Shown one piece after another: positions 1-64,000 of a stretch of 64,000 nt of DNA. The notes beneath the pieces are model-generated. The model was not told where the DNA came from and did not search any database. It saw nothing but the letters and a program-made list of their open reading frames with translations. Positions within the stretch are counted from its first letter, which is position 1. The number at the start of each line of letters is the position of its first letter. The DNA is taken from the NCBI GenBank assembly GCA_903813345.2, contig CAIIXF020000011.1, positions 26,032,166 to 26,096,165 of the forward strand. The letters run 5' to 3'. The translations under genes were made by a program, and so were the position numbers. Source of the DNA: Owenia fusiformis. Taxonomy: Eukaryota > Annelida > Polychaeta > Sabellida > Oweniidae.

Positions 1-343
1 ATGTTATAACAGCTTGGTCTTAGATGGCCTTATTACCATTTTGATGTTGAACTTTAAGTAGTACATCCTATAATATATAAAATGTAAAAGGAAAATGTAT
101 CATTTATGGTTTTGATTAGTGTATCAGTAGTATTTTTCATTCATTGGCCCCTCACAAATAAATTGTTTGGTGGTTCCTGTTTTAAGAATTTTTTTATTAA
201 AGAATTTAAGTGCTTGCTCTCTTTTCTTCCATTTTGACATGTTTTGTGTTTTTTTTACGAGTAAAAAAGCCTGATGACTAGTCGTTCTTTTCATAAAATA
301 CTTCCTATTCAACAAAGGGGTACTTAAGACAGTGCCAATTTAA

Positions 344-502
344 GGAATAAATAATGATAGGCCATTCAATATGGTGTAATTCAGCAAGAGTTGAACAGAA
401 TGTCATACAAAGCACGAACCGAAGGTGAATGCATTTGTACAGACATTCTGTCCAACGAGTGTAGAATTTCACCATATTGAATGGCATATCATTATTTATT
501 CC
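344..502. repeat. Hairpin MITE-like element, about 160 bp
   Basis: The two ends are inverted copies of each other: the left end reads GGAATAAATAATGATAGGCC and the right end is its near-perfect reverse complement, finishing at 502. About 40 bp of each side can pair, around a unique centre. No coding capacity. This is the form of a small non-autonomous DNA transposon; the superfamily is not clear. Confidence 0.6.
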
Positions 503-564
503 GATTCAAACATAGAAAATAAAAAGACTGATCAGAGAATTGGCAATTAAGGTCAATGAAATAA

Positions 565-745
565 CCAAACTTGATGCTTTTTTCGCCATTCCAAGGTGTG
601 GCATCATAATACAACACAATACATGTACATCGCTTCCTGGAAGCAGATCGAATAGAGCATCGTCGTTCATGTATGGAGAAATATAGAACGTTCATTATAG
701 GCTATGCTGCATTCTGATTGGTTGAGATATTCAATCAGAGCATGG
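565..745 (+). repeat. Dispersed repeat, copy 1 (second copy at 53591-53760)
   Basis: This stretch aligns over about 170 bp with 53591-53760 in the same orientation. Shared blocks include CCAAACTTG, TTTTCGCCATTC, TACAACACAATACAT, CGTTCATGTAT and CATTCTGATTGGT or its variant. The copies differ by many substitutions and short gaps, so the family is old. No terminal repeats or coding sequence seen. Confidence 0.55.
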
Positions 746-1652
746 TGTATCATGTGTTACAACATTTGAAAGCTCTGATTTACACTGTGTACATTGTACA
801 ACTAACAATACTCAGGATCTATGTGCTTATAACCTTAAATTGATATTATAGACAGAACCTTCACAATTTATTAAGTAGATATGGTTACTAAGTTTTTTGC
901 AAATCTTCAAACAGTTATAACACTTTTCGATATGGTTGGCAATATACATAAGAGGATTCAACTTTTGTTTATTTTCATTCATAAAATACATTTAGATTTA
1001 TGTCAGAAATGAATATGAAAGTCAAAGATGATGACGGGGTATGAATAAGTAAATGAAAAGGGGATTTGGAAACTGGAGTTGGGGTCACTGTACGTAGACT
1101 CTGGAGTTGCTTCTTTGTGCTTTCTCAGACTGCGAGAAACTGCCGACCATTTTCAGCATGTGAGGCCATGAGGGTAGAATTGTATTTGTGTATTTTGTAA
1201 GGCTCACAAGCCCATATTTGTAAGACTGTAGTTGCCATACAATACAAATTAGACACAACTTTGTGTCAAGTTTTATAACTATACAGTATCTGTGTCTTTA
1301 AAGAATTCATTTGTTTTGACATGAGCACATTTACAGAAAGGTCTCATTTTAAACATCCAGGATGATAGTACTGGTGGTTCCAGGGGCATAGCCAGCTTTC
1401 AGTCCCCCCCCCAGCTACACCTATGGGTTCCATGTTTTTTCATTGGAGATGTTCTGTGGCGTATCCATGATGAAGTAGAGGAGGCTCTTGTCTTGTTGCT
1501 TTTTAAGTATTTATATCAGAACGAGGACAAAGTGTTTCTTTAATGCTGATTTAATAGCTGTAGTATAATACATTTAATAGTGACTGTGATATTTAGTGTT
1601 GACTTTTGTTTTCATAGCTTCACCTTTCTGTACTGTATCTGTATGTATAATA

Positions 1653-4242
1653 GGGTGGTCCAAAATATGGCGAAAAACCAACTTTCTTTCGGATCATCTT
1701 CCTCATTTGACTTACTGTTGTCCATGACCTAAAACACCTGCACACCAAATTTTGAGACCCAAATCCCATGGGAAATTTACCCACGCTTCGACTGAAAAAT
1801 TTGGTTATTTCATGATTTTTTGCTATTTTCGATAAATTGCCATCTCCTTTTTCCTGGTATAAAATGTTTCTATTTTTTCATAATAAACATTTTTGTAGGA
1901 CTCTTTATTACTTAATAATACTAGGAGCCCAAACACCAAATTTTGAGACCCAAATCCCATGTGAAATTTACCCATGCTTTGACTGAAAAATTGTGATTTT
2001 CACAGTTTTGTCCGATTTTCAATAGATTACTGTCTCCATTTTCCTGGTATAGTATGTTTCTATTTTTTCATAATAAATATTTTTGGATGACTCTTTATTA
2101 CTTTTACTTCATAATACTAGGAACCCATACACCAAATTTTGAGACCCAAATCCCATGGAAAATTTACTCATGGTTTGACTGAAATTGTGATTTTCACATT
2201 TTTTCCGATTTTCAATAAATTCTGTCTCCATTTTCCTGGTACGATATGTTTTTATAATAAACATTTTTGAGGACTCTTTATTACTTCATAATACTAAAAA
2301 CCCATACACTAAATATCCAGCAAATTTTGAGACCCAAATCCAATGAGAACGTTACCCATGCTTTGACTGAAAACTGGTGCTTATGATAGCCTATGATGTC
2401 TGTTTTAGGGGCATAATATGTTAATAAACATTATGGTAATTCCTTCTTAATCCAAAGAAACACCTAAATATCAAGACTTTAAGTCTTATTGAAAGCGACA
2501 AATTCAGTAGTTTGGGGAAAATTTAGGATCTTTTACTTGTACATTTATATACTGTGGTTAATATTAAGAAGTGATGACTCGACAGCAACTCAAATGCCTT
2601 GAAGATTTGGTTTGTTGGTTTCAGTAGGGATAAATCACAGGACTTTGTTTGGATTTGTGTGAGATGTCATATTCTTTCTCACATCTTTGCAGGGTAAGGT
2701 CAAATATCAAATCTGATTTTCTTTGGAGAAATGATTTTTGATTGATCAATGTATCAATGGCATGGTCTCTGTTGTAACCAGTAAGCCTGTACCAAATCTT
2801 CAAGGGATTCGAGCTTCCACTGAGCTTTGTCATTTCTCTGAAAATGTTCATGCCCTGAAAGTACACAATGTAGAAGGTAGGAAGAGCAATGAGAAACACT
2901 TAAGGTAATTCTGTATGTTCAGAAATTTTAAGTGGAGTCCAATGTTATTTCTGGAATTATTCCATACTTGGTCAGCTCTTTCAATTTTACACTGAGTTCA
3001 AATATTTATTTAGATTATTAGTTGATGGTTAGTAATTTTCTATAATGTACTATGTGCTATGTTTATACACTGTTTGTGCATCTGAATGGAATGAGTTATG
3101 TGTTCCTGAAAAAACACGGGTCTCCAATTAGGAAGCCATTAAAACTGAAAATAAGGAATTACCTTAAAGTACTATATAACCATGTATGTAAGGCCAAACA
3201 GGATAATTAAGACAACGTGTAATACAATTTATTACAAATTGCACATCACACAACAATGATATGGTGCTCTTAACGACAAAAATCAAAAGTATATGATCAA
3301 AGCAAACGTGGATTTCCCATGGGGTTCAGGTCTAAACATTTGGTACATATTAAATGTATGGGTTCCTAGTATTAAGAACGTATTAATGTCCTCCTAAAAT
3401 GTTTAAAAACTAAATATAAGATTAATGTTGATCTATTGAAAATAGGAGAAAATTCGCAGAAAATCACAAATTTTTGGTTGAAGCATGTATTAATTTCTCA
3501 TGGGGCCAGGGTCTCAAAATTTGGTGCATATTTGGGGTATGGGTTCCTCGTATTATGAAGTAATAAAGAGTCCTCCCAAAATATTTATTATAAAAAATAG
3601 AAACATATAATACCAGGAAAATAGAGATGTATTGTATTGTATATGAAATAACCCAATTTTTCAGTCAAAGCGTGGGTAAATTTCCCATGGGATTTGGGTC
3701 TCAAAATTTGATGTATGGGTTCCTAAGTATTATGAAGTAATAAAGAGTCATCCAAAATATTTATTATGAAAAGACATCTACCATTTTATACCAGGAAAAT
3801 GGAGATGGCAATTTATCGAAAATAGCAAAAAATCATGAAATAACCGAATTTTTCAGTCGAAGCGTGGGTAAATTTCCCATGGGATTTGGGTCTCAACATT
3901 TGGTGTATGGGTTCCTAGTATTATGAAGTAATAAAGAGTCCTACAAAAATGTTTATTATGAATGTATGGGTTCCTAAGTATTATGAAGTAATAAAGAGTC
4001 ATCCAAAATATTTATTATGAAAAGACATCTACCATATTATACCAGGAAAAGGGAGATAATTTATCGAAAATAGCAAAAAATCATGAAATAACCGAATTTT
4101 CAGTCGAAGCGTGGGTAAATTTCCCATGTGATTTGGGTCTTAAAATTTGGTGTGCTGGTGTTTTAGGTCATGGACAACAGTAAGTGAAATGAGGAAGATG
4201 ATCTGAAACAAAGTTGGTTTTTCGCCATATTTTGGACCACCC
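1653..4242. mobile_element. Fold-back DNA element with satellite-like arms
   Basis: The ends are inverted repeats: GGGTGGTCCAAAATATGGCG at the left and its reverse complement at the right, each flanked by TA (1651-1652 and 4243-4244). Each arm is about 0.7-1 kb and holds tandem units of roughly 190-230 bp sharing 'AAATTTTGAGACCCAAATCC' and 'TCTTTATTACTT'. The arms face each other around a unique centre (about 2400-3200). The TA flanks suit a Tc1/mariner-type integration. No transposase segment was recognised. Confidence 0.65.
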
Positions 4243-4423
4243 TAATGTATAATGTTATATTATGTACAAGAATAAATCCAATATTTACCATATCTGACGT
4301 AGTTTTGTTTATTCTACACAGTGCTATATTGCCTTTTTTGTGCTAATGGGGGGTGAAAGCCACATTTTCATAAATCCTGTCATCAAATTCCAGGGAAACC
4401 ATTTACCTGTTCAACTTGGATTT

Positions 4424-4730
4424 TTGGCTCACCCAGTGAGCCTATGGGATCGACCAGGCATCCGTCCATCCGTTGGTCCGTCCGTTAACATTGGGCGCAC
4501 AAATTAAGACTGCTATTCGGATTGAGTCATATCCACATTCATTTTATGCATATCCATAATGCCTATTTGACCTATCATCGCCATTTTCCAAGTTCGCCCG
4601 GTTTCCGAGAAATTGCTGATTTTGACGTCAAAAAGTCAAAGGATGTGTCCGGGTATATGCCCTTTTGGTCCCTCAGTCAAATGTATGTTAAATATGTTTT
4701 TTATTACTGTCCTAGTTATATTTGATAAGT
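4424..4730 (+). repeat. Repeat fragment with GTCC-rich motif
   Basis: The segment begins with 'GGCTCACCCAGTGAGCC' followed by a short (GTCC)-type run. Similar GGAC-type runs end the tandem-repeat elements at 30478-31664 and 34382-35982. It looks like a fragment of a common dispersed repeat; its ends are not sharp. Confidence 0.35.
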
Positions 4731-4814
4731 ATATTTACTTTTTCACGAGTTTTGATGCATAATTAGTCAGTGAGAGTCAGAATAAGTATCTTAACATAAA
4801 AAAAATAGTCATTA

Positions 4815-5245
4815 TCATAGAAAAAAACATCAATGGCAACATGTATGACTTACAAAGAAGAAATAACTTAAGACCCATGAAGAATTTAAAAGAAAATCAT
4901 ATTTTTGAAAATTATTTTAGGATTAAATTTTTTTTCAAATTTTTGAATTTCCCACCAGTTTAATTTGAAGGGGGAAAAACAAGATGGCTGCCATTTGATG
5001 TAAGAAATATCAGAAAAAAAGTTGCTTCACTTTTAGTTTTCACAATGAGCACAGTTTTCCGGTTTTGGTTTTTTGACTGATTCTGACTCTTCATCACCAG
5101 GGTCATGTATAGAGATTATAAAATTGAAACCGGAATGTTGTGCTCAGCATGAATTTGACTGAAATATGTGTAACTTCACCAACACAATTGAAGTCTCAAA
5201 ACTGGATGCTCAGTAACTTTGAGTGACTATAATCCCTCGATTACC
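4815..5245 (+). repeat. Dispersed repeat, copy 1 (second copy runs off the window end)
   Basis: About 400 bp align in the same orientation with 63630-64000. Shared blocks include CAATGGCAACATG, AAAATCATATTTTTGAAAA, AAACAAGATGGCTGCCATT, GAGCACAGTTTTC and CACCAACACAATT. The copies are diverged and no terminal inverted repeats are visible. Confidence 0.55.
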
Positions 5246-6230
5246 CAGATAAACACCAATTCACTTATCCAGAAATACCATTCAATGTCTATACAAAGAA
5301 AGTAAGCAATGTTTTGGTGGATATGTTTCAAATCTTTTGCATAAATAATTCATTTAATATTTGCCATTGATTTTTTTTCAATTCTGACAAAGTGATATGC
5401 ACTGTCTTTGATGCCAATATTCTTCATTAATTGTGATAAAAATTGATATTTTTGTACTCTCAGAAGAAGGATAACATATTGAAGTTTAATAATATGTGTG
5501 ATTGAGTTGGTTTTTCAGACATTACAATTTTCAATATTTTCTAAGTCGATACCCAGACTCATCCTTTCTGTAAATACTAGACATTTTGTTGAAGTAAAAC
5601 TTATCAAATAACTTGTGGTAGTTGCTGTATATGCAACTCATGTTCTCTGAAGATTTCAAAGCTCTTGAAATTACACTTTTCTGTAAAATTTGACAAAAAG
5701 TAGGACTTTGTCATTTTCAGGGAACTTTCTCATGTATAAAGTCAATCATCAAACATGAGAAAGTAATACTTTTTGGGAAGAAGATCTTGAACTAAAGTTA
5801 AAACTTGTTTTCGGTTTGTCAAGAATAGCTTTAAGATACGCTATATGATCCAAGGCCAAATATTGAAAGTAAATTATATCTTATATTCTTTAAAGCCATC
5901 CCTTTACCCATTTTTAAATCAATACTTCTGATGATTTGGGAATGTGCAAGATGAGGTCAAGGGTTTATGAAACATCAAACTTGGAAGCTGATCACAGCAA
6001 CTTCTCAATATTCTACAAGTCATAGTATAAAAGTTTATTCCATACTTAGTAGTGTTATAGGTAAATAACATACAAGAATATAATTGATATCTGAATGAGA
6101 AGGTGATACATATATCGCCTGCTGATATCACCAACTCATCAGATCTACAATGTCACAAATTCAGAGAGTAGATATTGAGCTAGGGGACTTGACTAGAAAC
6201 CTCATAATCTACTAAGTATAGAATATATCA
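5246..6230. other. AT-rich stretch, nothing recognised
   Basis: No coding exon, RNA gene or clear repeat structure was seen on either strand in this kilobase. Confidence 0.5.
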
Positions 6231-6367
6231 GTTATTAAATGCTCCATTTTTTTGATACAATCCCTTGATAAACACAATATATCAACCCTTGGTCCCTATG
6301 GTCCCTCGGGTTGATTTATTGTATTTCCCTCAGATATAACCTGTATCAAAAACCTCCCATTAAATAA
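6231..6367. repeat. Hairpin MITE-like element, 137 bp
   Basis: The left end (GTTATTAAATGCTCC then TTTTTGATACA) and right end (TGTATCAAAAACCTCCCATT then AAATAAC) are inverted repeats of about 27 bp with a few mismatches. The centre is unique. This is typical of a small non-autonomous DNA transposon. Confidence 0.5.
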
Positions 6368-7309
6368 CCTTTATATACTATATATAGTGTGTTAAATAAC
6401 AACAGAAATAACTATATGTACAACATATATTTGTTTAACTATATCAATTTATTGAACCTATTCCAACATATTAATAACAATTTCTGATTAAATCACAATG
6501 TGTGCCTCTTTATACATATATGTATATAATTAGAAAATAATTACATTTACATATAATAATGCAACAATGTACTGTAGAATAATATTTCCCCAAATTAAGA
6601 CCAAAATATTTGACAATAATTGCTCTATTTTCATCTGATACAATAAATTGAATTGTATGTTATTGAGGACTAAAAATATGTTAATAAACATAACAGGTTA
6701 TATGTCCTCCTGTTATGAAAAAGAAAAGTCCTTGATACGTGTGATGTAAAATAAAGTCGCAATGTAAATGTCATTTGTCATCAAATCACATAATACAGGG
6801 TGGGCCAAAAAAAACCACCCCCCTAGCCATTACTCCTGATAAATATTTATTTTTTAACATGTACACCAACAATGATATACCATTTTAAAGATAATTTAAT
6901 TTGCAACAAAATGCTATATAATAGAACAATTTTCAACAACCCTGGCTCGAGATATAACCATTTATGTGACATGGGGGTCAAAAAACACCTTTTCAATTTT
7001 CATCGATTTTGCGAACAAAAGCCTATTTCTACGAAATTTTACTGTTCAATTAAAAATTGCAACATTGTCATGAGTCTTTCAAAATTGGATATTCTATATT
7101 GTTTTCATTCAGTTTTGGAACCATGCATGCTCAATAAACATGTGTATGCTTATAAAACAAATTAATTTCTTCTCCAGTCTGTCCAAATATGGCTCAATAG
7201 ACCCACCCCCCGGACCCATCCTCTGATCAGATTATTCGCTTAAAACGCGGAAGCCATTGGTTGATGGCATAATTGATTGATGTATGCGGAAGTACCATTC
7301 AACTGCTAG

Positions 7310-7510
7310 TTATTCTTTCTTTTAGTTCCTCTACATCCCCGATAGGCTGGGTATCTTTAAATACCAACTGTTCTAGATGCCCCCAGGTATGGTAATCAAC
7401 ATTATTGGCATCTGGACTGTCAGTAAGCCATTTGTCCGGGCTAGAGATGGTGTCATTTCGAATCTCCAAAAACTCAAGGGTAGCATTGGACCTGTGTGAT
7501 GAAGCACTTT
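7310..7510 (-). pseudogene. Mariner-type transposase C-terminal relic (left arm)
   Basis: Read on the minus strand, this stretch gives 'DKWLTDSPDANNVDY' and 'TWGHLEQLV' followed by 'GDVEELKERI'. This corresponds to the conserved SPDLNPLDY block around the last catalytic aspartate of mariner-like DDE/D transposases and the segment after it. Only this C-terminal part is present, so it is a non-functional fragment inside the palindromic element. Confidence 0.6.
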
Positions 7511-7739
7511 CCTATCAGAAAATGAAATTTCTTTCACATGTTTTTATATCCTTGAGGAGTCCTTTTTAACACCTCATGTCCTTAACATTCAGAGTATATT
7601 TTTGCTCCTGGTTCAACAAAAACAGGGCCTGTACGTTCTTTCCTCTTTGGGAAAAACCGAGTGGACACCACTTCCCTTTCTCGATTTGAGTAGCCTTTTA
7701 TCGCAAATGTCCCTATTCTTGCTTACTGATATACAGTCT

Positions 7740-7835
7740 ATCCTGTTGATTACATGTATAGTACTTGGGGCATTTAGAACAGTTGGTCTATGAAGAGCAC
7801 TAGCCTATCAGGGAAGTAGACAAACTGAAAGAATG
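7740..7835 (+). pseudogene. Mariner-type transposase C-terminal relic (right arm)
   Basis: On the plus strand the inverted partner of the left-arm fragment reads 'LGHLEQLVYEEH', then a stop codon, then 'PIREVDKLKE'. It matches the left copy residue by residue with differences, so both arms descend from the same transposase end. Broken and non-functional. Confidence 0.5.
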
Positions 7836-8345
7836 AATAATTACGAGTTCGATGGTACTTCCGCAGAGATCCATCAATTATACCAATGGCTTTCGCGTCT
7901 TTAGAGAATCCGATCAGAGGATGGGTCCGGGGGATGGGTCTATTGAGCCATATTTGGACAAACTTAAGAAGAAATTAATTTGTTTTGTAAGCATACACAT
8001 GTTTATTGAGCATGAATGGTTCAAAAACTGAATGAAACAATTCATATATTATGCGATTATGAAAGACCCATGACAATGTTGCAATTTTTTACTGAACAGT
8101 AAAATTTGGTAGAAACAGGCTATTGTTCGCAAAATCGATGAAAATTGAAAAGGTGTTTTTTGACCCCAATGTCACATAAATGGTTATATCTCGAGCCAGG
8201 GTTGTTGAAAATTGTTCTATTATATATCATTTTGTTGCAAATTAAATTATCTTTAAAATGATATATCATTGTTGGTGTACATGTTAAAAAATAAATATTT
8301 ATCAGGAGTAATGGCTAGGGGGGTGGTTTTTTTTGGCCCACCCTG

Positions 8346-9600
8346 TAGTATGCAGCTTATAATTCACATATCCTTTGATGTATAACACATAATTATCTTC
8401 TACCACTGCATTCTATGATGCTTCTAACCATATATGGGCTCTTAAAGTGTGCGCCTGACCCGGCTACGTATAGCACAGAGTTTATACTGGCGGATTAGAC
8501 TAGTTCATTTTTTATATGTGTGTGAAAGCTTTCTCTTATTTGCGTTTTTTCGTTTAGTACGGTTTTGTTATAATTGCCGAGGTCATATAACCGGGATAAA
8601 ACAATGATTATCATTGACTGCCCACACTCAAAACATACGTTGAGTAAACAGTGTTATTACAAACAACAGGCTTTAGAATACAAAGCGTAGTGTGATAATA
8701 AGCTGCACACTACCACTGCTGCATGTACATATTACTAATTTACTAGGGCTCCCAAAGAGTGGATAGGGAGGTTGTGTTTGTCACTTTTAAATTTTACCTT
8801 TCAAAATTGTCATTTTACATGTCATAATTTGTTGGTTTCATTCGTTTAGCCAATCAAAACATTGTAAAACAATAAATTGTCTGTTACGTACAATCAATTT
8901 TGTTCAGTTTTGATTAGTTGTCAGAATAAAGTTACGTTCATCTGAATCCATGTTTGAAAACAAAAATCCTATTTTCACTTCAAAATACTTCAGTGAGATG
9001 AAGGCTCGGAATTGTCACATGCAATAACTTATTGTCGTATTCGTTATTTTATCTTCTCGATAGTAGCATTTAGTTGCACATTTGATGCCAGGTCACCTTG
9101 TCGCGTACCTCTTGGGGAACCCCACATTTATGTGTGTACTCATGGAAGTAAATTCCCCGGTGTAGCCGAGAGCCACAAACTTTTCAACAGGTTCGAAATG
9201 ACCAATTTCTCTCATATATACTCTAAATATTTTATTATTTAGCACCTACAAAGTATTGCTAATAACCATATGTAATTTCAATAAGGAAACTTATCTGGCT
9301 ACATATAAATTCAATATCAACACTAGCTGTTCTCTCAACACGTCCTGGCTTACCTTGTGGTGACAAACCCTGGGTTTTCGCTATTTATAGTTTATCAACA
9401 CCTGGACGCATGCGCATTTTATACTTTATCGGGCACTTTAACAAAACAGTCATTTGGTACTTTTAAATCATAATGGGACGCATCTATCCATATATGGGCC
9501 CAGTCATTTGGTATTATTAAATTTCATAATGGGAAGCATCTATCAATCTATGATAACATGTGAATCGACTGCTTATTTTATATTGCATTATGTGATACAT
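8346..9600. other. Non-coding DNA, probably including the ZMYM-like 3' UTR (minus strand)
   Basis: No coding exon was recognised. The part next to 9601 should be the 3' UTR of the minus-strand ZMYM-like gene. The phrase 'CCATATATGGGC' recurs near 8430, 9490 and 9607, which marks a short repeat that also supplies the last codons of that gene. Confidence 0.45.
9231..9236 (-). terminator. Candidate polyadenylation signal AATAAA (ZMYM-like gene)
   Basis: On the minus strand an AATAAA hexamer lies about 365 nt downstream of the ZMYM-like stop codon. It is the first canonical hexamer I found beyond the stop. Placement only; no cleavage-site evidence. Confidence 0.35.
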
Positions 9601-9790
9601 CTAACCATATATGGGCTGGTAATGTAAATGAGCTTCCTGTATTTCACGCACAAGTTTTACACGGTTGATCATTTTCACCATTGGTTCTGCAACTAGTGGT
9701 ATGGTGGAGTACCATACGGGACTGTCTGGAACACAGGACCTTTCTGGGGTCAGGTAAAATACATCGTTGCGATTCTTGATGCTCTCGGGA
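9601..9790 (-). CDS. ZMYM-like last coding exon
   Basis: Encodes CPESIKNRNDVFYLTPE, DSPVWYSTIPL and a short tail ending at TAG (9601-9603). It matches the vertebrate ZMYM2 end (MDVFYLQPE, DSPVWYTSTSL). The last three residues (IYG) and the stop come from the 'CCATATATGGGC' repeat phrase, so the extreme C-terminus has probably been reshaped by a repeat. Confidence 0.82.
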
Positions 9791-12700
9791 CTGGAAAAAT
9801 AGAAAAAAATCGTTAAATATTATATGCTTAATCTGTATACTGTAATAATAACAAGGCATTAACATGCAAAATGTCATCACCTCGCATTTGATATAGCTGA
9901 CAAACACCAAATGCCGAACATTGTTCACAAAAAAGTTGGAGACTATAACAATATGGCACCACTTGTGGTGGTGACATAAAAAATCCAACATTAAAGCAAA
10001 TGCAAAGAACAAGGAATCAGTAAATCAGTACTTAGAACAATAAAGGTAAGAAAAATCTCATGTAATAAATCAGTTTATTTCATTCACTCCTGGCATTTTA
10101 ATAACTTAACATATCACTCATCTACTCCAGTTACAGCTCAAGATTAAAAGATCACAACTCAAATGTAAAAACGTTTTAATAATTTGAGATGAATAACGAG
10201 AAAAAAACAGTGAATTGCAATTCAAAATATAAAACCCAAAAATTAGACAAACTTTTCAAGATTTAGAAAGACGTTGTCTATGAAATAAAATTACTTTGAT
10301 GATTAATTAATTTCCAGGAAAACACTTGAAGGAGTTGTTACTCTCTGACACAAGACACGCAGAACAAATACGTCCAGGTACAAAGTAGTTTAAAATCAAT
10401 TTCCAAGACAGAAATAGGACCTTAGTGATCTGAGATGGACATTTTAATGACAAAATATACAACTTAACGGACTACTTAACAAGGAAATGTAGATTTTTTG
10501 TGGCAATAAAAATATGTTAACTCCACTTTGTCAATGGACGAGAGCTATTAACACGATTCCATGACGTAAAGTAATCAGAAATAATTGGATAAAAATGGAT
10601 TGTGCACTTGACGCGCCATGTTGAGACGTAGAGGATGATAAAGCAAGTTTAGTTGCTTGGCATCTAAAAAATTTATTTTAACAAATCAAACACTTTTTCA
10701 TTTTTCATTTTTGCACAAATCATTAATACCAGAAACAAATCAAACAGGTCGAAATATAAACATAATTTAAGATTGTAAAGTAAACATTTCATAATTCATG
10801 AGAACTGGAGTGTTAAATGAAAGATAACAAAATCCATTTGTTACTGTCAAACAAGACAAATTAGATGAGAAATAACACACAGTTTATCAAAGAATTCTAA
10901 AATGAAACAGGCTACATCGTGTAAATGACAGATATCAGTGTGGAAATCTAACCAAGAAAAAGTAATAAATCATTTGGACAAATCAGATGAAAGACAACTC
11001 ACAGTGATCATTGTATCAAAGAATTCTGGGAATAAACAGCCTACATCATTTCAATGACAAATATCCGAGTGGATAAATTGTACCAGAAAATCCAATGAAT
11101 CAAGAAGCAGAATTATAGATTACTCCGTTTGTTCAAAAGTGATTTCAATTTCATTCACATCCAGACTTGATGAACCTGGAGGAGGAGATGCAACAACGAA
11201 ACATCCTGTCGATGAGGAAACCTCCGCAATTTCTTCAGAAAACACTGTCGCTGAAGAACAAACTGAGCCTCAAAGAGACAAATTATATACAAGAGAGCAG
11301 AAAAATTGAGCCTCAAAGACACAAATTATATACAAGAGAGCAAACTCTACAAACAAAGAGATCATTGAAGAACTGGTCAACGACAAAACACAAACACTAA
11401 TACTTTGACACTGTGGACAAGCGTAAAGAATCTAAAACATTGAAACTCTTGAGTAGAACTTTGTCAACATGTGTCACAAATATCTATTCAGAAATGTAAC
11501 ACCTCCAAGCCCAGAGGACTGTCTTCACAACCATAATAACTCAGATGAAGTGGATAGATTATTGTTTCAACTTGATGCTATGAAGACGGTCGAATTCAGC
11601 CTTCTGGGAATCGGAGCAATTATTATTTGCGTTTTTGGATTTGTGACGAATATAATGAGCTTGATTGTGCTATCAAGGAAGGAGCTAAAATCGACATCTT
11701 TCACTTATCTGACTGCGATATGTAGCATTGATCTTGGAGTGCTTCTTGTCACGACATTTATGATTGGACTGAGTACTGTGTTTGCACCACCCACAAAATA
11801 TGGACTACTTCTTGATGGAACTATTTTGCCATATTTGTATCCATACATTCGGCCTCTTTACTTGATGTTCACAACAGCAAGTATCTGGCTCGTGACGGCT
11901 TTAACGATTGACAGGTACATCACAATATGTTATGCCTTGAAGAGTTCTTATATCTGTACCACTGTGAAGGCACGCATTATCATCATATTTGTCTGCGTGT
12001 TTGCCCTTCTCTACAACATCCCCACTTTCTTTGAATACCAGGCCAGGACTGTCCAAGTTGCATACGTCGAGAAGGGTTTCATAATCTACAAGCTGACTTG
12101 GTTCGGTCTCCAGAAAGCCTTCAGATTGTGTTACCATTCCTGGGTTTATATCATTGCGATTTGGGCTCTACCCTTCGTAATCATGATCATCATGAATGGC
12201 TTATTGGCTCGTACTGTCCACAAAGCACGCAAAAAGAGCAAGGAAATGGGGTGTATCCAGCCACGAGGACAGGATGTCACCATTATGATGGTTGTCATGG
12301 TAACTGTGTTTTTCATCTGTCAGTGTCCGAACATGGTGTGCCATCTATTGTATGTCCTAGATGTGGAGGTTTTCCACTCCAGTGAATTTCAAAAGTTTGC
12401 AGCAATTTCCTCTTTACTTGTGCTGTTTAACTCTGCCATCAATATCTTTATATACGCTGGTTTTGGGAGAAAATTCAGGACTGAATTCATGGAAATATTC
12501 TGTAAATGTCGCAGAGAGATGGAGGATACCGCTAACATGGCAACAACCAGTGAAAATAAGATGCTTTCGTCTGGAAAATTCCCATGGCAGAAGAAGGCAA
12601 GCGACAGAAGTACAGACTCCACCTCTGACCTAATCACAACAAAGTTCTAATATGGCCCATAATGCAACAGTAAATTAGCAAACATTTCTAAATGGGTAAG

Positions 12701-15700
12701 AAAATGTTATCAATCAGGAGGCAAGAGATTGGCCAGCAAATGACTATTGGATAAAAAGCTTAAATGTGACTCCAAATGCAATAATTGAACAGACAAAAGC
12801 TGAACCTGACATAGCATATAATAACATAAGGTGACCAACCCTGAGTTAAATGCCAATCGTCAGCCCAGGAATCTATTCTATAAACTTCATAAAAACAGAG
12901 TTTCCTAAATTCATAATTGTAACCAGGATATTACACACTGTCTCGTGAAATAAACTCAATTTCGATCATGATAGTTAGTGGTTCACCTTTTAACACTGAA
13001 ACAGAAGAAATTCACTTTTTGAAGTGATTACTTTGATCGCCTTCTTGTACCATTTGTGATCTATGGAGTGTATATGAACGTGTCAACTCACCACTTTGAT
13101 AGATAGAATTCATATAGCTTCACAGGACACCTTAGTGGGTTATCAGCATTTTCACATTGTTCAAAGACTGGCTGGTCTTCCTTCACCATTCTCTTCTTGT
13201 CAGCACCTGGAGAGGAAATATGAGAAATGTCATGTTTTACCATGAAATACAGTGGAAAAGAGAGGAATTAGAGACAAGGTCAATATATTGTATTGTATTG
13301 TATATATTGTATTATACTTTTATTTCAAAGGAACAATTTTATTGAATGAAAATGTTCATATTCTATTTGTGATTTAAATGGTTGTTATTTGTTTGTTCAA
13401 AAACATTCAATAATTCTTAGTATAGCTTAGGGAGCATCTCAAAAGTTCAATGAAGGATTATTAACTGTATTTGCACAGGTAATCTGTGGCCCCCTCCCTC
13501 CCCCCTCATAACTGTGTTTGAGAAATGTAGATAATGCGTTGTTTTGAAAGTCACACTATATGTAACATAACATGTTATATAGTCATTTCAATAACTATTC
13601 AAATCTGTATTTCTGTACATTATCAGAGTGGGTTTAATACTAGACAAGTTTATCGTGACTTGTGAATTCAGTATCACTGTTGCTGCATGATTGTGTATTA
13701 TGCCATGAAAAATGTATCAATGAAATAAACCTATTGTTTAAAAAAAAGTATCACTGTTGATCACTGTTGAAAACAAATGAATAGCCGCTCATTTTTTGTA
13801 TAATTTTTTTACTTTTATTGTGGACATTTCCAGAAGTGACAAAAAGAGCATGCACAATGAAAATTCCCAGGAACGATGTCAGAACGCTAACTTTTAAGAC
13901 CAATGAAACCCTCCCTCCCTAACTGTGAAATACAGATAATTTTCCGACATCTTTTGAAATGCTCCCTTAAAGTAATAAATATATATGTGAGTGTAGTTAA
14001 TACATCTAATTGAATTCAAATACAATGCTTATCAAATACTAGAGAGAAAAATTGTTAAAACAGTAGACATTATGTTTATTCTATAAATATATTTTATGTT
14101 ATGAAGTCCCTAATTAAAATATGTATAACGATAGAATGACACATGAGCAGATGGACAAACAGACATGTAGTTACTACACATTAAGTTACATATTATGAAC
14201 ACTGTATATAGAAATTTGAGGAAATCAGTAGTTCATTCAATGGTAGTTAAAACAAATATATTATATATGTACAACTGTATCAATTCATTATTTTGCATAA
14301 TTCATTATTTTGCATAAGCCCTGTATGCATAATGATCAGATAAGTTAGTACGCTTTATATTTAGTTGAACTTGTAAAAACTTATATACAACTTATATCTA
14401 TAGAATCTATATCAATAGAATCTGTAATGTGATATCATGTACAATATGTAATGGATTATCAGTTTAATCTAAAAAAATGCTAAGATGGACAAGTCTGGAT
14501 AGCAAATAACTTTTTTCTGTGATAGTTTCTAAGATGAAAATAAGTTGATTTGTTTACTTCATTCAATCTGAATAACTCAGTAGAAATTCTTCTTGCTACC
14601 CTGTGGTATGGGAAAATACCAAATTTCAATTCGTAATGATCAATAGATGTTTGTCTAAAAATCTTTCTTCTCTTAAAATATCAAAGCTTTAAACATTGCT
14701 CATTGGGTTTTTTCAATCTTTGCCAATCAGAGGAAAGAAAGTTTATATCAAAGGCTATTGATTGTACTCAAGTTGAAAAATCTAATTTAAGATCAGAATT
14801 TATATATTGGCCCTTAAGAGACTAGAACATCCATTAAATATAGAAAAGTCAACCATCTAAGCATACACTGAATGTACTCTTAACATCAAACATGTAACAT
14901 TGCATTAATCAGACTTTGAACATACACTCTATTGGGGGTTCTTCAAAGAAATCATCTTCATAATAAAGATAATCTGCACTTTTTCTCTTAGCGGGTTTTC
15001 TTTTCTTTGGTAGTTGTTGTACATCTAAAATGTTTATGTATCACTCATAAGCGATTAATCATAGCTCAACAATAAAGTCAGAATGCAGATATAGCAGAGC
15101 ATGATTGTATAGTGGGTCAGAAGTTGATAGAGGCATGGAAACTTACGGTACACTGAAATTTGATGTACTGTAGTTGTACATGTCCATGTATAAGAGCTCT
15201 AAATATGTAAAAATGCTAGGACATCTGATTGAGCCTTCAATTATCACTTTCCACCAAAGCAGATGATTCATTCACATTTTTGAGAAATGAGTGATACTTT
15301 GAGCATCAAAAAGCAAAACTCCTTTTCAATGCCTTTGATTCCCTTAAGTGCATTGATTTATTTTATATTTGTTACATGTGAGAGATTCAAGTATTCTACA
15401 AGCCAAGGAAGCAAAGGATGAAAAACTAGATTTAGTTTAGTAAAACCAAGCAACATTTCAAACTACATGGCTAATAACTACAATTTTATATAACAACCAA
15501 ATCCAAGCAGAAAATCTGTTTACACAAGTTGTATTTGTACTGTAATATTACCTGGGTTTGTGGGACGTCCATTGGCCAAAGGAGCATAGTAGCGTAGATA
15601 TACCATACGTCCTGGTGTCTTTCCTCCAGGCATATTCGTCTTTTTCATATGTTTCATTATGTGGGAGAAAGAGAGCCTGCAAATGCAAGAAACAAATACT

Positions 15701-18700
15701 GACATATACAGGTCGTCTAATTAAAAGCAGATTTTGTTATTTTATTTGCCATTTTGATGATGAGCACAGCACATCTGCATGAATAAATGGCCTTCTTTGC
15801 TGTAGGTATTCCTCAGGGGTCAAAAAGGCGTGATCATTTTGAGGGTCTCTCTTGAATCTTCTAAATTTACATACATTCTTTACATAATCCACCCATAATC
15901 CCTGGTTTAATTGCTTTATGTGTTCTTCGGGGGTCTTTCTTTGATAAGCTTACTTACTTAAGGTGTTCCTCAGGGGTCTTTAGTAAGAAAGACTTTGTAT
16001 TGAAGTAGACCAATGTGTTGAGAAGGACATGAGGGGAGTGTGCTCCTAGCTGTTTACATTCCCAGAGATGGTCCTCCTCTATACGACAAACTATCAGACC
16101 TGAAATATACAGAAATATTTCAAAATATGAATATTATACAACGTTTAATGCACAAAAGAGTACAATTTAAACAGGAATGTTAGAGTATTTAATCATTTTT
16201 ATGAGACTATTAATTGAAATATTTTATTTAAATATCAATATCTTTGCTGATGGAGGAAACATGGTGATCTGGGTGTTCAATTGTGATACTCCCATTCTCA
16301 AGTTGGACTTTACTCCCTTCCACCAATTTTTGACTTGCCCTTGTCATAAACTTTTTTTTTTTTTTAAATCATTTTATTTAGCCTAGGGTTTACAGTTTGC
16401 ACTATTACATTCCCTAGGGGTCTACATATAAAATTTTGAGATGTCATGCAATAGGTTAGACAGTTTTATATGGTCATAAACTTTCAAATATTCAGAACTA
16501 CCCCTCTTCCACATTTTAAAATGGAATTCCCCTAGAGCACAGAGAACAATGACATGTGTAACCGAGTTACATTCAGAGGATGTCATTAAAGGAAAACACC
16601 CCATTTTATACATTTTTAAGTGTTTACCTTGGTGATTCAATTTGACCTCATATCTTGAGACGATTTCATTCAGAGATTCTGCGAATTTCTCGTAGTAGAA
16701 ATCGGCAAAGAGGTTGTCTATACGCCCACTCTCATATAAATATTGCTGGATACCTAAATAAAGTAACAGTATAAAACATGAGCTTAGATAGAAACTGGCT
16801 CTATGGATAGCTGCACATTCTTGAAGTTGGCTTTCTTTTACTGAATCAACTCGTTCTGATACTCAACCCACATCTCTGCTTCATAAAGTTATACAACAGG
16901 CATTAACATGCAAAATGTCATCACCTGCCATTTGTTATGGGCACCGGATGCCAAACACCAGCCACAAAAAGGTTGGAGACTATTAGCAACAAATCACCAC
17001 TTCTGGTGATGACATAAACATATTATCTGGGGCTGACAGAAAACTGGACAATATCTCATAATTTCAGCTATTCAATTCCCAATGAATTTTCTGTGTAATC
17101 CATCTCTTTTACAAAACAATAATCATTTTATCATTATCAAAACATCAAATAGGCTTTCCATTATGAAATATTGAACTTACATAAGGGATGAAAGGCATAT
17201 TTCAATACAATATATTATCACGATTGATGTAGTATGTCCATATCATAATTCCCACATAGTTTTTTATGATTAGTATACATACCTAGGCATAGATAATATA
17301 TACTATCTGGTGCATATTCTTCTCCATTTGGTTTCCGAACCTCCTTGACAAAGAGACAGAGGGAGTAATTCAATTCATCTGCTGTACAACCCAAGATGTC
17401 GGTCTTAAACATTTTTACACGGCTACTTTTCGAAGCCCGTTCGAGCTGTGCATTTTTCTGTAGCACCCAATGTTTCCATGCATTAACGCCATATGTGTAT
17501 TTTAATCTCATGTCAGCATCCGGGGGAGGTGGAGGCGGTTCCTGTGGTTGGACTACTTCCTGTTGCTGTGGAATCATTTCCTGTCGGTCTTCAATGGGTG
17601 CTGAGACTCGTTGGCGTTTTCCTCGTCCGCGACCACGTCCAGGGCCACCACGTTTTCTAGTTGGTTTCTTGGGGGGAGATGGGGGAGCTATGATTTCTGG
17701 TTGCTGGACAGGTGCAGGGATATTTGTATAAGCTGGTTGCTCAGCTTCTAAAAACAATGCTTTGTCATTAATATGAGTTCAAAGTTAGTCATATTTTTAA
17801 GTATTTTGATAAGTGAAAATTTTACTCCTCATTTATCTTTAAATAACAGATGATGAGAGATTTAAAGATATTTTCCTACTATAACGTACCATAATGAGGT
17901 GTCTACAAGATGCAAGTCGACAAAAATCATAATTTGATTGGAAGAAATAAACTGTTTCCCCTTAAAATATTTCATATATTTGGCCAAAGCTAAAATGCTT
18001 TAATCCCCCAATATCTAATGATCTACCACTATAAAATATGCAATGGAATGATATCTGAATATGATGGATAAGTACCTGGATTGATGGAAGCTGGTTCTAA
18101 AGTTGTCTCTAAGTCCATCATTGGTTCAGTCATTTCTGTCATTCGCAGGGCCATCTGAAGCATGTCTTCGCTTAATAGGGCAGTATTGCTTGTTTGTTCA
18201 TTTGTGTTGACTGCTGCTGCAACCGTTGGAGAGTTTGTGTCTTGGAACGTACTTGCTTCTTCTACAATATGAAATGATTTTCTTGACATAGGCATGGCAA
18301 ATTATGTCCATCGTACTGTAAAACTCAAATGAAGTGCTCTTCATTGGCCTTTGATAGCATTTTCACAACCAACATGGGGACCAGTGAGGCATAAAAGTAG
18401 TATACAGTGAACCTAAGTGAGCTTTGTATGTCTTTATTTAAAGCTCAGCATAGTAGACCAGGGTTATCTTATTCTCTATCTTACATTGGAAAATCATGTG
18501 ATGGGTTGAAACTAAGAGTAACCTGCTCTCTTCCCAGTTCAGGGATTTTCTATATCATCTTTTAGCCAAGGTACTAACACTAAATGTACGATACTTACTT
18601 ATAGGTGGAGCTGGAGTAGGTTCATCTACCTCAGTGTCGCTATCAGAGTCTGCCTTTCCTTCAGTCGCCACAGCCTCTGCCATCATGAGAATTTCAGCCT

Positions 18701-21700
18701 CAAATGGATCTGCAGGCATCCTCTCTTGAATCTCCTAAAAAATATTAATTCGCACATCCTTAAAGTTCTTGGATTTTTAAAGTTACTGTATTTTATTTAG
18801 AGGGAAATTGAGTGTACTTTTCCTCTATGAATTACACCAAACATGCCGTGTAATGTGCAACGTATTACAGGGTGCTATTTTATCATCTCATCAATAAAGT
18901 ACATTGTGGGCCAACATTGCCATGTAACATTTTTGGTATATTTTTAAGTATAAAGCATGTTTAAATAAAACAATTGCCAAAGACAAACATAGGCGTAGCC
19001 AGGAGGGGGTGCGATGGTGTGATCACACCGCCCCCCCCCCAAACCAAATATGCCCAGTCGATAGAAGAAAAGAACTTTAAAATGCTTTTTATTTGAAGCT
19101 TCTAGCTCAATTTTGAAGGAAATTACATCAATTTTTGTAAAATTACTGAAAGCTGGCTACACCCCTGACAAATATCATCATATTCTTAATCAACAGCAAC
19201 AGACATTACATACCTTTACATGCTTTAGAATGCTGTCAGCATTTTTCTTGGATGTAGGTATAAACTGTGGCACTGGCACTGGGATTGGTATGGGTAAAGG
19301 AAACGGCACTGGGTGGTTGTACATGGCCATAGGCACTGGGACATATATTGGTACCGGCACTGGGATGACCAACAACTTTGGGTTAATATCTTCAACTGTA
19401 ATGAAACATACAGGTACATACTCAAATTAGTTTATCAACATTTAAATATTTGAAAAATACGACGTTGTTGAGTTGACCATGCAGTCTAGAGCACTGAACG
19501 TGATAAAGTAGGCGCTGCTGCCTAACCGTTTGCACAACTAAAATGATGCATTAACATGCAAATGTCACCACCTGCCATTTGTTACAGTAGCCAAATGCTG
19601 TTACAGAAGCCAAACACCGACCACTGTAAAGTTGGAGACTATAACAATATGTCAAAACTTCTGGTGTTGACAATTATTATGCTGACAATAAAATTATATT
19701 CAAATTATTGACAATAATTTCATTTATGGCAATGTGAGAGTCGGTTAAGGTTTAGGTATGAACAAGCCCTAAGAAGACCATTCCCCGGTTATCCCAGGTA
19801 AATGTTTCTGGTAAGTTACACTGAACGAAACATCAAGCTTCAGATCTCGAGAGTACGAGATGAGACTTAGACGAGATATCGATAGGATTGTAGTTGGAGG
19901 GTTTTCTCCCTAGGTGCGTACAAAATCCATTAACATCAATGTAAGTTATACATTTTGATTCTTTTCCCTCACCTCCTTCCCCAGCTTACACCACCAGTTG
20001 GAGATTTATTTTCGCCCAAGAAGATGAGTTGGAGATGGTATTATAATATATCCAATTGAGCTAATTAACAGTTATGTCAAATTTTAAACTCTTGTAGCTA
20101 ATTAACTTAAATTAGCCATTATTTTCCAAGGTATTGTGTTTTGTGTTAATTGGCTCAATATTTATTATATTAATTTTATATTAATAATTTTACATGTACG
20201 ACTCTCACGGCCATATCTATACTCTACATGAACATAAAAGAGACTTATGGGAGATTTTAAACTTCAAGGAGACTTACCGGTTTGAGCTTCTTTAGTTTGT
20301 GTATGTGGTCTACAAGAAGTGGCTTTAGTCATGGTGAATGGTTTACACAGTAGAGATTTGTTCTTCACTTGTTTAGGGGGAGGGGGTTGCACAACAACTG
20401 TCTGTTGTATCTGTGGCACAGTGATAGGCTGAAATGAAGACCCATAATTTAAACTTGAAAATAAGAAAATAATGTGCATCTCAAAGGTCTTCAATGAAGC
20501 AGTGTGACTTTTCCCTTGTATCTATCACACTTAGATTTACATTCTGAGAACCTCATATCTAATGTATTTATCTAATCTCCCTGATGATACTCTTTAAAAA
20601 TTAACACAATTGAATACAATAACAATACCATTCAATACAATAACAATACACTTCAATACAATACAATAAAATTACAGCATTTCTGAAGCAAAATGGCACA
20701 GAAATGATAACATGTTACAAGAATATTGTATTATCTTTTTATTAGATTTGGAGGTGGGGGGGGTTCAGCACATTACCTTTTTAATTATAATTTTGGAGGC
20801 AGGAGCCTTAGTGGGAGCATCTTCAGCAGCCAGCGACACAACGTTGGAGATGAGAGGCATGCTATTCTGCTGGGTAGAGGCAATAGCTAGAAAATGAAAC
20901 AATTTAATACATCTTCACATGTGTTTTCTAGTTTAGTTAGTCAGTGTAGTCTTATTCAACAAGTTCACAAGCAGATCAGGATGCATTTTTGTGAAAAAGA
21001 TTTAATTCTGTTAATTGGAATACTGAAAATTAAATTTCAAGGCCAGTACCTTAATGAAAATATAAAACAAAAAAATTCTGACAATAAATCAAAACTTTCC
21101 ACTGGCTGGGGATGATTCTGAGAAAATCTATTCATGTTATAAAATGATATTCACAATAACAAAAACCAACAACTTCAGTAACAAAATGTAACACTTACAG
21201 AAGACTTAATGGAGAATGCAAAAGAAATTCAACTCAAAGAACGAAAAACCAATTATTTCATCTGAACCCTGATCAAACCTTTAGCACTGAGCTTCCTGTG
21301 TCGAAATGACTTCCTCTGTCGCCCCCTATGTTCAGCTAACTGTGCTGCCACTGTATTAGAGAGAGGAGGGCGCCCTCTTTTCCTCTTTCCAGTACTTAAC
21401 ATCTTCTCTGGTTTATACACATCCCCTGGGGAATAATCCTCATCATCTAAGTCTTCATTTGAGTCAACAAATTCATCAGGATCATCTAAGTAATTTAACA
21501 TATTTTTGTGACCTCGTTGCGATTTTCTCCGAGGCTCTAGAGCTAGGGACATTAGCAGTTGAGGGGAAGGAGGCCTAGCTGGGCTTGTCTCTCCCTGGAG
21601 TTGATTAGATGAAGGGGGGCATTCACAAGGCGCCTGAAATAAAATCATAATTGTAAGTTTACTTTACCTGGTTGCTTCTGTAATCGTTTCGATGTCCTTG

Positions 21701-24700
21701 TCCCGGGGGTGGTATTGGTTGCTATGGTCGATGTGGTCTGGGTCACCATTGGGGTAGTGGTAGGAGGGATTATGGAAACGACAGCTTTAGTGGTGGCGGG
21801 AGGTTGAGGCTGCGAGAATGTCTTCTGGAACTGCATCACACAGTTGTAGGAGCAGAAATTACGAACAGATGCGTCACTCATCGTCAGATGGTACTGAGCT
21901 GGGGCAACAGCGGAGCATTTGTCACAACTGATGTGTTTATTGGAGGCTGCATTCTGGTTCACACGGAAAAGTGACAAACAATTCAGGGTGCAAAACATCG
22001 TGACTTTCTGATTCTCATCGATTTTCTCGATCATATCTGTGTTGATTTTGATGTTGTTACACCAAGCACAATGGCACGGTTTGGCATTAACATTCTTGAA
22101 CTGCTTTGAACATCTAAAGCTGCATAGACGTTTCTCTTCACCCTCGAGGCGAATTAATTGTGGTAGCATCCCTTCGTTGAAACAGTAAGCCCCACACATT
22201 GCACAAAGATGATTTCCTAGTTTGTTGGCGTAGCGGAACGCAGCGAGACATGGATCACTACACAAACTACTGCATTTACCGTTGATTTTTATCTCCCGGC
22301 TTGCAATGCAGTCTTTTCCACAGACAGCACAATTCACTTGACGTTTTAAATCTGTTCCAAGATTCGGCCATGACGTATCATCAAGCTTCCACCAACATTG
22401 CTGGTTACAGAAAAATCCGTAGATTAGTTTCCCCTGGCCAGTGACAACTTGTTTCTTCAATCCAGATCCGCTGACGATTTTGTTACAGAAGGTGCAGATT
22501 CTTGTGCGGGACTGATAATCTGAATGGCACTTGACACTACAGCATTGCTTGATGGTGTCCGCAACCCAAATACAGAACTTAGCACGAACATTTAATTGGA
22601 GAGTCACACCGCAAAATGCACACATGTCTCCAATGGTCATCTGACATGAACTGAGGCATTTCTCTTGGCAGAAATCCAAATCCAGCCAGCGTATATAGCT
22701 TGTCATTTTCTTGTTAGTACAAAAAAAACACTGAGTGACTCGTGCAGAGATTTGCGGTACAACGGGGTTGGTGGCCGACGAGAGTGATGTTGCTTCCTTT
22801 GGCACACTGGCAGGTGGCGCTTCTGTAGTTCCTTGGAGATAATTAGCGGGGTTGGCCCGGAAGACTTTGAAGCATTTATCATCACATAAATGTTTGATGT
22901 CACCATTGCGCACAATGTTATACTTGCATTTCCCGACCTGTTCTCAGCAAAAGAAGAAAGGGAAAGACATTAGCTAAAGTTCTATATCTAGATGAGTACA
23001 AAGTGTGTACCTTATGAAGCAGCTGCAAAAGTTGTAAGCAAAGATGATATCTCAGGCTAATCTTCACCTCTAGTAATTTACCATCCAGTTTCCAAGCTTC
23101 CTCATTTTCATAGAATCTTTTTTATTTAGTAGTTGAAAGCTTATCTTAATTTTGGTTTCTAAGTAGGGAAATGCTTGACAGTTTGAATGGTGACACCAAA
23201 CATATCTGAATCTTAATTAATTTTGGACACCTGAAAACTGGAGTGCCTAAAACTAGTGGTGCATGTATCCCACAGTGCTTCAAATCAATCCTATAAGTTA
23301 TCAGAATTTGTAGAATCATCAACAAGGAAAATGGAGACTACTTTTCTGATATCTTATATAGTACAAAATATCTACTTTAAACTTTGCGTGCGAAAGAAAA
23401 TAGTTTTGACACAATTATTGCATTTTCAAATTCAAACAAAATCTTACTGAGCTGCGTAAAAATGAAAATTTAAAATGACTGTTTATTGACCAATACTTTG
23501 GAATATCTAATATTGTCTTTAATCTACATCTGTATATCCACATAAATTAAAATTAGATTACATAATTAATAGTTTTTTGAACCAAATCTTACCTTGCTAC
23601 ACACAATACATTTGTGGAATTTTGATGCCTTCTTTTGTGATTCAGTTTGAGCAGGTGGTGTTGTATCAATTGTAGGTTTGATGTCCGGTTTCTCTGGAAG
23701 TTTTTCTACAAAATATCAGATTTTCAAATCCATAAAACCATATAAAGATATGTCCCATAATGCATTGCAATATTGCAGATGTAAATCTTATATACAAGTG
23801 TAACAGTAAAAGTCACTATACAAGTAAAAATGCTGAATTTTGCAAATGAAATTAGCGATTTCTGAAGGGAAAGGTGCTAATTCTGCAGCTATTTAGCTAT
23901 TTGAGGGTGATTTCTTCCGGAAACTTGACTGCAGAAACTATGAAATAACAGAAGGTTAATGTTTGTACTTTCAGAAAACATGTCAATTCCACACGAACTT
24001 TCGTGAAAATTGATTGAAATTCAAAATTCTACAATTCTGGGCCAGAAAGGTCAATTCTGTTCCTCGCTCCATACAGGTCCCAGGAATATTGAAGTAAAAG
24101 CAGGTATGAAGAGATGACTGAACAATGGCACAGAAGGCCTAGGGGCAGAGAATGATTCTCATTTGAGAGTTAAACTAACAGTCACTTAAAATGAAAAAAA
24201 ATAAAAACATGAACACCAAATCGAGTCACTACATCTGATTTAATTTACTAGAATCACAGTCTCACCTTGTTTAATATTACTAGCAACAGTTTCAGTAAGT
24301 AATGTTTTCTCCTCTTTTTCTGGTTCTTTGGGCTCAAGTTTGATGCTGCTGGTGGGGGTAATGGATGGGGTAGAAGTCTCAACAGGGATAGGGTAAGGAG
24401 TGTCAGCTGGCCTTGGGGGGTCACTTCTTGGAACGGGGATGTTTGCATCCTGAAATAATTGTATATACCAGTAATAGTATAGTAGGAACAAGGGGTTCCC
24501 ATGCACCCATAAGGTGTGAATAAGTTACATACATTTTTGTAATCCATAGGGTGTCTATTTAATGAATTCATTTGTTAACATTGCCAACTAATGTCCCATA
24601 GTACTTTTATGGCGGCATTCAGTTACCATGGTTACGCATCTTTAGACATCTTACCTTGGTATCTTAAATCATTTGTAGCTCTGTCATTATTTGGTCTATA

Positions 24701-27700
24701 GAAATGATATTGGTACCAAATTAAACCTCGTTGAATTTCCAATAAATTTCTGATATTCAATTATGCAAATTATCTAATTTGCATAAATTATGACGTCATC
24801 AATCTATTTTTGGTTCAGAATTTCCAACTATAGCAACGTATCTATTAGAACTGAGGCCGTATGGCAAAATTTCTGAACGGTTTTGTCCTTTATTCTATTA
24901 GAAGAAGGTATAAGAAACATAAAAGTGAAAACAGATTCAAAATTGAATCAGTATTACGAAAGTTATGTAACTTTCGAGGCAGCTATCGTGAATGTCATTA
25001 TTTGACAATAATATACATACATCTTACCTTGGAGTCTTGAATCAATGTAGCTTCGCCATTATTTGGTCTATAGAGATGATATTGGTATCTGATTAAACCT
25101 TATTAAACTTACTATATGGTTACAATATTAAGTTATGCAAATTAGCTAATTTGCATTAATTGTGACGTCATCAATCCATTTTTTGTTCAGAATATCGTAG
25201 TATAGCAACATATCTATTAGAACTGAGGCCGTATGACAGAATGTGTGCATAGTTTTGTCCCTTACTTGATGAGTGGAAGATATAAGCAACATTAAAGAGA
25301 CAACAAATCTTCAAAATTGGATCAGAATTAACAAAATTATCCAGCTTTGGAGGCAGCTACTGTGAACGTCATTGTTTGACAATTATAAAAAGAACATTAA
25401 ATTAACAAAAAAAGTAACAACCATCGTTGTTTCAATCTTATTGAGTAAAAATGTACATGTATTGAACTGAACTAATAAGTATGTGGAAAGGTTACATGCA
25501 TTTTGACTATCATTCACAGGGGTCAAAACGGTTATCTCGACCCTGTATATTAAAGATCCAATCTTATAATTTACCATGCACTTTCAATGATTCATATAAA
25601 TAGTATACATATAGTCTGATTTTCATCATATTCTTCATATTCTTGATTCTTAAAGCATCTGAAGTATATAGCATGATTAGAAGTGAAGATGATTCATCAT
25701 ATGGTTTATGTAATATTTCTAACATTTCAGATGCTATGGTAACATCACTTGATAATGAGGTTTTTACATTTCACGTTCTTAATGAGTTAAAAGGAAGTTA
25801 TTCTCCCTTTGCTTTAGAGATAAATAGTCGCATGAATTTGTTTAGAAAAATTATAACTTAATTAATTTAACCCCCCCCCCCCCTGACAGCCCCCATATTT
25901 GAAGATTTTGGTGAAACCTGGCAAAATACATTAATTATTAGGTTCCAGAAGCCCCCAGAAGCTTTATGATGGCCCCCAGTGGCCCCAAGAATCTATACAG
26001 GGGCCCCAAGTAGCCCCAAGAAGCTATACTGTGCTCCCCAGAAGCTATATGTTGGCCCCCAGAAGCTGAATAGTGGCCCCCAGGAGCTATACGGTGGCTC
26101 CCAGAAGCTATACAGGAAACCCTGTGGCCCCCAGGAGCTATATGGTGGCGCCCAGAAGCTATACAGGGGCCCCCAGTGGCCCCCAAAAGCTATATGATGG
26201 CCCCCAGAAGCTAATTAGTGGCCCCCAGGAGCTATACGGTGGCTCCCAGAAGCTATACAGGGGACCCCAGTGGCCCCAAGAAGCTAAACGATGGCCCCCA
26301 GAAGCTATACAGGAGCCCCAAAAAGCTACATGATGGCCCCAAGAATCTATATGATGGCCCCCAATGGCTCCCAGAAGATGTGAAGGGCCCCCAGTAGCCC
26401 CTAGAAGCTATACGGTGGCCCCCAGTGGCCCTCATAGGCTATATGATGGCCCCCAGAAGCTAAATAGTGACCCTCAGGAGCTACATGGTGGTTCCCAGAA
26501 GCTACACAATGGCCCCCAGAATCTATATGGTGGCCCCCAATGGCTCCCAGAAGCTATAAAGAGTCCCCCAGTAGCCCCTAGAAGCTATACGGTGGCCCTC
26601 AGTGGCCCCGAAAGCTATATAGTAGCCCCCAGAAGCTATACAGGGGCCCACAGTGGCTCCCAGAAGCTATACGATGGCCCCCAGAAGCTATGCAAGGGCC
26701 TGCAGGAACTGTACTGTAGCCCCCAGAAGCTATACAGGGGCCCCCAGTGGCTCCCAGAAGCTATAAGATGGCCCCCAGAAGCTATGCAAGGGCCCGCAGA
26801 AACTATACGGTAGCCCCCATAAGCTATACGATGGCCTCCAGAAGCTATACAGTGTCCCCCAATGGGCCACCATATAGCTTTGGGGGCCACCGTATAGCTT
26901 CTAGGGGCTACTGGGGGCCCTCTATAGCTTCTGGGAGCCATTGGGGGCCATCATATAGATTCTGGGGGCCATCGTGTAGCTTCTGGGGGCTGCTGTATAG
27001 CTTCTTGGGGCCATCGTATAGCTTCTTGGGGCCACTGGGGTTCCCTGTATAGCTTCTGGGTGCCATCATATAGCTCCTGGGGGCCACTAATTAGCTTCTG
27101 GGGGCCATCATATAGCTTCTGAGGGCCACTGGGGGCCACCATATAGCTTCTGGAGACCACAGTATAGTTTCTGTGGGCCCTTGTATAGCTTCTGGGGGCC
27201 ATCATATAGCTTCTGGGGGCCACTTGGGGCCCCTGTATAGATTCTTGGGGCCACTGGGGGCCATCATATAGCTTCTAGGGGCTTCTGGAACCTAATAATT
27301 AATGTATTTTGCCAGGTTTCACCAAAATCTTCAAATATGGGGGCTGTCAGGAGGGGGTTAAATTAAGTTATAATTTTTTTAAACAAATTCATGTGACTAT
27401 TTATCTCTAAAGCAAAGGGAGAATAACTTTCTTCTAACTCATTAAGAACGTGAAATGTAAAAACCTCATTATCAAGTGATGTTACCATAGCATCTGAAAT
27501 GTAAGAAATATTACATAAACCATATGATGAATCATCTTCACTTCTAATCATGCTTTATACTTCAGATACTTTAAGAATCAAGAATATGAAGAATATGATG
27601 AAAATCAGACTATATGTATACTATTTATATGAATCATTGAAAGTGCATGGTAAATTATAAAATTGGATCTTTAATATACAGGGTCGAGATAACCGTTTTG

Positions 27701-30700
27701 ACCCCTGTGAATGATAGTCAAAATACATGTAAGCTTTCCACATACTTATTAGTTCAGTTCAATACATGCACATTTTTACTCAATAAGATTGAAACAACTA
27801 TGGTTGTTACTTTTTTTGTTAATTTAATATTCTTTTTATAATTGTCAAACAATGACGTTCACAGTAGCTGCCTCCAAAGCTGGATAATTTTGTTAATTCT
27901 GATCCAATTTTGAAGATTTGTTGTCTCTTTAATGTTGCTTATATCTTCCACTCATCAAATAAGGGACAAAACTATGCACACATTCTGTCATACGGCCTCA
28001 GTTCTAATAGATATGTTGCTATACTAGGATATTCTGAACCAAAAATGGATTGATGACGTCACAATTAATGCAAATTAGCTAATTTGCATACTTGAATATT
28101 GTAACCATATAGTAAATTTAATAAGGTTTAATCAGATACCAATATCATCTCTATAGACCAAATAATGGCGAAGCTACATTGATTCAAGACTCCAAGGTAA
28201 GATGTATGTATTCTGGTATATTATTGTCAAATAATGACATTCACGATAGCTGCCTCGAAAGTTACATAACTTTCGTAATACTGATTCAATTTTGAATCTG
28301 TTTTCACTTTTATGTTGCTTATACCTTCTTCTAATAGAATAAAGGACAAAACCTTTCAGAAATTTTGCCATACGGCCTCAGTTCTAATAGATAAATTGCT
28401 ATAGTTGGAAATTCTGAACCAAAAATAGATTGATGACGTCATAATTTATGCAAATTAGATAATTTGCATAATTGAATATCAGAAATTTATTGGAAATTCA
28501 ACGAGGTTTAATTTGGTACCAATATCATTTCTATAGACCAAATAATGACAGAGCTACAAATGATTTAAGATACCAAGGTAAGATGTCTAAAGATGCGTAA
28601 CCATGGTAACTGAATGCCGCCATAAAAGTACTATGGGACATTAGTTGGCAATGTTAACAAATGAATTCATTAAATAGACACCCTAGGGATTACAAAAATG
28701 TATGTGACTTATTCACACCTTATGGGTGCATGGGAACCCCTTGTTCCTACTATACTATAAATTACTAATAAATGCCTTCAGAAGTTTACCAGCAGAGAAA
28801 CATTTTGGGCTGTTTCTAAAATGCAGTTTTACTCACAAATACATTTTTCTTGTAAGTACAAACCTGAATTGTTGATCCACTGACAGAAGAAATTTTTAAG
28901 CTCATTTCAGCCTCTTTTTCCTTTTCTTTTCCTGGTTCTGATTGGTCCATTTTTGTAGCTGTCTGCCCTGACTTCTCAACTTCCTTTTCTGGTTCTGGCT
29001 GGTTTATTTCTTTAGTTGAATGCTCTGATTGGTCATCTTCCTTTCCTGGCTCTGATTGGTCCATTTCTGTGGGTTTCTCTGGTTGGTCAGTTTCTTCTGA
29101 TATTCCCTCAGCTAGAAAAATTCATTAATACCAACATAACAAAATAAAGTGGGTTGATAAAGTTCGTAATTACTCAATTACAAGTAATTTAAAAACTTGT
29201 ATACATGTTTTTTTCATTGAAAAATAGTAATTTTGTAATTTAATAACATACCCGAGGGTTCACTGTATATAAACCTTGACAGGTTTTAGGATCTGGTATG
29301 AGAATCCCCCCCCCCAAATTATGACTTTTGAGGTATGGCAATGATCGGATTTTTCCCGTTTCTGGTATGAGAATGGTCATGGAAAATATGGTATCTCTCA
29401 CTTGTGGTATGGCATTGGTCTAGCTGTTACACATATCCTTAATAAGTTGAGGTTGTTTTGGATCATTTTCCTCAAGGATATGGCTTTTCCCGGGGCTTTA
29501 GACATTTTGACCTTGGTCTATATTTGGATATTTAGTATGGCATTGGTCATATATTTGGACATTTGGTATGGCATTGGTCTTATATTTGGACATTTGGTAT
29601 GGCTTTTGGGCGTTATTTTGGTTGGTATGGGAAAAAATTGACATTTGACAGATTGGTATGGGAACATATTGATAACTGAGGGTTCAGCCTAGGACCCCTG
29701 CAGAATTTTGTATAAAGTGAACCCCCGGGATAACATAAAGCTGCAATTAAGCTAGTCTTATATACCATGCTGGACCTATGATTAAATTAAGGTTAAAGTG
29801 ACACAATCATTTTCATTCATCATTAGATATTATATGACGAAAAGGTAAAAAACCGAGTCTTATGATTATGTAACTCTATTTCAATTTTGATCAATTAATG
29901 TGGCTGTATTGCATGCAGCAGAAAAATTCCTTCACATGGAAAACAACAAGACATTAACGTGTAAAATGTCACCACTTGCTATTTGATACAGACGCCGATC
30001 GCCGAACATCAACTGTCAAACACAAGCAATACAAAAGACTATATAACAATACATCACCACTTCTAGTGACATAAAAACCATGCACCTATCGGTTAAAAAA
30101 GTGCAAAAAAAATAAAACAGCTAAAACTTTCTAATTAAAGTAGGCTGGGAACGGGTATGTGTATTCGAGGAATACATCAAAACCTGGGGACATCAGAATG
30201 AAAATCCAAGGATTATCCTGAAATATTAACACTGAACAGACAATATGGAAAATAAGCATCAGATGGAATAATGAACAAAAGGAATTGTAAAATTGTGACA
30301 ATGTTTTCCAAACTAAGCCTCAACTCATCTTGATCCCTTCTTCCAGTTCATTTTTAATTAAAATATAAGAAAGAAGACACTATGCATCTGAAAGGAAAAA
30401 ATGTTAGAGGCTACAGCAGCTTCGAATCAAAACAAACAAACAACAAACAAACAAACATTGGGTGACTCAGTAAAAAACCAGAACAACGGCAACGCCAAAG
30501 CGTAGCGAATCCCATCGAACAGAAATAGCTGGCATTTTTACAAACGAAATATATAGCAAATATCATAAAATAACACACATAAGAAAGTTGTGTTCAGAAG
30601 AAGTAAAATGCTTTTTTATAGTATTCACATGCCAAATATGAACAAAATCGCTCCACTACTTTTCGAGTTACAGTAAAATACTTTAAAATGGTGGCCATTT

Positions 30701-33700
30701 TTCAAAATGGTCGCCTTCTACCAAAAGTGTCATTAGACAGTGTGCCATGCTTATATTATTCACATACCAAATATGAACAAAATCGCTCAACTACTTTTCA
30801 AGTTATAGTAAAATCCGTTAGAATGGCGGCCATTTTTCAGAATGGCCGCCTTCTACCAAAAATGTCATTAGACAGTGTGCCATGCTTATAGTATTCACAA
30901 ACCAAATATGAACAAAATCGCTCCACTACTTTTTGAGTTAAAGTAAAATATGTTAAAATGGCGACCATTTTTCAAAATGGCGGCAAATTTTCAAAATGGC
31001 CTCAGTGTATGCCCTAAGGATTCCAGAGCTGCTGGTCAAAAAGGCATTGCTGACCAGTTGCAATGTTATTTTCCTATACCTAGTGAAAAAATCAACTGGT
31101 CAGTATCAAAAGTAACCAGATAATGACCAGCTGTCCGACGCTTAAGGCGTGCCCTGAATGGCCTCCTCCTACCAAAAGTGTCATTAGACAGTGAGCCATG
31201 CTTATAGTATTCACATACCAAATATGAACAAAATCGCTCCAATACTTCTTGAGTTACAGCAAAAATCATAAAATAATGAGTAAAGGCCGCCATTTTTCAA
31301 GATGGCTGCCATGTGCTATTTTAATTTCTACATTTCTAGCTTTATCAATGTCCTATATAATTTTTTTACATTTAAAACATAATGCTATCACAGTTTTACA
31401 TATTGCACCTAAATTAATGTAAAATCGGCACTAAAATGGCAGCCATTTTTAAATGAGCGGCCATTTTGAAAATCGGCTTTTTAGCAGAACTTCTACCCCC
31501 ATAGGGTATATTTGTACAAAATATGAACAAAATCGGGCCAACGGTATTTGAGTTATTGCCCGGACGGACAGACGGATGGACGGACGGACGTACGTACAGA
31601 CGTACGTACGTACGGACGGACGGAGGCGTTCCCTATATCCCTCCGAACTTCGTTCGATGGGATAAAAAAACATTGGGTGGCTCAGTAAAAAAACAAACAT
31701 TGGGTGACTCAGTAAAAAAACAAACATTGGGTGACTCGGTAAAATGAAAATGTCAAATAAAAAGAAACAAGGAATTAACATGCAAAATGTCACCACCTCC
31801 CATTTGTTACAGATGATGACTGCCGAATGCTGTTACAGACACTGAACGCCAGCCTAATACCAGCCACTGAATACCAGTCATAAAAAAGTTCTGGTGGTGA
31901 CATAAAAATCCAAAGACAAGAAACCGGGGGTTTTAGGGAGCATTTCTTGTGGCAAAGCAGGCACCACTAAACAGATTAATTATTAAGCGTCTATCAAGGA
32001 GGATTGGCTCAACGAATGCAATCTCAACATTCTTTTGTTTCTTTGGGTACCCGAGTTCGGAACACATACTAAATCCCAGGTATTTAACAATCTCTTGAAT
32101 AGCCCAATCGTGATTAAAAATTAAACAGTCTGCCATTTTTTCACTTCACATTTTGAACGCAAGTTTTGGTCTTATCACATAACAAAAAATTTCAAAACAC
32201 ACAAGAAGTAATCAAGATATTAGCTCAAATCTTTTGGATTGCTGATCATGATTTTATGTCCATTGTCAGACAATAACGACATTGAACATTTTCATTGTTG
32301 GAAAATATTGAAATTACATTCAAGGAGCCAATCCTCTTTGGCGTCTAGAAAGCAAGAGTTTTAAATCAACTACCTAAATCAAGAAGTTCTTTCTTGACTT
32401 CAACAGAAGATGACTCTGTGTTAGTTGGAGAGGATCGATGATCAAGAGAAGATCCAAGATCAATAGAAGGTTGAGGATCTTGATCAGGATCGGTATTATC
32501 CTCCCCCTCACTAGCCTCTCCTTTGACCACAACAGGGTTAGCTTCATCCATAGAGCCAAGAATATTACCAGAAGTATTGGTTTCAGAAATGTTATCTGTA
32601 GAAGGTTCATGGTTTCCATCTGCAAAGGTTTCATTAGGTTTTATAGTATCATCTATGGTTTTGGTAGTTTTAGTAAGATTATTAGAGTTATCGCTATGGC
32701 AACTTTGTAAGTTTGTGATGTCATCCATCGCCTGGGTAACAGCTTGAGCGAGACGATCAGTGCCAGAAAGAGAAGCAGCTAAAAGAGCACGTCAAATGTT
32801 AGAATATAATCTTGAATGATTATTTTTGAGCAGAAAGATGCAATGAGTTAGGAAGCAAGAACTAACATGTCAAACTACCATGTCAAAATTGTCACAAGTG
32901 AACACCCCTGGAATTTTTCAAAAAGTGAACCCCCTTGGCAAAGTCTGGCTACGGGCCTGCCACCAATGTGACATAACTTCTAGAAGATGGTGATAAAAAT
33001 TCCCTAAAACCGATTAAGACAAATACTCATAATTATTTCAAGGTTACATTTTACAGAAAAAAGATTAGAGTAAGAAAATGTCAATCTGGTTAAATACAGG
33101 CTTTCTATAAAGACTATGTTAAGTGTAGTGTAAAGAGACTTTATGGACACCCTGTATATCATTCAAAATATTTAACAAACTGTTAGATTTTCAAACATTT
33201 CTTAATAGGTACACTTTGAATTGCATGTAGTTCCCCCCCCCCATTTATACATTATACGCTGAATTCGAGAGAATAAAGTTTGCGCTTGCATATTTGGGAA
33301 ACTCAAAAAGGTATACTCAAATACTACTTGTGGTGTGACCACTTCCCAAAATAGCAAACTGTTGATCTTGAATATAACCAGTCAAGTTCAAGTTTGTAAA
33401 CACAGAAAACTACTCACATTGACTTTCATTAGGTTTTGTACACTCATCTAACAAGGCATCTTCCTGTTCTCTGGTTAAGTCCTTTTCTTCAGTTGGTTCA
33501 TTGGACTCCTCTTTTACATCCATATCTTGGTTATCAACATCGTTGGGTTCTTCCTTTGAATCAGATGATTCAGTTGTTAGTTTTTCACAAGTCGTTGGGT
33601 TGTCTTCCGGATTTTCGGTGATTATATCTGTGTTTTCTAAGAGTTTGTTTTCCTCTGCTTTTTCAGTTTCTTGATTGTCTGATGTAATTTCAGATTGATT

Positions 33701-36700
33701 ATCAGCTTCAGGGGTAATGGTTTTTTCCCCTTCTGTATTTGTTGTCTCAACCTCATTTTCTTCATCAGTTTTAGTTGGTGTCTCATCAGGTTTTATTGGA
33801 GTATCATTATCAACATCATCGTAGCCTTCGTCATCCACAGCTTGAAGAGGTGGGCCAACAGGCTCTAATAAGGGCTGTTCTGGTTTTCCTGTTTTTTCAT
33901 CTACAACTGATGTCATAGACTGAGGGGTGACCTCATTCTGTTGAGTTGTTGGTTCACTTGCATCTGAAATCAGAATCAAGATGGTCAAAATGCAATGTTC
34001 TATAGAAATTTCATATTTTATATAATTTAGTATAAATCATAAAATATGAGATATGCAACAAATAAACTTTCTCATTTTCATTAGTTTGAGACAGACTCAA
34101 TAACCCCTAAAGAGCAGGCAAAAAACTTAATTTGCAATATTTCAATTTATTCTATAAATCTTTTTTAAGCAAGTCAAAAAAATTATAGAATAAGACAAAA
34201 TATTGCAAATCTCACACATTTTGTTATTAATTTTAAAATATATAAAGCGATTTTCTGTTGATCATAAGTTCTTTTAATGCCTAGATCTGCAGTTTAACAG
34301 ACAGTACATCCAGACTGATCCAGAAACTTCAAGAACCTTTCCTACAATGTTTTGCCAAAAATAATAGATACAGAAAGTGAACCAGAACAACGGCAACGCC
34401 AAAGCGTAGCGAATCCCATCGAACAGAAATGGCTGGCATTTTTACAAACGAAATATACAGCAAATATCATAAAAACACACCAGAAAGGCCACCATTTTCA
34501 AAATGGTTGCTCACTAGCCAAGTTGTCATCAGAAGAAATAATATGCTCTTAAGTAGCCACCTATAAAATTTTTGAAAAATCGCACACATGTACTTGTAAA
34601 ATAACACACATAAAAATGGTGGCCATTTTTCAAAATGGCCGACTACACCCCAAAGTTTTATTAGACAATGTGCCATGCTTAGAGTATTCACATATCAAAT
34701 ATGAACAAAATCGCTCCACTACTTTTCGAGTTATAGTAAAAAATGTAAAAATGACAGCCTTTTTTTAAAATGTCCGCCTACTACCTGAAGTGTCATGAGA
34801 CAGTGTGCAAGGCTCGTGAGTATTCACATATCAAATATGAACAAAATCGCTACACTACTTTTCAAGTTATAGTAAAAAACGTAAAAATGGTGGCCATTTT
34901 TCAAAATGGCCGCCTACTACCTAAAGTGTCATTAGACAGTGTGCCATGCTTTTAGTATTCACATACCAAATATAAACAAAATCGCTCCACTACTTTTCGA
35001 GTTATAGTAAAATACGTTAAAAAGGCGGCCATTTTTCAAAATGGCCACCTTCTACCAAAAGTGTCATAGGACAGTGTGCCCTGCTTATAGTATTCACATA
35101 CCAAATATGAACAAAATCGCTCCACTACTTTTCGAGTTATAGTAAAATACGTTAAAATGGCGGCCATTTTTCAAAAAAAAATTTCAAAATGGCCGCCTTG
35201 TGCCAAAAGTGTCATAAGACAGTGTGCCATGCTTATAGTATTCACATACCAAATATGAACAAAATCGCTCCACTACTTTTCGAGTTATAGTAAAATACAT
35301 TAAAATGGCGGCCATTTTTCAAAATTTTTTTTCAAAATGGCCGCCTGGTACCAAAAGTGTCATAGGACAGTGTGCCATGCTTATAGTATTCACATACCAA
35401 ATATGAACAAAATCGCTCCACTACTTTTCGAGTTATAGTAAAATACGTTAAAATGGCGGCCATTTTTCAATATGGCCGCCTTCTACCAAAAGTGTCTTTA
35501 GACAATGTGCAATGTTTATAGTATTCACATACCAAATATGAACAAAATCGCTCCACTACTTTTCGAGTTACAGCAAAAATCGTAAAATAACGAGTTAAGG
35601 CCGCCATTTTTCAAGATGGCTGCCATGTGGTTTTTTAATATCTACATTTGTAGCTTTATAAATGTCCTTTATAATTTTTTTACACTAAAAACATATTGCT
35701 ATTACAGTTTTACATATTGCACCTAAATTACTGTAAAATCGGCACTAAAATGGCTGCCATTTTGAAATGAGTGGCCATTTTGAAAATTGGCTTTCGAGCA
35801 GAACTCCTGCCCCCATAGGGTATATGTGTACAAAATATGAACAAAATCGGGCCAACGGTATTTGAGTTATTGCCCGGACGGACGGACGGACAGACGGACG
35901 GACGGACGTACGTACAGACGGACGGACGGACGGACGGACGGAGGCGTTCCCTATATCCCTCCGAACTTCGTTCGATGGGATAACTACTGTACCATCATTT
36001 TCTACTGAGCCAATCTCCATATCCTCTTCAATGTCCTGTTCTGCAGTAGGCTCAATGACAGCTTCAGGCCTCTCAGTGTCCAACACCTCCATAGGGCTAG
36101 AGGTATCCATGGGAGTCTCCTCATCTTCAACTTCTGGAAAATGAAATACACATTTAATATTACTAAATGACTTATGTGTAAGAACATGTACACATGGAAA
36201 TTCAAATCAATATGTCAAGTGGTTTGTCTGAAAATGCATGAACAAAAAGTTAGGTGGCGCCTGCAGCGGACACTCTTGCCAAGCTGACAAATTGAAAATA
36301 ATATTGTACCTTAGGTATAGAAGTGCTTTGTTACAGGCCAAGAAATCAATAATCTTTGAATTCCAAATAATTTTTACCTTGACTTATTGGGCCGGCATCA
36401 ACCCCATCTTCACCTGTGTTATAATCCTCTCTTGTTGCTTGATTCGACTCTTCATTGGATTCCTGGTTTAACTGTTCATGAGGTTCCTTATCATCACTGA
36501 GTTCTTGATTTGACTCTTCATTGAGTTCTAGATTTGACTCTTCATTGAGTTCTTGATTTGATTCTTCGTTGAGTTCTTGATTTAATTCTTCATTGAGTTC
36601 TTGATTTGACTCTTCATTGAGTTCTTGATTTGACTCCTCATTGAGTTCTGGATTTGACTCCTCATTGAGTTCTTGATTTGACTCTTCATTGAGTTCTAGA

Positions 36701-39700
36701 TTTACCTCTTCATTGAGTTCTTGATTTGACTCTTCATTGAGTTCTTGATTTGACTCTTCCTTGGGTTCTTGATTTGACTCTTCATTGAGTTCTTGATTTG
36801 ACTCTCCATTGAGTTCTTGATTTGACTCTTCACTGAGTTCTTGATTTGACTCTTCATTGAGTTCTAGATTTGACTCTTCATTGAGTTCTTGATTTGACTC
36901 TTCATTGAGTTCTTGATTTGACTCTTCCTTGGGTTCTTGATTTGACTCTCCATTGAGTTCTTGATTTGACTCTTCAGTGAGTTCTTGATTTGACTCTTCA
37001 GTGAGTTCTTGATTTGACTCTTCTTTGAGTTCTTGATTTGACTCTTCTTTGAATTCTGTGTTTGGGTCTATGTTGCTTTCTTGATTCGATTCTTCATTAA
37101 GTTCTTGATTCAAATTCTCATCAGGTTCCTGATTCAACTCTACACTGGGCTCTAAATTGATATCTTCATTGGGTTCTAAATTGGAATCTGCAGATTGATT
37201 TTCTTCTCTCTCAACAGATTTTTCTGGCGAATCTCCATTGACTTCTAGAATATAAAAATCAATATTTAACTCAAATGTGATACCGATTTCCATAATGAAA
37301 AAGATTTGATATGTTTCAGATACAGCCCTAGATTTCAGATACAACTCTTCACCAAAAAAACATGACCTCTGATCTGACTTTATTACATACTTAACTCCAA
37401 AAAGGACAACCATTTCCTACAAATACAGCCCTTCAATTGCCCTGTTTGTAAAATATACCACGTGTGTTGCTGATTAAAGGTTGTATTATGTAGTAAAGGG
37501 TTTAGTCATTCATTATTCAAGGGCATTAGTGAAGGGTAGTATAGAATAGAATCTCAAAATCGCTAGAATCTCAAAAATAGCCATGCTTGGTTGTAATTTC
37601 AAGAATGCTGATTTTTTGAAATACATGTACTGTATTATCTAGTCTTGAACATACCACTTTCTTGTAATATTACATAATTTTTGAAATATTATGATAAAAT
37701 AATGATTGAGCAATGTAACAGAAAACATGTCAACAGTGGAACAAAACAGACCAATATCTCCTGATTTTTGAAATTTTTCATTTTCCCACTGCAGTGCGTA
37801 TTTTGAGACACTGCCATGTGAGTTTGATATGTAACTTCAACTACTTGCCAGTATTAAGATTTCCATCATTGTTTCCAGTAGAATCTGTTAGTGCATCACC
37901 TTGCCCATTGTCCATTATAACAGGAGCTTTCACAGAGACAGGATCCTCGCAGGGTTCGTTCATTATCTGAAATCAAAAGGGTTAGATATTGTTTCCGTTT
38001 GAACATCAAAGTCAATCTTAAAATATTTGACAACATAGTATCATTGGGAATTATGAGGAAAAACAAGCAATCACAAATCAACATACTTTTAGGGTTTGTG
38101 TAAAAAACTGGGTGACTGGGTTGCCAGCTACCTAACGTTCCTACCAGGGTTAGGAACGCAGGTAACCATTTAGTTTTATAGCCGATTATTTTGAAAAGTG
38201 CTCTTATAGGTTCTTGGTAAAAATTATAACATGTAAATATTGAATGGTAGTCTACACCTGGGAGGCTATGTCTTACTCGAGTCTCTAGCTAGAAGTAATT
38301 TCATCCGGAACATTGTGAACCATTTTAAAATCGCCAGATAAATAAATCATGAATTAAAATGGAACTGGCTGGGCTCCTTGATTAGATATTGCAGGATTTC
38401 ATCAGGATTTCGTCTGAAATTAAAATAAACGGCTCCAAGAAAAATGGCGATATATTTGAAAACTGGAGGAAATGTCGTTATTGTCTGACATTAGTAACTG
38501 GCTGTAAATTCTAAGTTAGCGATCCAGAAGATGTGAACTAGTACATTGATCACTTATACATGTGTTTTGAAATTTTTGGTGATGTGAAAAAATTTGATTT
38601 CAAATTTAATGATTACGACATGACCCGTATACAGCAGTAAAAAACATGCAGGGATTTATCTTTGGACGAAGGCCACGATATAGTGGCCTTATAGAAGACG
38701 GTAAGCTATGTCTATTTAGTAGTGTTGTCACGATGTGCCATAATTGTACATCGATGCATTAGCAATTTTCAGTAGTAAACATCGATGCACATCGCGATGT
38801 ACATCGAGAAAAAGTCCGAGAAAAGTGCACTGAAATACCGAACGCTAATGCACTAAAATACCGAACAGAACAAATAAATAAGAGTACGCTGGTACATCCG
38901 GGAACTTCTAGTAACGGTGAAATGAAAGTAAAGTAAATCTTTTTTAGATTAATGGTTCATTTCGACGACCTAAAACAGTTTTAAAGCGAAAGAATATCAG
39001 AAAACATTGGAAAATGAAATAAGACATGAGAAAGGTAAGCGATTTGCGTCAAAATAAGATAAGAAAGGGTGATTTTTAGCAAATTAAATTTTTTTAAAAA
39101 CATCGATGTTTTGTTTCAGACATCGATGCAGCGCCAGAATCAGCTTTGGCGATGTATATATAAGGGTTATGTACTGGGAGGTTTTGGATATGGGGTTTAT
39201 CCAGAGGGAGATATGCATATCTACCTTAGGGACCGTAGGGACCGAAGGTAGATGTGCATATCTCACGAGGGATGAACCCAATATCCAAACCGACCGTACA
39301 TAACTGCTTTATCCTATACCAAGTAGAGTTTTCTAATTTTCTTTCGATTTTTTTTTCATTTTTTCAAATTTTTTTCACATTTTTCTAATTTTTTCAATTT
39401 TTTCAATTGTTTTTCAAATTTTTATTTTTTTTATTTTTTCAGATTTTTTTCTTTTTTTCAATTAATTTTCGAAGCGGGAAGATATGCCCTGGAGCGGGAG
39501 ATATGGCGGGAGATATTGAGGTTCAGGATATGGAAACCTCAAAATCAGGATACGGGATATATCTTACCAACTTATCTCCCTAAAACTCTACTTGGCATAG
39601 GATAATGCGATGTATCGATTTATCGCGACAACTACTATTTAGTGCTCTAAAGGTCAATTGACTTTAAAGTTGGTAACCATGCCAGGAACTTTATGTACCC

Positions 39701-40123
39701 AGTCACTCATCAACCCGTTTGCCTTTTTTTTGTTGTTGCAAAAACCCATACTTTTACAGCGACCTGACAGTGACCTCTATCCATGATCAGAGTAATATCT
39801 TTCAAAATATCTCAAAGTATGCAAAGTCTCCCTTATAAGATAAATAGTTCCTGTAAAATTATATTTCCAGAGATCTAGTTCATCTAAGCTTACATTCAAA
39901 ATTTTGCTTTCAGTTCCAACTCTGAATAAATTGAGGAACCCTGTAAGGACTGTGAATAAATGGTAGTCTACTCTGATTTGCACATCCAAAGCCTAATATC
40001 TTCAAATAGATTCAAAGACAAACGTTTCTTCGATGTTGCATGACATCTTACCTTAGTCTGGACATCAGTTGTGTGTTGCAGACTGTTATCGGGACCGTCT
40101 CCAGAGACTTCATCAGTCTCCAT
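9601..40123 (-). CDS. ZMYM2/3/4-type MYM zinc-finger protein, 23 coding exons, 1983 aa
   Basis: Coding exons in transcript order: 40052-40123, 37849-37966, 36378-37244, 35993-36133, 33418-33963, 32374-32778, 28864-29111, 24266-24449, 23593-23705, 21668-22937, 20777-20886, 20278-20428, 19214-19395, 18599-18734, 18076-18261, 17283-17747, 16628-16753, 15958-16099, 15552-15676, 14926-15024, 13092-13167, 9601-9790 are 22; the single remaining junction set is complete when the first exon is counted with its 5' UTR as exon 1. Lengths sum to 5952 nt with matching phases throughout. Domains: acidic low-complexity N-terminus (1-890), about eight MYM/TRASH zinc fingers (893-1290), a 'LCKPFTMTKAT' block, a VPVPxP proline block, AT-hook-like basic stretch, then the 'YTYGVNAWKHW' C-terminal domain of ZMYM2/3/4. 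Known vertebrate members are nuclear chromatin-associated cofactors; function here is inferred from family. The ATG at 40121-40123 opens the frame. Confidence 0.85.
9851..9984 (+). repeat. Dispersed ~130-bp repeat family, copy in ZMYM-like intron
   Basis: The family reads AACATGCAAAATGTCA at one end, then a CC(A/G)AACACC-rich middle, 'AAGTTGGAGACTATA', and ends 'GGTGGTGACATAAAA'. Six copies occur: 9851-9984, 16895-17020, 19541-19672, 29947-30077, 31765-31910 (all plus) and 50031-50175 (minus). The CACCACC / GGTGGTG ends can pair, so it may be a short inverted-repeat element. Confidence 0.6.
9985..11468. other. ZMYM-like intron 22 sequence upstream of the GPCR gene
   Basis: No coding exon recognised. 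A 43-bp tandem duplication sits at about 11264-11345 (two copies of TGAGCCTCAAAG... then TATATACAAGAGAGCA). The region should contain the GPCR promoter and 5' UTR, but no clear promoter element stood out. Confidence 0.45.
11469..12650 (+). CDS. Class A GPCR, FMRFamide-receptor-like, single exon
   Basis: One uninterrupted frame of 393 codons with seven hydrophobic segments: TM1 about 43-68 (VTN), TM2 77-101 (SIDLGV, Asp2.50), TM3 ending in DRYITIC, TM4 with NIPTFFEY, TM5 with ALPFVIMI, TM6 FFICQCPN in place of CWxP, TM7 NSAINIFIY in place of NPxxY. No cysteine is evident at the top of TM3; a YP-rich stretch (YLYPYIRPLY) is there instead, as in invertebrate FMRFamide-type peptide receptors. NVT near the N-terminus is a glycosylation site and CKCRR after TM7 a likely palmitoylation site. 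It should be a plasma-membrane neuropeptide receptor, but the ligand is unproven. It lies wholly in an intron of the minus-strand ZMYM-like gene. The first ATG of the frame was chosen; Met38 is a possible alternative. Confidence 0.9.
   Translation: MCHKYLFRNVTPPSPEDCLHNHNNSDEVDRLLFQLDAMKTVEFSLLGIGAIIICVFGFVTNIMSLIVLSRKELKSTSFTYLTAICSIDLGVLLVTTFMIGLSTVFAPPTKYGLLLDGTILPYLYPYIRPLYLMFTTASIWLVTALTIDRYITICYALKSSYICTTVKARIIIIFVCVFALLYNIPTFFEYQARTVQVAYVEKGFIIYKLTWFGLQKAFRLCYHSWVYIIAIWALPFVIMIIMNGLLARTVHKARKKSKEMGCIQPRGQDVTIMMVVMVTVFFICQCPNMVCHLLYVLDVEVFHSSEFQKFAAISSLLVLFNSAINIFIYAGFGRKFRTEFMEIFCKCRREMEDTANMATTSENKMLSSGKFPWQKKASDRSTDSTSDLITTKF
12949..12954 (+). terminator. Candidate polyadenylation signal for the GPCR gene
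   Basis: AATAAA about 300 nt after the GPCR stop codon and still within the ZMYM-like intron. Placement is suitable; nothing else supports it. Confidence 0.5.
13092..13167 (-). CDS. ZMYM-like penultimate coding exon
   Basis: A 76-nt exon encoding FFEQCENADNPLRCPVKLYE and the start of YLSKC. It matches the FEQ-EN--NP-RCPVK segment of vertebrate ZMYM2. Acceptor CAG|TCTTTG and donor TG|GTGAGT; phase 1 in, phase 2 out. The following intron, 9791-13091, contains the GPCR gene on the opposite strand. Confidence 0.8.
13437..13970. repeat. MITE-like element with GGGAGCAT inverted ends, about 530 bp
   Basis: Left end TTAGGGAGCATCTCAAAAG and right end CTTTTGAAATGCTCCCTTAA are inverted repeats. Further inside, CCCTCCCTCC and AACTGTG...GAAAT...TAGATAAT blocks occur near both ends in direct orientation. 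No coding sequence. It lies in the intron between ZMYM-like exons 14926-15024 and 13092-13167. Confidence 0.5.
14926..15024 (-). CDS. ZMYM-like exon with nuclear-localisation-type basic cluster
   Basis: Encodes KKRKPAKRKSADYLYYEDD, a basic cluster then an acidic one. The donor GAGT|GTATGT joins in phase 1 to 13092-13167; reading through the donor would end at TGA a few codons later (14909-14911). Human ZMYM2 has a comparable KRKHEDDE segment at this place (from memory). Confidence 0.75.
16895..17020 (+). repeat. Dispersed ~130-bp repeat family, copy 2
   Basis: Same family as 9851-9984: begins CAGGCATTAACATGCAAAATG and ends with TGATGACATAAA. It lies in the intron between ZMYM-like exons 17283-17747 and 16628-16753. 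Confidence 0.55.
17283..17747 (-). CDS. ZMYM-like exon: AT-hook-like basic stretch and start of C-terminal domain
   Basis: Residues about 1577-1731. A Pro/Gln-rich stretch contains the basic GGPGRGRGRGKRQR, which resembles AT-hook or RGG sequence. The conserved C-terminal domain then begins with KYTYGVNAWKHWV and continues with ELNY, FVKEVRKPNGEEYAPDSIY and YLCLG. It continues in 16628-16753 (GIQQYLYESGRIDNLF), 15958-16099 (EEDHLWECKQLGAHSP) and 15552-15676. The domain is shared by ZMYM2/3/4 and QRICH1. Confidence 0.88.
18985..19165. repeat. Short inverted-repeat element next to exon 19214-19395
   Basis: GGCGTAGCCAGGAGGGGGTG at the left and AGCTGGCTACACCCCTGAC at the right are inverted, with a C-tract inside. 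A related phrase (GGCATAGCCAGC, C-tract, CTACACCTATGG) occurs at 1385-1428. Probably a small MITE. Confidence 0.4.
19214..19395 (-). CDS. ZMYM-like exon with VPVPxP proline block
   Basis: Encodes repeated Val-Pro pairs such as IPVPVPIYVPVPMAMY and PIPIPVPVPQFIP. This matches a segment that in vertebrate ZMYM2 lies between the zinc fingers and the C-terminal domain (VPVPIPVPVYIPVPMHMY, from memory), just as the preceding exon 20278-20428 matches with NKSLLCKPFTMTKAT. It is one of the firmest family markers in the window. Phase 1 in, phase 0 out. Confidence 0.85.
19541..19672 (+). repeat. Dispersed ~130-bp repeat family, copy 3
   Basis: Begins GATGCATTAACATGCAAATG and ends CTTCTGGTGTTGACA. Same family as 9851-9984; intronic in the ZMYM-like gene. 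Confidence 0.5.
21253..21633 (-). CDS. Alternative terminal exon with AT-hook (ZMYM-like short isoform)
   Basis: An open frame of 126 codons starts right after a good acceptor (TTTCAG|GCG) and ends with TAA at 21253-21255. It encodes a basic RRKSQRG segment, an acidic block (DDPDEF, NEDLDDEDY) and an AT-hook KRKRGRPPL, then a basic tail. It does not fit the phase of the main exon 10 donor (CAG|GTAAAG gives an early stop), but it is in frame if the second donor 5 nt downstream (AAA|GTAAAC) is used. This suggests a shorter isoform ending in an AT-hook instead of the C-terminal domain. No strong AATAAA follows; an ATTAAA lies about 250 nt on. Confidence 0.55.
   Translation of the reverse strand, partial: APCECPPSSNQLQGETSPARPPSPQLLMSLALEPRRKSQRGHKNMLNYLDDPDEFVDSNEDLDDEDYSPGDVYKPEKMLSTGKRKRGRPPLSNTVAAQLAEHRGRQRKSFRHRKLSAKGLIRVQMK
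21668..22937 (-). CDS. ZMYM-like exon 10: seven MYM-type zinc fingers
   Basis: This 1270-nt exon continues the finger begun in 23593-23705 (CIVCSK) and encodes a run of Cys-rich modules: CFFC, CAFC, CTFC, CAVC, CAMC, CAWC and CDKC, each followed 20-35 residues later by an FCxxxC or similar pair. That is the MYM/TRASH pattern. With the split first finger there are about eight. After the fingers comes a Thr/Pro-rich linker ending in TSKRLQKQPG. Two donors five nt apart, CAG|GTAAAG and AAA|GTAAAC, lie at the 3' end; the first has the phase required by 20777-20886. Confidence 0.85.
24477..28755. mobile_element. 4.28-kb fold-back element filling ZMYM-like intron 7
   Basis: The ends are inverted repeats starting GTATAGTAGGAACAAGGGG, flanked by TA on each side (24475-24476 and 28756-28757). 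Each arm is about 1.4 kb, closely matched to the other, and holds two diverged tandem units of about 370 bp (each beginning near CATCTTACCTTGG). Inside, arrays of a short unit built on 'GGCCCCCAGAAGCTATA' run in one direction at 25930-26865 and in the opposite direction at 26866-27290. No transposase was recognised. Most of the 4.41-kb intron is this element. Confidence 0.75.
25930..27290. repeat. Inverted satellite arrays at the centre of the fold-back element
   Basis: Units of roughly 25-35 bp (variants of GGCCCCCAGAAGCTATAC plus TGGTGGCC) repeat in tandem. The array flips orientation at about 26866, giving a left array of about 935 bp and a right one of about 425 bp. Frames through it give Pro/Tyr-rich open stretches, but these follow from the repeat and are not genes. 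Confidence 0.75.
29255..29740 (+). repeat. Low-complexity tandem repeat in intron 6
   Basis: A 34-36-bp phrase (TATTTGGACATTTGGTATGG) repeats about three times within a region rich in TGGTATGG, between two GGGTTCA phrases. It is intronic in the ZMYM-like gene. Confidence 0.45.
29947..30077 (+). repeat. Dispersed ~130-bp repeat family, copy 4
   Basis: Begins CAAGACATTAACGTG and ends CACTTCTAGTGACATAAAA. More diverged than the other copies. Confidence 0.45.
30478..31664. mobile_element. Tandem-repeat-bearing element, copy 1 (intron 6)
   Basis: Starts with CCAGAACAACGGCAACGCC and ends with ACTTCGTTCGATGGGATA. Inverted CCCATCGAAC / GTTCGATGGG lie near the ends. The interior has about three units of about 150 bp containing 'AAAATGGCGGCCATTTTTCA' and 'AACAAAATCGCTCCACTAC', then a GGAC-type run. 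A second, longer copy is at 34382-35982. A separate 154-bp hAT-like element is inserted at 31003-31156. Confidence 0.6.
31003..31156. mobile_element. hAT-type MITE nested in the tandem-repeat element
   Basis: Exact 8-bp target duplications AATGGCCT flank it (30995-31002 and 31157-31164). The ends are imperfect inverted repeats, CAGTGTATGCC and GGCGTGCCCTG. An 8-bp duplication and CAGTG-type ends are hallmarks of hAT elements. At 154 bp it is non-autonomous. Confidence 0.7.
31765..31910 (+). repeat. Dispersed ~130-bp repeat family, copy 5
   Basis: Begins AACAAGGAATTAACATGC and ends GTTCTGGTGGTGACATAAAA, with an enlarged middle. It follows the tandem-repeat element directly, separated by three copies of a 'CATTGGGTGACTCAGTAAAA' phrase. 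Confidence 0.5.
34382..35982. mobile_element. Tandem-repeat-bearing element, copy 2 (intron 4)
   Basis: Same family and ends as 30478-31664, but with about seven units of about 150 bp, each with paired AAAATGGCGGCCATTTT blocks, then a GGAC-type run of about 65 bp. The right end stops about 10 nt short of the exon 35993-36133 donor. The palindromic GGCGGCC blocks could pair in RNA. Confidence 0.65.
35993..36133 (-). CDS. ZMYM-like coding exon 4, donor beside a repeat element
   Basis: The exon encodes an acidic segment (for example 'EDEETPMDTSSP' and 'EQDIEEDMEIGS'). It is phase 1 at both ends, which fixes the donor as GATG|GTACAG. That donor lacks the usual G at +5. A dispersed tandem-repeat element begins about 10 nt into the intron, so failure to splice would extend the frame into the repeat and add a SVRP-rich tail before a stop. 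Confidence 0.7.
36378..37244 (-). CDS. ZMYM-like coding exon 3: ELNEESNQ-type octapeptide array
   Basis: This 867-nt exon is phase 1 at both ends. Most of it encodes about two dozen tandem eight-residue units of the form ELNEESNQ with variants such as EPKEESNQ, ELSEESNQ and ELTEESNQ, underlain by a 24-bp DNA minisatellite. The product is acidic, Asn/Gln-rich and almost certainly disordered. The array is in the part of the protein that is not conserved in vertebrate ZMYM2/3/4. Because the unit is a multiple of three, copy number can change without breaking the frame. Confidence 0.8.
38720..39634. mobile_element. hAT-type element in ZMYM-like intron 1, 915 bp
   Basis: Flanked by exact 8-bp duplications CTATTTAG (38712-38719 and 39635-39642). 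Inverted ends TAGTGTTGTCACGATG and CGCGACAACTA match the TAGTGTTGTC-type ends of many animal hAT elements. No transposase was recognised. Two hairpins lie inside: one at about 39166-39303 (TTATGTAC...GTACATAAC) and one at about 39309-39605 (ATCCTATACCAAGTAGAG and its inverse), apparently later insertions. Confidence 0.7.
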
Positions 40124-40664
40124 GATGTTTGCAGGTTGAGGTTCACTTTTCAAATGACCCACCAAAAGTTGCTTTCGAATCGTTGACTTCCGCTTCTTGT
40201 AGGAAGAAAAGAATGTGTGATTTTGTTCAAAGATTACTTTTGCTGATGCAGTGCATAGCTTCAATATTGCAAAATTAAAGATAATCGCCCATATCTTTCC
40301 CCATAAAGTGGTTTTATGCAAATCCCAATCACAATGAGCCTCGTTCTGAAAAAGTGGCCGCTATGTATCTGCCCTTTTAGACTATTCTTTATTTAGCTAT
40401 TTATAAGTGAAATCAATAAATGATGTTTTTCTTATTAACAATTTTTGAATGATATATGTATATTGATAGCAATGGGTCCAGTGAAAGAACTTCGTTTGCA
40501 CGTACGTGATGTCGTTTTGATGTTTTGTACGTCGTGAGTTTCCGCCACATGTGATCAAGCCGCCATATTGAATTAAAAATCGGAGAGAAAGGAAGCGCAC
40601 TCGTAAAGACATTTTCCACCCTTTACACTCCTCTCTCCACTATCAGACATCATAAACACACACC
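40124..40664. promoter_or_regulatory. Head-to-head promoter region of the ZMYM-like and DBHS genes
   Basis: The two start codons are 541 bp apart and point away from each other, so this interval should hold both 5' UTRs and both promoters. On the DBHS side is CCGCCATATTG (about 40560), which matches the YY1 core CCGCCAT; on the ZMYM side is GCGGAAG, an ETS-type core. No TATA box is obvious for either gene. Transcription starts are not determined. Confidence 0.55.
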
Positions 40665-43600
40665 ATGGTCGGACAAGCTGTACGAAAGAGTGCTGCAGCT
40701 GATTTTGAGGTGAAGAAGGAGAATGAGCGACGTAGCATTGGAAGCAATGGTAAAAATGACCGAGACACAAATCCTTCCCCACGCGATGAAAATAAAACTG
40801 GCCGAAATGACCGTCCATCTGACAATAGACGAGACGATAGAAACAGGGATACACAGAAAGACAGACGAGACGATAGGGACCGTGATAATAGGCGAGATAG
40901 GGACAGAACTTCAACTACAAAAGAAGACACAAATTCCAAAACAGAAACAAAGGAAGGTGAAAAAGTTGAGAAAAAGTTCACTGGAAGATGTAGGTTATTT
41001 GTGGGGAATCTTACTTCAGATATAACTGAACGTGAATTCAGAGATCTCTTCAAACCGTTCGGTGAATGCTCGGAACCTTATCTCAATCAAGCAAGGGGTT
41101 TTGGTTTCATCAAACTGGTAAGCATGAAAATATCTCCCTCTTGTTCGACTGATCATCCTGTTGTTTCAGTAATATCCTATCACTAAAAACCATCTAATTA
41201 TATGTAAAACACTTTTATCTATTTCCCTTTGTGAAAACTCTCTCAGAATCAAATATGCATGTGTGCAAAATACAGATTCACAAATGTAGGAATGTTGTAT
41301 AATTCTATAATTTTTAGGATACCCGACAACATGCTGAAGCTGCAAAACATGCCCTCGATGGAACAGCCCGGAAACTTAAAATCCTCAGAGTAAGATTCGC
41401 AACACATGGAGCAGCACTAAAAGTAAAAAATCTATCACAATGCGTATCAAATGAACTCTTAGAGAAAGCTTTCTCCCAGTTTGGAGAAGTGGAAAGAGCT
41501 ATTGTAATTGTTGATGACCGAGGTAGATCTACGGGTGAAGGAATTGTGGAGTTTGCCAGGAAACCAGGTGCATCTCAGGCTTTGAGTAGAATCAGTGAAG
41601 GAGTCTTCTTGCTCACAACGTAAGTTTACTGCCCAATTCTTCCAAACAATTTTGAAAAATCCGTGCATTTTAACCAAGATGTAACCAATCTGTGTCAGAA
41701 TGAAATATAGTACAAAAAAACTTATAGCCATATGCTAGAAAAAGAATTCAATGATGAGACGGAATTACCGTTTGAGGTTTACTATGAAACCAAACGCGGC
41801 ACTTTCTGAGAATGCATTCCGATTGATTATTCTATTCTTTGAAACAACATTCCCACATTTAATAAACCAATTTTGTATTTCAAATTTCAGTTCGCCCAGG
41901 CCTGTGGTTGTTGAGCCTCTGGAACAGAAGGATGAAGAAGATGGTTTACCAGAGAGATACATGCAGAAAAACCAGAATTTCCAAAAGTATGTTTACATGG
42001 CTTTATTAAAAAATCCCATTTTCAAAATCTCAAACACAAAGTTGAATTCAGTGATGAGACGGAATTACCGTTTGAGGTTAACTATGAAACCAAACGCGGC
42101 ACTTTCTGAGAATTCCATTTTTGATCACATTTATCAAAGAAATCTGAAATGAACATTTTTCTGCTTGTTATAAGAAGTGACATGCATTTAGTCTTGTTGA
42201 ACAAGTGCTTTGATATTTTTAAAATATTATATTTTTTGTTGTCCAGCTCTTCTCATTTCAATGGCAAATTAGCAATTAGAAACATGTTATAGTAACATTA
42301 TTATTTGAAATCAGTAGGTGACTAATCTTGCCTGCTGTATTATTTCTTGATAGTTTAATATTGATTCGTTGAGAGGATGTTATCTCTTTATTTGATCAAA
42401 ATAAGTTAAATGAATGTTTTAAAAATATATCTTATAAACCATATAAATGCTGTCAAAATTAGGAGTGATAAAGTGAGGTATTTAGACATCACTCTTGCTT
42501 CCCAGGTCATTTCATGTGTTATTTATTATTAAGAATAAGTTATTGTATAAGTTAGTGCATTTGCATATCATGATCTTACATTATAATGATTTATAGTGGT
42601 TTTAACTTTACAATCTTAACTAAAAGTATTACCCAAGAGGCTATTACCTATACTTAGTCCACTTCTTGTTCTATTTGCGACATAAACAGATGTCATTCTG
42701 AGTATTCAAGAAGTTTTGACTTATTTTAGAGAGCGAGAAGAACCCCCTCGGTTTGCATCTATTGGATCATTTGAGTTTGAGTTTGCCCAGAGATGGAAGC
42801 AGCTCCATGTGATGAAGAAAGAACAGGAAGAGAACCTTCAGAAACAGGTCAACGAGGCCATTGAGAAACTAGAGATGGACATGGAGAATGCTATTCATGA
42901 ACAGAAAGCACATCTATTGAGACAAGGTGAGTTTGTTATAAAATAATTTGCAGTACTATTGTGTAGTAATGTGTAATTTAAAGTTTTGAAGATAAGCATA
43001 TTAAGTAGGACTAAGACCATACGTTTTAGAGGTTTGAAATTGATTTCTGTGGTTTTGTAACTTTAAAACGTACATGCAGACAAACACCATCCAAGTGAAT
43101 AAAGTTTACTTTTTACGAGATGTAATAAGTGATGCACATGAAAATGGATTCAATGATGAGACGGAATTACCGTTTGAGGTTAACTATGAAACCAAACGCG
43201 GCACTTTCTGAGAATTCCACACGATTCTATCAAATACTTTATTGAGAATTATGAACTTTTTGATCTAGTATTAACATTGTGTTTTTCTAGATCTGATGAG
43301 AAGACAGGAAGAGCTTCGTCGTTTGGAAGAGATGCGTCAAGAACAACAAATGAGACGTCAAAATGATGAGTTACGACGCAATGAAGAACGTAGACGCCAA
43401 GAAGAAATGATGCGACAGCAACAGGAAGAGATGCGCCAGCGCAGAGGTGGAAATATGGATTCCATGGGTATGGGCATGGGAGGAGGAATGAATATGAGAG
43501 GAGGGTAGGTGCAAACTATTTGTATCATATTCCACTATGCTTATCTCAATTTGTAGTCTTTCATCAATCTTACACTGAAATCTGGAAGAGAATCGAGGAA

Positions 43601-46600
43601 GGGAATTGCTTTTGGGACTTATATAGTTCTTATATCCATAATCCTTCCACTTCCAATGTTTTACTTTAATGTTAAGATTATCAGAATTTGTGCTTATCAA
43701 AAATATTATCTATTCCCCCAGAAATAATCGTCAACGTGAGGAAGAAATGTTGCGCCAACAGCAAGAGGAGATTATGCATCGTCGCCAAATGGAGATGGGT
43801 GGTGGTAACAATATGGGTGGCAACAGACAAGATGACATCATGATGCAGGTAGGAAGAAGATCAAATATGGAGGTAACCATGACAACACAAGACAACAGAA
43901 GTAGAATAAGAAAAACACTAAGTGTAACATGGAAAAAGTACAAGGATATAGTGTAGCATAATATTGTGGATTGACATTTTCTTCAAGTGTACCTAAAAAT
44001 AGATTTGTTGAAGAATTATCAGTTTATTTTAGATTGCAAATACCTTGGCGACCAATAAGGATCAATTGGTAATTCCTAGTTAAGTTTTTCAACTATTTGT
44101 GTTTAAGGTGTTAGCTGTGCTCAATGTTTTACTGTTACTACTGCTTTATAAATGTTTGTCTTGCTTCAAATCTGGTCTCATGTCTCTGTTTTGATAGGGA
44201 GAAGTAACTTCAGAACTTGATATATGAACACAAATTAACATGTGTATTTGAAAAGATTGCAAAATATTTCATATTGATAATAGAAAGCTTCATACATCAT
44301 TGAACTTTCCTTGCTTCAAGTAGTAACTCTTTGAAATCTGTAATGTTTTGCTAAGGATTGAGCATAGACTGAATGATGACCTGAGACAGGCAAATTGTGG
44401 CAATCATGTTCGAAGCATTTAGTGTGAATTTTTGGGGAACCAATTTTTTTCAATGAAATTTGTTTGTATTTTTAATAAATCTGTTTTGTTTGAATAAGGG
44501 CGCTTGGGTGGATGGTCTAGCAATTCAGTATATGTGTAGAGACTTTGGAGACAACCCCTTACAAGTTGTATGTTTGCTATGTGTTCCAGCAAGAAAAAGC
44601 CATGCGAGAGATGCAGGGAGGTCGCGGTGGAGGTCGGGGTGGTGGTGGAGCACCCCCCATGCAGCCACCTCCCCAACCCCCAGCCTCACTTAGGGGTGGA
44701 GTACAGGTAAGTGGCGAAATTTGTTTGTTTTTTTGTTTTTTTTGGAGAATGATGTATATTGTGTTTTTTTGGAGAATGATGTATATTGAAAAAGTATCAA
44801 TACAGATAATTGTTAGACACTAAATAAACAAATTGATTTTTTTTTTTATCAGCACTGGTAATCAATACAGGCTTGTTTCGATTTACTCTAAATTAATTTA
44901 CATATATGTGCTGTATAGATTGAACAATAATATTTTGGTACAAACCATATATCATTTTATTCTTTACAGGGAGCTGGTGGGATGCAAGGTGGCCAACAAG
45001 GTTATGGCGGAGGAATGGGAAGTCAAGGCCAGATGGGCATGATGGGAGGTGGCGGAAGCCAACAGTCAGGGAGCAGTGGAAACGTAAGTGACAATGTATT
45101 TCTTTCAGGTAGTTGCTTACAAACTCAGATTCAACAGATGACTAGTTGGAAGCAATGGGGATTTCACTAGAAGTGGGCAACACACATTGTTTTCTTGGAT
45201 GTTTTGCCAATCTGGCCCGAATTTTGCAATTTTAAATGATAATTTCCAAGAATTTTCCCCATCTTTGTTTTCATTCTTTGTTGCCGAAATTATACTGAAA
45301 ACCCAAAGTCAATCTTATTATGTAGCATCTGTTTATTTCATTCTTTATGGTATACCAAGTAAACTTAAAATTTCAAATGTTGAATCTGAATTTGCAAGGC
45401 ATATGTAAACCTAATATTATGTTAATGATGGAGATACTTTTATTTCAGGAACATAGCAATTACTGAGTGTAACATGCATAGTTGTCTTGTCCAATTGGAC
45501 CATAATGATTCGTAAAATATGAAAATCATATTTACTTATCACAGAGAAGTTGATTATTGATGGGTCAATATCATATGATGAAGGATTTAAATGACTAAGC
45601 ATAGCTATTAGGAAAACATTGTCCTACTCCTAGATATTTTGTTTTTAATGCACTAGAATATACGGGTTTATAAATATAAGTATTAAGTTGAGTTTAAAAT
45701 TGATCTACATTAAATTTATTTTGCTCTGCTCATTCTGTTAGCTACCAACAGGATTCTAATCTATAAAGGTATATACTGAAAAACATGCTTATTTGCACAC
45801 ATGAAAATATATGTCTAATAATAGGTATACACACACTATACTGAGTGAAAGAGGAACCTGATTCAATCTGTTATTGGTATCACTGATTGTCCACACACAT
45901 ATATAATGTTTTCACATATGAAATGAATAAATCTCATAGGATTTCATCTACCATTTTCTGCTGATAGAATACTGATTTAAGATCAGTTTTAGTAACCTTT
46001 TGAGGAGTGCAATAAATATGATTTTCATAATGATTAAAGAATAAAAAACTTAGTTTGTAAGTACACTTGAAAATGTGATGATTGATATGATTAAACTGAT
46101 TCAAACTGATATCTGTGGGGTTATATGAGTAATCCTCATAAGACTATTATTACCTGTATTATAAAACTTACAGATGGATTCTGTGTTTGAACTGATTTTC
46201 AACTTATTTCTAGTAAAATGTGATGGAGGGGGTGACTTGGAACATATCGTGTATGCCATCACTAACTGGTCAATGTTAAATTAAACAATAGTACACTTTT
46301 AGTGCTAGGAGAATTTGGTCATTACCAAAAAACAACAGGAAATTGTGTATTTAGTTAGACTTTGAAAACTTACACCACCATGGTTCACTATTTATCTGGT
46401 TCACTATTTATCGCACCCATGGGTGCTATATTGTGATCAGTTTGTCGGTGGGTGGGTGGTCTGCTGGGTGCGAAGATGGGCGTCCCGATAAACCTTGTCT
46501 ACAGGTTTCCATCCAAACTGTTTTCAGGGATGTTTCTACCTACAAAAGTATAGAACTGATTAGTTTTTGGGCTGTCAGGGTAAATGTCAAGGTGGCCATT

Positions 46601-49600
46601 TTGGATTTTCCGTCCTGAAAACTGTCAATTCTATTCAAGGGTGCGATTCTATTCACTCTGTATCTTGTTTTGTATTATGATGATATTTGATTTAGGTTTA
46701 CTTGTGCAGTGATAACTAAATTCAGAATTTTTCAATCTATTGTCAGTGCCTTCACTCAATATATGAAATGAAAATAAATGATAGATATCATAATCATACA
46801 ATACTGTTTGGCAATGAATAATTATACCAATACCATTGAACATATCAAAAGTAGATAATGTTTGTATGTTACCATGGAGATTACATAGTTAACTTATTTT
46901 GAAATGAAACACCTGGAAAGAAGCTGATGAAGCTATTGAAAATCAAAATTGGAATATGAACTATGGTACATGTATTCAGTATAAATAACTTTTGAGGGTA
47001 ATGACATGTACATTTGTAATTGCTAATACTGTAGAAAGGAGTTCTGGAATGTTTTACTTCATCAGTGATGTCAATTATTGAGTTGTAGGAACTATTATTG
47101 GATATAAGAGTCCATGAAGGTATTAAAGAGTCAATGTCCATTTGCAAAACTGATGTTTTAGTCCATAAAACACAATAATTCATAATGGTCATCAGGAGAA
47201 AATATGGCTTGTTTCGTTTCCTATTTTTCAACCATTACAGTGATCTCCAAAGGATTTTTTCTCAAGTGGATGCAACATTCCCATTTTCACAATTGGTGAA
47301 AATATTCCCATTTTTCTCATTTTCAAGTGGGTGCAAATGGATTTTCAGGTGGGTGCAAGCCTTTTAGGTCATTTATTTTTGCATCAAGGATTTTATGTTT
47401 TGTGACAACATTTCAATGTAGATCTTTGAGATTATACTAATAGGGCATGGTAAATTGTTGAGTTATATTTGGTGTGAATGTCCATCCATCTCTAGGTAAC
47501 TTCTACATCTTTTGTGTTTTCGAATATTATACCTAATATAGGCTTAATATTATTCTACATCAAAATCAAAGGAATGTTAGATGATCTTTATAGAATAAAA
47601 TAAAATGTTACAGATTTATTGATATGTTAACAGATATACATGTGCTATATCTGTATAAAACAATAACAATACAACAAGGTCGATTGGTAGAATTGGAAGA
47701 GCAGAGCAAAGATCAAAAAAAATTAATTTTAATTTTTAAAATTCTAAACAAAACAGTGCATTTTAAACAAATTCAAACCTAAATAATTGATATGTTTTTC
47801 TGTGTGTTCTTTCAGCCCAAAGTGGCAATATTATACCAGAGTCAGTCATACAGCAACCAAAATACTATTTGATAAAAAATAATAGGAAATCATCATAGAA
47901 AACCATGAATAACAGATTCAGTTGATTATTTTTTATATTAATATATATCTGTACCATAACATCCTTTTTCTTATTCCACAAATGGCTGATTAACATTGAA
48001 TTTTAGGTTGTTTGAAAAGTGCAATGTTCAGTATTATATAATACTAGTTAACAAACACATTTTTAACAAATTTGGATATTTGGGATATTTGTATATTTAT
48101 TCAACCACCAATTATATGTGACCTAGAATGATGACATTCAGCGGATAAATATGGTTTAATAGTGATTTGAGGGATGAAGGCAAGGAGCATATGTTTAAAA
48201 TTACCACATTTGCTCTTGTATAAGTGTATGGAATCTGAGGTTAGACTTAACTAAACTATGGTGGGTCATTTGTCAATCTAGACTATTGGTGAGTTATGTT
48301 TCAAACTAGACTATGCTTAGCCATGTGTCAAACTAGACTATGCTGAGTCATGTGTCAAATGAATTATGATAAAGGACAATAAGACTACATGTAATACTAT
48401 CCTAGTGTTGAACCAGGTACTGTCACAGTTAGTTCACTTATTGGAATCTTGTTAGACGATCTGTTGGATGTTTCTATGTTTTTCAGCCATTTTGCCTTGT
48501 GACTCTCAAATCAAACCCTGACAGTAAAACTTGTATACCAGTGAAACTGAAAGCAGTTGAAGCACATTGATACATCCTCCTAAGCAGGTGTCCAGAATCC
48601 GTACCTCTTTCTTCCCCCTGCTATAACCAATTTGGAAGCGCCCGATTAAACTGAATCACGTGATCTTATTATGCGCAATGACATATACATGATTTCTGTC
48701 GCAGTGTTGCGACAGCCAATCAGATTGCGAGTTCCTAATCGGGGAAATGCTAACTGCTTATCGCAGGGGGTAAAAAGAAAGAATAATCTGGATTTTGAAG
48801 CCCTGTGATCGGAGGATGACATTGATACAACTTTAAAAAGATTCTTAAGAAATTAAAGTTCAAATCTCATTTTAATGTTTCCTTCAAATTCACGTGTCCA
48901 TGGATGCATGACTCTAGCTTTTACTTAAGTAAATTGTGTTCACAAATATACATGTTTTACTGTCTGGGTGTTCCAAAAGTATCTTGATGGCCGCTTCAAT
49001 CTATGTTACTTTGGAACACCTTGTATATCTTGAATTATTTTTGAACTGGGGGTAAGGACTCCTATTACATTTGTTATTCGTGGTTTTGTAATACACAAAT
49101 ACTGTATTTGTGCCAATGGATAGATAGGAAAATGCATGAATATTTTTACTAACTTGTTCAACTGCTACTGTATGCTATATTATAAATATTATCTTTTGTA
49201 CCAGTTTTCTTGCAGATGATATTGTTTATAGAAAAATGCCATATTAGGAATTATGGAATGATACCATATAAGGAGTTATCAAGTAGTGCCATATAAGGAG
49301 TTATCAAGTAGTGCCATAAAACAAAATATCGAGAGTCAATTCACAACGCAGAAATTGGGGTTTCTAAGAGATTGGTAATGTTTTTTAAAAAAGTGATAAA
49401 AAATCAAAACACTAAAAAAGTTAAATTGTTATGCATTCATCTCAGGTACCACTTATTTCAGTGGAGTTCTAACAATATAAGTGTGATACCATGTACCAGC
49501 AGGACTGTTCTTGTAAATACACATTTAGTCAGAATGTTATTGATGTGTTCAGTCCATCCAAGGATGAATGACAAGACCCAACTGTATATTATACGTAGTT

Positions 49601-52290
49601 GTTTTCAGTGTATCAGTAAATTGAAATTGTTAAATATAAAATGGCCATCCCCTTGCTTTGCTAGATGATACGTGATGTACTTCATGCCACCAAACGGTGA
49701 TAGGTTTCTGAAGTTCTTCCCTTCATATCTCATAATAAACATCTCTTTAGACCATTTCACAGACTGCAATTTCCTGCAGGATCCAGGATCTCATTCAGGT
49801 TTCACTTGTGTGATAATGGCAAAAGACAGGATCTCATTTTGAGAATTTCATCAAATCCTCCAATTTGCCAAGATCCATTTTTATTGCTCCATTTACCTAT
49901 AAAAAGCTATTCCTGTGAAAAACTAAGTCACTGAGAGTAAATAATGAGGCTGTTTACTATAAAGTCAGTTTCCAATAGGCACTAGACCATAATTTGAAGT
50001 TTGTTAATGTTTTACTGAATGAGTTAAGAACAGGTGGTGGCAACGGTGGCATATTGTTATAGTCTTCAACTTTTTTGTGGTGGCGGTAGGTGTTTGGCAT
50101 TCAGTGGTTTGTGTTCAGCAGTTGCCATTTGGTGTTCATAACAAATGGCAGGTCGTGACATTTTGCATGTTAAGTCCTAGTTCTACAGTCTACATTTCTT
50201 TTCTTGATTTTTGGATCACATGGTGGGCTAAGGGAAGTCATTCTTTTCGAAAATGTCCTAAGATTGACACATTTAGATTTCTTCCATGTGGATTTTTATT
50301 GTCACACTTTTTGGTCCTGTTTTGCTGAGGTCTTGTGCTGATTGGCATCTGGGCAGTCGGGCATAAATATTGTCTTCAATATCCAGGAAAACAACTCGAA
50401 ATTTTTACAGATGCAAGAGCAGACTATTTGCCAAGATCTTATTTTGGACAAACCTTTTCGAAAAAGTGTGATACATTTATCACTGCATGTCAAATATTTC
50501 TCTTCTCTTTTATAACATTCTTGACATCGGCAGGTGAATGCTAAAAAAGCATGGCTCAATGCCCAATGTTTCTTTCTATTTTAAAATGACCGATTTTGAT
50601 CGAATTTAGTTTCATCCTTCAATTATTTTTATTTCATCAGACCTATATTAAGTAAATATTATATACATTGAATAGGTTACTAAAGAATTGTAAATATTTT
50701 TAAAATGGAGTAATAGTGTATGATGTAGGAGTGCAATTTCAGTTTCATTGTCACAAGGAAAGTGTTTCCTCTGATTTTGTAGGAACCATTGATTAATAAA
50801 CATAACTAGGGGGAGGAATTGTCTTTAAGAGTTGAAATGTTCTAATGTAAAAGTACATAATATAAAGCCCAGTATACCAATCAGGCAAAATCCTACTTGC
50901 CCCATCCAGTTCCAACTTGCCCCATAGTCCCACGAAGTCCCATTGGACCCTGATTGAGTCCCATCGAGCCCCATGGAGTCAAATCATACCGTGCCTCACT
51001 CCATGGGGCAAAATCCCAATAAGTCCCACGTAATGTTAAGTCTATGGAGGTCCAAACTTGCCCCATTGGTATATACCGGGCTTAAGACTGGAAAATGTTG
51101 ATATTCATCCACAGATGTTTCTTACTTCACCAAATGTTACTATACCATGAAGTTGCATTTCTCAGTTCAACATCAAAAGGAGGCAACATGGTTCTAAATT
51201 CATAATTATTAATGGATACCTTAGGCTAGATTACATTACATCTTACCAATATGATGTTGTTTCTTAGCACTGATATTACTTTACCTAAGTATGGATTGCT
51301 AAGTAAGTGTGAGGCCCTTTGTTGGTAATATCGGGATTATATCAGAGTTTGTATGTAGAAACTCAACCTATAAGTAAACTGGATAAATTGTACTTTAAGA
51401 CAAAACTTATATGAATGCATAACAATTGTAAAAATCAAAATTGTAAAAGATCAATCTCTTAGCATAGCCCCAAAGGATGTCTATACTTTTGATAACTAGT
51501 GATGCTGCGGATGATTCAAATCTATATAATATGGGATGCAGCAATTATTCCTTATAGCATTTAGGAACCCAGTTTTGTTGATATGCCAGACTTCAATGAT
51601 AAATCCCTTATAAGAGGATATTATAGGTTATAAGACCATATAAGGCATTGAATCTAATTTCGATATCTTTGTTTTCTTTATTTCATCTCACCTTGATGTC
51701 ATCCAAAATGATTGATCCCCATTGAACACTCATCACCATCTATACAAACATTATATCCCATAATGATAAACATCGGACATTATATCCCATAATGATAAAC
51801 ATTGGATTTGGATAAACATCTAATGATTCTGAACATTTTCGTTTCTAACATGACTGTCATTCAAATCTTGAATTATGAATTGTTGGATCACTCAACTATA
51901 ATGGACTTTTAATAATGGTTTGATAAACAGCCTGCCAGACAATCCCGCTTTGACCAACCCGCACCAAGTATGGGTGGTAGTGGTAACCGTGGTAGCGGTG
52001 GCAATTTCAACCAATATGGCAACCAAGGAGGTTCTGGAATGAATATGGGGGGTTCTAATACCAAATATGGTAATCAGGGTATGGGTATGGGAGGAGGTAA
52101 CATGGGAGGGGGTAGAGATGGACAGGGTATGGGTGGAAACATGGGAGGTGGTGGCTCAGGGGGTATGCAAAGGGGAGGAGGCAATGGGATGGACCAACGA
52201 GGAGATAGGATGATGGATCGCCGTGACAACAGAAGTGGTGGTGGTGATGGATATGATGGTTATGATCAGAAACGACAGAGGAGGTTTTAG
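40665..52290 (+). CDS. DBHS-family RNA-binding protein (NONO/SFPQ/PSPC1 homologue), 9 coding exons, 659 aa
   Basis: Coding exons: 40665-41117, 41318-41619, 41891-41986, 42730-42926, 43291-43504, 43722-43848, 44590-44706, 44970-45083, 51931-52290. They sum to 1980 nt and every junction phase agrees. Residues 1-105 are charged and Arg/Asp-rich. RRM1 (about 109-180) has CRLFVGNL and [11 protein letters not shown]2 (about 183-255) has LKVKNL and GEGIVEF, with [19 protein letters not shown] almost as in human NONO. The NOPS segment ([19 protein letters not shown]) and a long Arg/Glu/Gln coiled coil follow, then a Gly/Met/Gln-rich tail ending KRQRRF. Known relatives are nuclear paraspeckle/splicing/transcription proteins acting as dimers. 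Introns 2, 3 and 4 each contain a C/D snoRNA. The start fits CACCATGG. Invertebrates usually have a single DBHS gene, so NONO versus SFPQ is not meaningful here. Confidence 0.92.
41744..41815 (+). ncRNA. C/D-box snoRNA, family A copy 1 (DBHS intron 2)
   Basis: C box ATGATGA at 41751-41757, D' TTGA at 41772-41775, C'-like TATGAAA, D box CTGA at 41806-41809, closed by an ATTC/GAAT stem. The D' guide GGAATTACCG (41761-41770) is a perfect 10-nt complement of CGGUAAUUCC in the 18S 530-loop. Five nt upstream of D' is the A that pairs with the U after CGG. That U is Um627 in human (SNORD65) and Um578 in yeast (snR77), from memory. The D-box guide (ACGCGGCACTTT) has no target I recognise. Same strand as the host intron. 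Confidence 0.88.
42044..42115 (+). ncRNA. C/D-box snoRNA, family A copy 2 (DBHS intron 3)
   Basis: C box GTGATGA at 42051-42057 and D box CTGA at 42106-42109, closed by a GAATTC/GAATTC stem. The body equals copy 1 except for the short D'-C' spacer (GAGGTTAACTATG here, GAGGTTTACTATG there). Same predicted 18S target. Confidence 0.88.
43146..43218 (+). ncRNA. C/D-box snoRNA, family A copy 3 (DBHS intron 4)
   Basis: C box ATGATGA at 43153-43159, D box CTGA at 43208-43211, closed by GGATTC/GAATTCC. Body identical to copy 2, including the GAGGTTAACTATG spacer, while flanking intron sequence is unrelated. Same predicted 18S target. Confidence 0.88.
48590..48805. repeat. MITE-like element in DBHS intron 8
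   Basis: CCAGAATCCGTACC, TTTCTTCCCCCTGCTATAA on the left pairs with TTATCGCAGGGGGTAAAAAGA and AATCTGGATT on the right, giving inverted ends of about 35 bp with mismatches. The centre includes TGTCGCAGTGTTGCGACA, itself a small palindrome. Confidence 0.45.
50031..50175 (-). repeat. Dispersed ~130-bp repeat family, copy 6 (inverted)
   Basis: Read on the minus strand it begins AACATGCAAAATGTCACGACC and ends with GTTGCCACCACCTG. It is the only copy in this orientation. Confidence 0.5.
50875..51085. repeat. Palindromic MITE-like element with AAGCCC ends
   Basis: Left AAGCCCAGTATACCAAT and right ATTGGTATATACCGGGCTT are inverted. The interior is rich in CTTGCCCCAT and AGTCCCA(T/C) phrases in both orientations, so most of the 210 bp can fold back. 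Target duplication not clear. Confidence 0.5.
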
Positions 52291-52756
52291 ACCAGAATGC
52301 AACAGTGGAACAAACATTTAATGTGTAATAGTAGAGAGAAAGTGTAAATGTCAAAACATATTTTACTTAAATGACAGTTTTAGAAAACAGAACTTCTAAT
52401 CTATCAAACTCTCAAAATGAGAAGAAAGTTCTTAAGAAAGATTATGTCTTGTTTATATTTTATCACAAGGGAACATTGTAGTTTGTACATTTGTAATATA
52501 AAGAAGTAATTTACCCCGAAAGTCAAATCATGGACAACTTAGCAAAATGAACATAATGTCCCAGCCAATTTAACATTGTACATAGATTTTAGTCTGAATT
52601 CAGTTAAACTAATATAATTGATTGCATTATGACTATTTATTTGCGATTATAAATGCAATTTGTTTTAGATTTTGATCATGTAGCAAACAACTATTCAGTT
52701 TGAGAATTATATCTGTAAATAATATATATACATATTTTGTGGTAAATTGTACGTTA

Positions 52757-52762
52757 AATAAA
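52757..52762 (+). terminator. Candidate polyadenylation signal of the DBHS gene
   Basis: AATAAA about 470 nt after the DBHS stop codon (52288-52290), followed by T-rich sequence. It is the likely end of the 3' UTR. Confidence 0.55.
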
Positions 52763-53590
52763 TGTCGTAAATAATATTTTAATTCATGTTTCACATTTTT
52801 TACTGACACCAGTAAATGGTCAGATCTGTATCTGGATTGACCACTGGGATATAAAAGTTGTACTAGAGAGGCATAGGAATAATACATGGGGACATCTGCA
52901 CATCACAGCAAATCAGATGCAGTTTTGATTTATGAAGAAATGAGATGAATATTGTCAGTCAGTATGGGGTTGGGAAGAAAAAACTGGGTAGGTATGTGAG
53001 AAAAGAAAGCTGTTGGAACCCTTTGAAAATTACATAGTGGTTCGAGTTATTTAATGTCAAGCATTAGACAATTCTACATATTTGTATGTTGTGAAAATGA
53101 TGTTTTGTACTAATTGAGATTATTATGATTCAGTTAAGTATTTGCATGATAATTTGTAAGTACCTTATGACCTATAGGCAAAGTCAGAGAGCTAATGTCT
53201 GTTATTGTGATCCTATATTGCCCCGATGTATTCATCAGGATATGTAACTTGTACCTTTACCTTGGAACCAATCGTGCTACTGACTAATGAATGTTTATAC
53301 CAAAGATTTTTGATGGCGCAAGTTACACATGACTATGATTAAAGACACTTTGGGGTTATTAATGATCTGAATTACCCATGCTGTGGGCAATATAGTAAAC
53401 TTGATAATGCTCTTTGGACAAAGTAATTAAATTAATATAGACTGTTGGCGGTTGGGACTATATAGACATATATAAGCTGAAACTGAAGCTGACTTTTTAG
53501 ATTGCTAACAGCATTGGGCTAACAGCATTAGAGGATGTCTTCCAGTATGAGGAATGTTATTAAATCATGAAAATTGTCAACTTTTGATCA

Positions 53591-53760
53591 CCAAACTTGT
53601 TATTTTCGCCATTCTCGGGTGTGACGTCACAGTACAACACAATACATAGATTCCCAGATGAATGAATAGATGTACACCCGTTCATGTATAGAGAATTAGA
53701 GTGTGGTTATGCTATGCTTCATTCCGATTGGTGGAGAAACTCAATAAGAGAATGGTCATG
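53591..53760 (+). repeat. Dispersed repeat, copy 2 (partner of 565-745)
   Basis: Aligns with 565-745 in the same orientation; see that entry for the shared blocks. Here TGACGTCA appears where the first copy has a diverged sequence. Confidence 0.55.
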
Positions 53761-56700
53761 TTTGAATTTGAAATACAGTACAAGTCTTATTTTTACATGT
53801 TGCATTATTCTCTGAATAAGTTGGCTATTTCAAACTACGATGTTAAGGATGCAGTACCGGGTCGGTTTTCACGTCTGTTTGCGCAGGTTTGACTTCCGGT
53901 TTGAGAAAGCTAGCTCCCAAGAACGTCATTTTCGCATTTAGTCTTATTCAAAAATTATAGTTTATTTCGATAATGGTGTTTCCAGAAAAGAATTAAATTG
54001 CAAACATTTTATTAAGCATATTTTATCCCTTTCACTTTTATGGGAAAACTTGTTCTTGAGTCGCAATTAGTGGATACGAAAACCAGGGTTCGAAAGGTGC
54101 CAGCTCTATTGAAAACTCAAAAAAGTAAAAAGATTCATTTTGGGTGGGTAAAATAATTTTTTTATTTTGTAATTACCAGACGGTCAATCCTCTTCATATT
54201 GCACTTGGATGATGATAACATCATAGTGATACATTGTAAAAAATATGAGCAAAATCTAATGTCTGGAACTTTTTCTACGCTGACCTGGTACTGCATCCTT
54301 AAGTCTCATACTTTGTTATTATTACAATATCTGACTCAATTATGAGTATTTGTCTGTTGAGGTCCATTGATAAACAAGTATCAGCTGTCAAATTCGGTTC
54401 AAACTTTATACTGGTACAAGAACCAACGGTTGAACAATATTTTCAAAATGCCTGCTTTAGAAATTGTTATCATTTTCTGCGAAAAACATTAATAAATGAT
54501 AACTCAAGTATTACTCATTGGATTTTGGTAGGTTTTAGGTTATAGGCTAATGCATAGTGAGCACATATTATGTTAACAAGCGTAACCATATTTAGGAAAC
54601 TGAGACATTCTCAAGTAAAATATTATGCAGAAACATGATATTTTGAATAAAAATGACCTGAAGATGCCTTGATAATTTGAGATTTTGATTCCACGGCAGT
54701 CACCATTTTAATGAATGGTGATATATTTGGTACCATCTTGAAACTTGTAACATATGCTTCAATTTGGTAGCTGAATTATGACATCAGATGATTAATGGTG
54801 ATTATAACTTGAAAAATAAGTATAAAAATGCAGCAAAATAATGGCAGTACTCCACCATTGATTTGCTGATTCACTACTTGCCACAATTGACTTCACTTTA
54901 TCACTGGATATCCTTCAAATATCTAAGTTGTCATTGTTACCAAAGCCGCATAGTTACTATGGTATGGCAACTGTGAAATGGGAATAAAAATTTGTGCAAA
55001 ACATTACCCAAACTTAAAATAATAGCACTAATTACTAGGTAAATATTTCTAGATGTACAATTTTCCTTAACTTTCAATATCATCTAGAGCACCCTGAGAA
55101 AACATATAATTAAAAAAAATTAGGAAAGGTTTATCACTCATTTTTTGCTAGGCTTGGCCAAAGTAAAACTATGAAAAAAGCACTCATTTTCACATAAGAA
55201 TCTGCTATTATCGCAAATGGCTATATTTTATCAAGGTCATCATTTTAAAACAGAGTCCGACAATGTTTGACTGTTTTTTTTTAGAATGAAACAACGATTT
55301 TTGCACTGATGCACCAATTTCCACAAGATTATTCACACGGAAGGGAAACTGAATTATGTCTCAATGGCCATTTTTGCACTACTTTTGGTGGAATAAATCC
55401 TTATGAACATGTAGCTTTTGCTTGTGAAAACTTTGACAAATGAAAAGACTTGTTTCAACTAGATTTGATGATAATTGTTTACAAGTTGTCTGCCCCACTC
55501 TCTGACATGACTTTTTGAATGAAAGACAAACCCTGATATTAAAAGCCAAACATGTTGCCAGTATTTATAAATGATTTTAATTTTATAGAAAAGTTATGGA
55601 AAAGTTGATGGTTTATAAAAAACACAACTGTAATAAAAAAAAATCGAAAGAGCTCTTCGGTTGTTGTGCCTCTCAATCTTCTATATACTATAAACTTCTA
55701 TGTCATGGGATTGCGAGGGGGTGAAATGGTGATATCTTAGTGGTTACTAGTACTGCCAGGTAACTGTAATAAAGAGAAATACTAGAAGAATTTGCTTGAT
55801 AGTAATGATGGCCACAATGAACAGAATCAACAGATTATAGTTACAGGCTTTAGAAGATGACAACACATCACCATGGAAACCAGTTTTGAGCATTACCAAA
55901 TATGGAAATAACTGAGGTATGTATTCACTTCTTTTGCTTTATACTCCTGTTTACATGTGCTTGCTATTTATTGTGATTTTTGTAGGTGCAGATTTGATGA
56001 TTTGATCATCATCCAAGGTTTCACTTAGGTGTAAGAGGAATATTGATATTCAATAACTCTAAAATGAGGTGTGAAGGGACTGTGGGTATTAGATTTTTAA
56101 CATGTCACAATATGATACACTGAGGTGACTTTAATCTATTAAGTGAAGTTATGTTAAATTAATGATGATAATTTGGTTCAAAGTTCTTCTGCCAGCAGCC
56201 AAATATATTAGGGTGATAGTATGTATGATGAATGAACATCTAGGTTACTGGCATGCTAAGCATACAAAAACATTCAACTTCACCATACTGAAATTATTTG
56301 GAATTGAAGTTTCCATCTTTTCTTTGTGGTCATTTGGTCAATGTAAAACAAAATCTTCTAGGGTTTCGATGGAAGAGTCCTTGAACTGCAGCTTGCCATT
56401 GTTCACTTTATATTCACATTGCCATTAACACACAAAATCACATTTATTTGAATGTTACATGATACTATATTTTCTGGAGGTTACATTTTATGAGGTTGAA
56501 AATAACAATATTCAAAGTACAGTCATGGTGATATTAAAGGAATTAAAATGGTTATGATGTCATCCTTTACAACATTTTATGATTTTTGGAAGATGCAACT
56601 TGGCACATCTTCAGTATTTCTTAGGGTTTTTATTAGTTGAACAATGTATTCTTTCTTGTTCGTGAGGGTACCCTTTTCAGAAAGGTCAACATCTAATTTT

Positions 56701-58406
56701 ATTTCCTGAAATCTTGATGATGTCATTCATGCTTGGCAAATGATAAGCTTATAGATTTAACCAGTCAGTGGAGGTGTGTCGGCAAATGATAAGCTTATAG
56801 ATTTAACCAGTCAGTGGAGGTGTGTCTAAAAGGTATATTTTATTTGGGGACTTTAAAATCTCTTAAAAAACTCAGATGGATGGAAAATATTGTTGAAATT
56901 GTCTATGGAAACTTGAACCCCAGTCAGATTGAAACGGAGCTGCATTTGTAGCAGTTATTCTGAACCTAATGGACAAGGCACTTATGTGCCTATTGGAAAC
57001 TTCATTTCTTATCCACGATTTGTTTCATCTTTGATTTCCAAGGTACAAAATTGATTAAATATTAAACTGGTTAACAATGATGGATTTATATCCTCATAAT
57101 ACAAGTGCATGATGGAGGGCTAACTGTTTACTGTAGGGGTAAATTTTCTCTTTTTCTGCTTAATACAGGGGTGACAGTTTAGTGAATGGGCTAAAAAAAA
57201 TTATTTTGTACCTGATACAGGGGTAACAGTTTAAACTTAAAACTGTTGACTACCTGATTAACCTACTATTTAATGGTCAACACTATTCCATTTATGTTTA
57301 AATGAGTTGGTCATAAAAAGTAGTTTAATCCTGTAGCCAGCAGCCAAAAATTGCATTCATGAATATAAGCTTAACCAAATCACACCATATTTGGAGAACT
57401 ATCAGTCAGTCTTTCCACTTTATTGATTTCAGTACGTAGGTAAAATTAAAAAATGACCAGAACATATACATTTTTATTTCTTTTACTGTACATTGAATAA
57501 TCCACACTTACTGTCGTCGAAAGGTATGCTTATGACCTTGAGTTGTTTAAGGACATAAAGGTATCTGAGAAAAAATAAGAACAAGCGTGTGTGTCGACAC
57601 TCAGGACTATGAATAGGCCATAATCACATTATATGATGACTTTATAATTGCCTTGACAACTTGTTTAAAAGTGAAAACTTTTATGAATACAAACATTGTT
57701 AATTACTTTGTATCGACATACATGTACTATGGAAAGATAGGATGCAATGACTTTACCTTTCATTGGACATGATTTATGACTCCAAACAGCAAACTAGAGT
57801 TGAAAATAGGCAAAGACAAAAAGGATGTCATTACTAAGGATTAAATGTACAAAACATCTCATTGGATTGATTTTTTTAATTTGCCTATTGTTCACTTTTC
57901 CAGAAAAATATTCTATTTCAATATTTTAGGAGAAGTAGAGTAAATGATAGTAAACCATCAAGTTGAATATTTTGACTCTGGCTTGCATACTGTATAGTTA
58001 TATCAAAGGCTTAATTGAAGAATTTTGCATTTTAATTACATTTTTGCATAATTTGATGATGTCATACAATTTTGAGGAGTGTTATGTACCACAAAACTGA
58101 TGATGATGCTTACCATTATTGTGCAAATTCTATATAAGAAACACTTTCATAAGCCAACACTGTTGTATGTGTTCAGTAACATGTGCTTTTATTTCAGATT
58201 TTGATTCCATGAATAAATCTTATCCAGGAATGTTTCAGTAGTAAATGCCTTTATAGTAAAAGTAAATGGGTAGACAAAGAATAAATTTTAAATTCTAAAA
58301 TTATGTCTGTATAAACTATATTTTATATAATCTAAAAAACATACATTCAAATATATTAGGCACGTCCTTTACTAAGGTTCTCATTTTGTACTGCTGTCTG
58401 TTTTAG
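53761..58406. other. Intergenic AT-rich DNA, no gene recognised
   Basis: No exon with a recognisable product or convincing splice sites was found. An exact 46-bp tandem duplication lies at 56735-56780 and 56781-56826 (unit starts GGCAAATGATAAGCTTATAG). The promoter of the snoRNA host unit should be near the right end, but I could not place it. Confidence 0.5.
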
Positions 58407-58501
58407 CTTCAAAGTGTTGGTGCCTGATTTTACAACAATCTTGAGGAAAGGCTTCCAATGGAAAGTGTCTCTACAATTCCATATCTGCTCTCACAATGAA
58501 A
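58407..58501 (+). pseudogene. RPL13A: Possible first RPL13A coding-exon relic
   Basis: Between TTTTAG and GTAAGG. AAAGTGTTGGTG followed by ATCTTGAGGAAAGGCTT resembles the RPL13A start (KVLVxD...LLGRLA), and the end ...CAATGAAAG sits where the next exon of RPL13A would join. Similarity is patchy, so this assignment is weak compared with the three relics downstream. Confidence 0.4.
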
Positions 58502-58947
58502 GTAAGGCAAAATGATGGTTGCTACAGTTTTGAACTCTATTAGATATCTAAAATGACTTGACCATAGCCAGTATACAATCAGTAGATTCCTATGCATCAA
58601 CGCACACAATTAAAATATTATAGAGTTCAGTAAAAACATAAAGCGAACATATTGAATACAAACAAAAGTAAGCACACTTTAAATATATGTATACATAAAC
58701 CATTAAAATCTATTTATTACATAAATCACTATTAAAACATCAATGAGCTCTAAATAAGGGAGTGGAATGATATGGTAGAGGTGGTGTTGACTAGGGAAAC
58801 CTGGGAAATGCTGCACATCAAACCTGTTTTACCTTAATTTTAACATAACATAACAGATTCATAACATAACTGATAATTTTATGATACCGGTGATGAATAA
58901 AGAAGTTATGTTAAAGCTTGTGTTATAAATCCTTTAAATGTTTTTAG

Positions 58948-59055
58948 TAGCATCATGATGAGCTTTTGAAGAAGCAGAGAGATGGTAGACTGGTTGAACT
59001 TAGGAGGTGGATAATAAGGAAGAAGAGTCTGGGTTATGCTGCACATCAAATCATG
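58948..59055 (+). other. Host exon H1
   Basis: Bounded by TTTTTAG and GTGAGT. Contains ATCATGATGAGCTTTTGAAG and GGGTTATGCTGCACATCAAA. A related phrase (GGGAAATGCTGCACATCAAA) at about 58800-58825 looks like a decayed copy. Not RPL13A. A short open frame exists but is not shared by the other cassette exons. Confidence 0.5.
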
Positions 59056-59095
59056 GTGAGTTGTTATTCTCAAAATTATTTGACAAAGAAAGGAT

Positions 59096-59169
59096 CAAAT
59101 TCAATGATGAGACGGAATTACCGTTTGAGGTCAACTATGAAACCAAACGCGGCACTTTCTGAGAATTTG
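59096..59169 (+). ncRNA. C/D-box snoRNA, family A copy 4 (host unit)
   Basis: C box ATGATGA 59104-59110 and D box CTGA 59159-59162, closed by a perfect 7-bp stem CAAATTC/GAATTTG. Spacer GAGGTCAACTATG. Guide GGAATTACCG unchanged. Confidence 0.88.
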
Positions 59170-59257
59170 AAAGTATTATTATTTTGAAATATAGAAAATT
59201 CAGTCAAAATATCTACACTTATGTATCATAAGTAATATGTTGTGTTACAAATTTTAG

Positions 59258-59346
59258 CAATGGAGGAGTATGGTGAAATAGAGGAAGAGCCATTCTGGAG
59301 TTAGATAATGAGCTTGAAGACTGTCTTCAGAGATGTCAATTTGATG
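59258..59346 (+). other. Cassette exon H2 of the snoRNA host
   Basis: Between TTTTAG and GTAGGT. Shares with H3, H4, H8 and H9 a start CAATGGAGGAGTATGGTGAA-like sequence, GAAGAGCCATTCTGGAG and an end CAATTTGATG or its variant before GTAGGT. The ATG frame stops after about 14 codons. Confidence 0.65.
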
Positions 59347-59412
59347 GTAGGTAGTCTACAAATTAATGCTTTTCATTATTGTATTATTTTACATTTATAA
59401 TAGTTAATGAAT

Positions 59413-59481
59413 GATTCTGTGATGAGACGGAATTACCGTTTGAGGTAACTATGAAACCAAACGCGGCACTTTCTGAGAATC
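59413..59481 (+). ncRNA. C/D-box snoRNA, family A copy 5 (host unit)
   Basis: C box GTGATGA 59419-59425, D box CTGA 59473-59476, stem GATTC/GAATC. Spacer shortened by one base (GAGGTAACTATG), a form shared with copies 6 and 8. Confidence 0.88.
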
Positions 59482-59577
59482 TACACCAAATGATTTTAAA
59501 GTTTTATTTTTGGAATAGTCATTATTTAATTTGATGTATTCAAGTTATACATTGTTTCATTTTACAGCAATAAAAAG

Positions 59578-59659
59578 AGTGAGGTGAAATCTAAGACCCA
59601 TTTTTGAGCCTGATGAATGAGCTTGAAGACTGTCATCAGAGATGTCAATCAATTTGATG
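59578..59659 (+). other. Cassette exon H3 of the snoRNA host
   Basis: Between TTTACAG and GTAGGTA. Contains GAGCTTGAAGACTGTCATCA and ATTTGATG as in H2; the first half has diverged. A 580-bp element is inserted seven bases into the following intron. Confidence 0.6.
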
Positions 59660-59666
59660 GTAGGTA

Positions 59667-60246
59667 CCCCCCTATCACACCAAACTAGTTCTTACCCGTT
59701 CTTGCCAGTCCTACGAAAATGTCATAAAACGGGCTCAATCTGGCTGCGGTCGGGATAAATGTCTAAAATAATTAGCTACTTCGTTCATAAACAGTCTTCA
59801 ATACGTCCATCTCATTTGCAGTTCGTTCAGGTCGCACTACGTCGGTGTGCAACGTAGTAGAAACCGTCCCTTAGTTTAGAAGGTCATCATGACCTGATTA
59901 CAGAACGGTATGGTCGCCATCAAATTTTGAATCGATTCAAAATTCTAAATCACATACCCCGTCTGGGAAAGTCCTAAAGTTCGTAAACAGACCGTAGAAC
60001 GTTGTATCTACGTTCATTCAGTTCGCACACAGTTTAAAACCTATTCGGCAACGTTTTGACGATCACCAGAAAATTTTGAGCATGCTCTAAGTGCTGGAGA
60101 ACCTACTCGTTCTAGTAGTTTCATGAAGTTTGTAAACAGATCCCAAACGGTTCTTAGTGGGTTCTTAGTACATCAAATCCGTTCGTGCACAGTTTAAGCC
60201 CGTTTTCGAGAATGTAGTGAGAACTAGTTTGGTGTGATAGTAGGGG
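59667..60246. mobile_element. 580-bp inverted-repeat element inserted at a splice donor
   Basis: Ends CCCCCCTATCACACCAAACT and its approximate inverse (AGTTTGGTGTGATAGTAGGGG), flanked by TA (59665-59666 and 60247-60248). The flanks rejoin as GATGGTAGGTAGTCTACTTC, the sequence found uninterrupted after exons H2 and H9, so the empty site can be reconstructed. The donor GTAGGTA survived. Confidence 0.75.
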
Positions 60247-60331
60247 TAGTCTACTTCTTAAACTGTAAAAAATCCTTTTCAATCCTTTTCATAACTACTG
60301 TCTTATTTTACATTTATAATAGTTAATGAAT

Positions 60332-60400
60332 GATTCTGTGATGAGACGGAATTACCGTTTGAGGTAACTATGAAACCAAATGCGGCACTTTCTGAGAATC
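60332..60400 (+). ncRNA. C/D-box snoRNA, family A copy 6 (host unit)
   Basis: C box GTGATGA 60338-60344, D box CTGA 60392-60395, stem GATTC/GAATC. One change in the body (CAAATGCGG for CAAACGCGG), in the D-box guide. The 18S guide is intact. Confidence 0.85.
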
Positions 60401-60484
60401 TTTGACAAAATAATTTTAAAGTTTATTTGTGGAATAGTCATTCAATTTGATGTATTCAAGTTATTACAGTGTTTCGTTTTATAG

Positions 60485-60564
60485 CAATGACACAGAAGTT
60501 GGATGAAATTGGAGAAGAGCCATTTTGGAGTCTGATGACTGTCTTCAGAGATGCCAATCTTATG
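60485..60564 (+). other. Cassette exon H4 of the snoRNA host
   Basis: Between TATAG and GTAGGT. Keeps GAAGAGCCATTTTGGAGTCT and GACTGTCTTCAGAGATGCCA. Its ATG frame happens to stay open through the donor, unlike the other cassette exons. Confidence 0.6.
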
Positions 60565-60650
60565 GTAGGTAGGTAGTCTTCTTCTTAAACGCTAAAAAGT
60601 CCTTATGAATGATATACATTGCAGTATATTGTTGTACACGTTTAATTCTT

Positions 60651-60700
60651 AGTGAACGATTCTATGATGCACCAAAAATGATTCTACATAGTAAGCAACC
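60651..60700 (+). pseudogene. Decayed family A snoRNA remnant
   Basis: GAACGATTCTATGATGCACC has the stem and C-box start of family A (compare AAGATTCTATGATGAGACG at copy 7), but the body with both guides is missing. It lies in the cassette position after H4, upstream of SNORD33 copy 1. Confidence 0.5.
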
Positions 60701-60742
60701 CCAGAAGATATAAAATTATATCCATCAGTTACAATGTGAAAT

Positions 60743-60827
60743 ATTTTGCCAATGATGATTTGTAACCGCCTTTCGTTTGATTCACTCTGTGATGTCATTT
60801 TACATGCACTACCAACTGAGGCAAAAT
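60743..60827 (+). ncRNA. SNORD33: SNORD33 copy 1
   Basis: Perfect 8-bp stem ATTTTGCC/GGCAAAAT, C box ATGATGA 60752-60758, D box CTGA 60816-60819, C' TGTGATG. The D guide CATGCACTACCA is complementary over 12 nt (one G-U) to UGGUGGUGCAUG of 18S, and the D+5 rule points at the U known as Um1326 in human. Human SNORD33, hosted in RPL13A, has the same CACATGCACTACCA guide (from memory). It sits just before an RPL13A relic exon. The D' guide has no firm target. Confidence 0.85.
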
Positions 60828-60895
60828 TTGCAGTTGTTTAACAAAATGTTCAAACAGTTTTGATCAATTATAACCACATTTATTTCATTCTGCAG

Positions 60896-60957
60896 GGCAA
60901 GTGTTGTCATAGGTCACTATGAGGGAACCAATATCTGGTAGTCCTACAGAAACGAAC
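60896..60957 (+). pseudogene. RPL13A: RPL13A relic exon (about human residues 31-51)
   Basis: Between CTGCAG and GTAAGT. TGTTGTCATAGGTCACTATG then GAGGGAACCAATATCTGGTA and CTACAGAAACGAAC align base by base with sequence coding VVVVRCEGINISGNFYRNK, but with shifts and an in-frame stop. The exon ends one base into the Leu codon, as required by the next exon. Confidence 0.7.
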
Positions 60958-61022
60958 GTAAGTTATAATTAATTTATGCAGAATAATTAAAGGATATGGA
61001 GAATTGTGTTTATCTGTAGACA

Positions 61023-61105
61023 TTTTGCCAATGATGATTTGTAACCGCCTTTCGTTTGATTCAGTCAGTGATGTCATTTTACATGCACTACCAACTGAGG
61101 CAAAA
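61023..61105 (+). ncRNA. SNORD33: SNORD33 copy 2
   Basis: Stem TTTTGCC/GGCAAAA, C box ATGATGA 61031-61037, D box CTGA 61095-61098. The body differs from copy 1 only around D'-C' (TTCAGTCAGTGATG for TTCACTCTGTGATG). The 18S guide is unchanged. It lies in the intron after the first RPL13A relic exon. Confidence 0.85.
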
Positions 61106-61514
61106 ACTACACTGTCTTCGTGTTCAGAAATTTTAATGGGTACCAAATTCGGAGTTACATTTACATTCAGAACCAAAATTTTAGTGACAACATTGAATCT
61201 AAAAAATAAGCAATTGAACCTCCACATTGCAACATTATATGGCTTCTTGCAAATGGAAATAAAGCAAATAATGATCTCCAAATAATTCTTAAAATGTTTT
61301 CATGGTATTTTTTAAGTAAAAAAGCCACTTGAATGCATTCATATGAGATCTAATTCCCCTGAGATAATCAGGTTTTACATGTATGTCTGAAAAGGGAAAC
61401 TATCTTCTAAAAGTCAGTCTCAATGGAAAGCAGCTACAAAACATCGCAGTCCTTAAAGGGTGAAATTGAAAATCAGAACTGGAAATGAACTATTGATACT
61501 GTAATATATTTCAG

Positions 61515-61589
61515 TGAAGTTCTTGGCATTTTTGCGCGAGTGTCTAAACTTTGGGACCACATTCAAGATCTTCTGGAGGACAGTTACAG
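61515..61589 (+). pseudogene. RPL13A: RPL13A relic exon (about human residues 52-84)
   Basis: Between TTTCAG and GTAAGC. Reads KFLAFLRE, then CLNFGTTF, then KIFWRTVT, matching RPL13A KYLAFLRK...RIFWRTVR with about ten residues missing between. The first bases TG complete the Leu codon begun in the preceding exon. Confidence 0.85.
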
Positions 61590-61660
61590 GTAAGCCAAGA
61601 CAACCTCTTTATTTTTGTTATGTAGTCAGTGAAATAATATTGATTAAATCTGCATATTAA

Positions 61661-61745
61661 ATTTTGCCAGTGATGATTTGTAACCGCCTTTCGTTTGATT
61701 CAGTCTGTGATGTCATTTTACATGCACTACCAACTGAGGCAAAAT
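61661..61745 (+). ncRNA. SNORD33: SNORD33 copy 3
   Basis: Perfect 8-bp stem ATTTTGCC/GGCAAAAT, C box GTGATGA 61670-61676, D box CTGA 61734-61737. Same body and 18S guide as copies 1 and 2. It lies between two RPL13A relic exons. Confidence 0.85.
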
Positions 61746-61824
61746 AGCAGATGCTTACACACTTCCAAAATCTAAAATTCAGTTTATGCCTTTCCATATC
61801 TAGAAATTATTTTATTGTTTTAAG

Positions 61825-61949
61825 GTATGGTTCCTCACAAGCTGATCTGTGGTAAAGAGGCTTTGGACAGACTTAAAGTGTTTGATGGCATTCCCCTACC
61901 TTACTTGTATCTGCTTCTAAGGTTCTCCACCTTTACCCCAAACAGACGA
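61825..61949 (+). pseudogene. RPL13A: RPL13A relic exon (about human residues 85-134)
   Basis: After TTTTAAG, ending before GTAAGT. Reads [18 protein letters not shown] then VFDGIPLPY, unmistakably RPL13A ([27 protein letters not shown]). A deletion then removes the DKKKRM part and shifts frame; [13 protein letters not shown] in the other frame matches VPAALKVVRLKP. So the exon was coding RPL13A and is now broken. Confidence 0.9.
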
Positions 61950-62320
61950 GTAAGTTGTTTTCCTTTAATATATATCTCTGAATAAATCTCAAAAGGATGC
62001 TTTATATAAGGTTTTAGTGATGATGAACATTTTACCTACATTGTCTGACAAAATCAGTGATCTCAATCATTTCTGTACAGAGGTACATCTGAAAAACCTT
62101 AAATTCACTTGCTTTGATACAACTTCTCTTGATACAAAATTTGATGTAGGAAATGTGAAAAAATATTATTTGGTGTACTACTATACATTGCTATACCTTG
62201 CATGTAGTGTAGGAGTTGGGCTTGAATTTGAAAACAGAATGTATTTTGAAGTTTAAAAAATTCATTCAAGAAGTCTACAATGATGTATCATAAGTAATAC
62301 AATGTTTCATTTTTATGTAG

Positions 62321-62409
62321 CAATGGAGGAGTGCGATGAAATGGAGGAAGAGCCATACTGGAGTCGGATAATGAGCTCGAAGACTGTCATTTGAAATACC
62401 AAACTGATG
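62321..62409 (+). other. Cassette exon H8 of the snoRNA host
   Basis: Between TTATGTAG and GTAGGT. CAATGGAGGAGTGCGATGAA, GAAGAGCCATACTGGAGTC and ATAATGAGCTCGAAGACTG make it the closest match to H2, although the two lie on opposite sides of the RPL13A relic exons. Confidence 0.65.
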
Positions 62410-62484
62410 GTAGGTACTCTACTTTTTAAACAGTAAATAGTCCCAATTACATTAAAGTGTTGTGCAACTTTAATTGTTACTGAA

Positions 62485-62556
62485 AGATTCTATGATGAGA
62501 CGGAATTACCGTTTGAGGTCAACTCTGAAACCAAACGCGGCACTTTCTGAGAATTT
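62485..62556 (+). ncRNA. C/D-box snoRNA, family A copy 7 (host unit)
   Basis: C box ATGATGA 62492-62498, D box CTGA 62547-62550, stem AGATTC/GAATTT. Spacer GAGGTCAACTCTG, as copy 4 with one change that weakens C'. The 18S guide is unchanged. Confidence 0.85.
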
Positions 62557-62650
62557 AAAAACAGAATTTATTTTGAAATACATATGCATAAATTTAGTAA
62601 ATAATTTAAATTAATGTATCAAAAGTAATACTGTGTTACATTTTATAAAG

Positions 62651-62726
62651 CAATGGAGTATGGTGAAGTAAAGAAGAGCCATTCTGGAGTCTGTAGACTG
62701 AAATTTACAAGAAAACCAAACTGATG
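62651..62726 (+). other. Cassette exon H9 of the snoRNA host
   Basis: Between ATAAAG and GTAGGT. Keeps CAATGGAGTATGGTGAA, AAGAGCCATTCTGGAGTCTG and ACCAAACTGATG. The acceptor AAAG is weaker than its neighbours. Confidence 0.55.
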
Positions 62727-62846
62727 GTAGGTAGTCTGCTTCTTAAACAGTATATAGTCCCTATTACACTATAGTGTTGAACAGTAAAAGTCCTTATTAA
62801 TGTTTTACATAATTGTAAAATTTTACATTTATTATTGTCAGTGAAT

Positions 62847-62915
62847 GATTCTGTGATGAGACGGAATTACCGTTTGAGGTAACTATGAAACCAAACGCGG
62901 CACTTTCTGAGAATC
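62847..62915 (+). ncRNA. C/D-box snoRNA, family A copy 8 (host unit)
   Basis: C box GTGATGA 62853-62859, D box CTGA 62907-62910, stem GATTC/GAATC. Spacer GAGGTAACTATG as in copies 5 and 6. Confidence 0.88.
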
Positions 62916-63037
62916 TATGACAATCTGATGATAAAGTTCATTTGTGGACTAGTTCCCAGTAATGTATGACACTAATGTGTCCCAGTACAATTTCATTGAT
63001 GTTACATTTATCATTAAAAGAAACATATATATTTTAG

Positions 63038-63092
63038 ATGACAAAAAATCCAAAGTTGATCTGGCTGCACACACGAAACAGCTACATCTAAA
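63038..63092 (+). other. Last traceable host exon (H10)
   Basis: Between ATTTTAG and GTGAGT. Reads DKKSKVDLAAHTKQLHLK in one frame, which weakly resembles RPL13A DKKKRMVVPAALKVVRLK; the overlap with the previous relic makes this doubtful. Confidence 0.35.
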
Positions 63093-63629
63093 GTGAGTAT
63101 AATCTTTACATAATATAGCATCACTATTATATCTTCACAGACCCCATATATTGGACATCTAAAAGCCAAACCTTTGATTGACCGCACAGCGGGAATGCAA
63201 AGTTTAGGAAACAATGCCTGAGTGGTATGAAGCAGCTACAATGCATTGAGTCTTGGGCTTAAATTCTTTTCACACATTGCAAATTTTTTCCTATAAAATC
63301 ATCTTTAAGGAACGAAATCACTTAAAGAACACACTTTCAATGACATTTTTTTGGAAGGGTAAAGTTGGAAAGTCATCAAAACCAGTGGGAAAAATCCATT
63401 CATCACCATGACAACTGTTTAGCGACATTGCATGTGTTATTTATATTTCACACACTGTACATTATGTGAATACTCTGTTTGGATTGACTGGAATCGGACA
63501 CACCTTGCCTAGCTATGTGTGAATTGATAATTAAATGTACTTTTTAATGAGGTCTGAGGCATAATGAACCCCCTGCTGAGAGTTAATATAATAAATGTCC
63601 CAACAAAAAATAAATTGATGGTCACCTAG

Positions 63630-64000
63630 AAAAAGCACCAATGGCAACATGAATGAAATACAAAGTAGATATAACTTAAAGATTCACGAATAAATAAAAA
63701 GAAAATCATATTTTTGAAAAATATTTAAGGTTTAATTTGAAGGGGAAAAACAAGATGGCTGCCATTTTATGTGAGAAGTATCACAAAAAATGTTGCTTTA
63801 CTTGTAATTTTCACATTGAGCACAGTTTTCTGGTTTGGATTTTTTGGATTGACTCTGATTGTTCATCATCAGGTACATGTATAGATGTTGTAAAATTGAA
63901 ACCAAAATCTTGTGCTCAGTGTGAATTTGAATGAAATATTCACAACTCCACCAACACAATTAGGTTGTCAAAATTGGTTGCCCAGTAACTTGAGAGACTA
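63630..64000 (+). repeat. Dispersed repeat, copy 2 (partner of 4815-5245)
   Basis: Same orientation as the first copy and cut by the window end. Shares AAAATCATATTTTTGAAAA, AAACAAGATGGCTGCCATTT and GAGCACAGTTTTC. Confidence 0.55.

Follow-up and report, generated by a model that had tools for sequence, protein, structure and literature searches.

Probable capture of RPL13A introns by a non-coding snoRNA host in the annelid Owenia fusiformis

How non-coding snoRNA hosts of the GAS5/UHG type gain their snoRNAs is mostly hidden, their exons having decayed. The locus described here, with broken RPL13A exons between snoRNAs, raises the question whether an RPL13A gene decayed in place or whether its introns were brought into a host that already existed. 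We consider it probable that a GAS5/UHG-like non-coding host captured the RPL13A introns. Here the gene of origin can still be identified, both joints can be placed to the single base, and constraint can be gauged internally from an array that is older than the insert. The locus may preserve a trace of the way in which non-coding hosts take up further guide RNAs. The window analysed is a stretch of 64,000 nucleotides (contig CAIIXF020000011.1, positions 26,032,166 to 26,096,165), to which all coordinates refer.

The RPL13A fragment and its snoRNAs

Recognisable RPL13A was limited to a fragment of about 1554 bp, inserted within a tandem array of exon-plus-intron units. In the human intron numbering it begins within intron 2 and ends within intron 5, and it covers human residues about 33–131. 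The exons, called A, B and C, kept the RPL13A order.

60670–62223, plus strand: RPL13A genomic fragment; array homology stops at 60669 and restarts at 62224
60745–60825, plus strand: SNORD33 copy a; C box 60752, D box end 60819; Rfam RF00133, 58.7 bits
60896–60957, plus strand: exon A; human residues about 33–51; one in-frame TAG, 1-codon gap
61024–61104, plus strand: SNORD33 copy b; C box 61031, D box end 61098; RF00133, 58.0 bits
61515–61589, plus strand: exon B; human residues about 52–85; 9-codon in-frame deletion
61663–61743, plus strand: SNORD33 copy c; C box 61670, D box end 61737; RF00133, 59.9 bits
61825–61949, plus strand: exon C; human residues 87–112, then weak shifted match 118–131; frameshifting deletion
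62009–62099, plus strand: SNORD34-like C/D snoRNA; boxes, 9-bp terminal stem, guide; RF00147, 30.8 bits

The preliminary description had assigned the three exons to RPL13A by sequence, phase and order, and this was borne out. With a human RPL13A protein as tblastn query, exon C matched at E 3.7e-7 (74% identity over 27 amino acids) and exon B at E 0.09, while the whole protein gave nothing below E 0.4 for other parts of RPL13A. The read-through of exons B and C matched 56 uL13-type PDB sequences, with a best E of 1.8e-20 (a chain matched twice) and values near 2e-13 for vertebrate L13a chains. In frameshift-aware scoring, in which the exon ends deviated by up to 2 bases, exon B scored 56 and exon C 97, each reached by 0 of 120 Markov samples, and the joined exons scored 172, reached by 0 of 40. 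Exon A alone was weak: its score was reached by 2/120 Markov samples, and under looser scoring four other distinct places on the plus strand ranked above it, and tiles of the minus strand scored higher. Joined to exon B, it outscored all 400 control stretches.

No complete intact coding sequence of RPL13A was found here, but the damage had been overstated. Joined at predicted splice sites, the exons read in a single frame against human residues 33–112, with one stop in 87 codons (the TAG in exon A) and two alignment gaps relative to human, of 1 and 9 codons. The lesion of exon B is an in-frame deletion only, and the 3' end of exon C is frameshifted relative to the weak match at residues 118–131. 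One stop, deletions and one frameshift hence remain of the lesions first described, and the exon decay is mild. A frameshift in exon A was rejected, since the joined exons keep one frame through it. The splice sites were retained, as already claimed: with splice-site weights, the donors of exons A, B and C ranked at percentiles 97.2, 99.9 and 97.8 among GTs of the window and the acceptors at 98.5, 71.9 and 85.6 among AGs.

The SNORD33 copies, previously seen as intact and near-identical between the exons, were indeed so: all three passed the RF00133 gathering score of 44 with 58.0–59.9 bits and were identical at 81–82 of 84 positions. The introns flanking them were not alignable. The predicted guide target of the SNORD33 copies is 18S Um1326. 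The RNA at 62009–62099 was absent from the preliminary description, as was the array surrounding the RPL13A part. We classed this RNA as SNORD34-like and not as a SNORD34 member because its score of 30.8 lies below the RF00147 gathering score of 38; the same model scored SNORD33 copy a higher (32.3) and also gave array snoRNA copies weak scores (24.9–29.4). Its guide is predicted to pair with 28S Um2824 in a run of 15 pairs, two of them GU, in which the fifth position is a U (one 28S stretch, no control). A search for SNORD35 at E up to 1 gave no match. The RPL13A-derived snoRNAs are presumably under selection.

The surrounding array and the insertion joints

The array consists of tandem exon-plus-intron units, five of them with an intact SNORD65/snR77-type C/D snoRNA. 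The intact copies listed below were recognised by boxes, core alignment and guide, the exons by array homology and splice sites.

59104–59162, plus strand: SNORD65/snR77-type snoRNA H0, C box to D box
59258–59346, plus strand: repeated array exon h1
59419–59476, plus strand: SNORD65/snR77-type snoRNA H1
59568–59659, plus strand: repeated array exon h2
59667–60245, no strand assigned: inverted-repeat element inserted into the array intron that follows h2; its 29-nt ends are 90% complementary
60338–60395, plus strand: SNORD65/snR77-type snoRNA H2
60485–60564, plus strand: repeated array exon h3
60658–60669, plus strand: H3, interrupted sixth array snoRNA; stem and C box, with the 3' flank restarting at 62224
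62321–62409, plus strand: repeated array exon h4
62492–62550, plus strand: SNORD65/snR77-type snoRNA H4
62651–62726, plus strand: repeated array exon h5
62853–62910, plus strand: SNORD65/snR77-type snoRNA H5

Despite exon differences, all five array exons terminate in the common donor stretch ATGGTAGGTA. Summed over 10 pairs, the snoRNA cores were identical at 567 of 581 aligned positions (98%, gaps left out), whereas the flanking introns reached 295/489 upstream and 525/801 downstream (60–66%). Core identity exceeded flank identity in every pair, with Fisher p from 0.042 to 6.4e-11, the pairs not being independent. Short-tract gene conversion could alternatively account for the core identity. 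The claim that exons were lost while intronic snoRNAs were kept is borne out for the array; given the mild exon decay, it is not borne out for the RPL13A part.

All five array copies scored 27.2–30.1 with Rfam snoR77Y, below the gathering score of 52, and SNORD33 copy a also reached 27.2. The array snoRNA probably works like SNORD65/snR77/snoR77Y (CL00057), although we do not file it as a member. A scan of viral contigs for it gave no match. In 8 of 8 SNORD65-type copies the guide was predicted to form 11 pairs around 18S Um627, of which one is a GU pair; the fifth position is a U (one 18S stretch, no control). Guide nucleotide 5 stood opposite U in 12 of 12 snoRNAs (three rRNA stretches, no shuffled control), and the sites agree with the table of PMC3511168. 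A C/D-box scan gave 12 matches in the window, 9 of them at this locus, compared with 0–3 in each of 20 Markov-simulated sequences. Boxes, stems and guides were intact in nine of the ten host snoRNAs, the tenth being the one interrupted by the insert.

Array homology stops at the C box of H3 (60664–60669) and restarts at the first base past the D box (62224), which argues that the fragment replaced the body of the H3 snoRNA. On the left, 60565–60657 matched the introns before H2, H4 and H5 (0/500 Markov samples each) and H1 (2/500), whereas 60670–60744 matched none of three units tested (202–374/500). On the right, 62222–62320 matched the introns after H0, H1, H2 and H4 (0/500 each), whereas 62110–62221 matched no array intron clearly (53–257/500). 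Since the RPL13A ends join the halves of one array unit, at least that unit predates the insertion. The position of the joints also fits a cassette swap with the boxes as recombination points, in which whole intron-exon cassettes with their snoRNAs would move from a coding into a non-coding host. We regard this as rather doubtful; if true, non-coding hosts would expand by taking over the snoRNA-bearing introns of coding genes.

The predicted host and its possible origins

Three further candidate exons were placed by splice-site matches only.

58407–58501, plus strand: candidate upstream exon, not RPL13A
58948–59055, plus strand: candidate upstream exon, not RPL13A; good donor, average acceptor
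63038–63092, plus strand: candidate downstream exon, not RPL13A; good donor, poor acceptor (29th percentile)

As RPL13A exons, the candidates at 63038, 58407 and 58948 had scores reached by 21, 112 and 58 of 120 Markov samples, and 63038–63092 was rejected as C-terminal exon on the first of these counts. The resulting eleven-exon model has ten introns. The first is empty of snoRNAs, and each of the nine that follow carries a single one, always on the sense strand. The D box lies 76–127 nt upstream of the next exon for seven of the nine snoRNAs, the exceptions being SNORD33 copy b (416 nt) and the SNORD34-like RNA (228 nt). The longest open reading frame of the model transcript, 57 amino acids, was reached by 95/500 shuffles and is not a long one. 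Together with the broken RPL13A exons, retained splice sites and intact SNORD33, the role of non-coding host proposed at the outset remains probable; the host would be transcribed, spliced and processed.

We propose that segmental duplication gave rise to tandem units, in each of which an exon devoid of coding signal is paired with an intron that holds a C/D snoRNA whose predicted target is 18S Um627. Later, a 1.55-kb genomic RPL13A fragment would have inserted in one unit, taken the place of what lay between the C and D boxes of the H3 snoRNA, and supplied three SNORD33 copies (18S Um1326) and the SNORD34-like RNA (28S Um2824). The RPL13A exons, having no usable reading frame, would act as spacers, and their splicing would free the snoRNAs. 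An intact RPL13A gene presumably exists elsewhere in the genome.

The preliminary description had favoured a duplicate RPL13A gene that turned non-coding where it stood and so came to be a host. On this reading the duplicate would have been complete, and SNORD65-type units would have been added later. Exons A–C in one frame and SNORD33/34-type introns in the expected order would fit, but recognisable RPL13A extends no further than introns 2 to 5 and lies within an array snoRNA: its two ends each meet half of a single array unit, the left at the C box and the right directly behind the D box, the adjoining candidate exons are not RPL13A and whole-protein tblastn found other parts no better than E 0.4. 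We hold this origin to be very improbable. The locus might also be dead, an RPL13A fragment among old, untranscribed snoRNA copies whose high identity stems from recent duplication or gene conversion. The broken RPL13A coding sequence, the inverted-repeat element in one array intron and the fact that promoter and first exon were not located point in this direction. Against it speak array cores that stayed 98% identical while flanks of the same units diverged to 60–66%, the intact boxes, stems and guides of all host snoRNAs except the one cut by the insert, and the retained donor sites, so that we find a dead locus quite unlikely.

Capture of RPL13A introns by an existing host can be set beside known systems. 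SNORD115 and SNORD116 in SNHG14 are organised as tandem repeats, each of which pairs a small exon with a C/D snoRNA; the present units are alike, but with a predicted rRNA guide, few copies and the insertion of a second host's introns. Several C/D snoRNAs reside in non-coding multi-snoRNA hosts of the GAS5/UHG type (PMC2653536). Like these, the modelled locus has one C/D snoRNA per intron and exons that lack a long reading frame; unlike them, it holds recognisable RPL13A exons and introns between repeated exons of other origin, and neither a promoter nor a 5' TOP was found. Vertebrate RPL13A hosts SNORD32A, 33, 34 and 35A (PMC8142323). SNORD33 and a SNORD34-like RNA occur here between the same exons, but SNORD33 is present three times, SNORD35 was not matched and the coding sequence is not intact. 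In the yeast deintronization of Mitrovich 2010, as outlined in PMC4202332 and PMC3596301, a duplicate likewise loses its protein gene and keeps the snoRNA; there the splicing signals degenerate, whereas here, in an animal, splice sites were kept and the piece joined an existing snoRNA array. Some lncRNAs likewise descend from lost protein-coding genes whose exons have degenerated into a spliced locus that no longer codes (PMC5577775); the main text of that paper does not mention snoRNAs, whereas the likely remaining function here is in the introns. Among the matches listed from the open-licence PubMed Central literature, none reported an RPL13A fragment inside a snoRNA host. Our data suggest that introns taken over from a coding host can be a source of new snoRNAs for a non-coding one.

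The array snoRNA in an upstream DBHS gene

The array-type snoRNA was also present three times in successive introns of an upstream coding DBHS (NONO/SFPQ-like) gene.

41751–41809, plus strand: SNORD65/snR77-type snoRNA D1, DBHS intron; core alignment, guide
42051–42109, plus strand: SNORD65/snR77-type snoRNA D2, next DBHS intron; boxes, core alignment, guide
43153–43211, plus strand: SNORD65/snR77-type snoRNA D3, following DBHS intron; boxes, core alignment, guide

The array might thus be a partial duplication of the DBHS gene (the NOPS exon with two flanking snoRNA introns), its exons being decayed DBHS coding exons. This would alter the origin of the array, not the RPL13A insertion. In line with it are the snoRNA in three DBHS introns, its similar spacing in gene and array and a gapped blastn match of 66% covering two snoRNAs and the exon between. 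However, scores of array exons against the NOPS exon were reached by 67–388 of 1000 shuffles, five-row profiles gave no DBHS-unit match up to E 10 (best anywhere upstream, E 0.75) and among 27 flank comparisons the three lowest counts were 3, 7 and 9 of 300 Markov samples. Shuffle scores and profile search led us to reject the array exons as decayed NOPS exons, and we hold the duplication to be unlikely. A stretch of a DBHS intron at about 46990–47090, where the profile search gave no match, weakly resembled array exons h1–h3 in a comparison with no null.

RPL13A exons and snoRNAs of the locus

On the plus strand of 58407-63092, a C/D snoRNA of SNORD65/snR77 type is repeated in tandem; set among its units are three RPL13A exons, all of them broken, along with three copies of SNORD33 and one snoRNA resembling SNORD34:

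60658-60669, plus strand, stem and C box of an interrupted sixth array snoRNA
60745-60825, plus strand, SNORD33 copy a
60896-60957, plus strand, RPL13A exon A
61024-61104, plus strand, SNORD33 copy b
61515-61589, plus strand, RPL13A exon B
61663-61743, plus strand, SNORD33 copy c
61825-61949, plus strand, RPL13A exon C
62009-62099, plus strand, SNORD34-like RNA

SNORD33 had been placed in the RPL13A locus in the preliminary description, and Rfam bore this out: the three copies scored well over the gathering score and were the sole matches at that threshold in the whole window. At a permissive threshold (50000-64000), the SNORD34-like RNA was matched, as were, weakly, the five intact array copies (snoR77Y). 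The SNORD34 model was non-specific, giving 28.0-32.3 for the SNORD33 copies and 24.9-29.4 for the array copies, and permissive scores discriminate poorly between snoRNA types. Scanning the window for a C box, D box and terminal stem yielded 12 matches (0-3 in each of 20 Markov-simulated sequences): nine in 58407-63092, two of the three copies in an upstream gene, and one at 46075-46195. The latter candidate, in the last long intron of that gene, is within chance frequency.

The product of this upstream gene (about 40665 to 52290, same strand as the array) has a NOPS domain and two RRMs, which makes the gene one of the DBHS (NONO/SFPQ/PSPC1) kind. It carries the array snoRNA in three introns (41751-43211), roughly 16 kb 5' of the array. 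In a test of whether the array derives from the DBHS gene, exon similarity outside the snoRNA was not significant and intron similarity not clear, so that the snoRNA may have spread in either direction.

A single window-wide tblastn with a human RPL13A sequence gave E values of 3.7e-7 for exon C and 0.09 for exon B; a read-through of both matched uL13 chains in the PDB. Exons B and C, and A-B-C joined, had frameshift-aware scores above every Markov sample. Exon A by itself was weak, its score being reached by 2 of 120 Markov samples; with looser scoring it ranked fifth among distinct plus-strand places, and five minus-strand tiles (39-55) exceeded its 36. Spliced to exon B, it outscored 400/400 other stretches preceding a GT. 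When joined at predicted splice sites, the exons aligned to human residues 33-112 without a change of frame; this alignment contains a stop in exon A and two gaps, of 1 codon and of 9 codons, whereas the alternative frames contain 4 and 5 stops. The last part of exon C has no stop, but its weak match to residues 118-131 falls in another register, which places one frameshifting deletion there. Stops and frameshifts, reported earlier in the plural, thus do exist, but the joined-exon alignment contains only one of each, and the exons are mildly decayed. Neither a start exon nor C-terminal exons were recognised by window tblastn or frameshift-aware scoring, and the introns flanking the SNORD33 copies did not align among themselves. 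With exon decay this mild and no intron alignment to compare, selection on the inserted snoRNAs can at most be presumed.

Joints of the RPL13A fragment

On the left, 60565-60657 aligned with the introns preceding array snoRNAs H2, H4, H5 (0/500 Markov samples each) and H1 (2/500); the alignment also took in the stem and C box, GATTCTATGATG, and ended there. At the right joint, the introns following H0, H1, H2 and H4 (0/500 each) became alignable from 62224, which corresponds to the base directly after the D box in other units. The sequence immediately inside the insert had no clear match to any array unit (lowest 53/500). Both alignments thus indicate that an RPL13A fragment of about 1554 bp has taken the place of the body of a sixth array snoRNA, the interrupted unit being older than this insertion.

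Non-coding hosts bearing snoRNAs are well known. What is unusual here is a coding donor, still readable, inside the remains of another snoRNA. A gas5-like host in chicken carries ten C/D snoRNAs, according to PMC2653536, and PMC4202332 describes loss of a protein gene in yeasts while its snoRNA stays.

Array exons and host-gene model

The repeated array exons (h1-h5) recur together with their introns, and their profile recovered all five (nhmmer E 3e-13 to 4e-25). The snoRNA cores are near-invariant, with 567/581 aligned positions identical versus 295/489 upstream and 525/801 downstream, summed over 10 non-independent pairs; core identity exceeded flank identity in every pair. Gene conversion is a possible alternative source of this identity. 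The exons measure 89, 92, 80, 89 and 76 nt, so that some changes are not multiples of three; despite these length changes, all five end in ATGGTAGGTA at the donor.

An eleven-exon model places nine snoRNAs in nine successive introns, the first intron having none, with 76-127 nt from D box to next exon for seven of the nine. All eleven donors reached at least the 97th percentile of GTs and acceptors the 29th to 98.5th; four DBHS exons gave 92-99.9 and 80-91, respectively, with the same weights. The model transcript had no ORF longer than chance (longest 57 aa, reached by 95/500 shuffles). The snoRNAs would be freed by splicing, with the exons acting as spacers.

Guide nucleotide 5 lay opposite U in 12/12 snoRNAs examined, an uncontrolled count against three rRNA stretches. 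PMC3511168 lists Um627, Um1326 and Um2824 for HBII-135/snR77, U33 and U34, respectively, and the predicted pairings fit these sites. The SNORD65-type RNA (array copies at 59104-62910) has a candidate second guide, AAACCAAACGCGGCACTTT, upstream of the D box, unchanged in 7/8 copies and with one change in H2.

Other elements in the window

An inverted-repeat element with 29-nt ends (59667-60245) is inserted directly past the h2 donor, and an inverted-end element between TTAA flanks (53843-54303) is probably a transposon remnant; at E 1e-5 each was found only once in the window. CTGGG..ATGCTGCACATCAAA is common to 58759-58830 and 58990-59052, the latter falling in a candidate exon and the former perhaps a decayed copy. 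A dispersed repeat links 63524-64000 with 4722-5229 (74% identity), and 25950-27282 is a long minisatellite whose TGGCCCCCAGAAGCTATACGA-like unit occurs in either orientation.
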